Positions 1-64,000 of a DNA stretch of 64,000 bases are shown here, piece by piece. Position numbers and translations under genes: made by a program. The notes below the pieces were generated by a model. The model was not told where the DNA came from. It saw only the letters and a program-made list of their open reading frames with translations, and searched no databases. The DNA lies in assembly GCA_037043015.1 (NCBI GenBank), contig CM073322.1, positions 20,612,364-20,676,363 on the forward strand, given 5' to 3'. The stretch comes from Bryum argenteum (lineage: Eukaryota > Streptophyta > Bryopsida > Bryales > Bryaceae). The stretch's first letter is position 1. Every line of letters begins with the position of its first letter.

Positions 1-165
1 CCTAGCAGAGCCTCCCTACGTTAAAGCTGAGCCATCTGCACCCAAACAGGTGTCATCGCAGCTTCTCGTGAAGTCGGAGTACCGTGAGATCCAACCTGTG
101 CAAGATTCAAAACTTGCAAAGACCATTCGGGCCCCGAAGAGTTCTCTTTTTACTAATATGTTTGA
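1..165 (+). CDS. Possible exon end of an unrecognised gene, cut by the window edge
   Basis: The frame starting at base 2 is open from the window edge, with protein-like Lys/Glu/Pro-rich sequence (for example VKSEYREIQPVQ) up to about base 165. After that the composition becomes A/T-rich and the frame looks non-coding. A possible splice donor CAG|GTGTCA lies near base 50. I recognise no domain. It could be the end of a real exon whose gene lies to the left, or a chance open frame. Confidence 0.2.
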
Positions 166-309
166 TCTTAATTTGGTTCAAATTCTAATTTATGATCTTT
201 TCATAGTTAACAGCAATGCTAGCTTTCAAAAAAAATTACATGATAATAAATCGCAGTTCCACAAAGGAGCTCTCGTTTTCGAACTAGCAACACGTTCTCT
301 ATCTCGTTG

Positions 310-650
310 CAGCTATTTCACCCTTGGTCTCCAGTGCCTGACACTTCGACTTCGTGCAGTCGATCGACTCGGACTCATGCTCTGATGCATCGGCTCGGGT
401 CTTGTGCTGGCGCTTGAGGAGGTACCTGGTGGTGAGGAATCCTCTGAATTTGCAGCACTGGCCGTTTCCTGCCTGTCTATTGGCCTCCGACTAGAATACA
501 GGTGCTCCGCTGCTGCTTCCTGTAATTTCAGTGGCCTCTTGAGCCCCTGCACCACTTGCCGCAAAGAACACCTGCAAATGGCACTCAGCAGCATCATCAC
601 CCCAACAATGAGTCAACTGCACGGAATCTAGGTCTTTCGACATTTTGCAC
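310..650 (-). repeat. Inverted diverged copy of the 2.1-2.7 kb repeat
   Basis: Read on the minus strand, this stretch aligns with 2095-2450. Both contain a shared GTGCAGTTGACTCATTG, then TGCCATTTGCAGGTGTTC, then GGGCTCAAGA and ACCTGTAT blocks in the same order. TTTGCAG|GTGTTC looks like an old splice acceptor and exon start, so the family may derive from a gene. Indels break the frames, so I call it a repeat. Confidence 0.6.
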
Positions 651-1009
651 AAGGCATGTCATCCGACTACGTTACCAGTCTGGAGCAGGCGAGGCGCGGA
701 ACTCAGCACCTTGCATGATGAACATATAGTATGTTTCTTCTTGTCCTCCTTCCAGCGACAGCTTGTAGGCACGCATCTTGTACTCCTGAATTAGACACAT
801 CCAATGACAACATCGATCGGCAAAGCAGATTGTTTACTTTTATTAATCAAAAAGATGGAAGAAGCATGAGTGACTTGGAAGAGAAGGTATGATGCCACCC
901 ACCGTGATGAGCTTTGTGACACAAACGCCACACTGCGAACACAAAGCGGCAATGCAGGCCAAGATCTTTGCACACTGAATGCACAGTACTCGCTTTGACG
1001 AAGCCTCGG

Positions 1010-1345
1010 TTGTGAGAATAGGCCACGGTCGATCCGAACCAATGGAGGTCTATACAAATCTGGGCTCACCTGAGTTCTCCACATTCGCAATTGTAATTCC
1101 TAATCGACGTGCTCGACGATTCTCAGCCTCCTCACTCCTCAGCGATTGTATGTTCGTCATTAGTCCGTGACCGAGATTAGAGGGAGATTTCCAGCCTCTC
1201 CTCCCTCATCTCGGACGTCCGCTTGAAGTAAGGAGATGGCTCAGGACCAGCCAAACCTGCTTTTGGGAGCAGACTGCAGAGGAGGATGCGGCACAACGAC
1301 GGACCTCTACACCACCAGCTGCGGCCACATGACACTAGAGGCTAT
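1010..1345 (+). repeat. Direct duplication, copy 1
   Basis: This block aligns with 1545-1885. Both hold AATGGAGG...TCTGGGCTCACCTG...CCACATTCGCA in the first half and AACCTGCTTTT...GCTGCGGCCACATGACACT at the end. Copy 1 holds a short open frame starting at the ATG near 1236, whose peptide contains C-x3-C and SCGH, as in the start of some zinc-binding domains. Copy 2 has an early stop in that frame. No function is claimed. Confidence 0.6.
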
Positions 1346-1544
1346 TATCCACAAATCTATGAAGCCAGGTTAATACTCACGAGTGAGGCTTCTCGGAAGT
1401 GAGGGTCATGCTCATCACCGAGGCTTCTCTGAAGCGACGCTAGGTGTTCACCACCAAGGCTAGGCAGGCGTCTCGCTTCGGAGAAGCCTCGGTGGTGAGC
1501 ATCAGCCTTGCACAAGCGAATTCTGGGCTGTGAGTATTAGCGTC

Positions 1545-1885
1545 ACTTTGTGGAATCCTCGGTCGTGAGTTTATCCCTCGGTCGGTACGAACTAATGGAG
1601 GCCTTTCTAAGTCTGGGCTCACCTGGTGTTCCCACATTCGCACACTGCACATCCTGGTCGACGTACTCGACATTCTCAGCCGGCCTTCTCAGCGACTGTA
1701 TGTTCATCATTGTTCTGTGAGTGTGTAATTAGAAGGAGCTCTCATAGCATATCTAGGACGATTGAAGTGAGGAAGGAGATGGCTCAGGCCCACCCTAACC
1801 TGCTTTTATAGGCGAACTGCAAGGGAGGACAACGGCACAACGACGAACCTCTGCAGTCCAAGCTGCGGCCACATGACACTGTGCT
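1545..1885 (+). repeat. Direct duplication, copy 2
   Basis: Second, more decayed copy of the 1010-1345 unit, about 535 bp downstream in the same orientation. The small cysteine-containing frame of copy 1 ends here after about ten codons at TAG. Confidence 0.55.
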
Positions 1886-2094
1886 TTCAGTGTGCAAATG
1901 TCTTGGTGACTAATATAAACGGAAAGAACGACCTTTGTTGTTGTTATCTTCGCATGTGTCTGATTCGTTTACATCATATCATGTTCAGGAATACAAGATG
2001 CGTGCCTACAAGAGGTCTCTGAAAAGAGGAAAACAAGTAACGTAATACAATGTGTCAATGCAAGGTGTTGAGGTCCGCACCTCGCCTACTCTAG

Positions 2095-2690
2095 ACTGGT
2101 AAAGTTGGAATGTCATACTTTTGTGTACAATGCCGAAGACCAGAATCTAGTGCAGTTGACTCATTGACGGAGTGATATGTTGTTGAATCTATGATCACGA
2201 TGGTGCCATTTGCAGGTGTTCCCTTCGGAAATTAGTGCACGGGCTCAAGATGCCGTTTTGACAATCCAGCAGGCAGAGAAGTACCTGTATCCTGGTCGGA
2301 AGTACTCGGAAGCCGATAGATGTGCCGAAATCGCCCAGAGTTGCAAATGTAGCGAAGTCCCCACAATTTTCTTCCACTCCAAGTGTAGGAGTGAAGCGGA
2401 AGGCGCAAGCCAATGCACCCGACACTAGCAGCAGCACGAAGCCGAGGCCTCAAGCAACGGTGGACAACTGTGGGAACGCCGCACCGAAGAGGTAAAATTC
2501 CATTATTATGCCATCAAATTAGAATGTGTACAAAGTCGAATAAGTCATCGTCGGGGTGATTATGTTGCTGATTCCATGATCATGGTGCCGTTCGCAGGTG
2601 TCCCATTCGGAATGTAGTACCGGGGCTTAAAGCCGTGACATTACAGGTTGACATTACAGGGAGGAGCGGAAAAGCTTAGACGGAAAAGGC
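2095..2690 (+). repeat. Two direct copies of the family also seen inverted at 310-650
   Basis: One copy spans about 2095-2450 and a shorter diverged one about 2515-2690. The second repeats GGTGCCGTTCGCAGGTGTCCC, equivalent to GGTGCCATTTGCAGGTGTTCC of the first. Open frames through it (up to 80 codons) do not persist between copies. Confidence 0.55.
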
Positions 2691-2699
2691 CGAAAACGC

Positions 2700-3660
2700 C
2701 CATGGCTGCATATGCAGCGAAAACCCTACAACCACCTACCGTCGCAAGTGCAGGAGGAAGGCAAAACGCCTAAGCAGATGCATTGAGCATGCACCAAGCA
2801 ACTTCCAAAACGTTGCTAGACTTGATCAACGTTTTGAGCAAAAAAAAGTTGCAAACACCCTACTTGTAGTTTTGATATGAAAAATAAATTCCAACTCAAA
2901 TAGATAATAGTGTGATCCTTATTTGTGAAGCTTCAATATTATAAAGCTTTACCTTTACATATTTTTCTACCTCTATATGCTTTAATAATATCAACGTCTA
3001 CTTCTATACGCCCTTAACCCCAATATAGTTAATTTATACCTTTATACACCCAAAACGCATTAAATATATTGAAAAATGCGTAATCGATTTACATGCGATA
3101 CTCTAAGTATACTAAGTATTCTCAAATTCTTCTTGCTAAATGTGAAACGAGTTTAAGAATACTACACCAAGTAGTGAGTACACACAACATCCAAATTTTT
3201 TTGTGTACATTAATCAAGAGATGCATCATATAAAGTCGGACATATACAAAGGACAAGAAACGTCATATTCAAAATTTTATTACAAAATATAAGTAAAAAC
3301 GGTGGATTTTGAACATGAGTATGAAAAGTTGAAACATCTACCACCCCGAATATGAAAATGGAATCTCAAAAACATCTCTAAAACAATCTGGGATTCCTCA
3401 CTCTGTCATAACAATGTTTCCACGCCGCAGTCGTTGGTTGCCCACATATGGAAAGGATAAGCGATGGCCACCTCGTGGAGGTATCCATTGTACACAATCT
3501 ATTTTAAAGACCAAGCGGGGTTTACTCTTTTGCTTAGTAGTTTAGAAGCCTGCACAAGTAAGGTATTACATGCTAAGGTTGTAAGCTTTGTGAGATGTCT
3601 AGAATGATAGTTTTATAACAAAATCACCTAGCACCTCTTAGTGAGAGTATGAACCATACG
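2700..3660 (-). other. 3' non-coding part of RWP-RK repeat copy A, A/T-rich
   Basis: No ORF is convincing. On the minus strand the stretch matches, in order, the DNA downstream of copies B (to about 10.7 kb) and C (to about 12.66 kb), including a shared block with CATATGTGGGCAACC around 3450. The left end near 2790-2870 carries AACGTT-type short repeats like those at 10.7-10.9 kb. Confidence 0.5.
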
Positions 3661-3672
3661 TAAATTGCTTAC

Positions 3673-4852
3673 TAGTAATTTTCTGACTTGGGCGGGTGTA
3701 CCATGGCGAACAAGATCTTCTTTCCGCTTCAACTCCTTCACAGCTTTCTTCATGTTCCTTCTTATCGTTTGTCCGTACCTTTTTGTGGAGATTGCATATT
3801 CGAGTGCAATAATTGTGCTTTCCATGTTTCTAACCTGAAAACATATTCAAGACAAACTGTGAAAAAACTGCTAATGATGACTCCCTATATATGAGCACGC
3901 TCAAATTTACTCATTTTATCTATAAGTTTTAAACACAACATGCAATTTACGATGTAGCCTAATCAAAAGTAAAGATACATAGAACTTCCAAGAACAAAGG
4001 ATTTGTACCAATATATGTCTAACAAATTTTATCCTACACAAGAAACACTTAAAGGAATAACAAATCATGAACAAGACATCCCAAGATGTTTAAAGAATGT
4101 TACTTAAATGTTAACTTAAGCAAGGATCCAAGAGCTGCACAATGGTTCATGTACGAACTCAAGAGGTGATGAAGGCATCACCCTCTCTAAAAAGGAGAAG
4201 AAGCGTCTCAATCAAGAATACAACCAATGATTTGCAAGGAGATATGGGGCCGTTTTACCTGTACTCCCGGCCATCTTTTGACGCCAAAATATCTGAGTGC
4301 TTTCTTGAGAATCGAGTAAGAAACCTTCAGCTTTTCAGAAGCCCTCCATCCCATGCGGTGAAAGTGGGGCTGCAAGTCTTTTATCCTTAACATTGCTGGT
4401 TGCCAACGGCCGTGGTACTTTCCTAGAACCTGGCCACCTCTAGTGGAATGACATAACACAATTAGATCATACGCAAAGATAAATAGTGAATGCATGGGCT
4501 CTTTAAATGTAAGGGTTGTTGAATTCTTACAATGTACACATTGTTGTTGGGCACCTGGCAGTGAGCTATTAGACACATCCAACGGTGTCTCATTTAGTGC
4601 GAGCTCCTTGGCCGCACTACTATGAGACTCATCCGCCTCTATCTCATACAAGGCTTTGTCCTCTATGGCATCTGCATCCATGGAGTCGGACTCCACTTGG
4701 TCGAAGATAGGATCCTGGTCGGCACGAGTATCCATCGACATACCGCCTGAATCGACAACAGGAGTCTCCTGCTCCACCCCAAAAGCCGCACCAAGTTGGC
4801 CGGAGGTGTTGACGGTCTTGCGCGTTGGCGGTGGTGGTGAGGCCATGGCCAT
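3673..4852 (-). CDS. RWP-RK domain-like gene, copy A
   Basis: RWP-RK proteins are plant transcription factors (NIN-like and RKD classes). The minus-strand frame 4852-4259 begins MAMASPPPPTRK, has an acidic middle, and ends with an RWP-RK-like core: DLQPHFHRMGWRASEKLKV, then SILKKALR, then FGVKRWPGVQ. The family signature is RWPxRK; here RK is replaced, so DNA binding may be altered. A donor GTACAG|GTAAAA at 4259 and an acceptor TTTTCAG|GTTAGA at 3834 join a 162-bp exon (3834-3673) in frame. That exon encodes basic residues such as IRRNMKKAV and ends at |GTAAGC. ATG at 4852 lies in GCCATGGCC. A further intron between 4531 and 4400 is possible. Copies B-E show that this gene is a repeat unit here. 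Confidence 0.6.
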
Positions 4853-4899
4853 GGCGGGTATTCCCGTTTGGTTGCCAAATTGCAAGTCAGCAACAAGTT

Positions 4900-5796
4900 T
4901 GAATTCGTTCAATTAGTCTATAGCTCGTGCAGTGGGAGCATTTTATCTCGAAGAAACCAAACTCATGCCCAAGATTTTGTCGTCTTTATACTCCAGCCTT
5001 TGAGAGTTCCTCTACGAATTCCACTCAAAGAGATAGCAACTTGTCAATCAATGGTTTAAACATTTTTTCTTATTGTATAGAACATTGTTTTATTCAGTTG
5101 CATGGTTTGATTCGCAACAAGAGCATTATTTCACGACATAGGTTGTTTTGAATGGGTACGCACCTCGACAACCACCAAGAATATGTCGATTGTCTTGTTG
5201 ACATATTCCTCCATGGTGAAGTAGTGCTCATCAACAAGAATGGTGAATACTTTTTTTCAAATTATGTCCTCCAACTCGAGGAGTGGAAGCTTCCATGGTG
5301 CTTTCACTCAAAACCTATGGAGACATACAAACAAGAATCATTCACCAACACACAGGCAGTAATAAACAGAAATTATGGAAATGACAACTTATATTAACAA
5401 TTGACATAAAACAAAAGAGCGGAAGAGGAGACAACACAACGATTAATTGAGGAGACAACTGAAGACATGACAAAATGAGGGAACCTGTCTATGTTAAAAA
5501 ATAATACCTTTACAGACAAAAGGATTAGAAGAAAGGAAGCCTTAGGATTTCCTTTACAAAGAAGGGGGTGAAAAGAAGAAGGAAATTAAGAGATGAGGGG
5601 ACAAGAAACACAACAATAAAGAGGAGGCGAGTGAGAAATTGGAGGAGGGGACAAAAAGATGGTTGAACAAGTGTTGGTTGAAGATTAATACCTCAAAACA
5701 AGAGCCGAAGCGATAATGAGTAGAGAAGGAAGGCAAAAAGGGCAAAGCATGCGATTGGGGCAAAGAGGACAGCGAAGCATGCAAAGAAGGCCGCCA
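4900..5796. other. Upstream region of copy A, no confident gene
   Basis: On the minus strand 5060-5230 matches 9180-9290 upstream of copy B (GTCAAC-AGACAA...TGGTGGTTGTCGAGGTG) and contains a small exon-like frame including HYFTMEEYVNK followed by a possible donor. 5400-5790 is purine-rich low-complexity DNA. Its last about 60 bp read on the plus strand as Lys/Ala-rich codons that continue beyond the solo LTR at 9076. Confidence 0.4.
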
Positions 5797-5801
5797 AGCT
5801 T
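5797..5801. repeat. Target-site duplication AGCTT, left
   Basis: AGCTT immediately precedes TGTCGAACCC, the first bases of the solo LTR. The identical 5 bp follow its last bases (CGACA) at 9076-9080. Confidence 0.85.
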
Positions 5802-8800
5802 TGTCGAACCCTGTTCTCCAATATTTTTTGTTTTTAGCAATTAATTAGGAGTAAAGGGTTATTTTAGCAAGTAGAAATAAAAATCGGTCTGCTTAAACCG
5901 GTTCGTAAATAGTAGTTTTGTGTTAGGATCCTTCCGGCTAACCTTAGGGGATTTTAGAGCCTACCGGATACCCTTGTTGATATCCGGTTGATACCCTGAG
6001 ATGCCCGGATGGACCGGCTCTCCTACCGGGTTGATGATCACGCGCGGTCGACCCGGAGAAAGGGCCGAAAACTCATGCGGTGGAGACCCGATCGGAGGAG
6101 GATGACCGGGACGAGGACGACGAAGAAGAGGAGGCCCCACCTCGACAGGCAAGACCATCCCGAGGGGTGAGGAGGAAAGACACGACGGGTTTTGGGAGGA
6201 GACGTTCTCCCGCCCGACTTCCTCCCCGGTAGAGAAGGGAATCCCGAACGAGGAGGTGGTCGCAGCAGGGGCCATTGCGGAGGTGCCTCCACCCGAAAGA
6301 GACCCCCTGGAGGAGAGTGCCCAACCCGAAGCGCAAGGCCAAGAAGAGGAAGAGGTCGGCGAGTCCGTAGCACAGCCGAGGGCCATCGAGGAGGAGCGGG
6401 CCCCAAGTCCGGACCACCGCACCAATGCAAGATCCGGCTCCCCCCCCGATAGCGAGCCAATCCCGGAGAGCCAACCCAAGGTGAAGAGAAGGTCGCTCAT
6501 TTCGAGAGGAGAGCACTCCGGAGAGGGCCACACCTCCCGACCGAGTTACCGGAGCGGAGGAGTGACCCCGCCCCGCCACTCCAAAGATCGATGGCGGCTC
6601 CGAGTCGTCCCATAGAGGACTCGTAACCCCCGGAACGGAAACACCACCCGGTGCTTCCCGCCCCTACTACCGGATACCCAAAAGGGTATCCTCCACCCCA
6701 TCCGGCTAGCCATGGAGGAGGTGGATCGGGAGAATGAACAATTGTTCACCTCCCGGCGCGACTCGAGCGGGTCTTCCACCCCCAATGTGGAGAGGTATCC
6801 AGAGTTAGCCGAGGAGATGCAATGAGAAACGGCCGGCTAAGGAGAGAGAAGGTGGAGTCTGTCTTGAAGGCCCGGTCGAAGGAGAAGGCATCCGTGGGAG
6901 TCCAGTGTGGACCGGACCCCTCGGACACGGAGGCACGTCCGGAGGTGGAAGCCCTCAGGAGGATTGTGGAGGAGCAAGAGGCTGCACTCCGGAAGCTGCA
7001 GAACATCGACAAGACGGTGTTGCACTCCATCCTGAAGGTGTTGCAACCGGATGCTGAGGCTCAGACGAAGGCGGCCTTCTATGATGCCCGGATTGGGATC
7101 AGCGAATCACCCCAATCCCTGGAGCTGCTCAGGAGGCACACAACCGGGATCAATCAGTGCCTCAAGGAGTTCCGGACTCTTACGGGTAGGTTGTTGGGGG
7201 CCCTCCCCCACGTGGAGATGACGGAAGCCCTTCCGGAAGAGGAGGCTCTCGCACCCCCAGAGGTGCCCACGGAGGGGCCGGTGCCCATGGAGGTTGAGGA
7301 AGTGTCCCTGCCCGTTTCGGAGGAGCAGGGGATTCCACTTGATGGTGGAGTTCCGGTGGACAGGGAGGGAGAACGAGCTGCGACTCCCCCTCAGGGAGCT
7401 GATACCTCGGATGGACCAGGATTAACCGGTCCCTCCAAGGTGGAGCAGGTGGTGGAAGGAGAGGTTAACCCCTCTCAACAACCGGATGAGCACCCGGTTG
7501 GCGGTGTCACAGGAGAAGGGGCAGGACTCCCCGAGCAAGTCGAGGAGGTAGTACCTCACCCGGAGGTCCAAGTCAACGAGGTGGGAGATCCGGGCGAACA
7601 AGATCATCGGGATGAACCCGTGGCCCCTCGGGAGCGGCGGGGAGGAGCCCGTGGTGCCTCGGGGAAGAAGTCGAAGTTCAACCCGTGCCCCCTCCATCAA
7701 AGTTGAAGGCACTCCGGGACGGTGGAAGAGCCGGAGGACACAAAGAAAAACCCGAGGTTTTACATCGACACTCTCGGGTCGATCACGAGGCACACCCCCC
7801 GAGTAGCGGGCACTTCCGGAGGAACATCCCGCCGCCGCACCCCTCGAGCCGCCCCACGCCGCCGGAAGAAGACCTTAGTTAGTAATTAGTTAGGTTAGAA
7901 GTAGCTAGAAATAGTAGATGCCTTTTTGCCACTCACCCGGAAATCTCGGAGGCCCGGGAATTCCGGATCTGATAGGGTTCCCGGAAATCCGAACCTTCAG
8001 ACTTACAAGACTCTGCGGAGTCCTTCGGGTCTTTCCCGCGATCCACCCCACAGTAGTAAAGGTCCAATTTTGCATCCGAAACCTTGCGTCCTTCTTTGTG
8101 TATGTGTGAGAGATTTGCTTGGTCTTGTGTGTGAAGTGAGGTTTTGAAAATCAAGTTGTGGAGTGCAGGAAGTCCCTTGTTGGTCTGGTAGTTACGAGTT
8201 TGAGATATCCGAGAAGGGGATAGCCGGAGGAGTGACTCCGTCAGTAAGAGGTCCTAGTGAGAGGAGTCCGAGCGTCCTGGAAGTGTTGTAGCGAGTGCCA
8301 AAGGGGAGAGGTTGTGACTCCAACCGGACTGGACAGGGGAATTGGGAGAGGCGAGTAAAACCACCCTGCATAACCACCCCCCCCGGATGGGATATTCGGG
8401 TGAGGAAAGTCCACGACGGGAGTTGTACATAACCCCGGAGGCCAGTTACCTACCGGTGTGCGTGGTAGGAACCTCGTGGGCCGGGTAGTGGGATGCTACT
8501 CACTGCAGACCAGATCACAAGTTGTATCGCCCAGAGAGAAGGAGAGAACCGGACAGCTGCCGGTGTGACCTATCGTTTAAGCAAATTAACCAAGCGGTAG
8601 CGGCAGTTGTAAGGGAGGAACCCCGGGTAGAGAGGGAGAGAGGGATACGAGTATAGGTGAAACTCCAGTCACCCTAATCAACCGGAGGAGAGTGCCCCTT
8701 CCGTGCTCTGTTAAAAACTTACAGGGAGAACCCCTCCGAGGATTTACGGAGGTTAAATTAAATCATCACTCACTAACATGCCCTAACCGGTCAAAATAAT

Positions 8801-9075
8801 AATTGAGTTAAGAAGAGCAACCGGATCAGAATCAACCGGTTGCCCTGGGGTTTTGGGTTAAGGAACCAACAGTCTAAACTCTTGCGTTCCCTGATCCGGT
8901 ATACCAGAATGTGTTGGTCGTTGTAGTGTTAAACCGGTGATCGATCCGGATTTCGTCTTGTCTTCACACTTCATAGAATCTCCGTGGAACGTTACCCGGA
9001 AGGTGGACCATTTTTGCTAAGTTGTAAGGGCAAATTGAGTTAATTTTGGCCTCCTCGGTTCGGTAACTCACGACA
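5802..9075 (+). mobile_element. Solo LTR of the giant-LTR Ty3/gypsy family
   Basis: It begins TGTCGAACCC and ends CTCACGACA, the TG...CA termini also found on the LTRs of the element at 29342-47237, and it has a perfect 5-bp duplication. It is 3274 bp against 4614 bp for the intact 3' LTR. The difference is mainly an internal deletion near 6040-6090, where sequence jumps from the LTR start to the middle of the LTR-borne ORF. No internal gag-pol region is present, so it arose by LTR-LTR recombination (established mechanism) or is a truncated copy. It sits inside a Lys/Ala-rich frame that resumes at 9076. Confidence 0.9.
6822..7706 (+). CDS. C-terminal half of the LTR-borne ORF in the solo LTR
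   Basis: This 294-codon frame matches, in sense orientation, the LTR ORF fragments at 30528-31836 and 42017-42831. It has a coiled-coil-like stretch (RRIVEEQEAALRKLQ), a conserved block with FYDARIGISESPQSLE and TTGINQCLKEFRTLTGRLLG, then a long acidic Pro/Glu/Val-rich tail. I recognise no family. It is separated by frameshifts from the upstream part, so this copy is probably not translated intact. Conservation of the block in three LTR copies suggests past coding. Confidence 0.5.
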   Translation: MRNGRLRREKVESVLKARSKEKASVGVQCGPDPSDTEARPEVEALRRIVEEQEAALRKLQNIDKTVLHSILKVLQPDAEAQTKAAFYDARIGISESPQSLELLRRHTTGINQCLKEFRTLTGRLLGALPHVEMTEALPEEEALAPPEVPTEGPVPMEVEEVSLPVSEEQGIPLDGGVPVDREGERAATPPQGADTSDGPGLTGPSKVEQVVEGEVNPSQQPDEHPVGGVTGEGAGLPEQVEEVVPHPEVQVNEVGDPGEQDHRDEPVAPRERRGGARGASGKKSKFNPCPLHQS

Positions 9076-9080
9076 AGCTT
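9076..9080. repeat. Target-site duplication AGCTT, right
   Basis: Matches 5797-5801 across the solo LTR. Confidence 0.85.
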
Positions 9081-10210
9081 GCAAAGACAAAGTGCATGAA
9101 AATTGCGGCAAAGAATGCGAAGAGAGTGGCCAAGCGCGGGAATAGGGCGGCCTAGGGCAAATTGACTATATGAGGTCGGAATATGTCAACTAGACAACCT
9201 ACGAATTTTTGGTGGTTGTCGAGGTGAGTACCTATTTAAAAGAACCTAGGTTGTGAGATGAATGCTCTTGTTGCAAACCAAACTCCTTACCATGTAATTG
9301 AATGATGCAATGTTTTACACAATTAGAAAACTATTTGAACCATTGATTAATAACTCGCTATCTCTTTGAGTGACATTTGTAGACGAACTCTCCTTTAAAT
9401 TATTTGGTCATGCAATACTTCTTTGAATCAGAGGCTGGAGTACATTAGAAAAGACAATCGTCGCTTGGATTTGGTTACAAACTGCATGAGGTGCATACAA
9501 ATTCAGTGAACTTGAACTTGTAGCTCACTCTCGCAAATAAACGGGAATACCCGCCGTGGCCATGGCCCCACGACCACCACCAACTTGTTAAGTATATATT
9601 GGTAAAAAGCGTTCCTTCTTTGGGACCTCTATGTATCCATACCTTTGATTGGGGTTATATTGCCGTATTGTAAATTGCACGGTGTCTAAAACTTGTAGAC
9701 TAAAATGAATAAATATGTAGTGCTCCTATATAGAGTTTCATATTAGCATTTTTTTCATAGTTTGTCTTGGATATGTTTTTAGATTAGAAACATGGAAAGC
9801 ACAATCATGGCACTCGAATATGCAATCGCCACAAAGGGTACAAATGAATGCCCAGAAAGAGCATGAACACTCAGAGGGTTGAAGCAAAAAAAGATTTTCT
9901 TTGCCATGGTACACCCGCACAAGTCAAAAAAGTATTGGTAAGTGATTAACCTACACTTTTATGCTCTCATTGAGAGATGCGAGGTGGTTTTGCTATAAAA
10001 CTATTATTCTACACATCTCGCAAACATTACAATCTCAACATGTATTACCTTTGCGGGCTTCTAAATTATCGAGCAAAAGAGTAAACCGCATGGTTCATAA
10101 AATAGAGTTGATGGGTACCGAGGGTGGCCATCGCTTGTCCCTTTCATGTGTGGGCAACCGGCAACAACGTACGGCATGACAACATTGTTGTGACAAAGTG
10201 AGGAATCAAA
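9081..10210 (+). pseudogene. RWP-RK-like repeat copy B, decayed
   Basis: It starts with about 70 bp of Lys/Ala-rich coding-like sequence ending in TAG near 9153, continuing the frame left of the solo LTR. Then come the upstream region shared with copies A and D (CTTACCATGTAA at 9290) and the start-codon region (CCGTGGCCATGGCCCC, about 9555). The RWP core exon is missing: sequence jumps from the ACCACC run to intron DNA. The 162-bp basic exon remains at about 9783-9941, with its GTAAGTG donor, but indels break its frame. A downstream exon-like block at 10040-10180 matches copies A and C. Confidence 0.6.
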
Positions 10211-10695
10211 TATTCTAAGCGATTGGAGTTTAAGAGATGTTTTTGAGATTATAGATTAATATCTTGGGGTGGTAGTTGTTTCAACTCCGTATACTCATGG
10301 TCAAATATAACTTTTTTTACTTATGTTTTGTAATTAGATTCCAGATATGCTTCTTTTTTTCCTTTGTATATGTTTGAATTTATGTGATGCATCTCTTGAT
10401 TTGATGTACACAAGAATTTTTGGATACTTTGTGTACTTACTACTTAGTGTAGTGTTCTTAAAGTGATTTCACATTTAGCAAAAATAATTTAAGAATACTT
10501 AGTATGCTTAGAGTAGTGCCTCTGAATTGAATGCCCATTCATGCAACATGTTTAAGGCGTTTTTGGTCTATAAAGGTAGAAATTAACTATACTCGAGTTT
10601 AGGGCGTATAGAGGTAGAGATTAACAATATTGGAGCTATACAGATTAGCATCAAAACCATTATTTATTTTGGTAAAATTTAATCACTACTACAAT

Positions 10696-10938
10696 TTGGG
10701 TGTGTTTGTAACGTTTTCTTCACAAACATTGCTTAAGTCTACTAACATTTTGGAACTTGCTTAAGCAATGTTGTCAAGAAAATAAGCAACATTATGGAAT
10801 CACGAAGCAACGTTATTTATAATTAAGTTGAAAGCCTTGCTTAGTTTCTTCAGAACGTTGATCAAGCAAGTTCCAAAACGTCCCTAAACTTGAGCAACAT
10901 TCACACAAAGCAATGTTTGTAACTTTACAACACACCCC
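10696..10938. repeat. Small foldback (MITE-like) element
   Basis: The left end GTGTGTTTGTAACGTT is roughly complementary to the right end (AACTTTACAACACAC), and internal motifs (GCTTAAG, AACGTT, GCAACGTT) recur on both strands. There are no coding frames. A related AACGTTG/CAACTT cluster occurs at about 2790-2860 at the equivalent edge of copy A. I could not define a target duplication. Confidence 0.4.
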
Positions 10939-11499
10939 CACCCTCCTTGAACCTCATTTTATAGAAGATTGGCATTTTGATGAATTAGAGTTAACATGCT
11001 TCTTCTTCTTCTTACTTTTGAATAAGTTGTAGGAAGCACTTATAAGCGATTACACCTACATTTCGGCAATGATTACTGAAACATCTAGTACATTCTCTTT
11101 AGAAAAAATATATAGCAAAATATAGTGTGAAGTACAACCTTTTCATCATCTTATTTTTCAAGATACAAAATCAAGATCTATTTTAAGATACTCTCGGTAT
11201 TAAAAAGTCCTAAAATTTGATTTTCAAGAAGTTAATCAATATTTTCAATATATTATCTTCAAGTAATAACAATATATAGTAAAGTAAGTAATGATGATTA
11301 TATCATATGAAGTTATGAACATCTTAACATTGAAGAATTCAAAAGATTTGATGTTATTAATCTTACACAATATTGCGCACTATTAATATTTAGGGACAAT
11401 GTATGTACTTTGTTTGCGCAATTTTTTTCTAAAAAACAAGTTGAGGTAAGTTTAATGAGTATTAAATTTTTTCTATGTAAATATTAATGAGTATTCTAT

Positions 11500-12660
11500 T
11501 CTTAAGGAAAGAAACATGAAGTGGAAGTTCTATGTATCTTTACCTTTGATTAGGCTACATCGTAAATTGCATGTTGTGTTGAAAACTTATAGATAAAATG
11601 AGTAAATTTGAGCGTGCTCATATATAGGGAGTCATCATTAGCAGTTTTTTCACAGTTTTTCTTGAATATGTTTTCAGGTTAGAAACATGGAAAGCACAAT
11701 TATTGCACTCGAATATGCAATCTCCACAAAAAGGTACGGACGAACGATAAGAAGGAACATGAAGAAAGCTGTGAAGGGGTTGAGGCGGAAAGAAGATCTT
11801 GTTCGCCGTGGTACACCCGCACAAGTCAGAAAAATACTGGTAAGTGATTTACCTATGGTTCATACTCTCACTAAGAGGTGCTAGGTGATTTTGTTATAAA
11901 ACTATCATTCTAGACATCTCACAAAGCTTACAACCTTAGCATGTATTATCTTACTTGTGCAGGCTACCAAGCAAAAGAGTAAACCGCTTGGTTTTTAAAA
12001 TAGACTGTGTACGATGGGTACGACCACGGCGTGGCCATTGCTCATCCGTTCCATATGTGGGCAACCGGCGACTGCGGCATGGCGACATTGTTGTGAGAGA
12101 GTGAGGAATCGAAGATTCTAAGTGATTGGAGTTTTAGAGTTGTTTTTGAGATTACAGTTTCACAATTTGGGATGGTAGATGTTTAAACTCTTCATACTCA
12201 TGTTCGCAATTCACCATTTTCTTGTAATATGATTTTGAATATGAAGTTTCTTTTCCTTTGTATATGTTTGAATTTATGTGATACATCTCTTTATTTATTG
12301 TACACAAGAATTTTTGGATACTTCGTGTACTTACTACTTGGTGTAGTATTCTTGAAGTGGTTTCACATTTAATATGAAAAATTTGAGAATTCTTTGTATA
12401 CTTAGAGTACTACCTCTCTGAAATGTCCTGACCGCACATTCATTGAACAAGTTTATGGCGTTTTGGGTTTACAAATGTACGAATTGATTATATTGGAGTT
12501 TAGGGCGTATAGAAGTAGAATTTGATATTATTGGAGCATATAGAGGTAGAAGAACGTATTAATGATAGAAGAATATGTAAAGGTAGATGTTTACAATACT
12601 GGAGCTATACATATGAGAATCCAAACTGCTAATTCTTTGAGTTAAATTTTATTTTTCATA
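11500..12660 (+). pseudogene. RWP-RK-like repeat copy C, 3' part only
   Basis: It retains the 162-bp basic exon at 11678-11839, bounded by TTTTCAG| and |GTAAGTG and intact as a frame (IRRNMKKAVKGLRRKEDLV). A second exon-like block follows at about 11963-12100, then the same A/T-rich downstream sequence as copies A and B. No RWP core exon or start region is upstream, so it cannot make the full protein. Its exon is closest to that of copy A, at 3834-3673 on the other strand. Confidence 0.6.
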
Positions 12661-15600
12661 TCCAACGCCACACTATACATACCTATAGGATGTTTGGGTA
12701 AAGCAACAAAAGGCTTGGACTTTATGACAACTAGGATTGAACACCACAGAAGGTGAAAATAAAAGCTAGTAAATCAAGTCTCTACAAGTCCATATGATTG
12801 ATTATGAGAAGAGTCACAACATATTTGCAAAAAAGGGAATGAAAGTACAAAAACAAATTCAACGTGATATTAAGAAAAGTGGCATTTCGATGAATAAGAG
12901 CTAACATGTCGCTTCTTCTTTTTACTTTTGAATGAGTCGTGGGATGCCTTTCCTCCCCCTCTTTTCAAATAAAATGTCATTGTTCCTTACCCTAGAGATA
13001 ATTTACGCATGTGTTCTCTTATATAGATAATATTCTATTTCTATTGCTATATCATGTTTAGAAATTTTGGCTTACTACCCAATAATTAATTTGCTGGCAA
13101 AAATTGCTACATGTCAACTTCTCCTTGGTTTATGAAATACACTTGTCTTTATATTTGAGACTTATTTTATGATGTTTATGAGTAATATCTCTAATGTTTC
13201 GTTTGTTGAAAGGAAATTGATTATGAACAACAGCTCAGAAGTCAAATCTATGCTTTTCTTAAATAGATAATGTGATGTCACAAGAGACAAGTTTCTTGTA
13301 ATGAAGCACAAGCACTCTTAGGCACTTTCTCAAACATTCTCAAGAATGACAACTCTTAATGCTTATTGGTCCATACAATGGCTCCAGAAATTGTTTATGA
13401 AATTTTTTTTGCCTAGTTTCTATTTTGATGTTTGTACAAAATAGATAATAAACTTAAATGAATATCTTATAAATGCACTTGATGGCCACTTGACCAAACG
13501 TTTGCTCTATGTATCATTATTTTTAAATGTTTTTGTAGTTCAAACATGGCATTCTTTTCAAGTTTCTAGTCGATTATAAAATGGTCGTTTGGGATGGTTG
13601 AAGAGCCTTGTAAAATACTTCATATGCAACATGGAAACTGTAATTACATCTTCAGAATTATTGTCATTATAGACTTCAAACCCTCCTTCACCTTTATATT
13701 ACATAATTACATTATTTAAAAGGATAAAACTCAAGACCACTCTACCTGTCATGATCATTAAAGGTTATATGAGGTTCATATCATGTATTTTAAGGAGTGA
13801 ATGGGGGATCAAGAAATTTTTTTGAGGTGAAGTAGGAAGGAGTGATGGAAACTAAGAAGGGAAGTTGGGCAACGGGAAGTGGTAAGTAATGATGGAAACT
13901 AACAAGGGGAGTTGTGGGACGGGAAATGAGGCCAAAGGATGGAAATTGGGAAGGGGAATTTGGAGATAGGGAACGAGTAACAAAAAAACTAAGAATGGAG
14001 AATTAGAACAAAAGACGGGAGTTGGGAACGAAAGAAATGCTATAAATCTTAAAAAGCAGGGGGACCATCAACAAGAGAACCAAAGATAAGAGGTAGTTTT
14101 AAAAGAGCATTAAATAAAGAGCTCAACCATCGGGAAGAGGGGGACCTTACTAACAAATTAAACAAATATTCTCTTTTTTTTTTTTGAGTGTCCGGAGGAC
14201 ACGCGTATGTACTAATTCTCTATAATATCATCAATATTTTGTAATCTATATATGACACATTTAACTACTTCTGGACTAGCAACGAGGGATTCCCCATACT
14301 CATATAAGTAAGAGTACAGTGTGAACACAATAATGTAAATCGGGGGATCTTTGGAGAATGTAAAGATACTCACATCCCCAATGTAGATTTTTAATTGGTG
14401 TAATGATCATTCCACAGAATTGTAATCTCTAAAATTTCCCCGAGTCCATAATTCGTGAATGAATCCAGATTTAGTTAAATGTGACATATATCACTCTCAC
14501 TATATAGTTTTGTGAAATCACATTTTAGGACCATTTTCAACCTTCAGATGTTTTTAAGCGTTCGTTGGAAGAACGTTTCACCAAACTTTGTTAACCGTCA
14601 AATGCTCCTAATTGATTGTTTAAAAACATTGAAAAGCAATGTTCTTGAATGGAAGATCAAGAAATATTTGTATTTAATCCTTTCTAATTTTAATTGGTCG
14701 TTGAAAACATTTAAGAATTGAAAACAATCAAATTCTTTTATGTTTTGTCGCTTTTTGTCACCCTACAAAATGGCAAATTTTGGCAAAATTGCGCCATATT
14801 AGTGGAGTTACTAGATTTGCAATTGGCTCACATGCAAATTTGTAGAATATTGAAACCTTTTATTCAAATGAGCCATTATAGGTGTAAGAATATTAATATG
14901 AGAGTGTGTGACTTAAAAACAACAACATATGAGGGTGGTTGAATAAAGAGTAAGATTGCTAAAATTCTCACTTGAACAAATCTGCCTTTGAATATATGGA
15001 TTAAGTATGTAATTTTTATTTTCAATTTGAATTTGAATAAGGTGATGTATGCAATAATACTTTTCCACAAAGTATTTCTTCAATATATTTGATAGTTGGC
15101 ACATACCTCTTATTTCATAACAAGCTTTTTTTAAAGGAAGGAATATGTGTTTCTACTCTTAACATATTGATTATAGTAGATGAATCCATGTGAACTTGTT
15201 TGGTGCCTTATGATTGTTTAGGATTTGATACTCTTGCTTATATACAAGTGAACCTTTTTATATGTGCTACAACTATAATAAGGATTTCTTAGTTTACTTT
15301 TAATACAAAAGTGTATCAAGAAATATTTAAAGGTTAATTTTGAAATAGTTGTCATGAAAACCCAAACTTAGAGGAGTCATTTCTACAAAGTGGTACTTAA
15401 ACTTGTCACACCTCTTATATCTTTCTCTCAAAGATGTTCCAATACCTCAAGTGTCACTTATCACCACTTGCTTGTTGCAACCAAGAAAGTGTCGAGCAAT
15501 TTTTATTTGTTTTTAAAGTATATAGGCTATGTTAGTGCCCAATATGAACGTATGTGAGGTGAGTGTTTTAAGGAAACACCTTGTAATCACTAAACTCCTT

Positions 15601-16780
15601 GGAATAATCCATTCCTTTGTGACTTAAACCTAGCTCAGACCTATTTAATGCCATCACTAAATATGAAACCATAGTGATTGAAGGATCCTTTAGAAGCATT
15701 GAAGAGCTAGTTACTCATGTACGCAATGCAAGTGCCCAAGTAGATATGCTATCCAAATAACCTTACAAATAACCTTACAAAAAATTCAAGTGAAACAAAA
15801 TCTTGGTACTTGCTCTAACAATAATTTCATTCTTAACTATTTGAAGTCATAAACAATGTTTCTCATGAATACAATAACTTTAAATGTTATCATAAGAAAT
15901 TACTAAATCAAGACCTAAGACATTCCATAACTTGAGTAACGATCCCCCAAAAACATAGATAAGATCTCATATTCAACTTTTAGTAATGAAAAAATAAGAA
16001 TTTTGGATTGATAATACAAATGAAAGTAGACAATAATATAACATAGTCACCATGACATATAATTACTATAAAAAGTCATAATTATGAAATTTCTATATTA
16101 TATCTACAAAACCAAAAATCTCCTTCACCCACCGTTGGATTTTGGACTTTATCTCTTGTAATGAGTTCCAATTGGAGACTAGTTTTATGGCTAGAAGACT
16201 TGACAAAATCAAAGATATGTTGAAGATAAGGCGTAGGTTTTGAGTGCAAAGGACAGAGTTTTGGACTATTTTCCCTTTGGTCATTTTTCACCATTGCAAG
16301 GTCAAGGGAGCTATTAATATAGTGCCACCGGCGCTCCCAAAAAATTTCAAGTCAAAATTATCAAATTTGAGTAAGTAAGAGCCATACAGACTTGGGAATT
16401 CAACAACACACAAGTAAACTAAAATTTGAAAGAATCGGTAGCTTTGAGTATTTTATAAATACTACATGCATGTTATTTATCCAAACTATATAACATGAAG
16501 ATGCAAAAGATATATCGGAAAGATTTATGAACAAAGTGACAAACATGAGACTCGTTGGGTAGAATGGTCGCTTCTTGATATTTGTGGGCGGGATTCGAGA
16601 TGAAAATTTACCAAATTGAAATATGATTATGAACTTGTTGACATGTTTTTGTATCGTCTCGGTAAGCGGTCGGCCTAAGCCGCCGAGACTATTGTGTCCA
16701 CCTATAATATACCTTGGGCCTTTCACTTGGCACTCACAACATTTTCCTTAGCACATTGTAAGAAGGCTTGATATCCACCA
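12661..16780. other. A/T-rich stretch without recognisable genes
   Basis: ORFs here (up to 108 codons) have the composition of random A/T-rich DNA and no motifs. A purine-rich patch lies at 13800-14110. A perfect short inverted repeat, GTGTCC-GGA-GGACAC, follows a T-run at 14188-14202. Nothing else is seen. Confidence 0.6.
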
Positions 16781-16814
16781 TAGTCTCATATAGAGAGAGA
16801 TCTGCTTTTTAGCC

Positions 16815-17477
16815 ATGTCTTCACGACAATATTTCCATGTGGAGTTGAAGGAGGGTGAGACCACGATTGTGTCGTGGAAGAAGTTGGTGCGTGATGATGA
16901 AATTGCAAAAGGATTGTATCGCGCTGATGGAACAAATTCTTGTGCCTCTACCAGTAGAGAGGACGCAAACCAAGTTAAGGTCGACCGATTTAGCTCGGTT
17001 CTAGAAAAGATCGAACGTATGTACCGCGGTGTAGATAGCGGTGATAGCGATGACGAGGGTGAAGATGGAAGGTTGGGTCACTCGGGTGGAGATGAATACG
17101 ATAGTGATGATTCATTCATTGATGACGAGGGGTTAGATGAGTATTTTGGAGTCAGTGATAGAAAGAACAAACATTCTGGATTTTTCATCAATAGAGGGCC
17201 ACTTGAGCAAGTGGAACCACCGTCTCCAATGGAAATTGTGCAACCCACGAAACGGAAGTTGGAGGCATTATCTAAGGTAGCAAAGAAGATAAAAGTTATG
17301 AATGAGGCAACCATCAACCTTGATGGATGCAACCCATCTCAAGAAGTAGACGAGGACAATCGGTCCTTAGGAGCAAGCATTTCTAGCAAGAGAGAAGAAT
17401 GCACCGTGCCAAAGGCGTCTAAAGCGCCTAAGGCACCGAGGGCACCGAAGGCACCGAGGGCACCGAAGGCACCTTAG
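16815..17477 (+). CDS. Ubinuclein-like protein, truncated to the HRD-containing N-terminus
   Basis: Ubinucleins are subunits of the HIRA histone-H3.3 chaperone complex; their Hpc2-related domain (HRD) contacts HIRA. The 220-residue frame starts MSSRQYFHVELKEGE, followed by TTIVSWKKL, as in plant ubinucleins. The HRD is at about residues 58-125 (IERMYRG, DSDDSFIDDEGLDEYFG, GFFINRGPLEQVEP). A basic stretch follows (TKRKLE...KKIK), and the protein ends in a Lys/Ala/Pro repeat (KAPRAPKAP) before TAG. Full ubinucleins are much longer and have a middle domain absent here. Directly after the stop comes RWP-RK repeat sequence (copy D), so the gene was probably truncated by rearrangement. ATG at 16815 is the first in frame. 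Confidence 0.75.
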   Translation: MSSRQYFHVELKEGETTIVSWKKLVRDDEIAKGLYRADGTNSCASTSREDANQVKVDRFSSVLEKIERMYRGVDSGDSDDEGEDGRLGHSGGDEYDSDDSFIDDEGLDEYFGVSDRKNKHSGFFINRGPLEQVEPPSPMEIVQPTKRKLEALSKVAKKIKVMNEATINLDGCNPSQEVDEDNRSLGASISSKREECTVPKASKAPKAPRAPKAPRAPKAP

Positions 17478-17494
17478 GCGCCCAATCGTCCTTA

Positions 17495-17815
17495 CCATGT
17501 AACTGAATGATGCAATGTTTTATACACTTAGAAAAACTATTTGAAGCATTGATTAACAAGTCGCTAGCTCTTTTAGTAGCATTTGTAGACCAACTCTTGG
17601 AGGCTGGAGTATATTAAAAAAGATGAAAAAATTCTGGGCGTGAATTTGGTAAAAAGAGACAGTAGTTTCTACAATATAAAATGCTCCCCCGGCAAACTGC
17701 ATGAGGTGCATACCAAATTCAATAAACTTGAACTTGTACCTGACTTGGAATCTCGGAAATAAACGGGAATCCCCACCAAGGCCATGGCCTTACCACCACC
17801 ACCACGGGGAAAATT
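17495..17815 (+). repeat. RWP-RK-like repeat copy D, upstream part only
   Basis: From CTTACCATGTAACTGAATGATGC it matches 9290-9570 of copy B nearly base by base, through the start-codon region (CCAAGGCCATGGCCTT) and into the ACCACCACC run. There it is interrupted by unrelated A/T-rich DNA that begins with GCATGAGCGTAGAGCGGTG. No RWP exon remains. Confidence 0.65.
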
Positions 17816-18392
17816 GCAGCATGAGCGTAGAGCGGTGAGCGTACTTTTTGGTACTTTTTCGTGAATTTCTCCGCTCTCTTTTCAAATTTTTTTAGGAACA
17901 TAAGAATCCTATTAACATTGATTTTGGTCCAAAAATGATTATTTTTAGCCAGAAGAACACCCCATTTCCGTGGAATAAGCTCCCACTTGCAAATGATTTA
18001 TTTTACATAATATGTGAAATTGGGGCTTTCGTCATTATTTTATCGAAAAAATGATTTAAATAATGAGGATTTATTAAGGTTTAAGTTCACTTCACTTTTA
18101 TTAAATTAACAAAGTTTTTTTTGTTTGGGGTGTAATTAGGGCTGACGTCATCATTTAATTAGAGTTACCTCGCTACAATTATTTAACCCCTAAACTACCA
18201 AGGCCTTCGATTAGGAGATTTGCAATTTCGGGCAGCCTAAGTTAAGATGTTAAACGTAATATCTTTGCCTAAGATTTTTACTGGATGTTCCCTATAGTAC
18301 AAGGTGTATGTGGGAAAATTTGCAAAGTCAAGCTCCACCTATGGGGTTCTTAAACGCAAATTTTAGTTTTCAGCCTTGGGGCTGGCAGAAAA

Positions 18393-18434
<42 letters not shown>

Positions 18435-19778
18435 GAAATCTTTTCTTGATTGATTTTGTACCTAGGTTTCGAAATGACCCAAGTTGAAACTTTTACCAAT
18501 CCTACAAGGGCACCCTGCAAAAATTACAAGAGCTAGATTCAAAGTTTTCTTTGATATTTCAGTTTTTTCTTTCAAAATTTGCCAAATTTGAGATTAGAGA
18601 ATTTTTGAATTTCCTTTTTCTTGAAATTCAAAAATACAAGAAGGTACATACCTGCATGTTGATTTTCTCCCTAAACCATATACAATAAACGTGGTGCATG
18701 TTTTACCAAATGCTTGATTTCTACCTCCTTCTAGTAAATAAATTCCATGAAGGTTCAAAAAGCAAAATGAGGGTCTAAAATTTTGCATGGGCATGCCTAA
18801 CTTAGTTATATACATGGAAAAAATATGAGCTAGATGTTTAAGGTAATAAGCATCACATTTTCCTTTGCACCAAGGTGACTTAGGTCGAATGCTCTAAAAC
18901 CACCAACTTAAGCTTTTTGAGGTTTTTTTAGAATGGTTATTTTTTAGGTATATTTTTCCCATGTAAGAAAGAAATTTTCTCATAGGATGCAAATTTTTTC
19001 AAAATTTAATTCCCATTACATAAATAAATATAAATTTTCAAAGGCAAAAGTACTTGGGGACCCAAAACTAATCTGTAGACTTTCCCATTGTCACACCTAG
19101 CTGGTACAAATTTCCATTCATGATTCGATCCAAAACCACCAACTTTTTTATTGTTTTGATTGGTCAATTTGAATTGAGTGTTCTGACAATGCTAGTTCAG
19201 GCCAAGTGCGGTTATGGGGAGACCTACAGGTTGATACTGGGGGTGGTGGTGGTTTTAGGTACTTCTACCATATGTTTGCTGAAAAAAAAACCGCATCAAC
19301 TTTAAATGTTATGATCTTACAAATGGCTACGATCCAACGAATGAAATTTCAACTACTACTTCTAATAATAGATATCTTCAAGATCATACGGGTGAAAGTT
19401 AAAAAAAGTGTAAAAAATATTCTCAAACTCCAATGTTTACAAGGTGGTATGGAATTGCAAATTTGGAGTTTGGAGCTAACAAAACACCTTGGTAGTTTAG
19501 GGGTTAAGTGCCAAGTTTATATAATTAAATTATGATTCAAAGTTGTCTCATTGTGCCAAACTTGTCTCATCGTGCCAAAGAGAAAACAAATATACGTACA
19601 AAAATTTAAATATTGTTCTACAAAATTTGAATTGAAAATTCTTGAGCAGTGGTCATGTAGATGAAAGAAAAATGAATAAATAATATAGAAATATATTATA
19701 GTAGAACACATCATGGAGAAGAGGCACTAGCACGCCATAGCTGAAAAAAGAAAAACAATACTATATCTCAATTACAAT
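17816..19778. other. A/T-rich non-coding DNA with T-run; partly shared with 58.56-59.10 kb
   Basis: There is a run of about 40 T at 18394-18433. The block around 18260-18340 (GCCTAAGATTTTTACT) recurs in the same orientation at about 58573. The left edge (GCATGAGCGTAGAGCGG) is inverted at the right edge of that second region (TCTACGCTCATGC, about 59075). Both regions abut an ACCACC run of the RWP-RK repeat, so they may be parts of one inserted element. No gene is seen. Confidence 0.4.
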
Positions 19779-22700
19779 TCAAGGTGAACCGGCATCGAGA
19801 CTCTCGTCACACTGAACAGCCTCGATATCGAGAAATCTAAGTACTGTAGAGCAATAACGCCGACGCCGGCCATCTGAAAGGATTGGAGAAGGTGCACGTA
19901 TAAACTCTTGTGCTATATGCTCGGCATATGAAGGCAACGCAAACGAAGTAGGAGGACTGAGGTAGACATTTCGGTTTCGCTGCAATTGATCTTCGAATCC
20001 TATTATTCTAAACAAAAAAAAAATGTTAGTAGAAGAATTACAAAAAATACATTTAGTTCAACGGATAATGAAACGCTGTTTTGAGGCGTACCGTAGTATA
20101 TGCGTCGCGACTTCTTTGTTGGCGCCGCATCTTCTTCCGAATCAGAGTCGGTAGAAGAATCTTCACGCTCCTCTGGTTCCGGTACTGCTTCGGAGTAAGG
20201 CTTCAAAACAGCCTCGAAGATTTCTTCGTCGGGCTCCAGTGCAATAAGATGTCGGTTCGAGCGTTGGCATGCAATGACAGAAGCACCTGCAGTTTGGCCA
20301 ACAACAATTAGCAAAAATATGTTTTAAAAATAATATGGATTGACGAACGGTAGAGCTAGAGAACCTGTACTAGGGCTCCAGTCGCAAATGATATCACGCT
20401 CGTCTGATAGACACTCGACGAAACATTGAATAAAAGATGGGTCCTTCTCACGGGAGCCACGCCAAGGAAGCCCGCTAGGCCGCATAAGCTGCGTATCTGG
20501 TGTTGTGAAATTGGTCAATACATCGTGTGCTTCGGGAAGGATGTCGAGCTCCAAAAACCGCAAACGACGAGTGCGGAAATTGGACCCCTTGCGGGCGTAA
20601 ACCTTGATGTAGAAGCTACGTGTCTGTAAAACAGGTCCAGACAAAAATTTATTATGAATTCTATTGTTAGAGATAAAACTCAAAGAAATCAACGAAGGGA
20701 AGTACCTCTTTGACGGTGGGGATGGAAGAAGCCATTGGAATGGGATTTATGCCCCACCAAACGCGAACGAGGGTGAAACCATAAATCTTGCTTTTACTTG
20801 CAAGCTTTTTCTCAACCTCCTGGTCTTTGGGAAGGAAGACTAGAAGAAGTCCATCATCTGTGAAATGACAATCAGAAAAAGCAAAGAGGTGGTCAAAATA
20901 GTCTGTCTCTCGCTTGTTCCACAATGGAACAGACTTGGGAGAGATAATTGGGACAACCAAGTTGTCCGGGACGTCGGCAATCAAAAGATCAATGCCGGGA
21001 TGCTTAGGCTTCATTCTCATCTTCTCACAAGAGTAAGTACGTCCCACTCCGATCTGAAAGGGAAAAAGAAATTAAACAAATCAGTATCAAAAATTGCGCA
21101 TGAGTTAATAAAATCGAGTAAATAGAACATTTAAGTTTGCATGATATTACCTTGCTAATGTGGTCTACAACCCGAAGGAGTTGCGGTTCCATGAACTTCT
21201 GCTTGTGGGATTTACTTAGCAACCCAGGGAAGCTGCCGTGCTCAAGAAACATAGGTAATATCAACTGAAACGTCGAAGACGAGCCCGCAACTAAACCTTT
21301 CGGGATTGAAATATCTCGGCTGTAGTGTGTAAGTGTGAGAGAAGGATTGGGAGAATGGCGGGAGTCGACATCCATGTTCGAACGACGCGGAGACGGGGGA
21401 TTCGAAACTGCAGGGTGCGAGGCTTGAGTCAAAGCCAAAGGAGCATGCTCGGCGCCTCGAAAATTTGCAACTGCACCTACCGGAGGTGGTGATGAAATCG
21501 GTGGTGACATTGGAGGTGGGGATGCCGCAACGGTGTTGCCGCAACCACGGGCCTTCCTCTTCAACTTTGGCTTTGGAGCGGGTTCAGGCTCAAATGCGGA
21601 CTCGTCCTCCTCGTCATCGTCAATCTCCATAAGAGCTACGCCTGCAAGTGATGGGTCTGAGAGAGGTAAGAGGTCTTTCTCCTCAACCGGAACGTAGTTC
21701 GGTCGGCACTCGAGGAACCAACCACCTGTGAGCAAAACCTCCGGGCTAAACCGTTTGCTCTGGTCATCAGTCCAGAGTTTTGCGACAGGAGTACGAGTAG
21801 GTGGCTTCTTCTCATCGGCTTTCAACTCGATATGATTCGGAATGTGTGAGGCCGGGAGTGCGCCTTTCGCAACAAGCTCGAGCTTCAGGTACCTGCATAT
21901 AAACATAATGATTTTGTTATGCTGAACTATACACAAACAAAATAAAACCAAATTTTATGTCAAGTCGTACGAACCTGTAAAACAAGCGACCTGCAATCTT
22001 CCCACCTTCAAACTTTGCAATCTCAGAGCCTTTGAGGAACCTTGGGCTTGCATCTTCTGGGAGATAATGATTAAAAGCTTTTTTCCACAACAAAGATCTC
22101 CATTTCTCGACATATTGCGCAGGCTTGAGAACAAGGTCGCTCCACTGAATCTGGACATTCTGTTCTGCAACATACTTTTCCACGTACTCCTCGAGAAAAG
22201 TAGACATCTGAAAAAAAGTAGCATGCAATATGTTTCAGACGAAGCGAACATTACAATAAGAAGAAAGAAGATATAATTATAAATAATTTAGAAATCGTCA
22301 TACCTGGGCCCAAAGAGAAGCCCTTGGAAGCCATATGTCAAGCTGAGCGTCCTTCATTGGACGGTTGAGTGGAAATCCGTAGATCTTACGTTCCTCGTCA
22401 TTCCCATTCCACAATTGTAGCCAAAGCCCTTTGAAATGGCTGGAGACTTTGGTAGTACAAATTTTGTGGAGTCGCTCAACAGTCAAATCTAGCTCTTTGT
22501 TTTTGAAAGTAGTGTAGTGTCGGTTGAGCTGCATGGTGCATAAAAAATATTGTTAGGAGAAATAAATGATTAAAGAGAGACTACAAAACTTGAATAGTGT
22601 CAAAGTAAACATGTACCTCTTGTTCCCAGACCAAGCCATTCGCGGGATTGGCGATTGCAACCATCTTGTCGAACCTTTGGCCACGCCAGAACTTGACAGT

Positions 22701-25366
22701 CTTCGTGATTGCCTTCTCCATAGCACTCCAAACTCCATGGCCAGTCCTCTCACTTTCGGGCACAGTCTGGTAATAAGTCGAGCAAGCAGCATCCGAGGCT
22801 GCAGCGCATTGTCTCTGCACGACAACAGTTAAGATGTTAGAAAACAATTATAAAAAACATAATACGCAAGTGATAATTGAACTAAACGTTAGAAACACGT
22901 ACCGCGTAAAGGAATTTAACGAAAATATCCATTGTGAATGGATACCATGATGGTGATCGTGGTTTGTACTCCAAACAAATGTCGTAATCTTCTTTACTTA
23001 TTAACCCCTGAAAAGCAGAAAGTTTGAATTGGCCGAATGTCCGAATTCTTTGCAACTTTGCAATGAGACTGTCTTGAACATGATCGTGTTCCGTTGACCT
23101 GTGTGAAACAGAACAATCATTAAAAACTTGTTTCTCAAATAAAATGAGAATAAAAACAAAATAAAATTATTGATTCAAATGACAACACTTACCAGTTGAC
23201 GTCGTTCATGGCGTTGAGGAGCTTCGAGCATTGTCCACGCCCGTCGAGCATGATACAATCAATAGAAATGTATCAATCAGGATTAGTGGAATGGTATTTT
23301 TCGATATAGCCCATCCAGGCCGTCACACGGTGATTGCCTTCGTACACGTAGAAGTATTTGTTTCGAAACTGATGGAGATCAGTATCGGAAGACAAATATT
23401 CTTCGAAAACGTCATTAGCCGTCTTCCATAGTGGGTTTGACCAAATCGTATCGTCTTCTCGGACCATGAAGTCCTTACCGTCGACGTCGAATGGAGACAC
23501 GTACAGGACTCGATCTCCATCACGATACCCTTTTACGAACTCGTTTGTCAGCATCTCCACGTCGGAACTGACTATCGGGCGCACCTTTGGGTAGATCTTC
23601 AGTCGACACAAAGGAATCATGACACGAGACTTGTTGATCGGTTTGGTGCGAAGGTCGATGAGGACTTTGTTGTAGTCACTCTTCTGTAGCATCCGCATCT
23701 CATTTGCACTCCACATGGGATCTTTATTCTCCAAGTGAGGAGGCATGTGAACAATGCTAAGCTCAACCCCACCAGGAGGCTTTGCGAGTTGTTTGCTGTT
23801 GGAATGCGGTGCTTCATCCGTCGCCTCTCGTGCAATACCTTCACCCTCAACATGTTGATTAGTCTCAAAGTTGGGCTGATCAGGGGATGGAGCACCCAAA
23901 GAAACATCGTCATCCAAATCAACGAAGTCAGGGAAAGTAGGCTGCTGATCCAGTTGGGGAGTACTTGTCGCGGCCCTAATTACTCCCAACTCTTTTTCTT
24001 CAAGTAAGCGTTACTTGGTAGCGGAATCACGACTTACTTTGTTGGTAGCAACCGGCCACAACTTAGCTAACACTGCACATGCCAAGCACACACAATGTTA
24101 GTACTCTTTTTAGTCAAGGTGTCCAACCCACCTTGACTCCCCCAACTCATTACCCGGAACCCGTAAACCGGAACTCCCACAAAACACATGGGCATGCCAC
24201 TTGGTGGCACGGGGCGGCCTTCCACACATGTCCAAGCTCCCAAGGGTGGCACTACTCACCCCCGGAGCTAACCGCCCTTGCATATTGTCCAACTCCCCAC
24301 TAGTCCCCTTCCATTCATGTCTACACTCTCCATTCGGGACATTACCGGAAACCGGCACTACTTTTCACGGGGACTAGTTTGGAGCGGGACACTTTTCCAA
24401 CCCAATGTTTCGGGATGCACACCACAAGCATCCCATAGTGCCCAAGGTGCGGGAGTGAGGCTCCATCCCAAGCCTCACCCCGTAGAGCCACCCCGGCTCT
24501 CCTCGGCACCATGTGGAAGTGAGGAGGGAGACCACTCCTCCTCATAGTACTCTCTGGAGTCTTCGGTAGGCCCCCCCCTCTTGTGTTGAGGGGCCTTCCG
24601 TGACACACTTTTATTTTGGAAGACCACCCGTTTTTGCCTTAGCCTCAAAAACGGGTCGTATCTTCTTCTCGGGCTAACTTGTAGCTCAGTTATCCAAATG
24701 GGACGTGTGAGCCCATTTTCGACATCTACTCTTTGAGTAGATGTCGATAGACTCCTCACTTGTCCCAATCGGAGCTTCTATGTGGAAGCTATGCTCCCTT
24801 GAACATTCAGGGAGTCCCGGGAGGCAGCAGTCCCGGAGTCCCGAAGTCCCGATGCTTTGGAGAGCCATATCTCCCAAAGCATTGCTTTGCTCCTCACGAG
24901 CCTTAGCATTTTGGAAAGCTCTTGTCCAGAGCTTTCCAAAGACATGCAACATGCTGCCATCCAAGAAGGACGACATTTCGAGTCCCGAAAGGTAACACTC
25001 CCGAGTCCCGGAGTGTCCCGGAACGCGCTCCAACTTTGGAGAGCCATATCTCATGACTCACAACTCCAAATCGCGCGTTCTTTGGACCTATGGGTGCGTG
25101 CTTGAACAAGGTTTCCAACCATGTAAAGCACACCACCAAGTTCGTCCCGAGCACGACGCCATTGTGTGCTGTTTGCTCGGGACTCCCCTTAGTCACTTCA
25201 CCTTGTCTCTTGCCAAGCCCGGGACGTCACTCCCGGGGTCCTCTTGGCTCACCACGGTGTTCGGGCATCCTTTTGAAAGGGATGTGACAGTACTTGACCC
25301 GATCTCCACGGGTGCACTCGATGAAGGTGATACTTGCTCCGCCACAGGAACCTCGGATAACGTCAT
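19779..25366 (-). CDS. ParB-like plus DNA-methyltransferase-like multi-exon gene
   Basis: Eleven exons are read (-): 25366-about 25296, about 24000-23193, 23098-22903, 22814-22617, 22528-22303, 22207-21975, 21892-21151, 21053-20706, 20623-20365, 20288-20092 and 19999-19779. All have GT-AG junctions that keep frame, except the undefined exon 1/2 junction; total about 1,150 codons. Exon 2 holds VRPIVSS... and YEGNHRVTAW, like the GxHR motif of ParB/sulfiredoxin-fold proteins. Exon 7 has a Pro-rich linker. Exon 8 has DLLIADVPDN (position of the DPPY motif) and DGLLLVFLP. Exons 9-10 have CDWSPSTGAS and NRHLIALEPDEE (position of the FxGxG motif and following strand). This order is that of permuted beta-class amino-methyltransferases; ParB-methylase fusions are known in phage and bacteria. 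Both catalytic motifs are degenerate, and TGA at 23273-23275 interrupts the frame, so it may be inactive or a pseudogene. ATG 25366 follows TTCTCTTTCAG, so an upstream exon is possible. Confidence 0.6.
24035..24039. repeat. Probable target-site duplication TACTT, left
   Basis: TACTT precedes the TGTTGG terminus; TACTT recurs at 25291-25295. The boundary is uncertain by one base because canonical CA ends at 25289. Confidence 0.55.
24040..25290 (-). mobile_element. Solo LTR (about 1.25 kb) inside the ParB-methylase-like gene
   Basis: It starts TGTTGGTAGCAACC and ends GATGTGACA(G). On the opposite strand it is homologous to 48527-49820 (shared GCTAAC-CTGCACAT block near the end, and an inverted-repeat hairpin ATCTACT...AGTAGAT at about 24722-24746). 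Its ORFs are not conserved between the two copies. It lies between exon 1 and exon 2 of the host gene. Confidence 0.7.
25291..25295. repeat. Probable target-site duplication TACTT, right
   Basis: Pairs with 24035-24039. Confidence 0.55.
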
Positions 25367-25369
25367 CTG

Positions 25370-26100
25370 AAAGAGAAGTAAACAAAGCAAATAATGATTA
25401 AGTACTGAAAATTGAAACAATATTCAAAGTCATATAAAAAATTAAGTGATTAGTAGAACTTAATCACATGAGTGTAAAGAATCTAGTAGACATTGCAAAT
25501 AAAGTCAGAAACTCAATAAGAAATCTTAACAATCCAAAATGAACGTCTACGTGCAAGAATCTCCCATAGCGGTAGCCTAAGACCAAACAACGACCAAATA
25601 ATACAACAATCACACAAAGTTGCATGTCGAATCTGCCACTATCAGTATTGTGCTCCTCATTTCTCAGAAATGATCTCAGCTTTAGGCAAGACCTGCACAT
25701 TCCAACACAAGATTCTATTTAACAAAGTTATCATCACAGGTCAACAATTTCAAATAAAACCACCATAACAAGGAAGGAAGCCATTTGATATATCACTAAA
25801 CTATTAGAATATCAACATAGAAACTGTCCCAACACTCAAGTGAATCGCCACTCTTCGGAGACATGGCAACTATGGCAGCGAAGCAGGGTGCCTGCAATCC
25901 TCTTCCAGAATTCATCAATCCACAAATCAGCAACTTGTTCAAGGCTCTTCTCAACAAGTCCGGACATTTGAATGGCAATGCTCGCGTGATGGGAATTTCC
26001 AGAGCGGCCACTTTGTTGGCTAGTAGAGGGCAATGCAAGGTCGGGCTTGCGAGAGACCATTCACGAGAGCACCTCGGAGGACCAGCAATGGGGGAGCACC
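25370..26100. other. No confident gene; remnant shared with 52.19 kb
   Basis: 25370-25800 shows nothing recognisable. Around 25945 the string CTCAACAAGTC-GGACATTT resembles 52193-52216 downstream of another hairpin copy, so this is part of the same mosaic locus. A minus-strand frame containing VADLWIDEFWKR (about 25920) looks protein-like but I cannot name it. Confidence 0.3.
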
Positions 26101-26103
26101 GAG

Positions 26104-28070
26104 GGGGGAGGGTGCCTGCGTTGGCGCAGCCCTCTCCCGAATTTCCTCGTTCCATCGACCTGGCCTCCAACGCCATCACGGAGACATCGGCCGCTTTCAC
26201 TTGCGACACGTCTTCTAGTCCTTCAAGTAACGAGAGGGAATTCTTCGCGGATGGATTCAATTGAAGGTTCGTTCGAAGACCTTAGGCTGGGACAAGACCA
26301 GTGATGAGAGCACCTCGCCGGTTGGGGATGATGAGGGGGGAGGCTGTCTACGCTGGCGCAGCCCTCTCCCCGAATCTTCACACCATTCCTCACACCAAAT
26401 CTTCACTCTCACGGAGTGCGATGCAAGTCCGGCGATGGAGGAGCAGCAAGGATGAGGGTGCCTGCGCTGGCGCAGCCCTCTCCCCGAATTCCTATCAGTT
26501 GCGAAAAATTCACAGCATGGAGAGAACAACAACCCCGGTCCACTGAAATTCATCAAACAATCGATGAGCACCGATTCTGATTAGAGGAGCGTCTCGACAC
26601 AAGGGAGAAGTGGAAAGGAACTTACAAATAATGGACCAACGTTGAGAGCACCGAGGGGGGTGCCTGTGTTGGCACAACCCTCCCTCGAAATTCATCAAAC
26701 AATCGATCAACACCTTGAATCTAAGCATGAACTAGAGTGGTCCAGAGTTGCGAGCATTGAAGGGGTGTGCCTGCGCTGGCGCAGCCCTCTCCCCGAATCC
26801 TCACACCAGATCTTCACTCTCACGGAGTGCGATGACATATCTCGAAAATTTAAGATTGAGGGGATGAGTAAAGTTTCTACCTGATCGGCACCTTAAAAGC
26901 GCTCCACAGCTCGTTTGAGAGCATCCATGTGCTCCTCGCTTTGGTCACCAGGCGGTAACATTGGAGCTCGGGCTGGAAAGCTTGTGCCCGACCGCACATC
27001 ATACTATTAACCACGCTACTGCAGAGGTTTCGCCACGCCTGTTCGGGATCCACCTATTGCGGCCGGTCATCGCATACTAGAAAACGGAGGCATTTTGTAC
27101 TCCTGGTAGTTCCCATGCTCGAAACTCACCGGATTGGGCGGTGGCTCGGGCGATGACGCATCCATGGAGCTCCCGACGACGACGTAGCGGCGGCGGCTGC
27201 TCTCAGAACCGTAAGAGCTCGGTCATGCTTCATGTGGCCCGGAATTCACTCCACTCCCCGCTCGCCTCTAGTAGTACCACGATGGAGGAGCAGCAAGGAG
27301 GAGGGTGCTGCTTATTGGCGCGACCCTCTCCCCAAGTCCTATCGATTGCGGAAAATTCACAAAGATGAAGAGAAACGACAGAACCCCGTTCCACTGAAAT
27401 TCATCAAACAATCGATGAGCACCGAATCTGATCAGTGGAGCGTCTCGACACAAGGGAGAAGTGGAAAGGAACTTACAAATGATGGACCAGTGTTGAGAGC
27501 ACCGAGGGGGGTGGGGGGTGCCTGCGCTGGCGCAGCCCTCCCCCTAAATTTATCAAACGATCGATCAGCACCTTAAATCTAAGCATGAACTTCAATGGTC
27601 CAGCGTTGCGAGCATTTAAGGGGGGGCCTACGCTGGCGCAGCCCTCTCCCCGAATCTTCACATCATTCCTCATAGGCTCATAGCAGATCTTCACCCTTAC
27701 AAAGTGCGATGCAAGTCCAGCGGTGGAGGAGCAGCGAGGAGGAGGGTGCTTGCGCTGGCGCAGCCCTCTCCCCGAAGTCCTATCAGTTGCGGAAAATTCA
27801 CAGCATGAAGAGAACAGCAACCCCGTTCCACTGAAATTCATCAAACAATCGATGAGCACCGAATCTGATCAGTGGAGCGTCTCGACACAAGGGATAAGTG
27901 GAAAGGAACTTACAAATAATGGACCAGCGTTGAGAGCACCGAGGGGGGTGGGGGGTTTCTGCGCTGGCGCAGCCCTCCCCCTAAATTTATCAAACGATCG
28001 ATCAGCACGTTGAATCTAAGCATAAACTTTAGTGGTCCAGCGTTGCGAGCACCGAAGGGGGTGCCTGCTC
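26104..28070 (+). repeat. Cluster of eleven GC-rich hairpin repeats
   Basis: The core reads GGGAGGG-TGC-CTGCGC-TG-GCGCAG-CCCTCTCCC, a near-perfect stem with a two-base loop, usually preceded by GAGCACCGAGG and followed by CCGAATTC. Copies lie at about 26104-26138, 26334-26375, 26451-26488, 26654-26686, 26761-26797, 27298-27335, 27505-27547, 27619-27652, 27738-27773, 27941-27982 and a partial one at 28050-28070. The copies fall in different reading frames of surrounding ORFs, so the unit is not protein-coding. Further copies are listed separately. Confidence 0.85.
26405..28060 (+). repeat. Tandem array of a roughly 430-440 bp unit
   Basis: Each unit runs: CACGGAGTGCGATG-like start, GGAGGAGCAGC, hairpin, CCTATC(A/G)(A/G)TTGCG-AAAATTCACA, TCATCAAACAATCGATGAGCACC, GTCTCGACACAAGGGA, CTTACAAAT-ATGGACCA, second hairpin, then ATCGATCA-CACC. 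Units start at about 26405, 27275 and 27716; the stretch 26880-27240 between the first two is different DNA. Third-unit sequence ends near 28060. Confidence 0.7.
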
Positions 28071-28434
28071 ATTACTGTTACATTATAAAACTGGTGAATA
28101 CGGTGGTACCAAACATAACGCCCTTACAGTACCATTGCAGCCATTTCAAATCATCATCAAGAGAACACATCCAGAGTAATAAAAGACAATTCACTCCATG
28201 TCATTATCAGAAATAAACGATGACACCCCAGTAAATGTAGCTTTTTTTACTTACAAAGGAATTGGTTGGATAAATTAGGCAGAACATCCCCATGTCAAAT
28301 GCTGATTATTCCATACAAAAGTATGCTTAGAATTAGTGTACACACACTCAACCTAATGGAGTGCAATTGTGATTGGGCTTCAGCAGGATGCCATTGTTTT
28401 GATCCTATTTACTACAACAAAGAAGAGGGTCTAA

Positions 28435-28845
28435 CTAATTCTTACCAGGAATCATAGCAATTTCAACGAAGAGTCTATGCAAACTCTGCGGCTTCGAAAA
28501 GAAGGAAGAATGGTCCCCACTTTTCATTGTATATACCCGCTCTGGAGGGTTCTGTTCAATGAGCTTTTGTTGCAGATCTGGTTAAAATGCTTGATCCTGC
28601 GCTGTTCGTATGTAAAAGCGCCTCACGCTTCCATACTTCTCTGGAGTCAAAGTGATGATTTCCATCGCTGGTGCAAATGGAACTGGTCTTATTGACACCA
28701 TCGCTAACGCTACATCCTGAACAAGCAGGACTTCATCACTCCCTGTTTTGAAAGTTTGAGATGTTGCAGAAAACTTTAATGAAGCTCGGAACGTACCTTG
28801 GTTGGGCTAACATTGAAGAAGAGATCTCTAACTAACGCTCGGTCG
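28435..28845 (-). pseudogene. Plant methylesterase (MES / alpha-beta hydrolase) C-terminal exons, broken
   Basis: Plant MES enzymes are alpha/beta hydrolases that demethylate hormone esters. The minus strand gives RALVRDLFFNVSPTK up to the donor at 28797|GTACG. After an intron ending TTCAG|, exon 28716-28435 gives DVALAMVSIRPVPFAP, TLTPEKYGSVRRFYIRT, then after a stop KLIEQNPPERVYT and DHSSFFSKPQSLHRLFVEIA. This matches the family C-terminus, where the catalytic His lies in the GSDH-like segment (here SGDH). An in-frame TAA at 28582-28584 (where the family has Leu/Thr) breaks it. Upstream the exon runs straight into a hairpin repeat (28846-28885). The N-terminal part with the GHSxGG serine is absent. 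Confidence 0.75.
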
Positions 28846-28885
28846 AGGGGGGAGGGTGCCTGCGCTGGCGCAGCCCTCTCCCCGA
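28846..28885 (+). repeat. GC-rich hairpin repeat abutting a methylesterase exon
   Basis: GGGGGGAGGGTGCCTGCGCT followed by GGCGCAGCCCTCTCCCC. It lies directly against coding-like sequence of the methylesterase remnant, with no spacer on its left side. Confidence 0.85.
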
Positions 28886-29059
28886 ATTCCTCATTCCATC
28901 AACGAGCACCTTCGACGAGGCTGGAACACTGAGGACAGAGATACTTACAAGTCGATACTGGCATTGAATTCAAGTTCAAAGTGTGAGCATCTATAAAAGC
29001 AACAGCCAGACAACTGAGAAACGATTTGAATTCACCGAGTAGTATCTGCTAGTGCAAAC

Positions 29060-29200
29060 CTGTATTTTCTTATCTGGCTCTAAGCTTCGATGATCGCCAG
29101 GATTCTCGTGCACTCTCCTGACAAGCTCACTAAACGGTATTCCACGAAACAAGTGAGGCCTTTGGTCCCCGCCACCTTCCTCGCTGTCACCCCTCTCCAT
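29060..29200 (-). CDS. Unrecognised first exon (47 codons)
   Basis: ATG at 29200 begins MERGDSEEGGGDQ, then LFRGIPFSELVRRVHENPGD and SLEPDKKIQ, ending at a good donor, ATACAG|GTTTGC (29060). The sequence is protein-like and unlike the surrounding repeats. I cannot assign it: no matching second exon is evident before the methylesterase remnant. It may be another captured exon or the start of a gene. Confidence 0.35.
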
Positions 29201-29336
29201 GCCGGAAACCCCAGCTGCTTAATCATTGTGAACGAGCAGGTTTCTCTCTGATGTAGCATACGGAAGGTCGAAATCTAATCTTCCACGAGCGTATGGTGCT
29301 GTAGCGTATGGTGCTGTATCATGACGGTCATGAAAC

Positions 29337-29341
29337 TCAGG
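29337..29341. repeat. Target-site duplication TCAGG, left
   Basis: TCAGG precedes the LTR terminus TGTCGTGAG at 29342 and recurs directly after the other terminus at 47238-47242. Confidence 0.9.
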
Positions 29342-32300
29342 TGTCGTGAGTTACCGAACCGAGGAGGCCAAAATTAACTCAATTTGCCCTTACAACTTAG
29401 CAAAAATGGTCCACCTTCCGGGCAACGTTCCACGGAGATTCTGTGAAGTGTGAAGACAAGACGAAATCCGGATCGATCACCGGTTTAACACTACAACGAC
29501 CAACACATTCTGGTATACCGGATCAGGGAACGCAAGAGTTTAGACCTGACTGGTTCCTTAACCCAAAACCCCAGGGCAACCGGTTGATTCTGATCCGGTT
29601 GCTCTTCTTAACTCAATTATTATTTTGACCGGTTAGGGCATGTTAGTGAGTGATGATTTAATTTAACCTCCGTAAATCCTCGGAGGGGTTCTCCCTGTAA
29701 GTTTTTAACAGAGCACGGAAGGGGCACTCTCCTCCGGTTGATTAGGGTGACTGGAGTTTCACCTATACTCGTATCCCTCTCTCCCTCTCTACCCGGGGTT
29801 CCTCCCTTACAACTGCCGCTACCGCTTGGTTAATTTGCTTAAACGATAGGTCACACCGGCAGCTGTCCGGTTCTCTCCTTCTCTCTGGGCGATACAACTT
29901 GTGATCAGTGCGGTGAGTAGCATCCCACTACCCGCCCACGAGGTTCCTACCACGCACACCGGTAGTTAACTGGCCTCCGGGGTTATGTACAACTCCCGTC
30001 GTGGACTTTCCTCACCCGAATATCCCATCCGGGGGGGTGGTTATGCAGGGTGGTTTTACTCGCCACTCCCAATTCCCCTGTCCAGTCCGGTTGGAGTCAC
30101 AACCTCTCCCCTTTGGCACTCGCTACAACACTTCCAGGACGCTCGGACTCCTCTCACTAGGACCTTTGACTTCCTGACGGAGTCACTCCTCCGGCTATCC
30201 CCTTCTCGGATATCTCAAACTCGTAACTACCAGACCAACAAGGGACTTCCTGTACCCACAACCAGTTTTCAAAACCTCACTTCACACACAAGACCAAGCA
30301 AATCTCTCACACATACACAGCAAGGACGCAAGGTTTCAGATGCAAAATTGGACCTTTACTCACAGGGGGTGGATCGCAGGAAAGACCCGAAGGACTCCGC
30401 AGTCTTGGTAAGTACAGAAGGTTCCGGATTTCCCGGGAACCCTATCAGATCCGGAATTCCCGGGCCTCCGAGATTTCCGGGTGAGTGGCAAAAAGGCATC
30501 TACTATTTCTAGCTACTTCTAACCTAACTAATTACTAACTAAGGTCTTCTTCCGGCGGCGTGGGGCGGCTCGAGGGGTCTGGCGGCGGGATGTTCCTCCT
30601 GGAAGTGCCTGCCTACTCGCGGGGGGGTGTGCCTCTGTGATCGACCAGTGTCGATGTAAAACCTCGGGTTTTACTTTGTGTCCTCCGGCTCTTCCACCGT
30701 CCCGGAGTGCCTTCAACTTTGATGGAGGGGGCGGGGGTTGAACTTCGACTTCTTCCTGAGGCACCACGGGCTCCTCCTGCTGCTCCTGAGGGGCCACGGG
30801 TTCATCCTGATGATCTTGTTCGCCCGGATCTCCCACCTCGTTGACTTGGACCTCCGGGTGAGGTACTACCTCCTCGACTTGCTCGGGAGTCCTGCCTCTT
30901 CTCCTGTGACACCGCCAACCGGGTGCTCATCCGGTTGTTGAGAGGGGTTAACCTCTCCTTCCACCACCTGCTCCACCTTGGAGGGACCGGTTAATCCTGG
31001 TCCATCCGAGGTATCAGCTCCCTGAGGGGGAGTCGCAGCTCGTTCTCCCTCCCTGTCCACCGGAACTCCACCATCAAGTGGAATCCCCTGCTCCTCCGAA
31101 ACGGGCAGGGACACTTCCTCAACCTCCATGGGCACCGGCCCCTCCGTGGGCACCTCTGGGGGTGTGAGAGCCTCCTCTTCCGGAAGGGCTTCCGTCATCT
31201 CCACGTGGGGGAGGGCCCCCAACAACCTACCCGTAAGAGTCCGGAACTCCTTGAGGCACTGATTGATCCCGGTTGTGTGCCTCCTGAGCGGCTCCTCCGA
31301 GGGATTGGGGTGATTCGCCGATCCCAATCCGGGCATCATAGAAGGCCGCCTTCGTCTCGAGCCTCGATCCGGTTGCAACACCTTCGGGATGGAGTGCAAC
31401 ACCGTCTGTCGATGTTCTGCGGCTTCGGAGTGCGACCTCCTCTCTGCTCCTCCACAATCCTCCCGAGGGCTTCCACCTCGGACGTGCCTCCGTGTCCGAG
31501 GGGTCCGGTCCACACTGGACTCCCACGGATGCCTTCTCCTTCGACCGGGCCTTGACAGCACTCCACCTTCTCTCTCCTTAGCCGGGCTGTTTCTCGCTGC
31601 ATCTCCTCGGCTAACTCTGGATACCTCTCCACATTGGGGGTCTGGAAGACCCGCTCGAGTCGCGCCAGGGAGGTGAACAATTGTTCATTCTCCCGATCCA
31701 CCTCCTCCATGGCTAGCCGGATGGGGTGGAGGATACCCTTGCTGGGTATCCGGTAGTAGGGGCGGGGAAGCACCGGGGTGGTGTTTCCCGTTCCGGGGGT
31801 TACGAGTCCTCTATGGGACGACTCCGGAGCTGCCACTGATGCTGGAGTGGCCGGGGCGGGGTCACTCCTCTGCTCCGGTAACTCCAGTCGGGGAGGTGTG
31901 GCCCTCTCCGGAGTGCTCTCCTCCTCCTCTCGAAATGAGCAGACCTTCTCTTCACCTTGGGTTGGCTCTCCGGGATTGGCTCTGCTATCGGGCAGGAGCC
32001 GGATCTTGCATTGGTGCGGGGTCCGGACTTGGGGCCCGCTCCTCCTCGATGGCCCTCGGCTGTGCTACCGGACTCGCTGACCTCTTCCTCTTCTTGGCCT
32101 TGCGCTTCAGGTTGGGCACTCTCCCTCCTGGGGGTCTCTTTCCGGGTGGAGGCACCTCCGCAATGGCCCCTGCTGCAGCCACCTCCTCGTTCGGGATTCC
32201 CTGTTCTACCGGGGGAGGAAGTCGGGCGGGAGAACGTCTCCTCCCAAAACCCGTCGTGTCTTTCCTCCTCACCCCTCGGGATGGTCTTGCCTGTCGAGGT

Positions 32301-33955
32301 GGGGCCTCCTCTTCTTCGTCGTCCTCGTCCCGGTCATCCTCCTCCGCTGACTGGTCTCCACCCGCCTCGGCTATCTCCTCGGCCCTTCGCTGCTGGGCTC
32401 TTGTCCTCCGGATGAGGGGGACGATCTCTTCTTCTTCCTCCTCCTCTTCCTCCTCTGCGTTTGGCATGAACAGGGAGGGCATTGGCTGGGGAGTCCGGGT
32501 AGGGTTCACCCGGCTACTTCCTCCTTCTTGGGTGGCCACCCGGTCTTTGTCTTTGGTCCGGCTTGGCTGGTCCCACCGCTCGCCGCCGGCGAGTGATCGT
32601 TCGGTGACCCCTCCCGGTCGGTGGCCCGGACTTCCTCCATCTCGTCCCCGGACTCGGAAGAGGTCGGCCCTGCGATCTCTGGGATGGGAGGTCGTGCTTC
32701 TCGTGCCAATAGAATATCTCCCGGTCGGTGAGGATGCCGTCACCGTTGATAGAGGTGGAAAATGTAGGGGGCCAGTGGACACCCCTTCTGGTTCCCGATC
32801 TTCATCAACTCCCGCTGCACCACCTCGCTGATGATGTGGTGCCACCCGACCTGCATCCGCCCATCGTAGTTCGCCAGGATGGCCTTCATCAGCTTCACGG
32901 TGCAGGTGGTGGGCTTGTCCGGGCTGAGTATGGGGAGGAGAAACCGGAGGAGGCGCATCACCCGGGGTCCTTGCGATCCTCGGTTTGAATCCGTCCTTCT
33001 CTCCGGCCCCTGCGGAACCGTTCCTCAATCCGTCGTCGCCCTTCTTCTTGATGTAGCCGATCGGGGAGTCCGGAAATTTGTAGGTTGCCCTCCAATGGCG
33101 AGGTCCCCAGTTGTCCGTCTTCCCCCTCAGGGGGTGCGTCACATACATCTCGGGGAAGCGGTGGGTGGCGGTCTCCTCGATGATGGCCTGGTCCGCCAAA
33201 TCCCACGGGGCATCGTCGACCCCGGCGCATCCCATCCGGAGAGGTCCTCCTCGGCTCCGCTTGTGCGCGTGTGGCGGCTCGGGCACCTGCGGCTTCACCG
33301 ACTTGAGGGGGATCGGCATCCCCGGTCGCCATGGGACCACCTCCCTCCTCTTCGGCATTGCTCTGGTTCTACTCTCCTGTAGCTGCCCGGAAATATTCTC
33401 TCCCCGCTTCCCGGACCGATTTACGGTAGAAACCCTACTTCCCGAAACCCTAACCTCTCCAAACTCGCTTTTCAACTCTCTCGGATTGCCGAGCTCTCAA
33501 AACTCGCTCTATCTCTCAAAACGCGCGATTGGAATGGGCGAGAATGGAGGCGGCGGCTCTAATAACAAAGAAACCGGGGTTCTCCTTCCGAGACATCATC
33601 ACCCCGCCGCTCGAGACGTATACACGGGAATTACCCCGGTCATCATTGAGCCGCCGGTGGTTATGTCGGGCGCCCGCGAGTTTTCCGGCCCTTTCTCCGG
33701 GTCGACCGGCAGCCCCAGTCATCAACCCGGTAGGAGAGCCGGTCCATCCGGGCATCTCAGGGTATCAACCGGATATCAACAAGGGTATCCGGTAGGCTCT
33801 AAAATCCCCTAAGGTTAGCCGGAAGGATCCTAACACAAAACTATTATCTACGAACCGGTTTAAGCAGACCGATTTTTATTTCTACTTGCTAAAATTACTC
33901 TTTTACTCCTAATTAATTGCTAAAAACAAAAAATATTGGAGAACAGGGTTCGACA
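29342..33955 (-). repeat. 3' LTR (4614 bp)
   Basis: It is bounded by TGTCGTGAG at the left and GGGTTCGACA at the right (plus-strand reading). It matches the 5' LTR over both its ends and the solo LTR at 5802-9075 inverted. The size is far above the usual few hundred bp to 1.5 kb and is due to an internal ORF of roughly 2.8 kb. Confidence 0.95.
30528..33358 (-). pseudogene. LTR-borne ORF, 3' LTR copy, frameshifted
   Basis: It starts MPKRREVVPWRPGMP at 33358 and continues across several overlapping frames to about 30528. Segments in order: a conserved N-terminal part (PWDLADQAIIEETATHRFP, WRATYKFPDSPIGYIKKKGDD); a region where the frame slips near 32970; a Glu-rich and Arg-rich middle (EEEEEEEEEIVPLIRRTRAQ); a coiled-coil segment; the TTGINQCLKEFRTLTGRLLG block; and an acidic Pro-rich tail. 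It is in the same sense as gag-pol. The antisense frames of up to 330 codons in this area are shadows. At least three frameshifts mean this copy is dead. Confidence 0.6.
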
Positions 33956-33973
33956 TTACCCCTTTCTTAAATG
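33956..33973 (-). promoter_or_regulatory. Polypurine tract of the gypsy element
   Basis: Read on the minus strand, AAGAAAGGGGTAA lies directly before the 3' LTR start TGTCGAACCC. This is where plus-strand DNA synthesis is primed in LTR elements. Confidence 0.8.
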
Positions 33974-34017
33974 TGAGCGTCCCCGCGAACACATTCGTCC
34001 TCTCAACATGATTATCT

Positions 34018-37000
34018 TTAACTGGAATCATCAGCCGAGGCATCCTCCGGTTCGGAACCGGTTTCTGCCTCCGAAATTGATTCTGGGTAGTACCTTTTTA
34101 CTCGAGATCCGTTCGTTCGGGTTGGAAGGGGGTTACCTTGCAAATCCTCCAACTGTAATGACCCATTGGCGAAGACCTCCGTGACTTTGTAAGGTCCGAT
34201 CCACCGGGTGTGGAGTTTTCCGGGGAAGTCCATGAACCGGCTGTCGTACAGTAAGACCAGCGTCTCGGTTCGGATTCCATGATCCAGGGGAAGGCGTCGG
34301 TCATAGATTACCTTACGGTTCTCTTGCTCCACCCGATTTTTCTCAATGGCCTCCTCCCTCAATTCCTCCAAGTTGTCAATGGCCATCAGGCGGGGGGTGT
34401 CATCCTCCACTCTTTCCCCCATCCGGATTGCCATTACCCGGTGAGACTCGATGTTGAGCTCTATGCCGTGGATGCATTCTTGTCCGAACACCATGAAGAA
34501 CGGGGTCTTCCCGGTTGTGGTCTTCTCCGAGGTGTTGTAGGCATGTATGGCGGATGGCAGCTTGCGATCCCAATCCGTCTTGTGTGCCGACACCATCTTG
34601 CTGAGGATTTTGCCAACGATTCCGTTGGACCGCTCCGTAAGACCATTAGCCTTCGGGTTATACGGAGTCGTCTTCCGGTGTTTGATGGCATACCTCTTGG
34701 TCAAATCCTCCACAATGTCGTTGATGAAGTGCTTTCCCCGGTCACTCACCAACTCCAGGGGGTACCCGAAACGCATCATGATCTCTTCGAAAAGGAACCG
34801 GGCTGCTACACGTGCGTCGTTTCCTCTTGTAGCCCGGGCCTCTACCCATTTGGTGGCATAATCCGTGGCCAGGATTATGTACCTCTTCCGATCACTGCTG
34901 ACCGGATTGACTGGACCGATGAAGTCAATCCCCCATTTGACAAAAGGGGCTAAGGGGATGATGGGGGTCAGTGGCCAGTGATGCTTAGTCTGCGGGGCAC
35001 CGGTTCGCTGGCACTGGTCGCAACTCCGGACATACTTCTTCACGTCACGGATGATGTAGGGCCACCAATAACCCGCACTCTTGATTCGGTTCACCGTGCT
35101 CATCGCTGCGAGGTGTCCTCCCGAATCGCCTGCGTGAAGTGCTTCCATCACCGGTTTGCGTTCGTCAGGCTCCAAACAGCGTCGGATGACATCATCAGGT
35201 CCCATCCGGAAAAGGATCCCAGATAGGAGGGTGTAGGGTGCCATTTTGTACTGGAACACGCTCTTCTGGTCCCTTGACATACCTTCCGGATACTCCCCTG
35301 TGTTCAGAAAATCCCTGATGTCCTGATAGTCCGATATGGGTGCCTGTTCAATGTGGAACACTCCTGTGGAGAGGACCGGGGTGCCTTCCGAAAACTCGTC
35401 CGGAAAAAGGCTCGGCACATCCTCAAAAGCTTTGTCCCCGCGCATCCTGGAGAGGTAGTCCGCATTGGAATTGGCTTTTCCGGATTTGACCTTCACTTCG
35501 TAATCGAATTCCTGGAGGAGAAGGATCCACCGGGCAATCCTCCCGGATAGGTCAGCCTTGTTGACAAGGTACTTCAGGGAGTCATGGTCAGTGTGGAACA
35601 CGACTTTGTAACCGAGGAGGTAATGCCGGAACTTCTTGCAGGAGTACACCACCGCTAACGCTTCTCTCTCTGTGGTGGTGTAATTGCGCTCCGCGGAGCT
35701 CATCTGCCTGCTAGCGTAGTAAATCGGGTTCCCCCGTCCTTGGTCGTCCGCTTGCCACAAGATGGCCCCTAGGCACCATCCGGACGCGTCAATGGTCACA
35801 TTGAACTCCTTCTTCCAATCCGGTGGGGAGAGGATTGGAGCGCTGACCAACTGCCTCTTCAGATCCTCGAACGCAGCCTGCCGTTCGGATGTCCACACGA
35901 ACGGCTCGTTGTTCTTCAGCAACTCCGTCAGAGGGGACGCCCTCCGTGCATAGCTGTCGATAAATCTCCGGTAGTACCCGACACAGCCAAGGAATCCTCG
36001 AACTTCCCGCACCGTCCGGGGTGGAGATAGGGTCAGGATTACCTTGACCTTATCTGTGTCCACTTGCAACCCTTGCCGACTAACGACATGTCCTAACAGC
36101 AACCCGGTTTCCATGCCGAAGAAGCATTTACCAGGATGCAGTTTGAGGTCCGTCTCTCTGCAGCGCTGGAAAGTTTGGCGAAGGTGGGAGAGGTGGCTAT
36201 TCCGTTCTCCAAACACCGCGAAGTCATCGATGAAGACTTCCAGGAAATGTCGTAGGAAATCTTTAAAGATGTCAATCATCAACCTCTGGAAGGTGCCCGG
36301 GGCGTTACAAAGTCCGAAGGGCATCCGGTTGAACGCGTAGGTTCCCCATTCCGTGGTGAAGGTGGTCTTCAGCTGATCGCTAGCCCGGATAGATACCTGG
36401 TTGTAACCCGAGAATCCGTCGAGGAAGCTATACAGTTCCCGACCGGCTACATGATCGAGGATGACATCGGTGAAGGGTAAGGGGTAGTAGTCCTTCTTGG
36501 TGGCTGCATTGAGTTTCCGAAAATCCTGGCAGACACGGATCTTCACTTTCCCATCTGCCCCGGTTTTCTTCGGAACAACCACTATCGGAGAAACCCATTC
36601 CGAGTTGTTGACCGGGTAAATGAACCCTGCATCCAGCAACCGATCTATCTCCTCCTTTACTATCAGCGAGTACTTCGGATTCAGCCGGTACTGGCGTTGT
36701 CTGACCGGAACGGCTCCATCGATCAAATCGATTTCATGTTCCCCCAGGTGAGAAGGAATCCCCCTCAGGTCGCTCGGAGTCCAGGCGAACACGTCGGGAT
36801 ACTCCGCCAACAGTTGGCGGCATTCCTCCTTTTCTTCCGCGGTTAACGTCTTCCCCACGTAGAACTTCCGTCCTGCCCGGACTTCCATCTCCTCGTAATC
36901 CTTGGGTGAGACTACGTTCTTGATCCTCTCAGGTCCCTTCTCCTCTGGATCCGGATCCAACGCCCCCCATGACAAGTGACTCCCCCTCCCCATTCGTACA

Positions 37001-37386
37001 GGTTGGGTATCCGGGTTAGTCAGTTGTTGGCGTACCCACTTCTCTGTGAGTGCAGTACATGATTCGCCCAGGGAACGGTCCTCCACATCGGTCTTCCCTT
37101 CCCGGAGTGGGTCCGACTGCAGGAGTGGTGCCTCCTCCGGGACCTGCTCTGGAAATTGGAAATCCCTCTCCACCAATCCGGTAAACTCCTCGACCAGATA
37201 ACACGCCTGGGACTTCGGTTCTGACTCTGACCAGTCCGAGGTGTAATCCTCAGTTGCACTGGTCTCTCCTTCGTGAGCGACGTATTTCCAAGGAATCCGG
37301 ACAGGGGGTCTCCCAACCCGGAATTCCTTCTCTCCCCAGTCTACCACTACCTTGGCCAGATAGAGCCATGGTCGTCCAAGCAGCAT
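34018..37386 (-). CDS. pol: Gypsy pol: reverse transcriptase, RNase H, integrase
   Basis: The 1122-codon frame begins after the protease end (LLGRPWLYLAKVVVDW). RT spans about residues 260-430, with YPLPFTDVILD, SFLDGFSGYNQV, MPFGLCNAPGTFQR and the catalytic FIDDFAVFG (two Asp). RNase H is at about 525-645 (TIDASGWCLGAIL, TEREALAVV, FHTDHDSLKYLV). Integrase is at about 715-1010: an HHCC-type zinc segment (SCDQCQR), then the D,D-35-E core (WGIDFIGPV; LVSDRGKHF; NGLTERSNG). The C-terminus has the usual WIGPYKV segment and an acidic end. The frame is open throughout, so catalytic residues are intact. It lies in a different frame from the protease ORF, which overlaps it by 40 bp. The first Met is probably not the true start; it would be part of a polyprotein. 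Confidence 0.95.
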   Translation of the reverse strand: MLLGRPWLYLAKVVVDWGEKEFRVGRPPVRIPWKYVAHEGETSATEDYTSDWSESEPKSQACYLVEEFTGLVERDFQFPEQVPEEAPLLQSDPLREGKTDVEDRSLGESCTALTEKWVRQQLTNPDTQPVRMGRGSHLSWGALDPDPEEKGPERIKNVVSPKDYEEMEVRAGRKFYVGKTLTAEEKEECRQLLAEYPDVFAWTPSDLRGIPSHLGEHEIDLIDGAVPVRQRQYRLNPKYSLIVKEEIDRLLDAGFIYPVNNSEWVSPIVVVPKKTGADGKVKIRVCQDFRKLNAATKKDYYPLPFTDVILDHVAGRELYSFLDGFSGYNQVSIRASDQLKTTFTTEWGTYAFNRMPFGLCNAPGTFQRLMIDIFKDFLRHFLEVFIDDFAVFGERNSHLSHLRQTFQRCRETDLKLHPGKCFFGMETGLLLGHVVSRQGLQVDTDKVKVILTLSPPRTVREVRGFLGCVGYYRRFIDSYARRASPLTELLKNNEPFVWTSERQAAFEDLKRQLVSAPILSPPDWKKEFNVTIDASGWCLGAILWQADDQGRGNPIYYASRQMSSAERNYTTTEREALAVVYSCKKFRHYLLGYKVVFHTDHDSLKYLVNKADLSGRIARWILLLQEFDYEVKVKSGKANSNADYLSRMRGDKAFEDVPSLFPDEFSEGTPVLSTGVFHIEQAPISDYQDIRDFLNTGEYPEGMSRDQKSVFQYKMAPYTLLSGILFRMGPDDVIRRCLEPDERKPVMEALHAGDSGGHLAAMSTVNRIKSAGYWWPYIIRDVKKYVRSCDQCQRTGAPQTKHHWPLTPIIPLAPFVKWGIDFIGPVNPVSSDRKRYIILATDYATKWVEARATRGNDARVAARFLFEEIMMRFGYPLELVSDRGKHFINDIVEDLTKRYAIKHRKTTPYNPKANGLTERSNGIVGKILSKMVSAHKTDWDRKLPSAIHAYNTSEKTTTGKTPFFMVFGQECIHGIELNIESHRVMAIRMGERVEDDTPRLMAIDNLEELREEAIEKNRVEQENRKVIYDRRLPLDHGIRTETLVLLYDSRFMDFPGKLHTRWIGPYKVTEVFANGSLQLEDLQGNPLPTRTNGSRVKRYYPESISEAETGSEPEDASADDSS

Positions 37387-37857
37387 TCGGAATGGTCTTC
37401 TCTCGTCAACCGGATCACCACGTAGTTCAGCAAATAGGTCTGCTTTCCTACACGGGACGGAATCTGAGAGAGAAGGCCGACCGGAACTACTCGAGATTGG
37501 TCTGCCATCCGTAGTACCAGGCCGGTTCGCTCCAGAGTCGTGTAACCGAGATCGTATGCCGTATCCTCCAGCATGAGGTTAACTCCGGATCCGCCATCCA
37601 CCGGAACGTTATGGATATTGCAGCCATCGACTTCAACTGTAATTTCCGGGGCTCCGTAATCCTCGAGGGCAGCAAAATTCACTGCCACCGCCGGAAGCTT
37701 GTACCTCTTCTTCCTTCTCTGTATCCAAGCCTCCCGGATAACCTTCTGGTAGTTGACGTTGTCGTGGAGGAGTTGACCGATCGTGACATTCGCGCGTTGA
37801 TCCTTGACGTCCTGCAGGATGTCGTACTCATCCACCCTTGCTTTGGGCCCCGGTTTT
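37347..37857 (-). CDS. Gypsy aspartic protease region
   Basis: After a linker (DEYDILQDVKDQRANVT) comes the retropepsin-like segment VPVDGGSGVNLM, where Asp-Gly-Gly-Ser stands for the family D-[ST]-G signature, then LGYTTLERTGLVLRMAD. The frame ends at a stop at 37347, 40 bp inside the pol ORF. The expected ...LLGRPWL motif occurs in the other frame, so a single-base slip near 37375-37390 separates protease from pol. The upstream end abuts the AATAT duplication of the nested LTR. Confidence 0.85.
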
Positions 37858-37862
37858 AATAT
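37858..37862. repeat. Target-site duplication AATAT, left of the nested LTR
   Basis: AATAT precedes TGTTATCC at 37863; the same 5 bp follow GGTAACA at 38654-38658. Confidence 0.85.
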
Positions 37863-38653
37863 TGTTATCCTGGGTTACCGAGGATGGAATGCTTTACGAG
37901 CTCATCGAGAGTCTGTTGATAGAAGAACGTGAATAGATGGGTGGCCGGGCAAACTTGGTAAGCGAATGGCCACAGAGGTGACTTTCTAGGAGTGAGGAAG
38001 TCTTTCTAAGTCAACGGCAAAGATCATTAGGCTTTTGCCTTGAGGTCGGGCGAAGGTGAACCGTTACCGTGGGGAACCTCTGAGTTCTGAGCGGGACCGG
38101 TGAAGTACGATGGACATGGAGCACAGGTGGTGGGTATGGCCTGCGAGGCTCGGATGTCGAGCACGGGAGACCTAACCGAACTTACAGCTACCGCGGGGTC
38201 TCGGTGTCCTCGGTGACAGTGTAGAAGTTTGGGGAAGGAGGACGGCGTTAGGCATTCATGGCGTCCCTGCAGTCATTGTTAGCCGCACAAGTGAAATGCC
38301 GAGTGAGAGAGGGAGACACGAAAATGGGAGAGAGTGTAGGCTCGGTGGCCTTTGTATTCATCAGATAACAAATGTAATACAATGGAGGGTGATGTTTCCA
38401 CCAAGGGTTCGCTTCTACGGTGACTACAGAGAGTCCTCTCCCCTATTTTCTACTACTTTAAATACTACGGCACTCCTATGAATCTGGCGGTGCCCTTATC
38501 CTGGCTAGCGTGGTCAGCATCGGTCTTCTGCCTCGGTTGCCTTGATCTCCTAGTTCGGCCGCTATCTCCTCCGTTGAGTGTGTCGCGGTGGTCCAGTGGC
38601 TGCTGTGGTTCCTGCTTGGTCTCCGAAGTTACCCTGTGACGTCAGCGGTAACA
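37863..38653. mobile_element. Nested solo LTR (791 bp) inside gag-pol
   Basis: The termini TGTTA...TAACA are inverted and flanked by AATAT on both sides. There is no long ORF. The gag-pol frame stops where the element begins and resumes in a compatible frame beyond it if element and one duplication are removed. It belongs to a family different from the host element. Orientation cannot be set from the sequence. Confidence 0.85.
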
Positions 38654-38988
38654 AATATTACCGGATTATCCACGAACCGGACCTTCTTCGCCTCCGGTTT
38701 AGGACCCTCCTTCAGCAAGGAGTCCCTGACCTCATCAGTTATGTCTATTTCTAACCTATCATACTCCACCCCTTTCTTTGCTTCTACCGGGGGTGGTTCT
38801 ACTGGTGGCTGGCTACTCCGGTTTACGTCCCCAGAGTAGCCACCCGGACTATCACTGCGTTTCCGGTTGGCCTTTGTACTCTTCTTCTTTCGCCGGGTAC
38901 CGGAGTCCGCATTGCTTTTGGTGGAGCTGCGGGTGGAGACTTTGTTCACAGCAACCTCCCCCACGTCCGGCAGTTCCACCTCCTGGCA
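38654..38988 (-). CDS. Gag-pol linker, broken by the nested LTR
   Basis: It is in the same frame as gag, directly after the gag TGA stop. It is rich in Lys, Ser and Pro (KKKSTKANRKRSD), ends KKVRFVDNPVI at the insertion point, and continues into the protease segment on the other side. There is no known catalytic motif. Confidence 0.7.
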
Positions 38989-40626
38989 TCATTCAGGCGG
39001 ATTGTCGACCCCGGCGGTGTGCGCGTAGTTCAGCGCAGTCATCTCCCGGGGTGGTTCTACGACCATCTTCGGTGCAATCTTCTGTCGCGGAGGTTTTGGA
39101 CAACTCGTCTCCCTATGGCCATGCTCTCCGCAGTTTTGACAAGGTAGGATTTGCACAGCTCCGTTACCTTGCAAGGGCTCGTTGAAGCACCCTGTCGCAT
39201 AATGACCATACTGTCCGCACCGGTAGCACTGGACATTGTCCAGGTAGCTGTAACTCCGCTGATCTCCGGATTGGCCGTTAGAACTAGCTCCCCGTCCATG
39301 ACCGGATCTGCCTGGGTTACTGTTCGGTCGAGGGGGGTTCCCTCTTCCTCTTCCGTAACCGGCTTGGACCTGATAGATGTACTGGACATCACCATCCGCA
39401 TAATCATCATCATCTGGCATGGTGTACTCCACTCCGGTCTCTGCCTCCACGAAATGGACAGGTTTCTTCGCTTTTGCGTGGGGGCAGTCCGAAGCGAAAT
39501 GGCCGGGCTCACGGCAGCGTGAACACCACACGTTCGACCGGGTACTTGAAGGTAGTTTCCGGGATGGCCAATTCTCCGTGAGGTTGACCTTGATGGCGCG
39601 GAGTTCGTCCAGGAGGAGCTTCATGTTGTCTTCCGGTTCGACCTTGATCTTGATGGTCGCCTTCTCTTTACCAGATTTCGCGGTTTTGCTGCTGCTGGAC
39701 CTCTTCGGGGGGTCCGACTCGCTGTCCAGATCGCCATCCTCCTCGGACTCCTTCTCAGCAGCACTATCGTCCTCGGAGCTGTCCGATTCCGTTTCCTCTT
39801 TCTTCTTCTTGCGGTCCTTCTCGCGCTGCTTCTTATTTTTCTCCTTCTTCGGATCACGCAGGGACAGGGCCGAGTCCTCGTAATCCTGAGCAGCCTCCAT
39901 CGCCGCTCGGAGTGTAACCGGTTTGGTTCTCCGGATCTGGAAGGCCATCTCATTCGGGAGACCGGCTATGTACCACTGAATGGCTACAATCGGAGCAATG
40001 TCCGTTGTGACCTTATTCATCAGGGACTTAACCCTCATCCCGTACTGCTGGATGTTCTCAGACTTCTTCTTGGATATCTCGCTCAACCGGCCCAGAGCTC
40101 TAGCTTCTCCTCCCGCTTCACGGAAGGTATGAAGGAACAACGCCGTGAGCTCCTCCCAGTTCTCGCGCACCTCATCCGGAACATCCATGAACCACTTGAG
40201 TGCTTCCCCCTTCATCATTCCGGAGAAGACTCTCAGCCGGGACTCCGGATCCTCCTGGTTGGCGTTCGCCGTGGTGGTGAACTCTTGCAACCAGTCGTCC
40301 ACGTCCTTGCTACCATCTCCTTGGAAGCGGTTATACTTCAGGCGAGTGAGTGGAGCAGCCCTCCTTCGATCGGCAGGGGCCTCCATGGGGTTTGGCGTCC
40401 TTTCCTCCGGTGCAACTAGTATCTCCACACCCGGTGGAGGGGCTGGTACGTTCAACTCCCTCACAGGAGCAACAACCTCTTCTGGTGGCGCGGCGTATAG
40501 TGTTTCTTCTAGGCCGTACGGAAACTCTCGTGCTTGGGCAGTTGGGGTAACTGCCGGAATGGTACTCCTTCTCGCAGACCGGGTAACACGTCGTGAGTCC
40601 GGTTCGCTGGTTTGCCCTTGAGTCAT
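38989..40626 (-). CDS. gag: Gypsy gag (capsid and nucleocapsid)
   Basis: The frame is 545 codons from ATG at 40626. The capsid-like core is at about residues 95-250 (RLKYNRFQGDGSKDVDDWLQ, MMKGEALKWF, EELTALFLHTFRE). A highly charged Lys/Glu/Ser linker follows. Three CCHC zinc knuckles come next: CSRCREPGHFASDC, CYRCGQYGHYATGC and CQNCGEHGHRETSC. It ends in TGA (38989-38991), after which the same frame stays open into the linker and protease, so either readthrough or a point mutation separates gag from pol. The role is packaging element RNA into particles. Confidence 0.95.
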   Translation of the reverse strand: MTQGQTSEPDSRRVTRSARRSTIPAVTPTAQAREFPYGLEETLYAAPPEEVVAPVRELNVPAPPPGVEILVAPEERTPNPMEAPADRRRAAPLTRLKYNRFQGDGSKDVDDWLQEFTTTANANQEDPESRLRVFSGMMKGEALKWFMDVPDEVRENWEELTALFLHTFREAGGEARALGRLSEISKKKSENIQQYGMRVKSLMNKVTTDIAPIVAIQWYIAGLPNEMAFQIRRTKPVTLRAAMEAAQDYEDSALSLRDPKKEKNKKQREKDRKKKKEETESDSSEDDSAAEKESEEDGDLDSESDPPKRSSSSKTAKSGKEKATIKIKVEPEDNMKLLLDELRAIKVNLTENWPSRKLPSSTRSNVWCSRCREPGHFASDCPHAKAKKPVHFVEAETGVEYTMPDDDDYADGDVQYIYQVQAGYGRGRGNPPRPNSNPGRSGHGRGASSNGQSGDQRSYSYLDNVQCYRCGQYGHYATGCFNEPLQGNGAVQILPCQNCGEHGHRETSCPKPPRQKIAPKMVVEPPREMTALNYAHTAGVDNPPE

Positions 40627-40797
40627 GAAGCAAATTGCTGGTATTCCTCAGCAGGCTTCTCCCTCGTTCAGTCCGACTCACACTTGCGACTTCGTCCTGA
40701 CGAGCTCACCAACAGTCCGATCTCCCGCAGCTCCCATCAGATCTACAAAAAGGAAATTCAGCGTTACACCAGGGAATTCTTGGCTTCACAGCTTTAG

Positions 40798-40817
40798 AAT
40801 CCCCGGCAGCGGCGCCA
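40798..40817 (-). promoter_or_regulatory. Primer-binding site
   Basis: The minus strand reads TGGCGCCGCTGCCGGGGATT, 12 bp after the 5' LTR end (CGACA). It begins TGG, as expected for a sequence complementary to a tRNA 3' CCA end, and resembles primer sites used by plant Tat/Athila-type elements. The exact tRNA needs a comparison with the host tRNA set. Confidence 0.8.
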
Positions 40818-42016
40818 AAGTTTCACTCATGTCGTGAATTACCGAACCGAGGAGGCCAAAATTAACTCAATTTGCCCTTACAACTTAGCAAAAATGGTCC
40901 ACCTTCCGGGTAACGTTCCACGGAGATTCTGTGAAGTGTGAAGACAAGACGAAATCCGGATCGATCACCGGTTTAACACTACAACGACCAACACATTCTG
41001 GTATACCGGATCAGGGAACGCAAGAGTTTAGGCCTGACTGGTTCCTTAACCCAAAACCCCAGGGCAACCGGTTGATTCTGATCCGGTTGCTCTTCTTAAC
41101 TCAATTATTATTTTGACCGGTTAGGGCATGTTAGTGAGTGATGATTTAATTTAACCTCCGTAAATCCTCGGAGGGGTTCTCCCTGTAAGTTTTTAACAGA
41201 GCACGGAAGGGGCACTCTCCTCCGGTTGATTAGGGTGACTGAGTTTCACCTATACTCGTATCCCTCTCTCCCTCTCTACCCGGGTTCCTCCCTTAAATCG
41301 CCGCTACTACGCTTGGTTAATTTGCTTAAACGATAGGTCACACCGGCACTGTCCGGTTCTCTCCTTCTCTCTCGGGCGATACAACTTGTGATCCGTGCGG
41401 TGAGTAGCATCCCACTACCCGGCCCACGAGGTTCCTACCACGCACACCGTAGGTAATCGGCGGCCTCCGGGGTTATGTACAACTCCGTCGTGGACTTTCC
41501 TCACCCGAATATCCCATCCGGGGGGTGGTTATGCGGGTGGTTTTACTCGCCTCTCCCAATTCCCTGTCCGGTCCGGTTGGAGTCACAACCTCTCCCCTTT
41601 GGCACTCGCTACAACACTTCCGGGACGCTCGGACTCCTCTCACTAGGACCTCTTCGACGGAGTCACTCCTCCGGCTATCCCCTTCTCGGATATCTCAAAC
41701 TCGTAACTACCGGACCAACAAGGGACTTCCTGTCACCACAACCGATTTTCAAAACCTCACTTCACACACAAGACCAAGCAAATCTCTCACACATACACAA
41801 AGAAGACGCAAGGTTTCGGATGCAAAATTGGACCTTTACTCACAGGGGGGTGGATCGCAGAAAGACCCGAAGGACTCCGCAGAGTCTTGATGAAAATGCA
41901 GGTTCCGGATTTCCGGGAACCCTATCGATCCGGAATTCCCGGGCCTCCGAGATTTCCGGGTGAGTGGCAAAAGGCATCTACTATTTCTAGCTACTTCTAA
42001 CCTAACTAATTACTAA

Positions 42017-42814
42017 CTAAGGTCTTCTTCCGGCGGCGTGGGGGCGCTCGAGGGGGTCAGCGGCGGGATGTTCCTCCCGAAGTGCCCGCGCCACTCGCGG
42101 GGGTGTGCCTCGTGATCGACCCGAGTGTCGATGTAAAACCTCGGGTTTCTTGTGTCCTCCGGCTCTTCCACCGTCCCGGAGTGCCTTCAACTTTGATGGA
42201 GGGGGCACGGGTTGAACTTCGACTTCTTCCCGGGCACCACGGGCTCCTCCCGCTGCTCCCGAGGGGCCACGGGTTCATCCTCGATGATCTTGTTCGCCCG
42301 GATCTCCCACCTCGTTGACTTGGACCTCCGGGTGAGGTACTACCTCCTCGACTTGCTCGGGAGTCCCGCCTTCTCTCCGTGACACACCGCCAACCGGGTG
42401 CTCATCCGGTTGTTGAGAGGGGTTAACCTCTCCTTCCACCACCGCTCCACCTTGGAGGGACGGTTAATCCCGGTCCATCCGAGGTATCGCCTCCCGAGGG
42501 GGAGTCGCAGCTCGTTCTCCCTCCCCGTCCACCGGAACTCCACCATCAAGTGGAATCCCTGCTCCTCCGAAACGGGCGGGGACACTTCCTCAACCTCCAT
42601 GGGCACCGCCCCTCCGTGGGCACCTGCAGGGTGTGAGCCTCCTCTTCCGGAAGGGCTTCCGTCATCTCCACGTGGGGAGGGCCCCAACAACCTACCCGTA
42701 AGAGTCCGGAACTCCTTGAGGCACCGATTGATCCCGGTTGTGTGCCTCCCGAGCGGCTCCGAGGGATTGGGGTGATTCACGATCCCAATCCGGGCATCAT
42801 AGAAGGCCGCCATA
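42017..42814 (-). pseudogene. LTR-borne ORF, C-terminal remnant in the 5' LTR
   Basis: It corresponds to 30528-31340 of the 3' LTR copy (FYDARIGIVNHPNPSE, TTGINRCLKEFRTLTGRLLG, then the acidic tail). It is cut off from its N-terminal half by the 42815-45380 insertion, and it has further frameshifts. Confidence 0.6.
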
Positions 42815-42815
42815 C

Positions 42816-43190
42816 ATTGTGAGAAATACATGCTCTACCCTACGGGTAGAAAAAACAAGACACAAGAGCCACTACATTGTAAAACATGCCTAACCTCAAT
42901 GTGTTTCATCACATAGAAGGCCTTTTACTTATAAGAAGAAGGTACAAAGGAAAGATCCCGATCCAGATCCAGATCGGATCTAGATCCGCATCCGCATCCG
43001 CATCCGCATCCGCATCCGCATCCGCATCCGCATCCGCATCTAGATCATGGATCTTCCCTTTGTACCTTCTTCTTATAAGTAAAGGCCTTTTTGTGTGATG
43101 AAACACATTGAGGTTAGGCATGTTTTACAATGTAGTGGCTCTTGTGTCTTGTTTGCCCTACCGGTAGGTAGAGCATGTATTTCCTCATTA
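42816..43190. repeat. Palindromic unit with hexamer core
   Basis: The arms of about 140 bp are nearly perfect inverted repeats (TTACTTATAAGAAGAAGGTAC on one side, GTACCTTCTTCTTATAAGTA on the other). The core is about eight ATCCGC units between GATCTAGATC boundaries. Because of the palindrome, both strands encode the same short frame starting MPNLNVFHH, which is therefore not evidence of a gene. Confidence 0.85.
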
Positions 43191-43639
43191 ACATTTGGCG
43201 ACCATGTAGTGTTTCGTACCATGATCTCTTGTTTGAGATTTGTTGTTTGTAAAGTGATTCTTGTTGATAGGTTTTGTTTCTTATGCTTTGTATTCTTTCT
43301 TATCATCTTGGATTCATAAGTAAATGTTTTAGAACGGTTGAAAGGTCAATGTTATGAGTGTTTCATGTTTCAAAGGTCTAAGAGGTCATAGGTCAATGAG
43401 ATTCAGATCTAGAGTAACACTCTTGAAGAACTTAGTGAAAGATCCATGCTTTGAGGAACTTAGATGAGGTGAGTCAAAGGAGCAAGATACCAAAAGCTAA
43501 GAGAAAAAGCCCGATCTGAAGAACTAGGAGAAGAGGTGTTTGAATCTGATTTCTTATTTAGTATCATTTTGTCTGTACTGACCTTATCGAGGAGTCGACC
43601 CGACCCAAAAGTCGACCCTACCCTGAACTGGACCAGACC

Positions 43640-44210
43640 CTGAAGCCAACTTATCTGGCGCTCGACTTGACCCGACCTGACCCGACTCGATCCAACATCG
43701 GGCGGCCGACTGATCGGCGGCTCACACGACATCAAGGCGACCGACTCAACATCAAGATCGACCGACACATCAAGCGGTCGACCGGCCATCAAGGCGGTCG
43801 ACCCGACATCAAGGCGGTCGACCGACATCGGCGGTCGACCGACATCAAGGGTCGACCCGACATCAAGCGGTCGACCCGACCCTACCCGACATTAGCGGTC
43901 GTCCCGACACTGGTTGTCGACCAGACCCGACTCGACACTGGCAACCGACCCAACATCAAGATCGACTGCCATCAAGTGGTCGACCCAACATCAAGGCCGA
44001 CTGACATCGTGGTCGACCCGACATCAAGGTCGACCCGACCCTACCCGACATTGGCGGTCGTCCCGACATCGGCCGTCGACCCGACCCGACTCGACATCGG
44101 CGGCCGACCCCGTCATCAAGCGACCGTTTGGACCCGACACAAGCAATCGATCGGACCCAACTCGCGATTGACTCGATCCGACTTTGGTGTTCAACCCGAC
44201 CCGACCTCTC
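43640..44210. repeat. Tandem repeat rich in CGACCCGACATCAAGG
   Basis: Degenerate units of roughly 16-24 bp built on GTCGACCCGACATCAAGGCG, with variable spacing. Both strands give long open frames of Asp/Pro/Arg-rich sequence, a by-product of the repeat. Confidence 0.8.
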
Positions 44211-44694
44211 TCGCGTTAACCCAACTAGGTGTACATGCGTTTGCGATTTCTGTGAAGTGAAAGAGTCGGAAGAGAAAGTACCGGATGGGGATTTTTTCAA
44301 AGGTTAGCCGACCGATGGAGACTATCGCCGGTTGGAAGTCAATCGCCTCAACGGCCCTAAAGTAACTACCTAATGAACCCGATACTTCTAGTGGTGAAGT
44401 GACTACCATCGAAGGAAGCAAAGGACTCCCATTGGACTCATGAAGAACCGAAAAGAGTAATCGGGTCGGACATAGAGGGGTGAATACCGAATGGCGAGGA
44501 TACTTTTAAACGATAGTTTGACTTTTGATGGAAGGTTCCCAATGAGAAAATCTACCAAGTGGTATAGATACTACTAGCCTCTTTCAACTACTTGTGAGAT
44601 TTGTAATAGATAGTCTTACTCCCTATATGGCGTTTACGGGCGTAACGCGCGTTCGGAGGAGGGTAATGTTAATGGCATATTAGTATTTGTTAGT

Positions 44695-45105
44695 GAATCC
44701 GACATATACCGGTCAACCCGACTGTACTAGTCGACCCGACCTACCAGACGACCCGACCTTTGCCCGGTCGACCCGACCTTTACCGGTCGGCCCGACCTAC
44801 CAGACGACCCGACCTTTACCGGTCGACCCGACCCTTTCCCGGTCGGCCCGACCGACCGACCGACCGACCCGACCTTTACCGGTCGGCCCGACCGACCAGT
44901 CGACCCGACCTACCAGTCGACCCGACCTTTACTGCGGTCGACCCGACCTACTAGTCGACCCGACCTTTACGGGTCGGCCCGACCTACCAGACGACCCGAC
45001 CTTTACCGGTCGACCCGCCTACCGACCGACCCGACTGTGGTCGACCCGACTTTTTACCGGTCGACCCGACCTTTACCGGTCGACCCGACCTTCCTGTGCC
45101 TGGGT
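44695..45105. repeat. Tandem repeat of about 20 bp, GACCCGACCTTTACCGGTC
   Basis: About 18-20 units of GGTCGACCCGACCTTTACC and variants (CCTACCAGACGACCC). It is related to the preceding array through the GTCGACCCGAC core, suggesting one satellite that diverged in two steps. It is followed by GATCCGCATC hexamer DNA (45127-45235). Confidence 0.85.
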
Positions 45106-45783
45106 CTCGACTAGACTCTATAGCTAGATCCAAATTGATTCATATCTAGATCCGCATCCAGATCCCGATCCAGATCCGCATCCGCATCTAGATCCGCATC
45201 CAGATCCAGCATCCGAGATCCGCATCTAGATCATGGATCTTCCCTTTGTACCTTCTTCTTATAAGTAAAGGCCTTTTTGTGTGATGAAACACATTGAGGT
45301 TAGGCATGTTTTACAATGTAGTGGCTCTTGTGTCTTGTTTGCCCTACCGGTAGGTAGAGCATGTATTTCCTCATTAACAGCGCTTCAGGTTGGGCACTCT
45401 CCCTCCTGGGGGTCTCTTTCCGGGTGGAGGCACCTCCGCAATGGCCCCTGCTGCAGCCACCTCCTCGTTCGGGATTCCCTGTTCTACCGGGGGAGGAAGT
45501 CGGGCGGGAGAACGTCTCCTCCCAAAACCCGTCGTGTCTTTCCTCCTCACCCCTCGGGATGGTCTTGCCTGTCGAGGTGGGGCCTCCTCTTCTTCGTCGT
45601 CCTCGTCCCGGTCATCCTCCTCCGCTGACTGGTCTCCACCCGCCTCGGCTATCTCCTCGGCCCTTCGCTGCTGGGCTCTTGTCCTCCGGATGAGGGGGAC
45701 GATCTCTTCTTCTTCCTCCTCCTCTTCCTCCTCTGCGTTTGGCATGAACAGGGAGGGCATTGGCTGGGGAGTCCGGGTAGGGT

Positions 45784-46644
45784 TCACCCGGCTACTTCCT
45801 CCTTCTTGGGTGGCCACCCGGGGTGCTGTGCTGGGTCCGGCTTGGCTGGGTCCCACTGCTCTGGCCGGCCGAGTGACTGGTTCCGGTGACCCCTCCAGGT
45901 CAGTGGCCCGGACTTCCTCCATCTCGTCCCCGGACTCGGAAGAGGTCGGCCCTCGCGATCTCTGGATGGGAGGTCGTGCTTCTCGTGCCAATAGAATATC
46001 TCCCGGTCGGTGAGGATGCCGTACCGTTGATAGAGGTGGAAAATGTAGGGGGCCAGTGGACACCCCTTCTGGTTCCCGATCTTCATCAACTCCCGCTGCA
46101 CCACCTCGCTAATGATGTGGTGCCACCCGACCTGCATCCGCCCATCGTAGTTCGCCAGGATGGCCTTCATCAGCTTCACGGTGCAGGTGGTGGGCTTGTC
46201 CGGGCTGAGTATGGGGAGGAGAAACCGGAGGAGGCGCATCACCCGGGGGTCCTTGCAGTCCTCCGGTTTGAATCCGTCCTTCTCTGTCGGCCCCCTGCGG
46301 AACCGGTTCCTCAATCCGTCGTCGCCCTTCTTCTTGATGTAGCCGATCGGGGAGTCCGGAAATTTGTAGGTTGCCCTCCAATGGCGAGGTCCCCAGTTGT
46401 CCGTCTTCCCCCTCAGGGGGTGCGTCACGTACATCTCGGGGAAGCGGTGGGTGGCGGTCTCCTCGATGATGGCCTGGTCCGCCAAATCCCACGGGGCATC
46501 GTACAGCCCGGCGCATCCCATCCGGAGGAGGTCCTCCCTCAGCTCCGCTTGGTGCAGTGGCAGCTCGGGCACCTGCGGCTTCACCGACTTGAGGGGGATC
46601 GGCATCCCCGGTCGCCATGGGACCACCTCCCTCCTCTTCGGCAT
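45784..46644 (-). CDS. LTR-borne ORF, N-terminal part (5' LTR copy)
   Basis: ATG at 46644 starts MPKRREVVPWRPGMP. The frame stays open for 286 codons and is better preserved than in the 3' LTR. Recognisable pieces are PWDLADQAIIEETATHRFP and LRFLLPILSPDKPTTCT, then VGWHHIISEVVQREL, KGCPLAPYIFHLYQRYGIL and REIFYWHEKHDLP. The pattern (helix, H-x2-I-x2-E, G-C-x-PxIxxLYxxxGI) resembles the 'putative plant transposon protein' region (PF20167-like) found near plant gypsy elements; this is a motif-level guess. The next segment (Glu-rich) follows in another frame. It is in the same sense as gag-pol, so it would be the first ORF of an LTR-initiated transcript. Confidence 0.55.
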   Translation of the reverse strand: MPKRREVVPWRPGMPIPLKSVKPQVPELPLHQAELREDLLRMGCAGLYDAPWDLADQAIIEETATHRFPEMYVTHPLRGKTDNWGPRHWRATYKFPDSPIGYIKKKGDDGLRNRFRRGPTEKDGFKPEDCKDPRVMRLLRFLLPILSPDKPTTCTVKLMKAILANYDGRMQVGWHHIISEVVQRELMKIGNQKGCPLAPYIFHLYQRYGILTDREIFYWHEKHDLPSRDREGRPLPSPGTRWRKSGPLTWRGHRNQSLGRPEQWDPAKPDPAQHPGWPPKKEEVAG

Positions 46645-47237
46645 TGCTCTGGTTCTACTCTCCTGTAGCTGCCCGGAAATATTCTCTCCCTGCTTTCCCG
46701 GACTGATTCTGGTAGAAACCCTACTTCCCGAAACCCTAACCTCTCCAAACTCTGCTTTTCCAACTCTCTCGGATTGCTGAGCTCTCAAAACTGCTCTATC
46801 TCTCAAAACGCGCGGATTGGAATGGGCCGAGAATGGAGGCGGCGGCTCTAATAACAAAGAAACCGGGGTTCTCCTTCCGAGACATCATCACCCGGCTCGA
46901 GACGTACACCCGGAATTACCCGGTCATCATTGAGCCGCCGGTGGTTATGTCGGCGCCCGCGAAGTTTTCCGGCCCTTTCTCCGGTCGGCCGGCGATTTGA
47001 TCATCAACCCGTAGGGAGAGCCGGTCCATCCGGGCATCTCAGGGTATCAACCGGATATCAACAAGGGTATCCGGTAGGCCCTAAAATCCCCTAAGGTTAG
47101 CCGGAAGGATCCTAACACAAAACTATTATCTACGAACCGGTTTAAGCAGACCGATTTTTATTTCTACTTGCTAAAATTACTCTTTTACTCCTAATTAATT
47201 GCTAAAAACAAAAAATATTGGAGAACAGGGTTCGACA

Positions 47238-47242
47238 TCAGG
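47238..47242. repeat. Target-site duplication TCAGG, right
   Basis: Matches 29337-29341 and proves a single insertion event for the whole 17.9-kb element. Confidence 0.9.
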
Positions 47243-47298
47243 TACAGACAGCGAGAACAGAAGTGGCAGATGCGAGACCGGCATTTAAGGAGCACCGA

Positions 47299-47335
47299 AG
47301 GGGGAGGGTGCCTGCGATGGCGCAGCCTTCTCCCC
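47299..47335 (+). repeat. GC-rich hairpin repeat
   Basis: GGGGAGGGTGCCTGCGATGG then CGCAGCCTTCTCCCC, preceded by GAGCACCGAAG. It lies just outside the gypsy element. Confidence 0.8.
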
Positions 47336-47557
47336 GAATTCTTCAATCTGTCCAAACAGCACCTTCATCAAGAAAATACCAAGTTCCATAGCTAGATTAT
47401 TGAGAATATAAGAAGTCAGGACGCAAGGCCTTAGCTTCAAAGTGCCGACAAGATGCGAGATCACGGTATCTATTTCAGAAAACTTACTATGTGCAGACCC
47501 GACTGGGAATTTCATTCGTCCTTTATAAATGAGTAAGTCATGATTTCGTGCGTGCAG

Positions 47558-47677
47558 GATGCTGCAGGGCTAGCAAAGCTGAGTGCTAGTGTTGAAGATG
47601 TTTTTGCAAGTGGAGATCTCCCTCAGGCGGCCAAAACTTCAGCTCAAATGCGTCGCTGCTTGGCAGTAGTTGGTGAA
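47558..47677 (+). pseudogene. COG7: Single captured exon of COG7 (conserved oligomeric Golgi subunit 7)
   Basis: COG7 is a subunit of the tethering complex for intra-Golgi transport. A 120-bp exon, with acceptor CGTGCAG| and donor |GTAAGT, encodes exactly 40 residues in phase 0. It includes DAAGLAKLSASVEDVFASGD, then LPQAAKT and RRCLAVVGE, which matches the segment DAAGL...VEDVFASGDLP...MR of plant COG7. No neighbouring COG7 exon is seen on either side; the downstream side carries an inverted hairpin repeat at 47737. It is therefore most likely a captured or duplicated gene fragment rather than a functional gene. Confidence 0.75.
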
Positions 47678-47736
47678 GTAAGTTGCCATTGTGTAATGGG
47701 GCTGGGGCAGTTTATGCCTGTTATCGGAGAGGCTGG

Positions 47737-47772
47737 TGGGAGGGCTGCGCTAGCGCAGGCACCCTCCCCCCC
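47737..47772 (-). repeat. GC-rich hairpin repeat, inverted orientation
   Basis: GGGAGGGCTGCGCTAGCGCA then GGCACCCTCCCCC. It is the only clear copy in this orientation, about 60 bp after the COG7 exon. Confidence 0.8.
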
Positions 47773-47779
47773 ATTCTGT

Positions 47780-48470
47780 ACCATTCTGCCATTCACCTTA
47801 CTTCCGTCAATTCGATGATGATTCGCGTCAATTCGATGATGATTCGTGTATGAGGCTAAACAGCTCCTTACTCGGAGTCCCTGCAGGTTTCCTTTGGAGA
47901 TGCATCTGGTGCACACGCGCTTAGAGGCAGGCGTGACCAAGATTGCAGTAGGAATATGACGTCCTATTTGTAGCACTCCTGGCTACCATCACCAACAAGG
48001 GGGAGACAGTCGAGGTCAGATGCCTGCAATTGGAATAAGAGAATCGAAATTGCACTCGCTTTGACTCCGACACAGAGAATAGGATGGATTGCGTGTTGCA
48101 CATAATTTCCAATTTTCAGCTTGATATGTACATGGTAGCTGGACCGAGACTGTACATGAACGTGTGGAGCTACAGATGCGTCGTCACTGCGGTCACCCTG
48201 TTCGAATGAGAACGAACAGGTGAAAAAAGGATTGCAAAAAAGTAAGAGTGTTCTCGACTGTATGAACAATCTAGGGTTGTTGCAGTAACGAACCTTCTGT
48301 GTCTTCAACAAAATGCGGGCGGCAGGCGCTCTAGCTCGAAGAAGCAGCAGAGCCGGGATGTGTCGGGAAAAACCCTTTCGGGTGCACTGACCGAACCCTG
48401 TTTCTTCTTTCGAGGTGGAAAATTAAAACCATCTCGCTTATCCATGATGCACTTTCCAACACACCTGAGG
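47780..48470. other. No confident gene
   Basis: A possible acceptor TGCAG|GCATCTGACC on the minus strand near 48030 and a 25-codon frame at 48313 (+) starting MRAAGALARRSSRAG look exon-like but match nothing I can name. A short direct repeat (ATTCGATGATGATTCG) is at 47810-47845. Confidence 0.3.
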
Positions 48471-48521
48471 AATCACTATATGAAAAAAGTGGGAGCTCCA
48501 CGAGCTACTGGATGTGGTTGA

Positions 48522-48526
48522 GATCC
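48522..48526. repeat. Target-site duplication GATCC, left
   Basis: Precedes TGTCGCGCACC; the same bases occur at 49821-49825. Confidence 0.85.
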
Positions 48527-49820
48527 TGTCGCGCACCTCTCCTTGAGGAGTGCCCGCAACACCAAGGGCCCAAGGGGGACACCGGAGTGACGCCCGGGCC
48601 TTGGGGTGCCAAGGTGAAGGGAACCTAAGTGGGCCTAGTGTGGGAGAGGACCCCGGGCGTTGGAGACGCCTCTCACCCACGGAGACTAGGAGCCACGAGG
48701 GAATGGACATGAGATTATGGAAGCTCATGTTGCCACGATTCCGGGATGCTAAGGAGCACCTCATTTGGAGGTGTGAGCTAAAAGTTATGGGAGTTGGAAG
48801 ATTGTGGGACTAAAGGGAGTGCTGTCCAGGGACAGTGCTGGACTGGGAAGCTGGCCCGGGACTCCCGAATCTTCAGAGGGGCATAACTCCCTCAATACTT
48901 GTCGGAATGAGGCAAGTAAGGTGTCTATCGGCATCTACTTGACGAGTAGATGTTGATAGAGTGGTCGCTCGTCGCGTTTGGATGCGGGACGAGGTAGATA
49001 CGAGCCCTGGAAGGTTCGGGAAGTCTCCCGGGGCCTTCCAGCGGCTAAGGCATTGGGAGATTGGGTGGTCTTCCAAACTTTAGAGGTGTGAGGGTCCAGC
49101 CCTTCACCTAGGACCAGGGGCTGCCGAATCCCACAGAGTATACTATGGGGAGGGCTGGTCTCCTCCCCACTCCCATGGTGCCTTGGTGGTGACCAAGGTG
49201 GGAGTCCCGAGTGGTGTGGCTAGTGTTGGGGCCTCACCATGGGGACTCCCAAGCCAAGGTGAGTCCCAATGGGTGGAGCTAGTGTTGGGGCTCCACCATG
49301 GGGACTCAAAGTGCATAATGAGGCACGGTGGGTGGAGCTAGTGTTGGGGCTTCACCACGGTGGCTCATAAGGACAAGGTGAGTCCCGGTGGGGGAGCTAG
49401 TGTTGGGGCTTCACCACGGGGACTCATATAGGCAAAATGAGGACCATGAGTGCTACCGATGTGGGGTGGTGTCTCACCGCCGGCGTTGTGATTACTTGGT
49501 GGCCTTGGGGTCACCATGGTGGTCATGGGCGGTGGTGAGGAGACACCACCAAGTGCGGTTAGGCCGCGTGGTATGGGAGTGCCACCAAGTTGGGCCTTGG
49601 ACATAAGTGGAAGTCCACACCTAACCATTGGCTACCTACGAAGGGGTTGAGTCCCGGTTGCATGAGTAGGAGGGATTGATAACCAAGCGGTGAGCTTGGT
49701 GGTTGGTATGGAGAGCTAACTTTGTGCATGTGGGGGATGTGCAGAGTTAGCGCTCGTGACACTTACTAGAGTTGGGAAAAAGTTGGTGTAAGCTAAGGTG
49801 AGCTAGCAAGGGTTGCGACA
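48527..49820 (+). mobile_element. Solo LTR (1294 bp), same family as 24040-25290
   Basis: The ends are TGTCGC and GCGACA, with the 5-bp duplication GATCC. An undisturbed paralogue of the target occurs at 50915-50990, where GTGG-CGAGATCCACTAGCAAAA runs without interruption. The interior has the inverted repeat CATCTACT...AGTAGATG (about 48932-48954) and several GTGGGGGAGCTAGTGTTGGGGC-like near-repeats at 49200-49420. No conserved ORF is seen. Confidence 0.85.
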
Positions 49821-49825
49821 GATCC
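49821..49825. repeat. Target-site duplication GATCC, right
   Basis: Pairs with 48522-48526. Confidence 0.85.
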
Positions 49826-49839
49826 ACTTGCAAAAGCGC

Positions 49840-50690
49840 ATCTTCGGCCACTAAACTCATCTGAATGCAATGCGTCACTCCCAGAGTGTGTGACCCGGAC
49901 AGGTCGACCATCTGTTGAGCAGAGAGGCCCTTGGCAGCGAAGTTGGCGATCAATCGCGTCTTTGTTGAAAGTGGCGGGTGGCAAGTTGACAGAGGCCTCT
50001 GCCCGAAATGGAGACGCGGCCGTCGCGGCGCCCGCCGGCACCCTCCACCCCTTGCCTTTGGTCGAGATGACGACAGCCACGCGAGGCGAAAGCCGAGAAT
50101 GTCGGCGCACGACACAACTCGTGGCACGCCTTCTCCACCGCCGCCTTGGGCTGCGTCGATGGCTTCAATCCATGCGGACTTTGATTGGGTAATGCCGCTC
50201 TCTCCGTGCCGGGACTGCTAGGAGGAGCACGGACGCATCACGGCACTGTAAATACACGGTTGGCGGACGATCGGTCAAAGATACACACAAACCCAATCTC
50301 ATTCTCGAGTAAATCACATGTATGCCGGATATCGAGGATAATCTAGAATCGAGCTAGTCAATCCCAGTGAGTGAAATGTCCGATCGAGGCAAATGCATCT
50401 CTTGAGGCCGAACTTCAAAGTGTAAAAGGTCGAGGCGATCGGCGAGAGACAGATGGATGCATTACCCGGACAAAGCGATCATGGAAGATGAGTCGGACGA
50501 GTCCAGCGGAAATGACCTCTTGTCCTTGAGGAAAGACTTCTTAATAGAAGCGAACACAATGTTCTCCACGTTGGGACATGAATACCCGTAGAAGTTGTAC
50601 TTTAAGGACCCGGCCTCCACCACGCGCACATTGCTCCACGAAATCGCGGCCGGGATCGGCAACGCCACCAAGCTCACTCTCATCTGGGGC
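49840..50690 (-). pseudogene. Class III plant peroxidase remnant
   Basis: Class III peroxidases are secreted haem enzymes of the cell wall. Minus-strand pieces appear in family order but in shifting frames: LKYNFYGYSCPNVENIV (N-terminus, about 50610-50560), a CDASVLL-like segment near 50235, RAALPNQSPHG and AAVEKAC (about 50200-50130), VVSCADILGF (about 50115), FAAKGLSAQQMVDLSGSHTL then GVTHC (about 49950-49880, containing the proximal haem-ligand His in SGSHT). The distal-His segment (HFHDCFV) is not found, and frameshifts separate VSCAD from the following part. The end is disrupted by a solo LTR at 49820. Confidence 0.75.
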
Positions 50691-50904
50691 CCCATTCGAT
50701 CAGTCCAATCTCTTGCAGGGCATGTAATTCAAGCGATGTAGAGGACTGCAGAGTGATCAGCTGATTAGAATGGTTTGAATGATGAGTCTTGCACTTATAG
50801 TTTGAATGATGAGTCTTGCACTTATAGTAGCTTCCATGCTGTCGTACAGATGTCACTCGCGCATGCGCCACCTGAACGTCAACGTTCGAAGAAAATGTCG
50901 CACT

Positions 50905-50995
50905 ATATGAAATCACTATATGAAAAAAGTGGGAGCTCCGCGAGCTGCTGGATGTGGTCGAGATCCACTAGCAAAAGCGCATCTTCGGGCATCTA
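50905..50995 (-). repeat. Duplicated segment equal to the empty site of the 48527-49820 LTR
   Basis: It matches 48471-48526 joined to 49821-49850: TATGAAAAAAGTGGGAGCTC and GAGATCCACT(A/T)GCAAAAGCGC are continuous here. On the minus strand it reads PEDALLLVDLDHIQQLAELP, a short frame of unknown origin. Confidence 0.8.
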
Positions 50996-51125
50996 AAGAT
51001 GTTGTACACGTGTTTGATTCATTTTGTGGACGGCCACATTGAAAGCTCTATTTAAACATGAAAGGTGTAGAGCGTACTTGTCATGGCTCGCAGCTACGAT
51101 GCGAGTCCGGCGTTGGGGAGCACCG

Positions 51126-51164
51126 AGGGGGGGGGGGTGCCTGCACTCGCGCAGCCCTCTCCCC
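51126..51164 (+). repeat. GC-rich hairpin repeat
   Basis: A G-run then TGCCTGCACTCGCGCAGCCC and TCTCCCC, preceded by GAGCACCGAG; the stem is imperfect in this copy. A splice-acceptor-like CTTTTGCAG follows 25 bp downstream. Confidence 0.75.
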
Positions 51165-51654
51165 GAATCTTCACACCATTCTTTTGCAGGAATGTGAGCG
51201 GCACGATCTGTTTGCGACTTTCCACCGGGCTTTCGATGGTGTCGGGGTTCACAGCAAGCGAGGTCTTGGATGGTGCTTTTCGTGTCCATCTGCTCACACA
51301 TACCTCCGATCCGTTCTTCACATATCCTCATGCACATGCCTGCGCTGTGCCATTCATCCACTAAACTCACTCCCGTCAATTGCTACACAGTAAGAGAAAT
51401 GAGAACTACTAAATACTTCCAGACTAACACTTGCAGTAACGCGATCAGTATCAGGATGACGAAAACGAGTTGCACTTATTTGGTTGCACCGAATGTGTAA
51501 CAAGGACCTCTCATTATCTTAGAAGCTTTGCAAAAATGAGGAGATGATGCAACATTCAAAGACCAATGCAGCATGAACGCTAGCAGGAGTAAAACCCCAG
51601 TTAGGGCAAAATGGAGGGAGCTTTGTGTAAGACGGGAGAGGGGAATGTGAGAGA

Positions 51655-51880
51655 GAGCACTGACCCCGCAGAGAGTGATGAGGCGGCTGTAAATGACATC
51701 GGCGGCACGGCCAGCGAGCTGCTGGTACACAATGGCGCGAGCCAGAGAGGAGAAGGCGCTACCATTGTGCTCCCACACGGGCCCAGCACCGTGAGACTCA
51801 ATGATCTGCTTCAACTTGGCATCTGCGGCGACGAGGTGCTTGGTGGCTTCGGCGATAGCTCCCTCCGTCGACCGTGGTGT
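51655..51880 (-). pseudogene. DNA-3-methyladenine glycosylase (HhH-GPD) N-terminal exon fragment
   Basis: AlkA/MAG-type glycosylases remove alkylated bases in base-excision repair. On the minus strand: ATKHLVAADAKLKQIIESHG, then PVWEHNGSAFSSLARAIVYQ, then QLAGRAADVIYSRLITLCG. This is the segment that precedes the helix-hairpin-helix in plant members (compare ILYQQLA...IY.RF..LCGG). The frame ends at a weak donor, GTCAGT, near 51658. The HhH motif and catalytic Asp are absent downstream. A one-base slip separates the exon from its probable upstream part. Most likely a captured fragment. Confidence 0.65.
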
Positions 51881-52125
51881 GCGTGGTGTTGGCCTGGCGG
51901 ATTCTGTCGGGGTAGACTGCGATGACGCAGGGCAGGGTCTCCATGAAACTCACGTACTCCATCTCCAAAGTTAGTGATCAACGCGGTGCGTACAGCTGGT
52001 GGTGGAGGAGGCGGTGCACCCCGAGGAAGAGGACAGTGCGATGGCTTCAACTCCGGTGCCGTGTCACAGTACAGACAGCGAGAACAGCAGTGGCAGATGC
52101 GAGTTCGGCGTTTGGGGGGCACCGA

Positions 52126-52165
52126 GCGGGGGAGGGTGCCTGCGCTGGCGCAGCCCTCTCCCCGA
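52126..52165 (+). repeat. GC-rich hairpin repeat
   Basis: GGGGGAGGGTGCCTGCGCTG then GCGCAGCCCTCTCCCC, preceded by GGGGCACCGAG and followed by CGAATTCCTCA, as at 28886. Confidence 0.85.
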
Positions 52166-52552
52166 ATTCCTCACTCCATCGATCAGCTCCTCTCAACAAG
52201 TCTAGACATTTTAAGCATCTCAAACCCTAGTAATCGACACAAGGGAGAACTGCAAAGGAACTTACAAATCATTGATCTCCTGAGCGACTTGAAAATTTTC
52301 TCTCTTCCCCATTCTTCGAACCTGGTGTGAGCAACCCTAACTTGCACCCCACAGGAAAGAAACTCCAGCTTCAGTCCGGGCTTACATGTTCGATTCCAAC
52401 GTCCACGTGCTCCTCTGCATCCTCCATCCTTGTCACACGATCACTTCCTGCAGCAGACATCCCCTGCAAAAGCCATGAGCAATCAAGTGTAATCGTGAGA
52501 CCGAGACAAGCTGAACAAGCTCTCCGGCAGGCGCTCGAAGGTTCTGTGGGTG

Positions 52553-52745
52553 CCCTACGGCAAGCAAGGCAGGGATGACCTGCATGGATGACTTGCAGGG
52601 ATGACCTACATGGATGACTTGCAGGGATGACCTTATCGGATGACTTGCAGGGATGTACCAGCATCAGGGGAAAAAACATCTTTTCGGTGCCCTACGGCAA
52701 ACAAAGCAAGGATGACCTGCATGGATGAGTTGCAGGGCTGTATTC
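52553..52745 (+). repeat. Short tandem repeat GATGAC(C/T)TGCA(T/G)G and 140-bp duplication
   Basis: GGATGACCTGCATGGATGAC type units of 12-13 bp recur about seven times at 52573-52657. The block CCTACGGCAA(G/A)CAA(G/A)GCA-GGATGACC occurs at both 52551 and 52689. No coding role is seen. Confidence 0.75.
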
Positions 52746-52749
52746 GGAA

Positions 52750-53150
52750 AGTGGGTAAAGGGATGGCGATTGGGTCCCATAATTCGTTGCAGGTGGCTCC
52801 TGTACTAGTGCGACGACGTTAGCCAGTGGGTTCAGGGTGGCTTGGTCGGGTGAGATCCATTGCCCATGGGCGGGTAGGGAACCATTGCTCGTAGTAGCCT
52901 TGTGAAAATTAGAAGCTTATCTTCTATACTTGGACAAGGCGGGTACAAAAACAATTCTTATTTTTTTGATTGTTTTGAAAGTCAATGTTTGCTTCCGCGC
53001 AAACGGTCTATATTATTACATTGCATATTGAAAACATCCTACTGTCAATGCAAGGAAATGTGATTGAAAGGAGATTTCATTCCGAAATCTTACGGTCAAT
53101 ATATGGCACCGAATATATATTTCAGATATAATCGCAGGCATGGATTGGAT
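52750..53150. other. No gene seen; may contain the left end of the transposase-bearing element
   Basis: A/T-rich, without convincing ORFs. If the divergent pair at 53.1-58.2 kb is a DNA transposon its left end should lie here, but I could not find a matching inverted end near 58.2 kb by eye. Confidence 0.3.
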
Positions 53151-53155
53151 ACATT

Positions 53156-53970
53156 CTATCGCTCTATAGTAGGTTTGTTTCCATTTTCAACCTCATTGTC
53201 ACTGTCAGGGTTACCCCATGGGATTGCAGGGTTCTCTATCAGCCAGTGTTGAACATACCCGTTTGGATGTACATATATCATGAACTCGGGACGAACACTA
53301 CAATCTATCTCGTCCAAGTGATTCGGAATGAGTACAGGTACACCAACCTCTTCTCTTTCTTCACGCCTCTCTTGATGCACTCCGCCGTCCTCTTCTTGTT
53401 GTTTGTCGTCATTGTCCATGCTTCCGTCCTCACTTCCAGATCCTTTCTGCGTATCTTGCTGCCCAAAAATTTCACCAACTACTGTCTCAATTTTATTGAA
53501 CTGTACAAACACATCGAGACAAGTAAGGCAAAAACTTTTGGTCGAAACTACTAATAGAGTAGTTCAGGTTTGGATCTTACCAGGTTCTCTATCCCATCAT
53601 CTTCACTATCATGCTCAGATCCCAATGACTCGCTCCTCGATAACGAACGCCTTACACAGTCTCCATCTTCGTTCACATCATTTTGCTCACTTCTGTCTTC
53701 GATGTCTTCACCCTCTCCGCTCTCGACAACAACATCCAGTTTCAACGACCGCATCTTCACATGTCTAAACCTTCTTGGCAAAAACTCATCAACGTTCATA
53801 TCCACTTCATCTCCTACTCGATCCTCATCGCAAGAACCCAACGCATCCCTCTTTCGCATTGCGCTTCGTCTGATTGCCTTAGTCCCGCTGAATTTTATGC
53901 CACCTCTCCTTTTCTTCTTCCCCCGCCCTCCCTCTTTCCCTCTCATTGCTTCGCTACTCATGACCTCCAT
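53156..53970 (-). CDS. Two-exon gene of unknown function, possible transposon accessory protein
   Basis: Exon 1 runs 53970-53581 (ATG at 53970, MEVMSSEAMRGKEGG) to the donor CTG|GTAAGA. Exon 2 runs 53500-53156, after TTTGTACAG|. The junction keeps frame (ENL|FNKIE), giving 244 residues. The N-terminus is strongly basic (KKKRRGG, a nuclear-localisation type), the middle is acidic and Ser-rich, and the C-terminal 60 residues are more ordered (VLIPNHLDEIDCSVRPEFMI, YVHPNGYVQHWLIENPAIPW). No known domain is recognised. It is divergently transcribed from the transposase gene 573 bp away, as in two-gene DNA transposons. It appears intact. Confidence 0.55.
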
Positions 53971-54543
53971 AACGAGCCTCAATAAATTCTAATCACAAAG
54001 TCGCAATACGCTGAAGAAAGTAGAGACTACACAAAATCTAAGCTGGAAAACGAGAGACCTAACCCTCCCATTTCAATGCCTTTTATCTCAATCTCCTCCC
54101 TTGCCCAACTCTAGGATTCTTATCCCGCGTTAACTAAAAAACGCGTTGCGAGATTTAGACTTCTGACAAAATCCTACCATCAGGCTCCTGACATGCTTTA
54201 CCAATCTAATTTGAATTACTCACTACATTTAGGCATCCTACCTGACAATGACGGCCGCCGTAACTTTTCATTTCCTTCACTATTTCTTTTAATACGACAG
54301 AGTATATTTAGCTCCTATTCTCTACTACTACTACCACTACCACAAACGTAAAATTCCAATCCAATCAGATCACCCCTATTTCCAATAAAAAAACAAACAA
54401 CTGCTCACAAAGCATCTTGTACGTGTCTCTCATAAACCTTGGACTTAATCTACAACTTCCACACATATATGCCCTGAAATTCTACTGTCTACTTCTCTCT
54501 TTCGCAAATTCATACTCGCATATCGTTCTTAGTATTCGTGTCC
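53971..54543. promoter_or_regulatory. Divergent intergenic region between two transposon-like genes
   Basis: 573 bp, A/T-rich, no ORF, between the start codons of the minus-strand two-exon gene and the plus-strand transposase gene. It presumably holds both promoters (inference from position). No clear TATA element could be fixed. Confidence 0.4.
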
Positions 54544-56547
54544 ATGGCTTCCTCTGCTCCTCAAGCTTTTCGCGTTGATGTCATAGAATTTGTGTCTCCT
54601 GGATCTATCATCCCTATATGTATCCCTCCTGGCCCTGCTGGAACTGCAGATGTCACTCCCCAGTGGCTCTCGATTCGTTATGGTTTTGATGTTGATAGCT
54701 TGTGGTTAGAAACAGATGTTCTTGATCCGGATAGTCAAAATGTCCTCTACTCCCTCTACGTCCAGCCTGAAACATTAGACAATAATACTCGGATCTGGAA
54801 ATTGAAACCTGGAAGGTATCGCGTTTATGGCTTGTCGGAGTCCGCAATGAACGCTTCTACAGTCCTTCTCACCCCTCGTAGTTCTTCTACACTGTGCACT
54901 GAACCCCCCTTGCTATCTCGAGTCAAAATCGAGCCGGATCAACGTGTCACCATTGACTTGACAGATACCTCAAATGACGAGGGGAGACCTTTTCTTCCAC
55001 CTATCCGCCATAGAATTAATCGTCCAACTCCCTCTTCTTCTCAAGATTCACGTAGGACTACTCATTTATTTTTGCCTTCACAATCTACAAAAGAAAAAAA
55101 CATACTTCTCTCCCTCCGTAGACTAGGTAGTATGCCTGGAAGCAAGTCAGCTCTTAAAAAGCTGAATTTTGATTTCATCCGTACCGAGGATGTTGATTTC
55201 CTGCCCCCTTTGTTCAATGGGGATGTCGTCTTCATTTTACCTCCCACTCCTCCGTCTGCCCTCCAAAAGAATGCAAAATCTATGGAAGGTATGGACAAAC
55301 GTTATGATGGCCATATGTGGACAAAGACTGTGACTACTAACATCAGTAATACGCTGGGGTTGTCATTCCGGTCGTCGTACTGTGTAGGTCATCTTCAATG
55401 TCACAATCCAAACTGTGGATTTCTACAGAGGCCTGAACGTGTGGCAGGAGTGAACGAGGTCGAGTTCGAAGGCTCCTGCAAAGATGCTTTCCCTGTTGGA
55501 GATGCTCCACCTTCTACTTCAACTATAGTCTGTAAGATCTGCAAAGAACCTCCTATCTGTGTGGCCTCTTGTGATGCAAAAATCTTCTATTTCTTCGGAG
55601 ACGATACCCAAGAGCGTGCTTGCGTCCATGTAGGCAATCATAAACATCCTGTCAAAGTAGGAGCCCATAGGGGCACACGGAAGATAATAGAGGACTTGAT
55701 AGAACAACATGTGGACCGCAATCCGCAAGCTACCCTTTCTAAGATTGTCTTGGAAACTAGCAAGGATGTCTTAGGTAACGTGCTTACTCTGGAAGAGCTG
55801 AAGCCTATCTTTGAATGCTGCAAGGAGCTCAACTCCCCTAGTTTAAAAAATCGTGTCTACACTTTCAAGTATCTACGCAGATATGGCGTTCTTGACGGTA
55901 TCACTAAGCTAAGAGGGCTTAGCAACTGGGCCTACGTGCAACGCAACATGTTTCCTGGCCAAGGTGACGATTCTGACAAGGTTTTCATCTTCAAGATGTC
56001 CGAGGTTGGACCTGGCAGTGGTGTTGACCTTGTCCGCCGAATGCAACCTAGCGGTGACCTCGAACACGCGTGGATGATGTTCGACCACGTCAAACGAGTT
56101 ACCCAGTGGACCACCATGGCATGCCACGTGTACAACACTAATTACCAACGCGTACTCACCATTGCTTGCTGTGATTTCATGTCAGAGGCCGCAGATGCTC
56201 AAATTGTGTTCTGGAGGAATCTCAATCATGTCATTGCTAGACATGGAATACACAAGCCGCAGTTCAAAGGTTTCATGGCGGACAACGCTCAAGCGAATTG
56301 GAACGCTGTGCGTATCATATACGGTTCTGGTGATCCAAAGATACCCATGGAAGGCCAAGAGCGGACGTGTTATTTCCATTGGGTGCAATCCCTTGAGAAA
56401 CACACAAAAAAGTACATCGTGCACGAATTGCAAGATCAACACAAGAAATTGTGTAAGCAGTACAAAGATGCAAGCTCTGTAGCAGAAGCTGAAACTCGTT
56501 ACCTCGCAATTAAGGCATGGTGGACATCTCCGGTAGCGGACACCTGA
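54544..56547 (+). CDS. MULE-like transposase, N-terminal and catalytic part
   Basis: Mutator-like transposases cut and paste DNA with a DDE core. ATG at 54544 (MASSAPQAFRVDV) opens a 667-codon frame. About residues 255-360 form a Cys-rich segment (CVGHLQCHNPNCGF; CKICKEPPICVASC; ACVHVGNHKHPV), like the GCM/WRKY-type zinc fold at the front of many MULEs. The catalytic core is at about 480-620: AWMMFDHVKRV (first Asp), FKGFMADNAQANWNAV (second Asp) and the MULE-typical CYFHWVQSLEKH (CxxH). The frame hits TGA at 56545, but family-like sequence continues in the -1 frame (EACLYHLNLWLAFWHF), so a one-base indel near 56530 breaks the gene. Confidence 0.7.
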   Translation: MASSAPQAFRVDVIEFVSPGSIIPICIPPGPAGTADVTPQWLSIRYGFDVDSLWLETDVLDPDSQNVLYSLYVQPETLDNNTRIWKLKPGRYRVYGLSESAMNASTVLLTPRSSSTLCTEPPLLSRVKIEPDQRVTIDLTDTSNDEGRPFLPPIRHRINRPTPSSSQDSRRTTHLFLPSQSTKEKNILLSLRRLGSMPGSKSALKKLNFDFIRTEDVDFLPPLFNGDVVFILPPTPPSALQKNAKSMEGMDKRYDGHMWTKTVTTNISNTLGLSFRSSYCVGHLQCHNPNCGFLQRPERVAGVNEVEFEGSCKDAFPVGDAPPSTSTIVCKICKEPPICVASCDAKIFYFFGDDTQERACVHVGNHKHPVKVGAHRGTRKIIEDLIEQHVDRNPQATLSKIVLETSKDVLGNVLTLEELKPIFECCKELNSPSLKNRVYTFKYLRRYGVLDGITKLRGLSNWAYVQRNMFPGQGDDSDKVFIFKMSEVGPGSGVDLVRRMQPSGDLEHAWMMFDHVKRVTQWTTMACHVYNTNYQRVLTIACCDFMSEAADAQIVFWRNLNHVIARHGIHKPQFKGFMADNAQANWNAVRIIYGSGDPKIPMEGQERTCYFHWVQSLEKHTKKYIVHELQDQHKKLCKQYKDASSVAEAETRYLAIKAWWTSPVADT

Positions 56548-58200
56548 AGCGTGCCTCTACCATTTGAACCTTTGGCTTGCGTTTTGGCATTTTCGTTACA
56601 AGCACTGGGGTGGATTCATGGAACTGGTAAACTTTCAATCATCCTTTCAATATATTCTATTTTCTTGGGCTATCCCACCATGGGTACTCTTTGAGCAATT
56701 CTGTTTTGGAACAGTACTAAGTATCTCGACTTTCTGCAGGAGAAGAAATATTCTCTAGAGGAATTAGCAAAAATGCCCTCTTGCAATCTCGCCGAGACCG
56801 TTCACAACAAATGGATGCAAGCATCCGGTAAAAAGAGGTGTCGATCAGACGCGTTGCAACCGTTGACGATTACGTTCGAGCATTCCTTCAAGTGGTGGCC
56901 TATTATCAATACCTAGAAGGTGGAGGGGAGGCTCGGACCCACAAGAGAAGAACTTCGTCTTGAATCGAACTTCGGACAATCCAACGTAGAGCTCAACGAA
57001 CCGGGGATCCAACGCCCGAACGATGCCATCTTGAAGATGCCTGAGCCCAAAATTTACATACACGTGACGCACACTTTGAAGGAGCGGAGGTATTTGGGTC
57101 AAGAAAACGGAAAGCAGATGTCCCCCTTGGCGCCGAAGAAGAAACTCATAGGCCAGACACCGTGAATTTTTCACGACCTCGTATGGGCCGTAGGGTGACA
57201 CGTTCTCGTGCCCAAGATTTGAGCACCATCCAGGAGAGGAAGTGGAGGTGGAGGAATGCCCAAAGACATCCTCTTGCCCCGACCGGCATAGATTTTCAAC
57301 GCGTGGCGACGACCGTGAAGAGACTCGTGTAAACGAGAAGGTGTGGCGCATTGCCCGACTTAATAAGGTTTACGCAAAGTCTTGTTGGGCGCAGATGGTC
57401 ATCACTCGGAAGAAGTGCACATCCCGAATTGTCCAGAATGGGAAGAGCACCCCCACCTCCCACATACACAGGACTTTATACCCGGCTCATAAAGGTAACT
57501 GGAAGGTGGTCGAGCAGTTTTTTTTTCGTGGCGATGATATTGAGAGGTGTGTGAAAGGGCATCGTCGCCGATGGATAGAGCCATTCTCGATTACGTGGAC
57601 CGACCACCCATCCCCCTTCGGTTTGGCTGTGAAGATAGGAACGAATCTCACACGTTCCGAGATTGAGGCGTTGGAGAATGCGGGATTTCAACTTCCCCAA
57701 AAGCAAAGCCTTCCTGTGAGCCGCACGTTCAACGTTCACCCGCACAAGATCTCATCACATGTTCCAATACTAGATAATGCAGACATTTATCCAAAAACAA
57801 GGAAGTCCAAGACCGTACGCCGCAACATCACTTCTGCGAGTTCCAAACACATGCAGAACATTGATTCTGCTAGAGCCATGAAGGCAACTATTCTGAAGGT
57901 AACAATGATACCTCAACCGGGTTTTGGATGCATCGTCAATTTGGCGGTCAAAACCACTCGACGGAGTCAATTTATGATCTCACTATTAGTGCCCTCCCGG
58001 ATTGCAATTGCCCGGCGTTCAAGGAGACAAAGTCTAAGTTCGGTAGACGTGGGCAACCATTCCGACCTTGTAAGCATCTTTATTATGTCTATGTACAAGT
58101 CTGCAAACTAGAGGCCGACCATGACCTCTTCATGCATGCGCCTACCCCGCCAAATGAGGTGAAAAGCATTCTTGAGAGTGGAATCTTAGCCCATGCTTAG
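56548..58200 (+). pseudogene. MULE-like transposase, C-terminal part with SWIM zinc finger, frameshifted
   Basis: After the frame slip, coding-like sequence runs to a donor at GAACTG|GTAAAC (56625), with acceptor TTCTGCAG| near 56740. It then continues as YSLEELAKMPSCNLAETVHN and KWMQASGKK, a segment typical of MULE transposases. More slips follow near 56840 and 56940. The end at 57928-58200 gives LPDCNCPAFKETKSKFG and PFRPCKHLYYVYVQ: CxC...CxH, the SWIM zinc finger found C-terminal in MULE and FAR1 proteins. The stop is at 58198. Because at least three frameshifts separate the parts, the transposase is inactive in this copy. Confidence 0.7.
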
Positions 58201-58327
58201 TTTAGAGTCATTACTTGTCCTTATTAGTCTTCTACATACGTACTTCTACATTCATGAGTATGAAATACGCAACTCTATGTAAATTCACAATTTAGTGAAT
58301 ACATTTATATATATAGTTATACCTATA

Positions 58328-58329
<2 letters not shown>

Positions 58330-58383
<54 letters not shown>
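58330..58383. repeat. (TA)n microsatellite
   Basis: About 27 uninterrupted TA units. Confidence 0.95.
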
Positions 58384-58388
<5 letters not shown>

Positions 58389-60585
58389 TGTAGCTACGTT
58401 TAATTTCTTAATTCCTTGTCATAAACCTTCATTTTTGGTCCTTCCGAAAACATGTGGCCCTTTAATCCTCTTCAATGAAGTCTTCTATACACTTTAATCC
58501 CTAAAAATCCGGAAAAACGATTCGGTTTTTAAAGATTTCAAAGCGACTCATTTAAGAATTAAATTGATAATATTGCCTAAGATTTTTACTTTGGATGCTC
58601 CCCATACTTGTAATGTGTATGTAGTAAAATTTGTAAAGCCAAATTTTAATTTTATAACCTTCATCTAGAAATTTTAGGTTTTAAGTTTAAAACGTGCAGT
58701 GAAATCTTTACCACTCCTTTGTATACAAGTTAGGTGCAAGATCTTACGGTTCAAAGTCTAAAACCAAAAAAAATAGTTTCTCCATTTCTCCATTTCCCAA
58801 CGAAGGTGAAAAATGGCAATTTTTGGCTCTAGAGGTCGAGAAAACGCCTGGATTTTTAGCTCATAAAACTTGGTCACAAATCAATTTTTTCCTAATCTGA
58901 AGCCCACTTTGCACGGTTATGGGTGCTAAATTCCACGGTCATCAGGCAGGAATATTCGAATAATTTATAGAATATACCCTTTTTAATTATAAAATAATTT
59001 ATTTTTAGAAATTTATTTTGTAAAAACAAATTTTCAGTGCTCAAAAATCTGAAATTGTACGCTCTACGCTCTACGCTCATGCCATAGAAACGCTCCCACC
59101 ACCACCAACTTGTTAAGCATGTATTGGTAAAAATCGTTCCTTCTTCGGGACCTGTATGTATCCAAACCTTTGATTCGGGTTACCAGTAGAAAATTGCACA
59201 AAACATGACTTCCTTGAATCCTTGTCTTCAATGATGCAAGACACCCCGTTCAATTCTGCTTCTAAAAATATCAAAATGAATAACTATATTTTTTCACTTC
59301 TCTTTGAAAAATTTTATTTTTTTTGGTTAATCGTCATCAAGTGACAACTCCAACTGATATAATAAAGCTCAATCATAGTGTTCTTTGACGCTCGTTTCTA
59401 TGTCTAGCAACAACATACAAACAAGTACAAAAAGCATAGCAACAATCATGGAGATCAAGTTTTACTCCATTATCTACTTTCCCGTGATAAACTCGTGTGA
59501 TTCTAGACGGCCTTTAGGATCACCACAAATCTTGTTGATGCACTCGGCAGTAGCCACTACATTTTCAAACGATTCTCTTTTACTATCTTTACATAAATTA
59601 GTTAAATTCAAGAATGCCTAAAGTTTTCGAGAACTTTCATCACAAGTTGTTAAAAATTTGAACAATCATAAATGAATTTGCCAAATATTAAAAAGACTAT
59701 GGAGCATTAATATATGTGTCACTCATAGGTACTATTGTAGCTTGAACATTATTTAACTTCAAGTTCTGCTTCTAAAATTTAAAGGACTATCCTTAAAATT
59801 TTGAAATGTAAAAGTGTGTGTATTTTTATTTGAAGGTAATAAATAACAACCACTTTATGGTTGTTGAAGGCCACATCAACAATAGCTCCTCGGCTCACTT
59901 AAGATACTCGGGCCTCTTAAGTGCTATTTCTAGTGGTTACGTAGGAACGAGCATAGTGTTCACTCCAAGACGAATTAGAAGTTCCACCATTCGTGTTATA
60001 ACCTTGGGCCATAAACATCAAAGTATACCGTAGGTGAAACAAACACTCCATTCAGGGTAATCCCCAAATAGATTCAAACTCCTACTTCTTCCAAGGAAGA
60101 GTGTTGTAAAATGGAGCAACCCCAACCATTAACCATTGCATTTCTTCACCCAGAAATACATAACAACTGCTTCACCCAACAATAGCATGTACTCACGACA
60201 AACATTACAGAGAGTGCCAAAGTTCGAGCACCAATTTAATAACACATGTAAGACCGCTTCGAGAATCCATAATTTTTTTCTTTTTTAAGTTGAAAAATAC
60301 TGAATCCACTTTGACTACCCTTCCACTTACTATGCCCATGCACAAAAATTGCTTACACTACACTAAATTTGATAATTAGTGTTAGATTATTATAAGATTT
60401 GAAAATGCTATAAGTATTTACTTTTGTTTAAAAAAAATTACCAAGAGCATTGATTCTGATACTATATAAGGACCCCCATCTTGGCCAATATAGTGGGTAA
60501 AATTATTGAACAACAGTAAAAATTTATAACATGTTTATGTAAATTAGTGTACCTAGTACTAATTATCAAATTTAGTGTAGTAACT
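58384..60585. other. A/T-rich non-coding DNA
   Basis: No gene is recognised. 58560-59095 shares blocks with 18230-18560 (GCCTAAGATTTTTACT; CTTTACCA-TCCT). Remaining ORFs (at most 78 codons) look random. Confidence 0.5.
59097..59210 (+). repeat. RWP-RK-like repeat copy E, intron fragment
   Basis: ACCACCACCAACTTGTTAAG through TATTGGTAAAAA-CGTTCCTT and CCTTTGATT-GGGTTA matches 9574-9700 of copy B. It begins exactly at the ACCACC run where copy D (17815) ends. Confidence 0.6.
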
Positions 60586-60933
60586 TTACAGCAGATCATT
60601 CTGAAATGTGGAAGCATTGCACGAAGAAACAATGAGAAAGCTGCTCAGAGGGTGCTTCTCAGAGGGTGGGATTCGGAGGTGACCATACCCTAAATGAGCG
60701 AGAGGGAGAGAGAATGTGGCCATGAGAGCAAGCCAAGGGGTGGGACTTTCGAGATATGCGACGCCCATGGCTCCCTCAGCGACACCGATGCCCACGCCCA
60801 TCACTCGTCCGCCATGTGGGATTGATCCCTCACTGCGCTGGAGTTTCTGCAGCAGCTCCGCTTTTTCATCACAGTGTAGCTTGGCCATTCTCATCTCATG
60901 CATGCCCAGCACTTGCCTCTTCTCCTCTTCCAT
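60586..60933 (-). CDS. Small hypothetical protein with a charged N-terminus and hydrophobic middle
   Basis: ATG at 60933 (MEEEKRQVLGMHEMRMAKLH) opens 115 codons. Residues 1-30 are charged and likely helical. There follows a Gly-rich hydrophobic stretch (VMGVGIGVAEGAMGVAYL) and another (WLALMATFSLPLAHLGYG), which could form membrane helices. I recognise no family. It is divergent from the cyanase gene with a 413-bp gap. The frame is the best on either strand here, and the composition differs from the A/T-rich flank. It could also be a first exon continuing elsewhere. Confidence 0.4.
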   Translation of the reverse strand: MEEEKRQVLGMHEMRMAKLHCDEKAELLQKLQRSEGSIPHGGRVMGVGIGVAEGAMGVAYLESPTPWLALMATFSLPLAHLGYGHLRIPPSEKHPLSSFLIVSSCNASTFQNDLL

Positions 60934-61346
60934 GCATTCCACTCCCTGTCTGCCTACCCCTTACCTCTTCCAATAAATTCCTGCATCAAGTTCGTTGGCA
61001 AGCATCTTTCAACTCTCTGGTCTAATTTGGTCTTTGGAGGAATCTTTTGGTCCATTTATTGAAAGAGGAACTTTGCATTTGTGGTCGTGAGTACGCTCGA
61101 CATTCTCCATCTCTAGGCGAGTCGCCATTCATTCCTTCCGTAGGTAGCAATTGACCTTTAATTGAGGCTTTTCGAAGTGGATGTCGCAGATTCTGTGGAA
61201 TATTTGTTGCCCTACTGTAGGTTGTATGGGGATTTAACCAGTTGAGAGTCTTTCTGACCCAGGGATTTGATCATTTGGGAGTCTCACTTCTGCGGTGTTT
61301 GAGATTGGCCTCATTGAATTATTAGATTGGGTGCAGAATTTGGGCA
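60934..61346. promoter_or_regulatory. Intergenic region upstream of cyanase
   Basis: It would be a shared promoter for cyanase and the minus-strand small gene. No TATA box is evident. It probably includes the cyanase 5' UTR, ending GGGCAATGG. Confidence 0.35.
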
Positions 61347-62195
61347 ATGGCGAGCTTGGGGAGCAAGTCCGCTTTGGTGGCGAGGCTTTTGCAAGCGAAG
61401 AAGGAAAGCGGGAAGACATACAATGAGATTGCGAAGCAGACGGGATTGACGAATGCGTATGTGGCCCAGCTCTTCCGGCGCCAAGCGCACCTCAAAACAG
61501 ACACTGCCAAATCCCTCAAAGCAGCTGTTCCTGCTCTTTCGGAAGATCTGCTGGCTGCCATGCAGGAAATTCCTCTTCGGTCATACGATCCCACCATTAT
61601 ACAGGACCCGACCATCTACAGGTACCTATGGTCCACATTACGTTTGTCGAAAGAGTGTGTTCGATAACTAGTAGTGAGAGAAAGCGCAGTGCATGTTTAG
61701 ATCCTGATGATCGTTGGCTGCATTTGACAGGCTGCAAGAGGCAGTTGTCCATTACGGTGAAAGCATTAAGGATATCATCAATGAGGAGTTCGGCGATGGC
61801 ATGTAAGTTTGCTCTCATGTCTTTTGCTTTTCCCACTAATAGGAGAAGATAGTGATATGCTGAATTGGAATTTATGATAAATGAAGTAGCATTGAATTTT
61901 AGGATTGAAGTTTACAATGACCGTTACGAAACCTGAAACTTGCAACTCTATGGGGAATTGATAGCTGCATATCGCGATTAGAGGAGATCAATTGCAGCGG
62001 GAATATTACTTTCTTGTTGTTTAGCTTGAGGGTGCAATACTAATAGTGGTATGAGTGGTGATGTGCAGCATGTCTGCTATCGGGTACTATTGCTCCGTGG
62101 AGAAGGTGAAGGGCAAAGAAGGCGAGGACAGAGTTGTGATAATCATGAATGGAAAATTCTTGCCACACACTGAACAGGTAAAGCTCTTTGTTTAG
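61347..62195 (+). CDS. CYN: Cyanate hydratase (cyanase)
   Basis: Cyanase converts cyanate and bicarbonate to ammonia and CO2 via carbamate. Three exons: 61347-61621, 61731-61802 and 62069-62195, with junctions |GTACCT, GACAG|, |GTAAGT and TGCAG| all in frame; 157 residues, the usual family length. The N-terminal helix-turn-helix-like part has [19 protein letters not shown] and [10 protein letters not shown]. Then come [14 protein letters not shown] and [13 protein letters not shown]. The catalytic triad known from E. coli (Arg96, Glu99, Ser122) is present as IYRLQE and GDGIMSA. The C-terminus reads [11 protein letters not shown], then VKLFV before TAG. An alternative last intron starting at CAG|GTAAAG and ending TTTCCTAG| (62261) would change only the last few residues. 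Confidence 0.93.
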
Positions 62196-62886
62196 AAAGA
62201 CCATGCGTGTATAAGTTCAGAGCAGCTTGGTTCGTAATTGCTTTTCTGTGTTCTTTCCTAGAGATATCACACTATCACAGTCACAGTAAAAGTGAAAATC
62301 CAGGTAACGCTTTGAAGGATAATATCTAATAAGAGTGCTGATGAGGTGTGCAGAAAGCGGAGGGAAATGTTGCAACATTGGCACCCATCTCGTAAGATGG
62401 TACCCATCTTAACACAAGGTGGACAATGCGAAAGGAAACAGGGGAAGTTTCGGCGAACTTGTTTTGTGTACAGGAACTGATACCTCCTCATTAATAAAAT
62501 AAAACATGTGAGTTTATATTTGATACATATGGTTTATGGTCCTTGTCATGTCAAACTGTCGTATGTGAGCCTCTTTCAGAGATTTAGAATCTAGCGAGTC
62601 GATGGTCTCTGCAATTTCAAAATTTGAAAACAGGACGCTGACAATGGCATGCTATGAGAGCAGAGTTCTGTGCTCGCCGAATGAGGGCTGTTAAGAAATA
62701 TTTAGAAATTTGGACTTAGCTTTGATTGTCTGTAAGCTCAACTGCTTCCATCAACTGTACATACAAATGTTCGCAGTGCGATAAAGAATACGTAGACATC
62801 TGCACTTTATTGACAGGTAATCTTATGACGAAGCTCCTGAAGTACTTCACTGGTAACTCACTCGTCTTGAGAATACAACTATCATC
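62196..62886. other. Intergenic region between convergent genes
   Basis: Holds the 3' ends of cyanase (+) and the ABCG gene (-). Only short ORFs are present; no further gene is seen. Confidence 0.5.
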
Positions 62887-63788
62887 CTACTTTCGTATAG
62901 AATTCGTGTGCCATCTGAGAGATATATAGAAGAAGAGGCGGTAGGCAATAACGAAGCAGAGCATGGGAACGATGCAAGACCACATCTTCACCTTTTGCAG
63001 ATCGAAGCTTGCGAGGACTTGAGCCGAATCCTGATTGTTGTACCATATGACGTTTTTCTGGTGCGAAAATTCATTGTACATGATTGCTTCGTAGGGATAC
63101 TTGAATATGGATAAGTAGTGGAACCATATCCAGTAGTTCGGAATCGCAGATCTGCACAAACCCGGCCACGCTTAAACCCTTTACCCTACGGACTCGCAAA
63201 ATCTTGCAAAAGACAGCATGATTGATTGAGAATGCATAGTTCCAAACTCTTCACATACTTGGAAAAGAGCAAAATTTACCAGATTTTTCATATGCGGCAT
63301 AAGAGAGGAGTGCGAGATGAGCACCTGAGAATGTAGAGTCCGGAGAAGAGATAGAAGAAGGCGCAGATACTGGAGACAGCGGGCTGGCCAGTAGCCATAT
63401 CCGGCACGAGACTGGCAATGAAGGCTACGAATGCATCGGCGACACAGAAGGTGAGGAACAGCATGAGGATGTAGAGGAGAATGACGTCCCAGTCGTTCAC
63501 CATGCCCACCAGGAAGTAGGACGTGCAGGTATAGATTAGTGATAATAGTAGCAGAAACGGCAAGCTCACAATCGGTTTGGCCAACACGTAGACGGAGGTT
63601 CTGTATGCCCCTCGCGACGTCTCTCGGGTGAACACCTGCCTCTCGTTGAGAAACACTGGGAGAGAATCCACGGCTGTGAATACGATGAACGCCAGCGTGA
63701 AGCTCGTGAACCCCTGTCTTTGGGTTACTCCTTTCCGATCCTTCTTCGCGTGCAGGTAGAGTGTGCCCATCACTAGGCTGCACAGCAC
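62887..63788 (-). CDS. ABCG (WBC-type) half-transporter, C-terminal membrane domain, partial
   Basis: Plant ABCG proteins export lipids, hormones or secondary metabolites across the plasma membrane. Two exons are visible: 63788-63325 (acceptor TGGCAG|, donor CTCAG|GTGC) and 63151-62887 (acceptor TTTGTGCAG|), in frame across the junction ([11 protein letters not shown]). Exon 1 carries the ABC-2 membrane segments: [51 protein letters not shown] (the typical ExxVFxRE-xxxxxYR loop), [19 protein letters not shown], and [16 protein letters not shown]. Exon 2 has [17 protein letters not shown], a family hallmark, and a last membrane helix ([16 protein letters not shown]). The ATP-binding half and start lie beyond the right edge. 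Confidence 0.93.
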
Positions 63789-64000
63789 CTGCCATTCACA
63801 TTTGCAATATGAACATCACAGCTTGCTCATCACTTACATCAGCTAACTGCAGCCTTTCCGCTACTCCTAGGCTAGTCACAGAGAATATGGAATACTCAAT
63901 CATATTGAGTTAAAAGACAAACTTTCGATCATTATTTACCGACTCCGATTGACGAAATCCTATCAACTCTAACAGTGGTTTTCATAATGCAGTCAGGAGA
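63789..64000 (-). other. Probable intron of the ABCG gene
   Basis: The sequence upstream of the acceptor at 63789 shows no ABCG coding frame up to the window edge. The next upstream exon is outside the window. Confidence 0.5.

Follow-up and report, generated by a model that had tools for sequence, protein, structure and literature searches.

The window analysed here, a stretch of 64,000 nucleotides of Bryum argenteum contig CM073322.1, contains between positions 17806 and 59095 a copy of a family of Mutator-like (MULE-like) DNA transposons. The gene in its left part, which joins a ParB-like half to a methyltransferase-like half, is real, and it is an accessory gene of this transposon and not a gene of the plant host. 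Members of the family carry a transposase gene that faces outward, a small ORF, and the divergently oriented ParB/methyltransferase gene. In the window copy, whose length is inflated by nested insertions, the ParB/methyltransferase gene lies at the left and the transposase at the right. The features are as follows.

17806 to 59095: whole transposon copy, about 41.3 kb, with sharp ends common to other copies and matching 10-bp duplications
17796 to 17805: left target-site duplication, CCACCACCAC, within a CAC repeat, so that its exact length is ambiguous here
59096 to 59105: right target-site duplication, CCACCACCAC
17806 to 17840, plus strand: left terminus, GGGGAAAATTGCAGCATGAGCGTAGAGCGGTGAGC; a similar end in 8 of 9 A-type copies among those listed
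59057 to 59095, minus strand: right terminus, which has GCATGAGCGTAGAGCG in common with the left end, inverted, as an imperfect terminal inverted repeat
19779 to 19979, minus strand: exon 11 and stop; a similar C-terminal block in Ceratodon P0001 and P0002
20051 to 20286, minus strand: exon 10, remainder of motif I, ASVIACQRSNRHLIALEPDEE
20365 to 20623, minus strand: exon 9, start of motif I, ...IICDWSPSTG
20706 to 21053, minus strand: exon 8, motif IV region, in which IDLLIADVPDN replaces DPPY
21151 to 21892, minus strand: exon 7, including a low-complexity linker
21975 to 22207, minus strand: exon 6
22304 to 22528, minus strand: exon 5
22617 to 22814, minus strand: exon 4
22903 to 23098, minus strand: exon 3
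23193 to 25366, minus strand: exon 2, ParB-like, interrupted by a solo LTR and with an in-frame TGA at 23275-23273
23966 to 25289: solo-LTR-like insertion (TGTC...GACA) in exon 2
25375 to 29350: region of noncoding repeats that lies upstream of the gene and holds eight TKCG-N4-CGMA sites (six identical, TGCGCTGGCGCA on the plus strand)
47313 to 52152: four further TKCG-N4-CGMA sites (47313, 47746, 51918, 52141), past the nested retrotransposon
53551 to 53982, minus strand: small basic ORF, with the repeat region on one side and the transposase on the other; a homologous ORF in L030 and L035
54544 to 58200, plus strand: transposase gene, its frame broken after 56547 in the window copy

The ends of the element are precise. 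In all three copies for which both ends are available, an exact 10-bp target-site duplication flanks the element (CCACCACCAC in the window copy, TGTACAACTC in L010, and GTTCCATGAC in L012), as in a DNA transposon, and this length falls within the 8-11 bp range of MULEs, for which the accessible text of PMC6446971 also describes imperfect terminal inverted repeats and extra ORFs. The terminal inverted repeat is short and imperfect here: the two ends of the window copy share GCATGAGCGTAGAGCG, a match seen in none of the shuffles, and the termini of L010 and L012 resemble those of the window copy. Among the A-type copies, the left terminus of L017 has several changes, and the sequence of L015 ended short of the terminus. 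An element without a transposase or with Helitron-like ends was also considered and was dropped once the far end and the duplications had been located; both readings had arisen from one sharp end and the absence of a long inverted repeat. A 3' boundary of the B family at position 7806 of L022 was discarded as a break confined to that copy.

The transposase contains, by eye, conserved D, D, and CxFHW blocks (FDHVKR...FMADNAQANW...ERTCYFHW) and, near 58.0 kb, a SWIM-like segment (CxC...CxH). These DDE-like residues and the SWIM-like segment liken it to the MULEs, without a Pfam match to MULE (PF10551) or SWIM among 19 members; two of the 19 matched PF00872 at E=0.034. The extra motifs that PMC6446971 gives for MULEs include PMD, FAR1, SET, OTU, and unknown ORFs, and its main text does not mention a methyltransferase. 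Genome searches gave 995 candidates for exon 2 and 942 for exon 8, with 150 scored for each tested piece of the element. Forty-four of the 150 scored transposase matches have a divergent methyltransferase-exon match within 25 kb (random placement: mean 1.42, maximum 5), and 4 have a tandem and none a convergent one. The intron-rich structure and the long conserved reading frame would suit a single plant host gene, as the first-pass annotation implied, but such a gene has next to no probability, because the copies are dispersed, with some 1000 candidates for each piece tested, and because the element has transposon ends, target-site duplications, and an accompanying transposase. It is refuted for the window copy; a domesticated single-copy relative may possibly exist elsewhere.

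The intron-rich coding structure of the accessory gene lies on the minus strand, with the ATG at 25366 and the stop at 19779 as its outer limits. Every junction from exon 2 through exon 11 is GT-AG, and exons 3-11 (23098 down to 19779) are open for 878 residues and then stop. The earlier 11-exon model stands in these respects, and all motifs that it quoted from exons 2, 8, and 9-10 are present, whereas its exon 1 is the solo LTR inside exon 2; it also missed the TGA in exon 2 and the dispersal of the gene over many copies. A 5-bp duplication, GTACT, flanks the solo-LTR-like insertion at 23961-23965 and 25290-25294, and window position 23967 is joined directly to 25289 in 10 of 11 A-type copies (the upstream flank of L017 is unalignable). 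The TGA reads TGG in nine of the ten readable other A copies and TCG in one (L016). In copy L026, 1132 stop-free codons run from the ATG of exon 2 on through exon 10, with exon 11 left out of the count; such a frame is more than chance would give. In the window copy, both the accessory frame (solo LTR and TGA) and the transposase frame are broken. Between subfamilies, dN of the exon-2 domain is 0.07-0.33, with dS at 2.2, 2.6, or saturated; for the transposase piece, dN is 0.092 and dS 2.8. These values speak for selection on the coding sequence. No internal stop was found in 119 of the 127 scored exon-8 matches at 56% identity or less.

The comparisons support a beta-class-methyltransferase-like C-terminal part. 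That motif IV precedes motif I in a methyltransferase-like half had been proposed in the first pass, and this was borne out mostly via relatives (L022 and the Ceratodon proteins). The expected PF01555 similarity was obtained at E=0.00097 for the L022 domain, 0.0024 for Ceratodon P0001, 0.034 for Ceratodon P0002, and 0.14 for the window type, all of these scores lying below the curated gathering cut-off. PHROG methyltransferases matched the L022-type domain at E=4e-5, and hhalign with four phage methyltransferases gave a probability of 94.6 at motif I versus 0.4 for the control. In tblastn, the Ceratodon domain aligned over 92% of its length to the annotated adenine methyltransferase of phage Atu_ph07 (22.9% identity, E=3e-3), and the alignment keeps the beta-class order. 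Together with this profile similarity, the motif IV region comes before motif I, as in the beta-class amino-methyltransferases (PF01555; DpnA, phage Dam-like). However, the beta-class catalytic consensus is [DNS]PP[YFW], whereas the tetrapeptide here is DVPD, DVPE, or DAPE in six of six sequences compared, and the GxG of motif I is replaced by STG. In all five aligned sequences (the A, B, and D subfamilies and two from Ceratodon), and also in L023, the aromatic residue and one of the prolines are missing from motif IV. Because DVP[DE] or DAPE occurs in all six, we favour a methyltransferase fold that would serve as a module with no catalysis, or only weak catalysis, rather than an efficient writer of 6mA/4mC.

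Pattern-based tblastn scans found no relative of either domain in viral contigs and none of the methyltransferase domain in a prokaryote genome collection, and a viral or prokaryotic donor was rejected on the strength of these scans. A FAN1_HTH match (E=0.0053, below the cut-off) was seen in the window-type methyltransferase domain and is absent from the L022 and Ceratodon proteins.

The assignment of the exon-2 domain to ParB, judged from sequence comparison, is a weak one. The first pass had expected a match to ParB-N (PF02195), but neither this profile nor any other Pfam ParB matched any of 30 sequences; a ParB-like PHROG (phrog_1033) matched 14 of the 30, with a best E of 0.0021. A PDB search with the 30-row profile gave no match. 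The GNHR-type motif and the palindromic sites near the gene recall ParB/parS, and hhalign against five phage ParB proteins gave no significant match (probability 0.4). A match of the ParB-like query to a phage C5-methyltransferase (H1, E=9) was set aside as chance.

In most copies read, the noncoding DNA upstream of the gene carries arrays of an inverted half-site. Across 33 such regions, 110.9 kb in all, 166 TKCG-N4-CGMA sites were counted against a shuffle mean of 5.8, the motif having been derived from these same regions; 27 regions have at least two sites and six have fewer, three of them (L047, L048, L052) none. Of the inverted arrangements, the one with a 4-nt spacer alone is enriched, spacers of 0-3 and 5-10 giving 3-10 sites, and 15 gene bodies (66 kb) contain no site. 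The control half-site KTCG, which overlaps TTCG, gave 87, and the palindrome control patterns gave 0 sites (GTTGCCTYRAGGCAAC) and 32 scattered sites (TGACTGCAGTCA). The units of the array are dispersed, which is why Tandem Repeats Finder did not pick it up. The array is nearly absent from copy L027, and the window sequence at 47313-52152 aligns in part to other copies. In C1:1-1525300, 32 of 100 sites with the N4 spacer are clustered, versus 1 of 42 for N3 and 0 of 24 for N5. The raw genome-wide counts (12112 for N4 versus 7277 for N3 and 7126 for N5) are not decisive, because the backwards control likewise peaks at N4 (12343 versus 8463 and 8824).

The core of the site is private to the subfamily. 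Among the matches listed, 35 of 50 A-type sites lie near a listed A-type copy, none near others, and 15 near no listed copy; of 50 B-type sites, 25 lie near listed non-A copies, none near A, and 25 near no listed copy. In a partly independent test with TGCGTCGACGCA, the 50 sites listed included 16 upstream of four listed copies, where random placement gave 1.31 (maximum 6), and none downstream; one copy of these four, contributing 2 of the 16, belonged to the derivation set. By analogy with VANC and the VANDAL elements, the TKCG-N4-CGMA sites look like candidate binding sites that co-evolve with the element's own protein.

The first-pass annotation knew of no described system of this kind, which holds except for algal transposons, where the same domain pair is already known. 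Sola1-1_Ec32 of Ectocarpus encodes a ParB-like plus DNA-methyltransferase protein of 1104 aa, and green and red algal transposon proteins are cited alongside it (PMC12477816, which also cites Iyer 2011 and Petroll for Bostrychia); in the literature searched, such a transposon-borne protein was found only in that paper. Likened by description, the two systems agree in architecture and orientation, a large two-part protein on the strand opposite to the transposase, and the ParB half is only tentatively assigned here. The present element differs in its transposon type (10-bp duplications, MULE-like), its bryophyte-type host, and its degenerate motif IV. The upstream TKCG-N4-CGMA arrays are new here, no inverted-repeat array being mentioned in the accessible text of PMC12477816.

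In element organisation, the accessory gene is likened to VANC of the Arabidopsis VANDAL MULEs, likewise a MULE accessory gene, for which the accessible text describes a short motif in fast-changing tandem repeats of noncoding element DNA and a target motif that varies between related families (PMC5735166, PMC10398659). The VANC21 motifs (YAGTATTAY) are in one orientation, whereas the sites here are palindromic, and the word methyltransferase is absent from PMC5735166. VANC is an anti-silencing protein; for the accessory protein here, such a role is a proposal by analogy.

The best explanation overall, which we consider reasonably probable, is a MULE-like family whose accessory protein would bind its own array and avert silencing or aid mobilisation. 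Contact with the array would be made by the ParB-like part, the protein probably acting as a dimer with one half-site per subunit, and each subfamily would therefore address its own DNA; once bound, it may prevent silencing of the element or aid its mobilisation. Repeats carried passively would be subfamily-private as well, which counts against this explanation. More tentatively, and as a possibility well short of even, a land-plant MULE lineage may have independently reached a VANC-like, self-addressing anti-silencing system, with a ParB-like part, a catalytically dead methyltransferase, subfamily-specific TKCG-N4-CGMA operators, and CpG in the half-sites that would make binding methylation-sensitive. 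If true, the element offers a concrete, testable protein-DNA pair, in which one protein family and one half-site come in many natural variants, and bears on the ways in which large DNA transposons mark or protect copies of themselves. It would also widen the range of transposon-borne ParB-methyltransferase proteins beyond algae to a genome of land-plant type, in which there are many of them, and would mean that transposons have long retained a bacterial DNA-modification architecture without the usual catalytic motif.

It is unlikely that the accessory protein instead has N6A/N4C methyltransferase activity, with which it would mark the element to which it belongs after binding it. The domain order and the motif I alignment to genuine methyltransferases would fit such an enzyme, as would the outermost adenine of each half-site, which is there by construction of the pattern, but motif IV and the STG in motif I argue against it. 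For the algal proteins, the accessible text of PMC12477816 does predict 4mC/6mA activity and self-modification.

We give an equally low probability to a transposition co-factor that would gather element DNA at the array in the manner of a partition complex, silencing being uninvolved. The ParB-like part and the palindromic arrays recall parS-type loading, and some MULEs have a second protein (mudrB); however, the array is internal, upstream of the gene, and not terminal, and none of the ORFs read was recognisable as ParA-like. Nor is it probable that the repeats serve as a promoter or enhancer to which a host factor, the transposase, or the product of the small ORF binds, with the accessory protein acting otherwise. 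The location of the arrays upstream of the gene and the fast turnover of their content between copies are consistent with such repeats, but a different core per subfamily is hardly expected from a host factor.

Two further arrangements of the half-site are also prominent, namely everted half-sites without a spacer (33) and direct half-sites at spacer 10 (40).

In this study, we found that the accessory gene, which joins a ParB-like part to a methyltransferase-like part, belongs to a repeated family carried by a transposon. Searches of its own 258.8-Mb assembly with the ParB-like piece of exon 2, with exon 8 and with a 171-residue piece of the transposase gave 995, 942 and 1052 candidates, respectively; these are not confirmed copies, and the best 150 of each were scored. 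The scored exon-2 matches split by identity into a window-like group, subfamily A (78-100%), and others (61-69%). The features in and around the window copy are as follows.

16815-17477, plus strand: ORF with a HUN (HPC2/ubinuclein) domain (Pfam 1.2e-12); it stops about 330 bp outside the element's left end and probably belongs to a host gene that the element inserted into or next to
17806-59095: transposon copy
25366-19779, minus strand: accessory gene
34018-37386 and 38989-40626, minus strand: Ty3/gypsy-like pol and gag-like ORFs (identified by eye), nested in the transposon copy; related repeat ORFs recur at 45-47 kb
49747-50127, minus strand: peroxidase-like fragment inside the transposon copy (Pfam 3.9e-11), possibly a captured piece of a gene or else an independent insertion
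63288-63788, minus strand: ABC-2 type transporter membrane domain (Pfam 4.5e-29) to the right of the element, likely a host ABC transporter gene

The A-type copies end sharply alike, in ...GCTGCAACTTTCCCC, at window position 17806. In two other copies, L010 and L012, the opposite strand at most 4 kb upstream encodes the same protein as the window ORFs at 54.5-58.1 kb, and the far end of the element was located at 59095. Both ends share GCATGAGCGTAGAGCG in inverted orientation, and exact target duplications of 10 bp flank all three copies whose two ends were both located.

Copies with both ends located: size and 10-bp duplication
L010: 12630 bp; TGTACAACTC
L012 (C6:18586464-18603648): 17185 bp; GTTCCATGAC
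Window copy: 41.3 kb; CCACCACCAC, within a CAC repeat

The window copy owes its length to nested insertions, mainly a retrotransposon-rich block at about 29.3-47.2 kb. From one end to the other, the element has an outward-facing transposase, a small basic ORF, a repeat region and an outward-facing ParB-methyltransferase gene. Genome-wide, 44 of the 150 scored transposase matches have a divergent exon-8 match within 25 kb (random 1.42, maximum 5); four are tandem, none is convergent, and 102 have no exon-8 partner among the matches listed.

The transposase keeps FDH, FMAD and ERTCxFHW-type blocks in an alignment of 19 members, and that of copy L029 has a CxC...CxH segment at its end. No precomputed Pfam domain was present among the 120 relatives listed of 141 found, and a Pfam search of the transposase gave neither a MULE nor a SWIM match; PF00872 (Mutator family) appeared at E=0.034 in two of the 19. 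The 10-bp duplication falls within the 8-11 bp range given for MULEs in PMC6446971. With these duplications, we class the element as MULE-like rather than as a proven MULE.

In the window copy, translation and splicing of the minus strand give 878 open codons and a stop across exons 3-11 (23098 to 19779), which are joined by GT-AG introns. Exon 2, which begins at the ATG at 25366 directly after a splice acceptor, is not intact. It is split by a 1.32-kb stretch that 10 of 11 A-type copies lack, their sequence joining 23967 to 25289 (in the exception, L017, the upstream flank does not align). The stretch resembles a solo LTR in form (TGTC...GACA, with the 5-bp duplication GTACT), and its interruption of exon 2 explains why the first-pass annotation left the exon 1/2 junction undefined. 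Exon 2 also contains an in-frame TGA at 23275-23273, a site that reads TGG in nine of ten readable A copies and TCG in L016.

All nine A copies examined with the projected splice model are interrupted by one or more stops or frameshifts, part of which is projection error in the rearranged copies L009 and L010. In subfamily B, copy L026 stays open for 1132 codons, from the ATG of exon 2 to the end of exon 10, with exon 11 left out. The other five B copies aligned with it are all interrupted: L022 and L024 from a C run of variable length onward, L021 at this run and at an earlier stop, and L025 and L028 more heavily. Between subfamilies, dN is 0.07-0.33 and dS is 2.2, 2.6 or saturated in the exon-2 domain, and the transposase piece gives 0.092 and 2.8, respectively. 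Exon-8 matches at or below 56% identity lack an internal stop in 119 of 127 cases, in a list (best 150 of 942) that is biased toward good copies. The element's proteins look to have been under long-lasting purifying selection in several element lineages.

Another 47 database proteins share the conserved exon-2 domain, and GNHR and VRP are almost invariant in an alignment of 30 members. PF02195 matched none of the 30, and phrog_1033 (ParB-like) matched 14, at best 0.0021. PDB searches gave no match with a 30-row profile and solely unrelated matches (E 0.24 or worse) with a 5-row profile, and hhalign gave none against five phage ParB proteins. This leaves the ParB assignment of the domain weak.

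For the C-terminal part, PF01555 matches stayed below the gathering score throughout, with E=0.00097 in L022, 0.0024 and 0.034 in the Ceratodon purpureus proteins P0001 and P0002, and 0.14 for the domain of the window type; that domain also matched FAN1_HTH at 0.0053. PHROG methyltransferases matched the L022-type domain at 4e-5, and a profile of five family sequences aligned with four phage methyltransferases over the motif I region (probability 94.6, versus 0.4 for an unrelated control). With tblastn, residues 13-252 of the 262-residue P0001 domain aligned with a protein of Agrobacterium phage Atu_ph07 that is annotated as an adenine methyltransferase (E=3e-3, 22.9% identity); among the 15 listed of 287 records with E no higher than 10, 12 carry a methylase or methyltransferase annotation. 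The two Ceratodon proteins were the sole named relatives returned (45% identity, 67% of query) and suggest that the host is a bryophyte and probably a moss. The motif order proposed from the first reading, IV before I, is borne out. Whereas amino-methyltransferases are expected to have [DNS]PP[YFW] as motif IV and FxGxG as motif I, six sequences here have DVPD, DVPE or DAPE, and motif I reads D-x-S-x-S-T-G-A-S.

When 12-mers were counted in the noncoding DNA upstream of the accessory gene, a near-palindrome emerged that differs among most subfamilies: TGCGC-CA-GCGCA in A, TTCGT-CA-ACGAA in B and TTCGG-CA-CCGAA in copy L020, with further variants from twelve more upstream regions. Most variants fit TKCG-N4-CGMA, the exceptions being ATGGCCAGCCAT in L023 and AGATTAAAATCT in L046. 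This pattern occurs 166 times in 33 upstream regions versus 5.8 in shuffles, a count taken in the regions from which the pattern was derived and composed partly of duplicates within one array rather than independent events. Inverted half-sites at spacers 0-3 and 5-10 number 3-10 each; weaker excesses are seen for everted half-sites with zero spacer (33) and for direct half-sites at spacer 10 (40). At least two sites are present in 27 of the 33 regions and none in three, and 15 gene bodies contain none.

The array core is private to its subfamily. Listed A-type copies have 35 of the 50 listed A-type sites within 8 kb, and other copies have none nearby; for the 50 listed B-type sites, 25 are close to listed non-A copies and zero to A copies, against random means of 0.2-0.9. 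The core TGCGTCGACGCA has 554 sites versus 4 for its backwards control, and 16 of the 50 listed lie upstream of four listed copies and none downstream (random 1.31, maximum 6), a partly independent test, as one of the four, L051 with 2 sites, was in the derivation set. In C1 up to 1.525 Mb, tight groups hold 32 of 100 N4 sites versus 1 of 42 N3 and 0 of 24 N5 sites. The genome-wide raw N4 count of 12112 is matched by the backwards control (12343), which counts against the motif. This control, AMGC-N4-GCKT, itself exceeds its own N3 and N5 versions (8463 and 8824), perhaps owing to another repeat family.

PMC5735166 and PMC10398659 describe VANC of the VANDAL MULEs as binding a short motif arrayed as fast-changing tandem repeats in the element's noncoding DNA, and as inducing loss of silencing marks at its element; the logic of an accessory protein with such an array is similar here. 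For Ectocarpus, PMC12477816 suggests that ParB-methyltransferase proteins may bind the transposon that encodes them and modify it epigenetically. Three parts come together in the element studied here: a transposase, a conserved accessory protein and, in noncoding DNA, a palindromic array that changes fast and is private to its subfamily. Combining the VANC and Ectocarpus models, we propose that the ParB-like part would read TKCG-N4-CGMA, the methyltransferase-like part would work without normal catalysis, and the element would be protected from silencing or its mobilization helped. We lean slightly toward binding of the array by the accessory protein; an anti-silencing role is conceivable but rather doubtful.

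Two dense groups of sites were also seen on C1, eight of TGCGGTGCCGCA at C1:955853-957375 and nine of TTCGTCGACGAA with one TTCGTCAACGAA at C1:1423896-1426537; neither has a ParB or methyltransferase match nearby among the matches listed, and they are perhaps arrays of unscored copies. Upstream of the gene in L022, L026 and L028, the B-type site reads GTTTCGT-YR-ACGAAAC, whose outer bases appear similar to those of the parS palindrome of bacteria.
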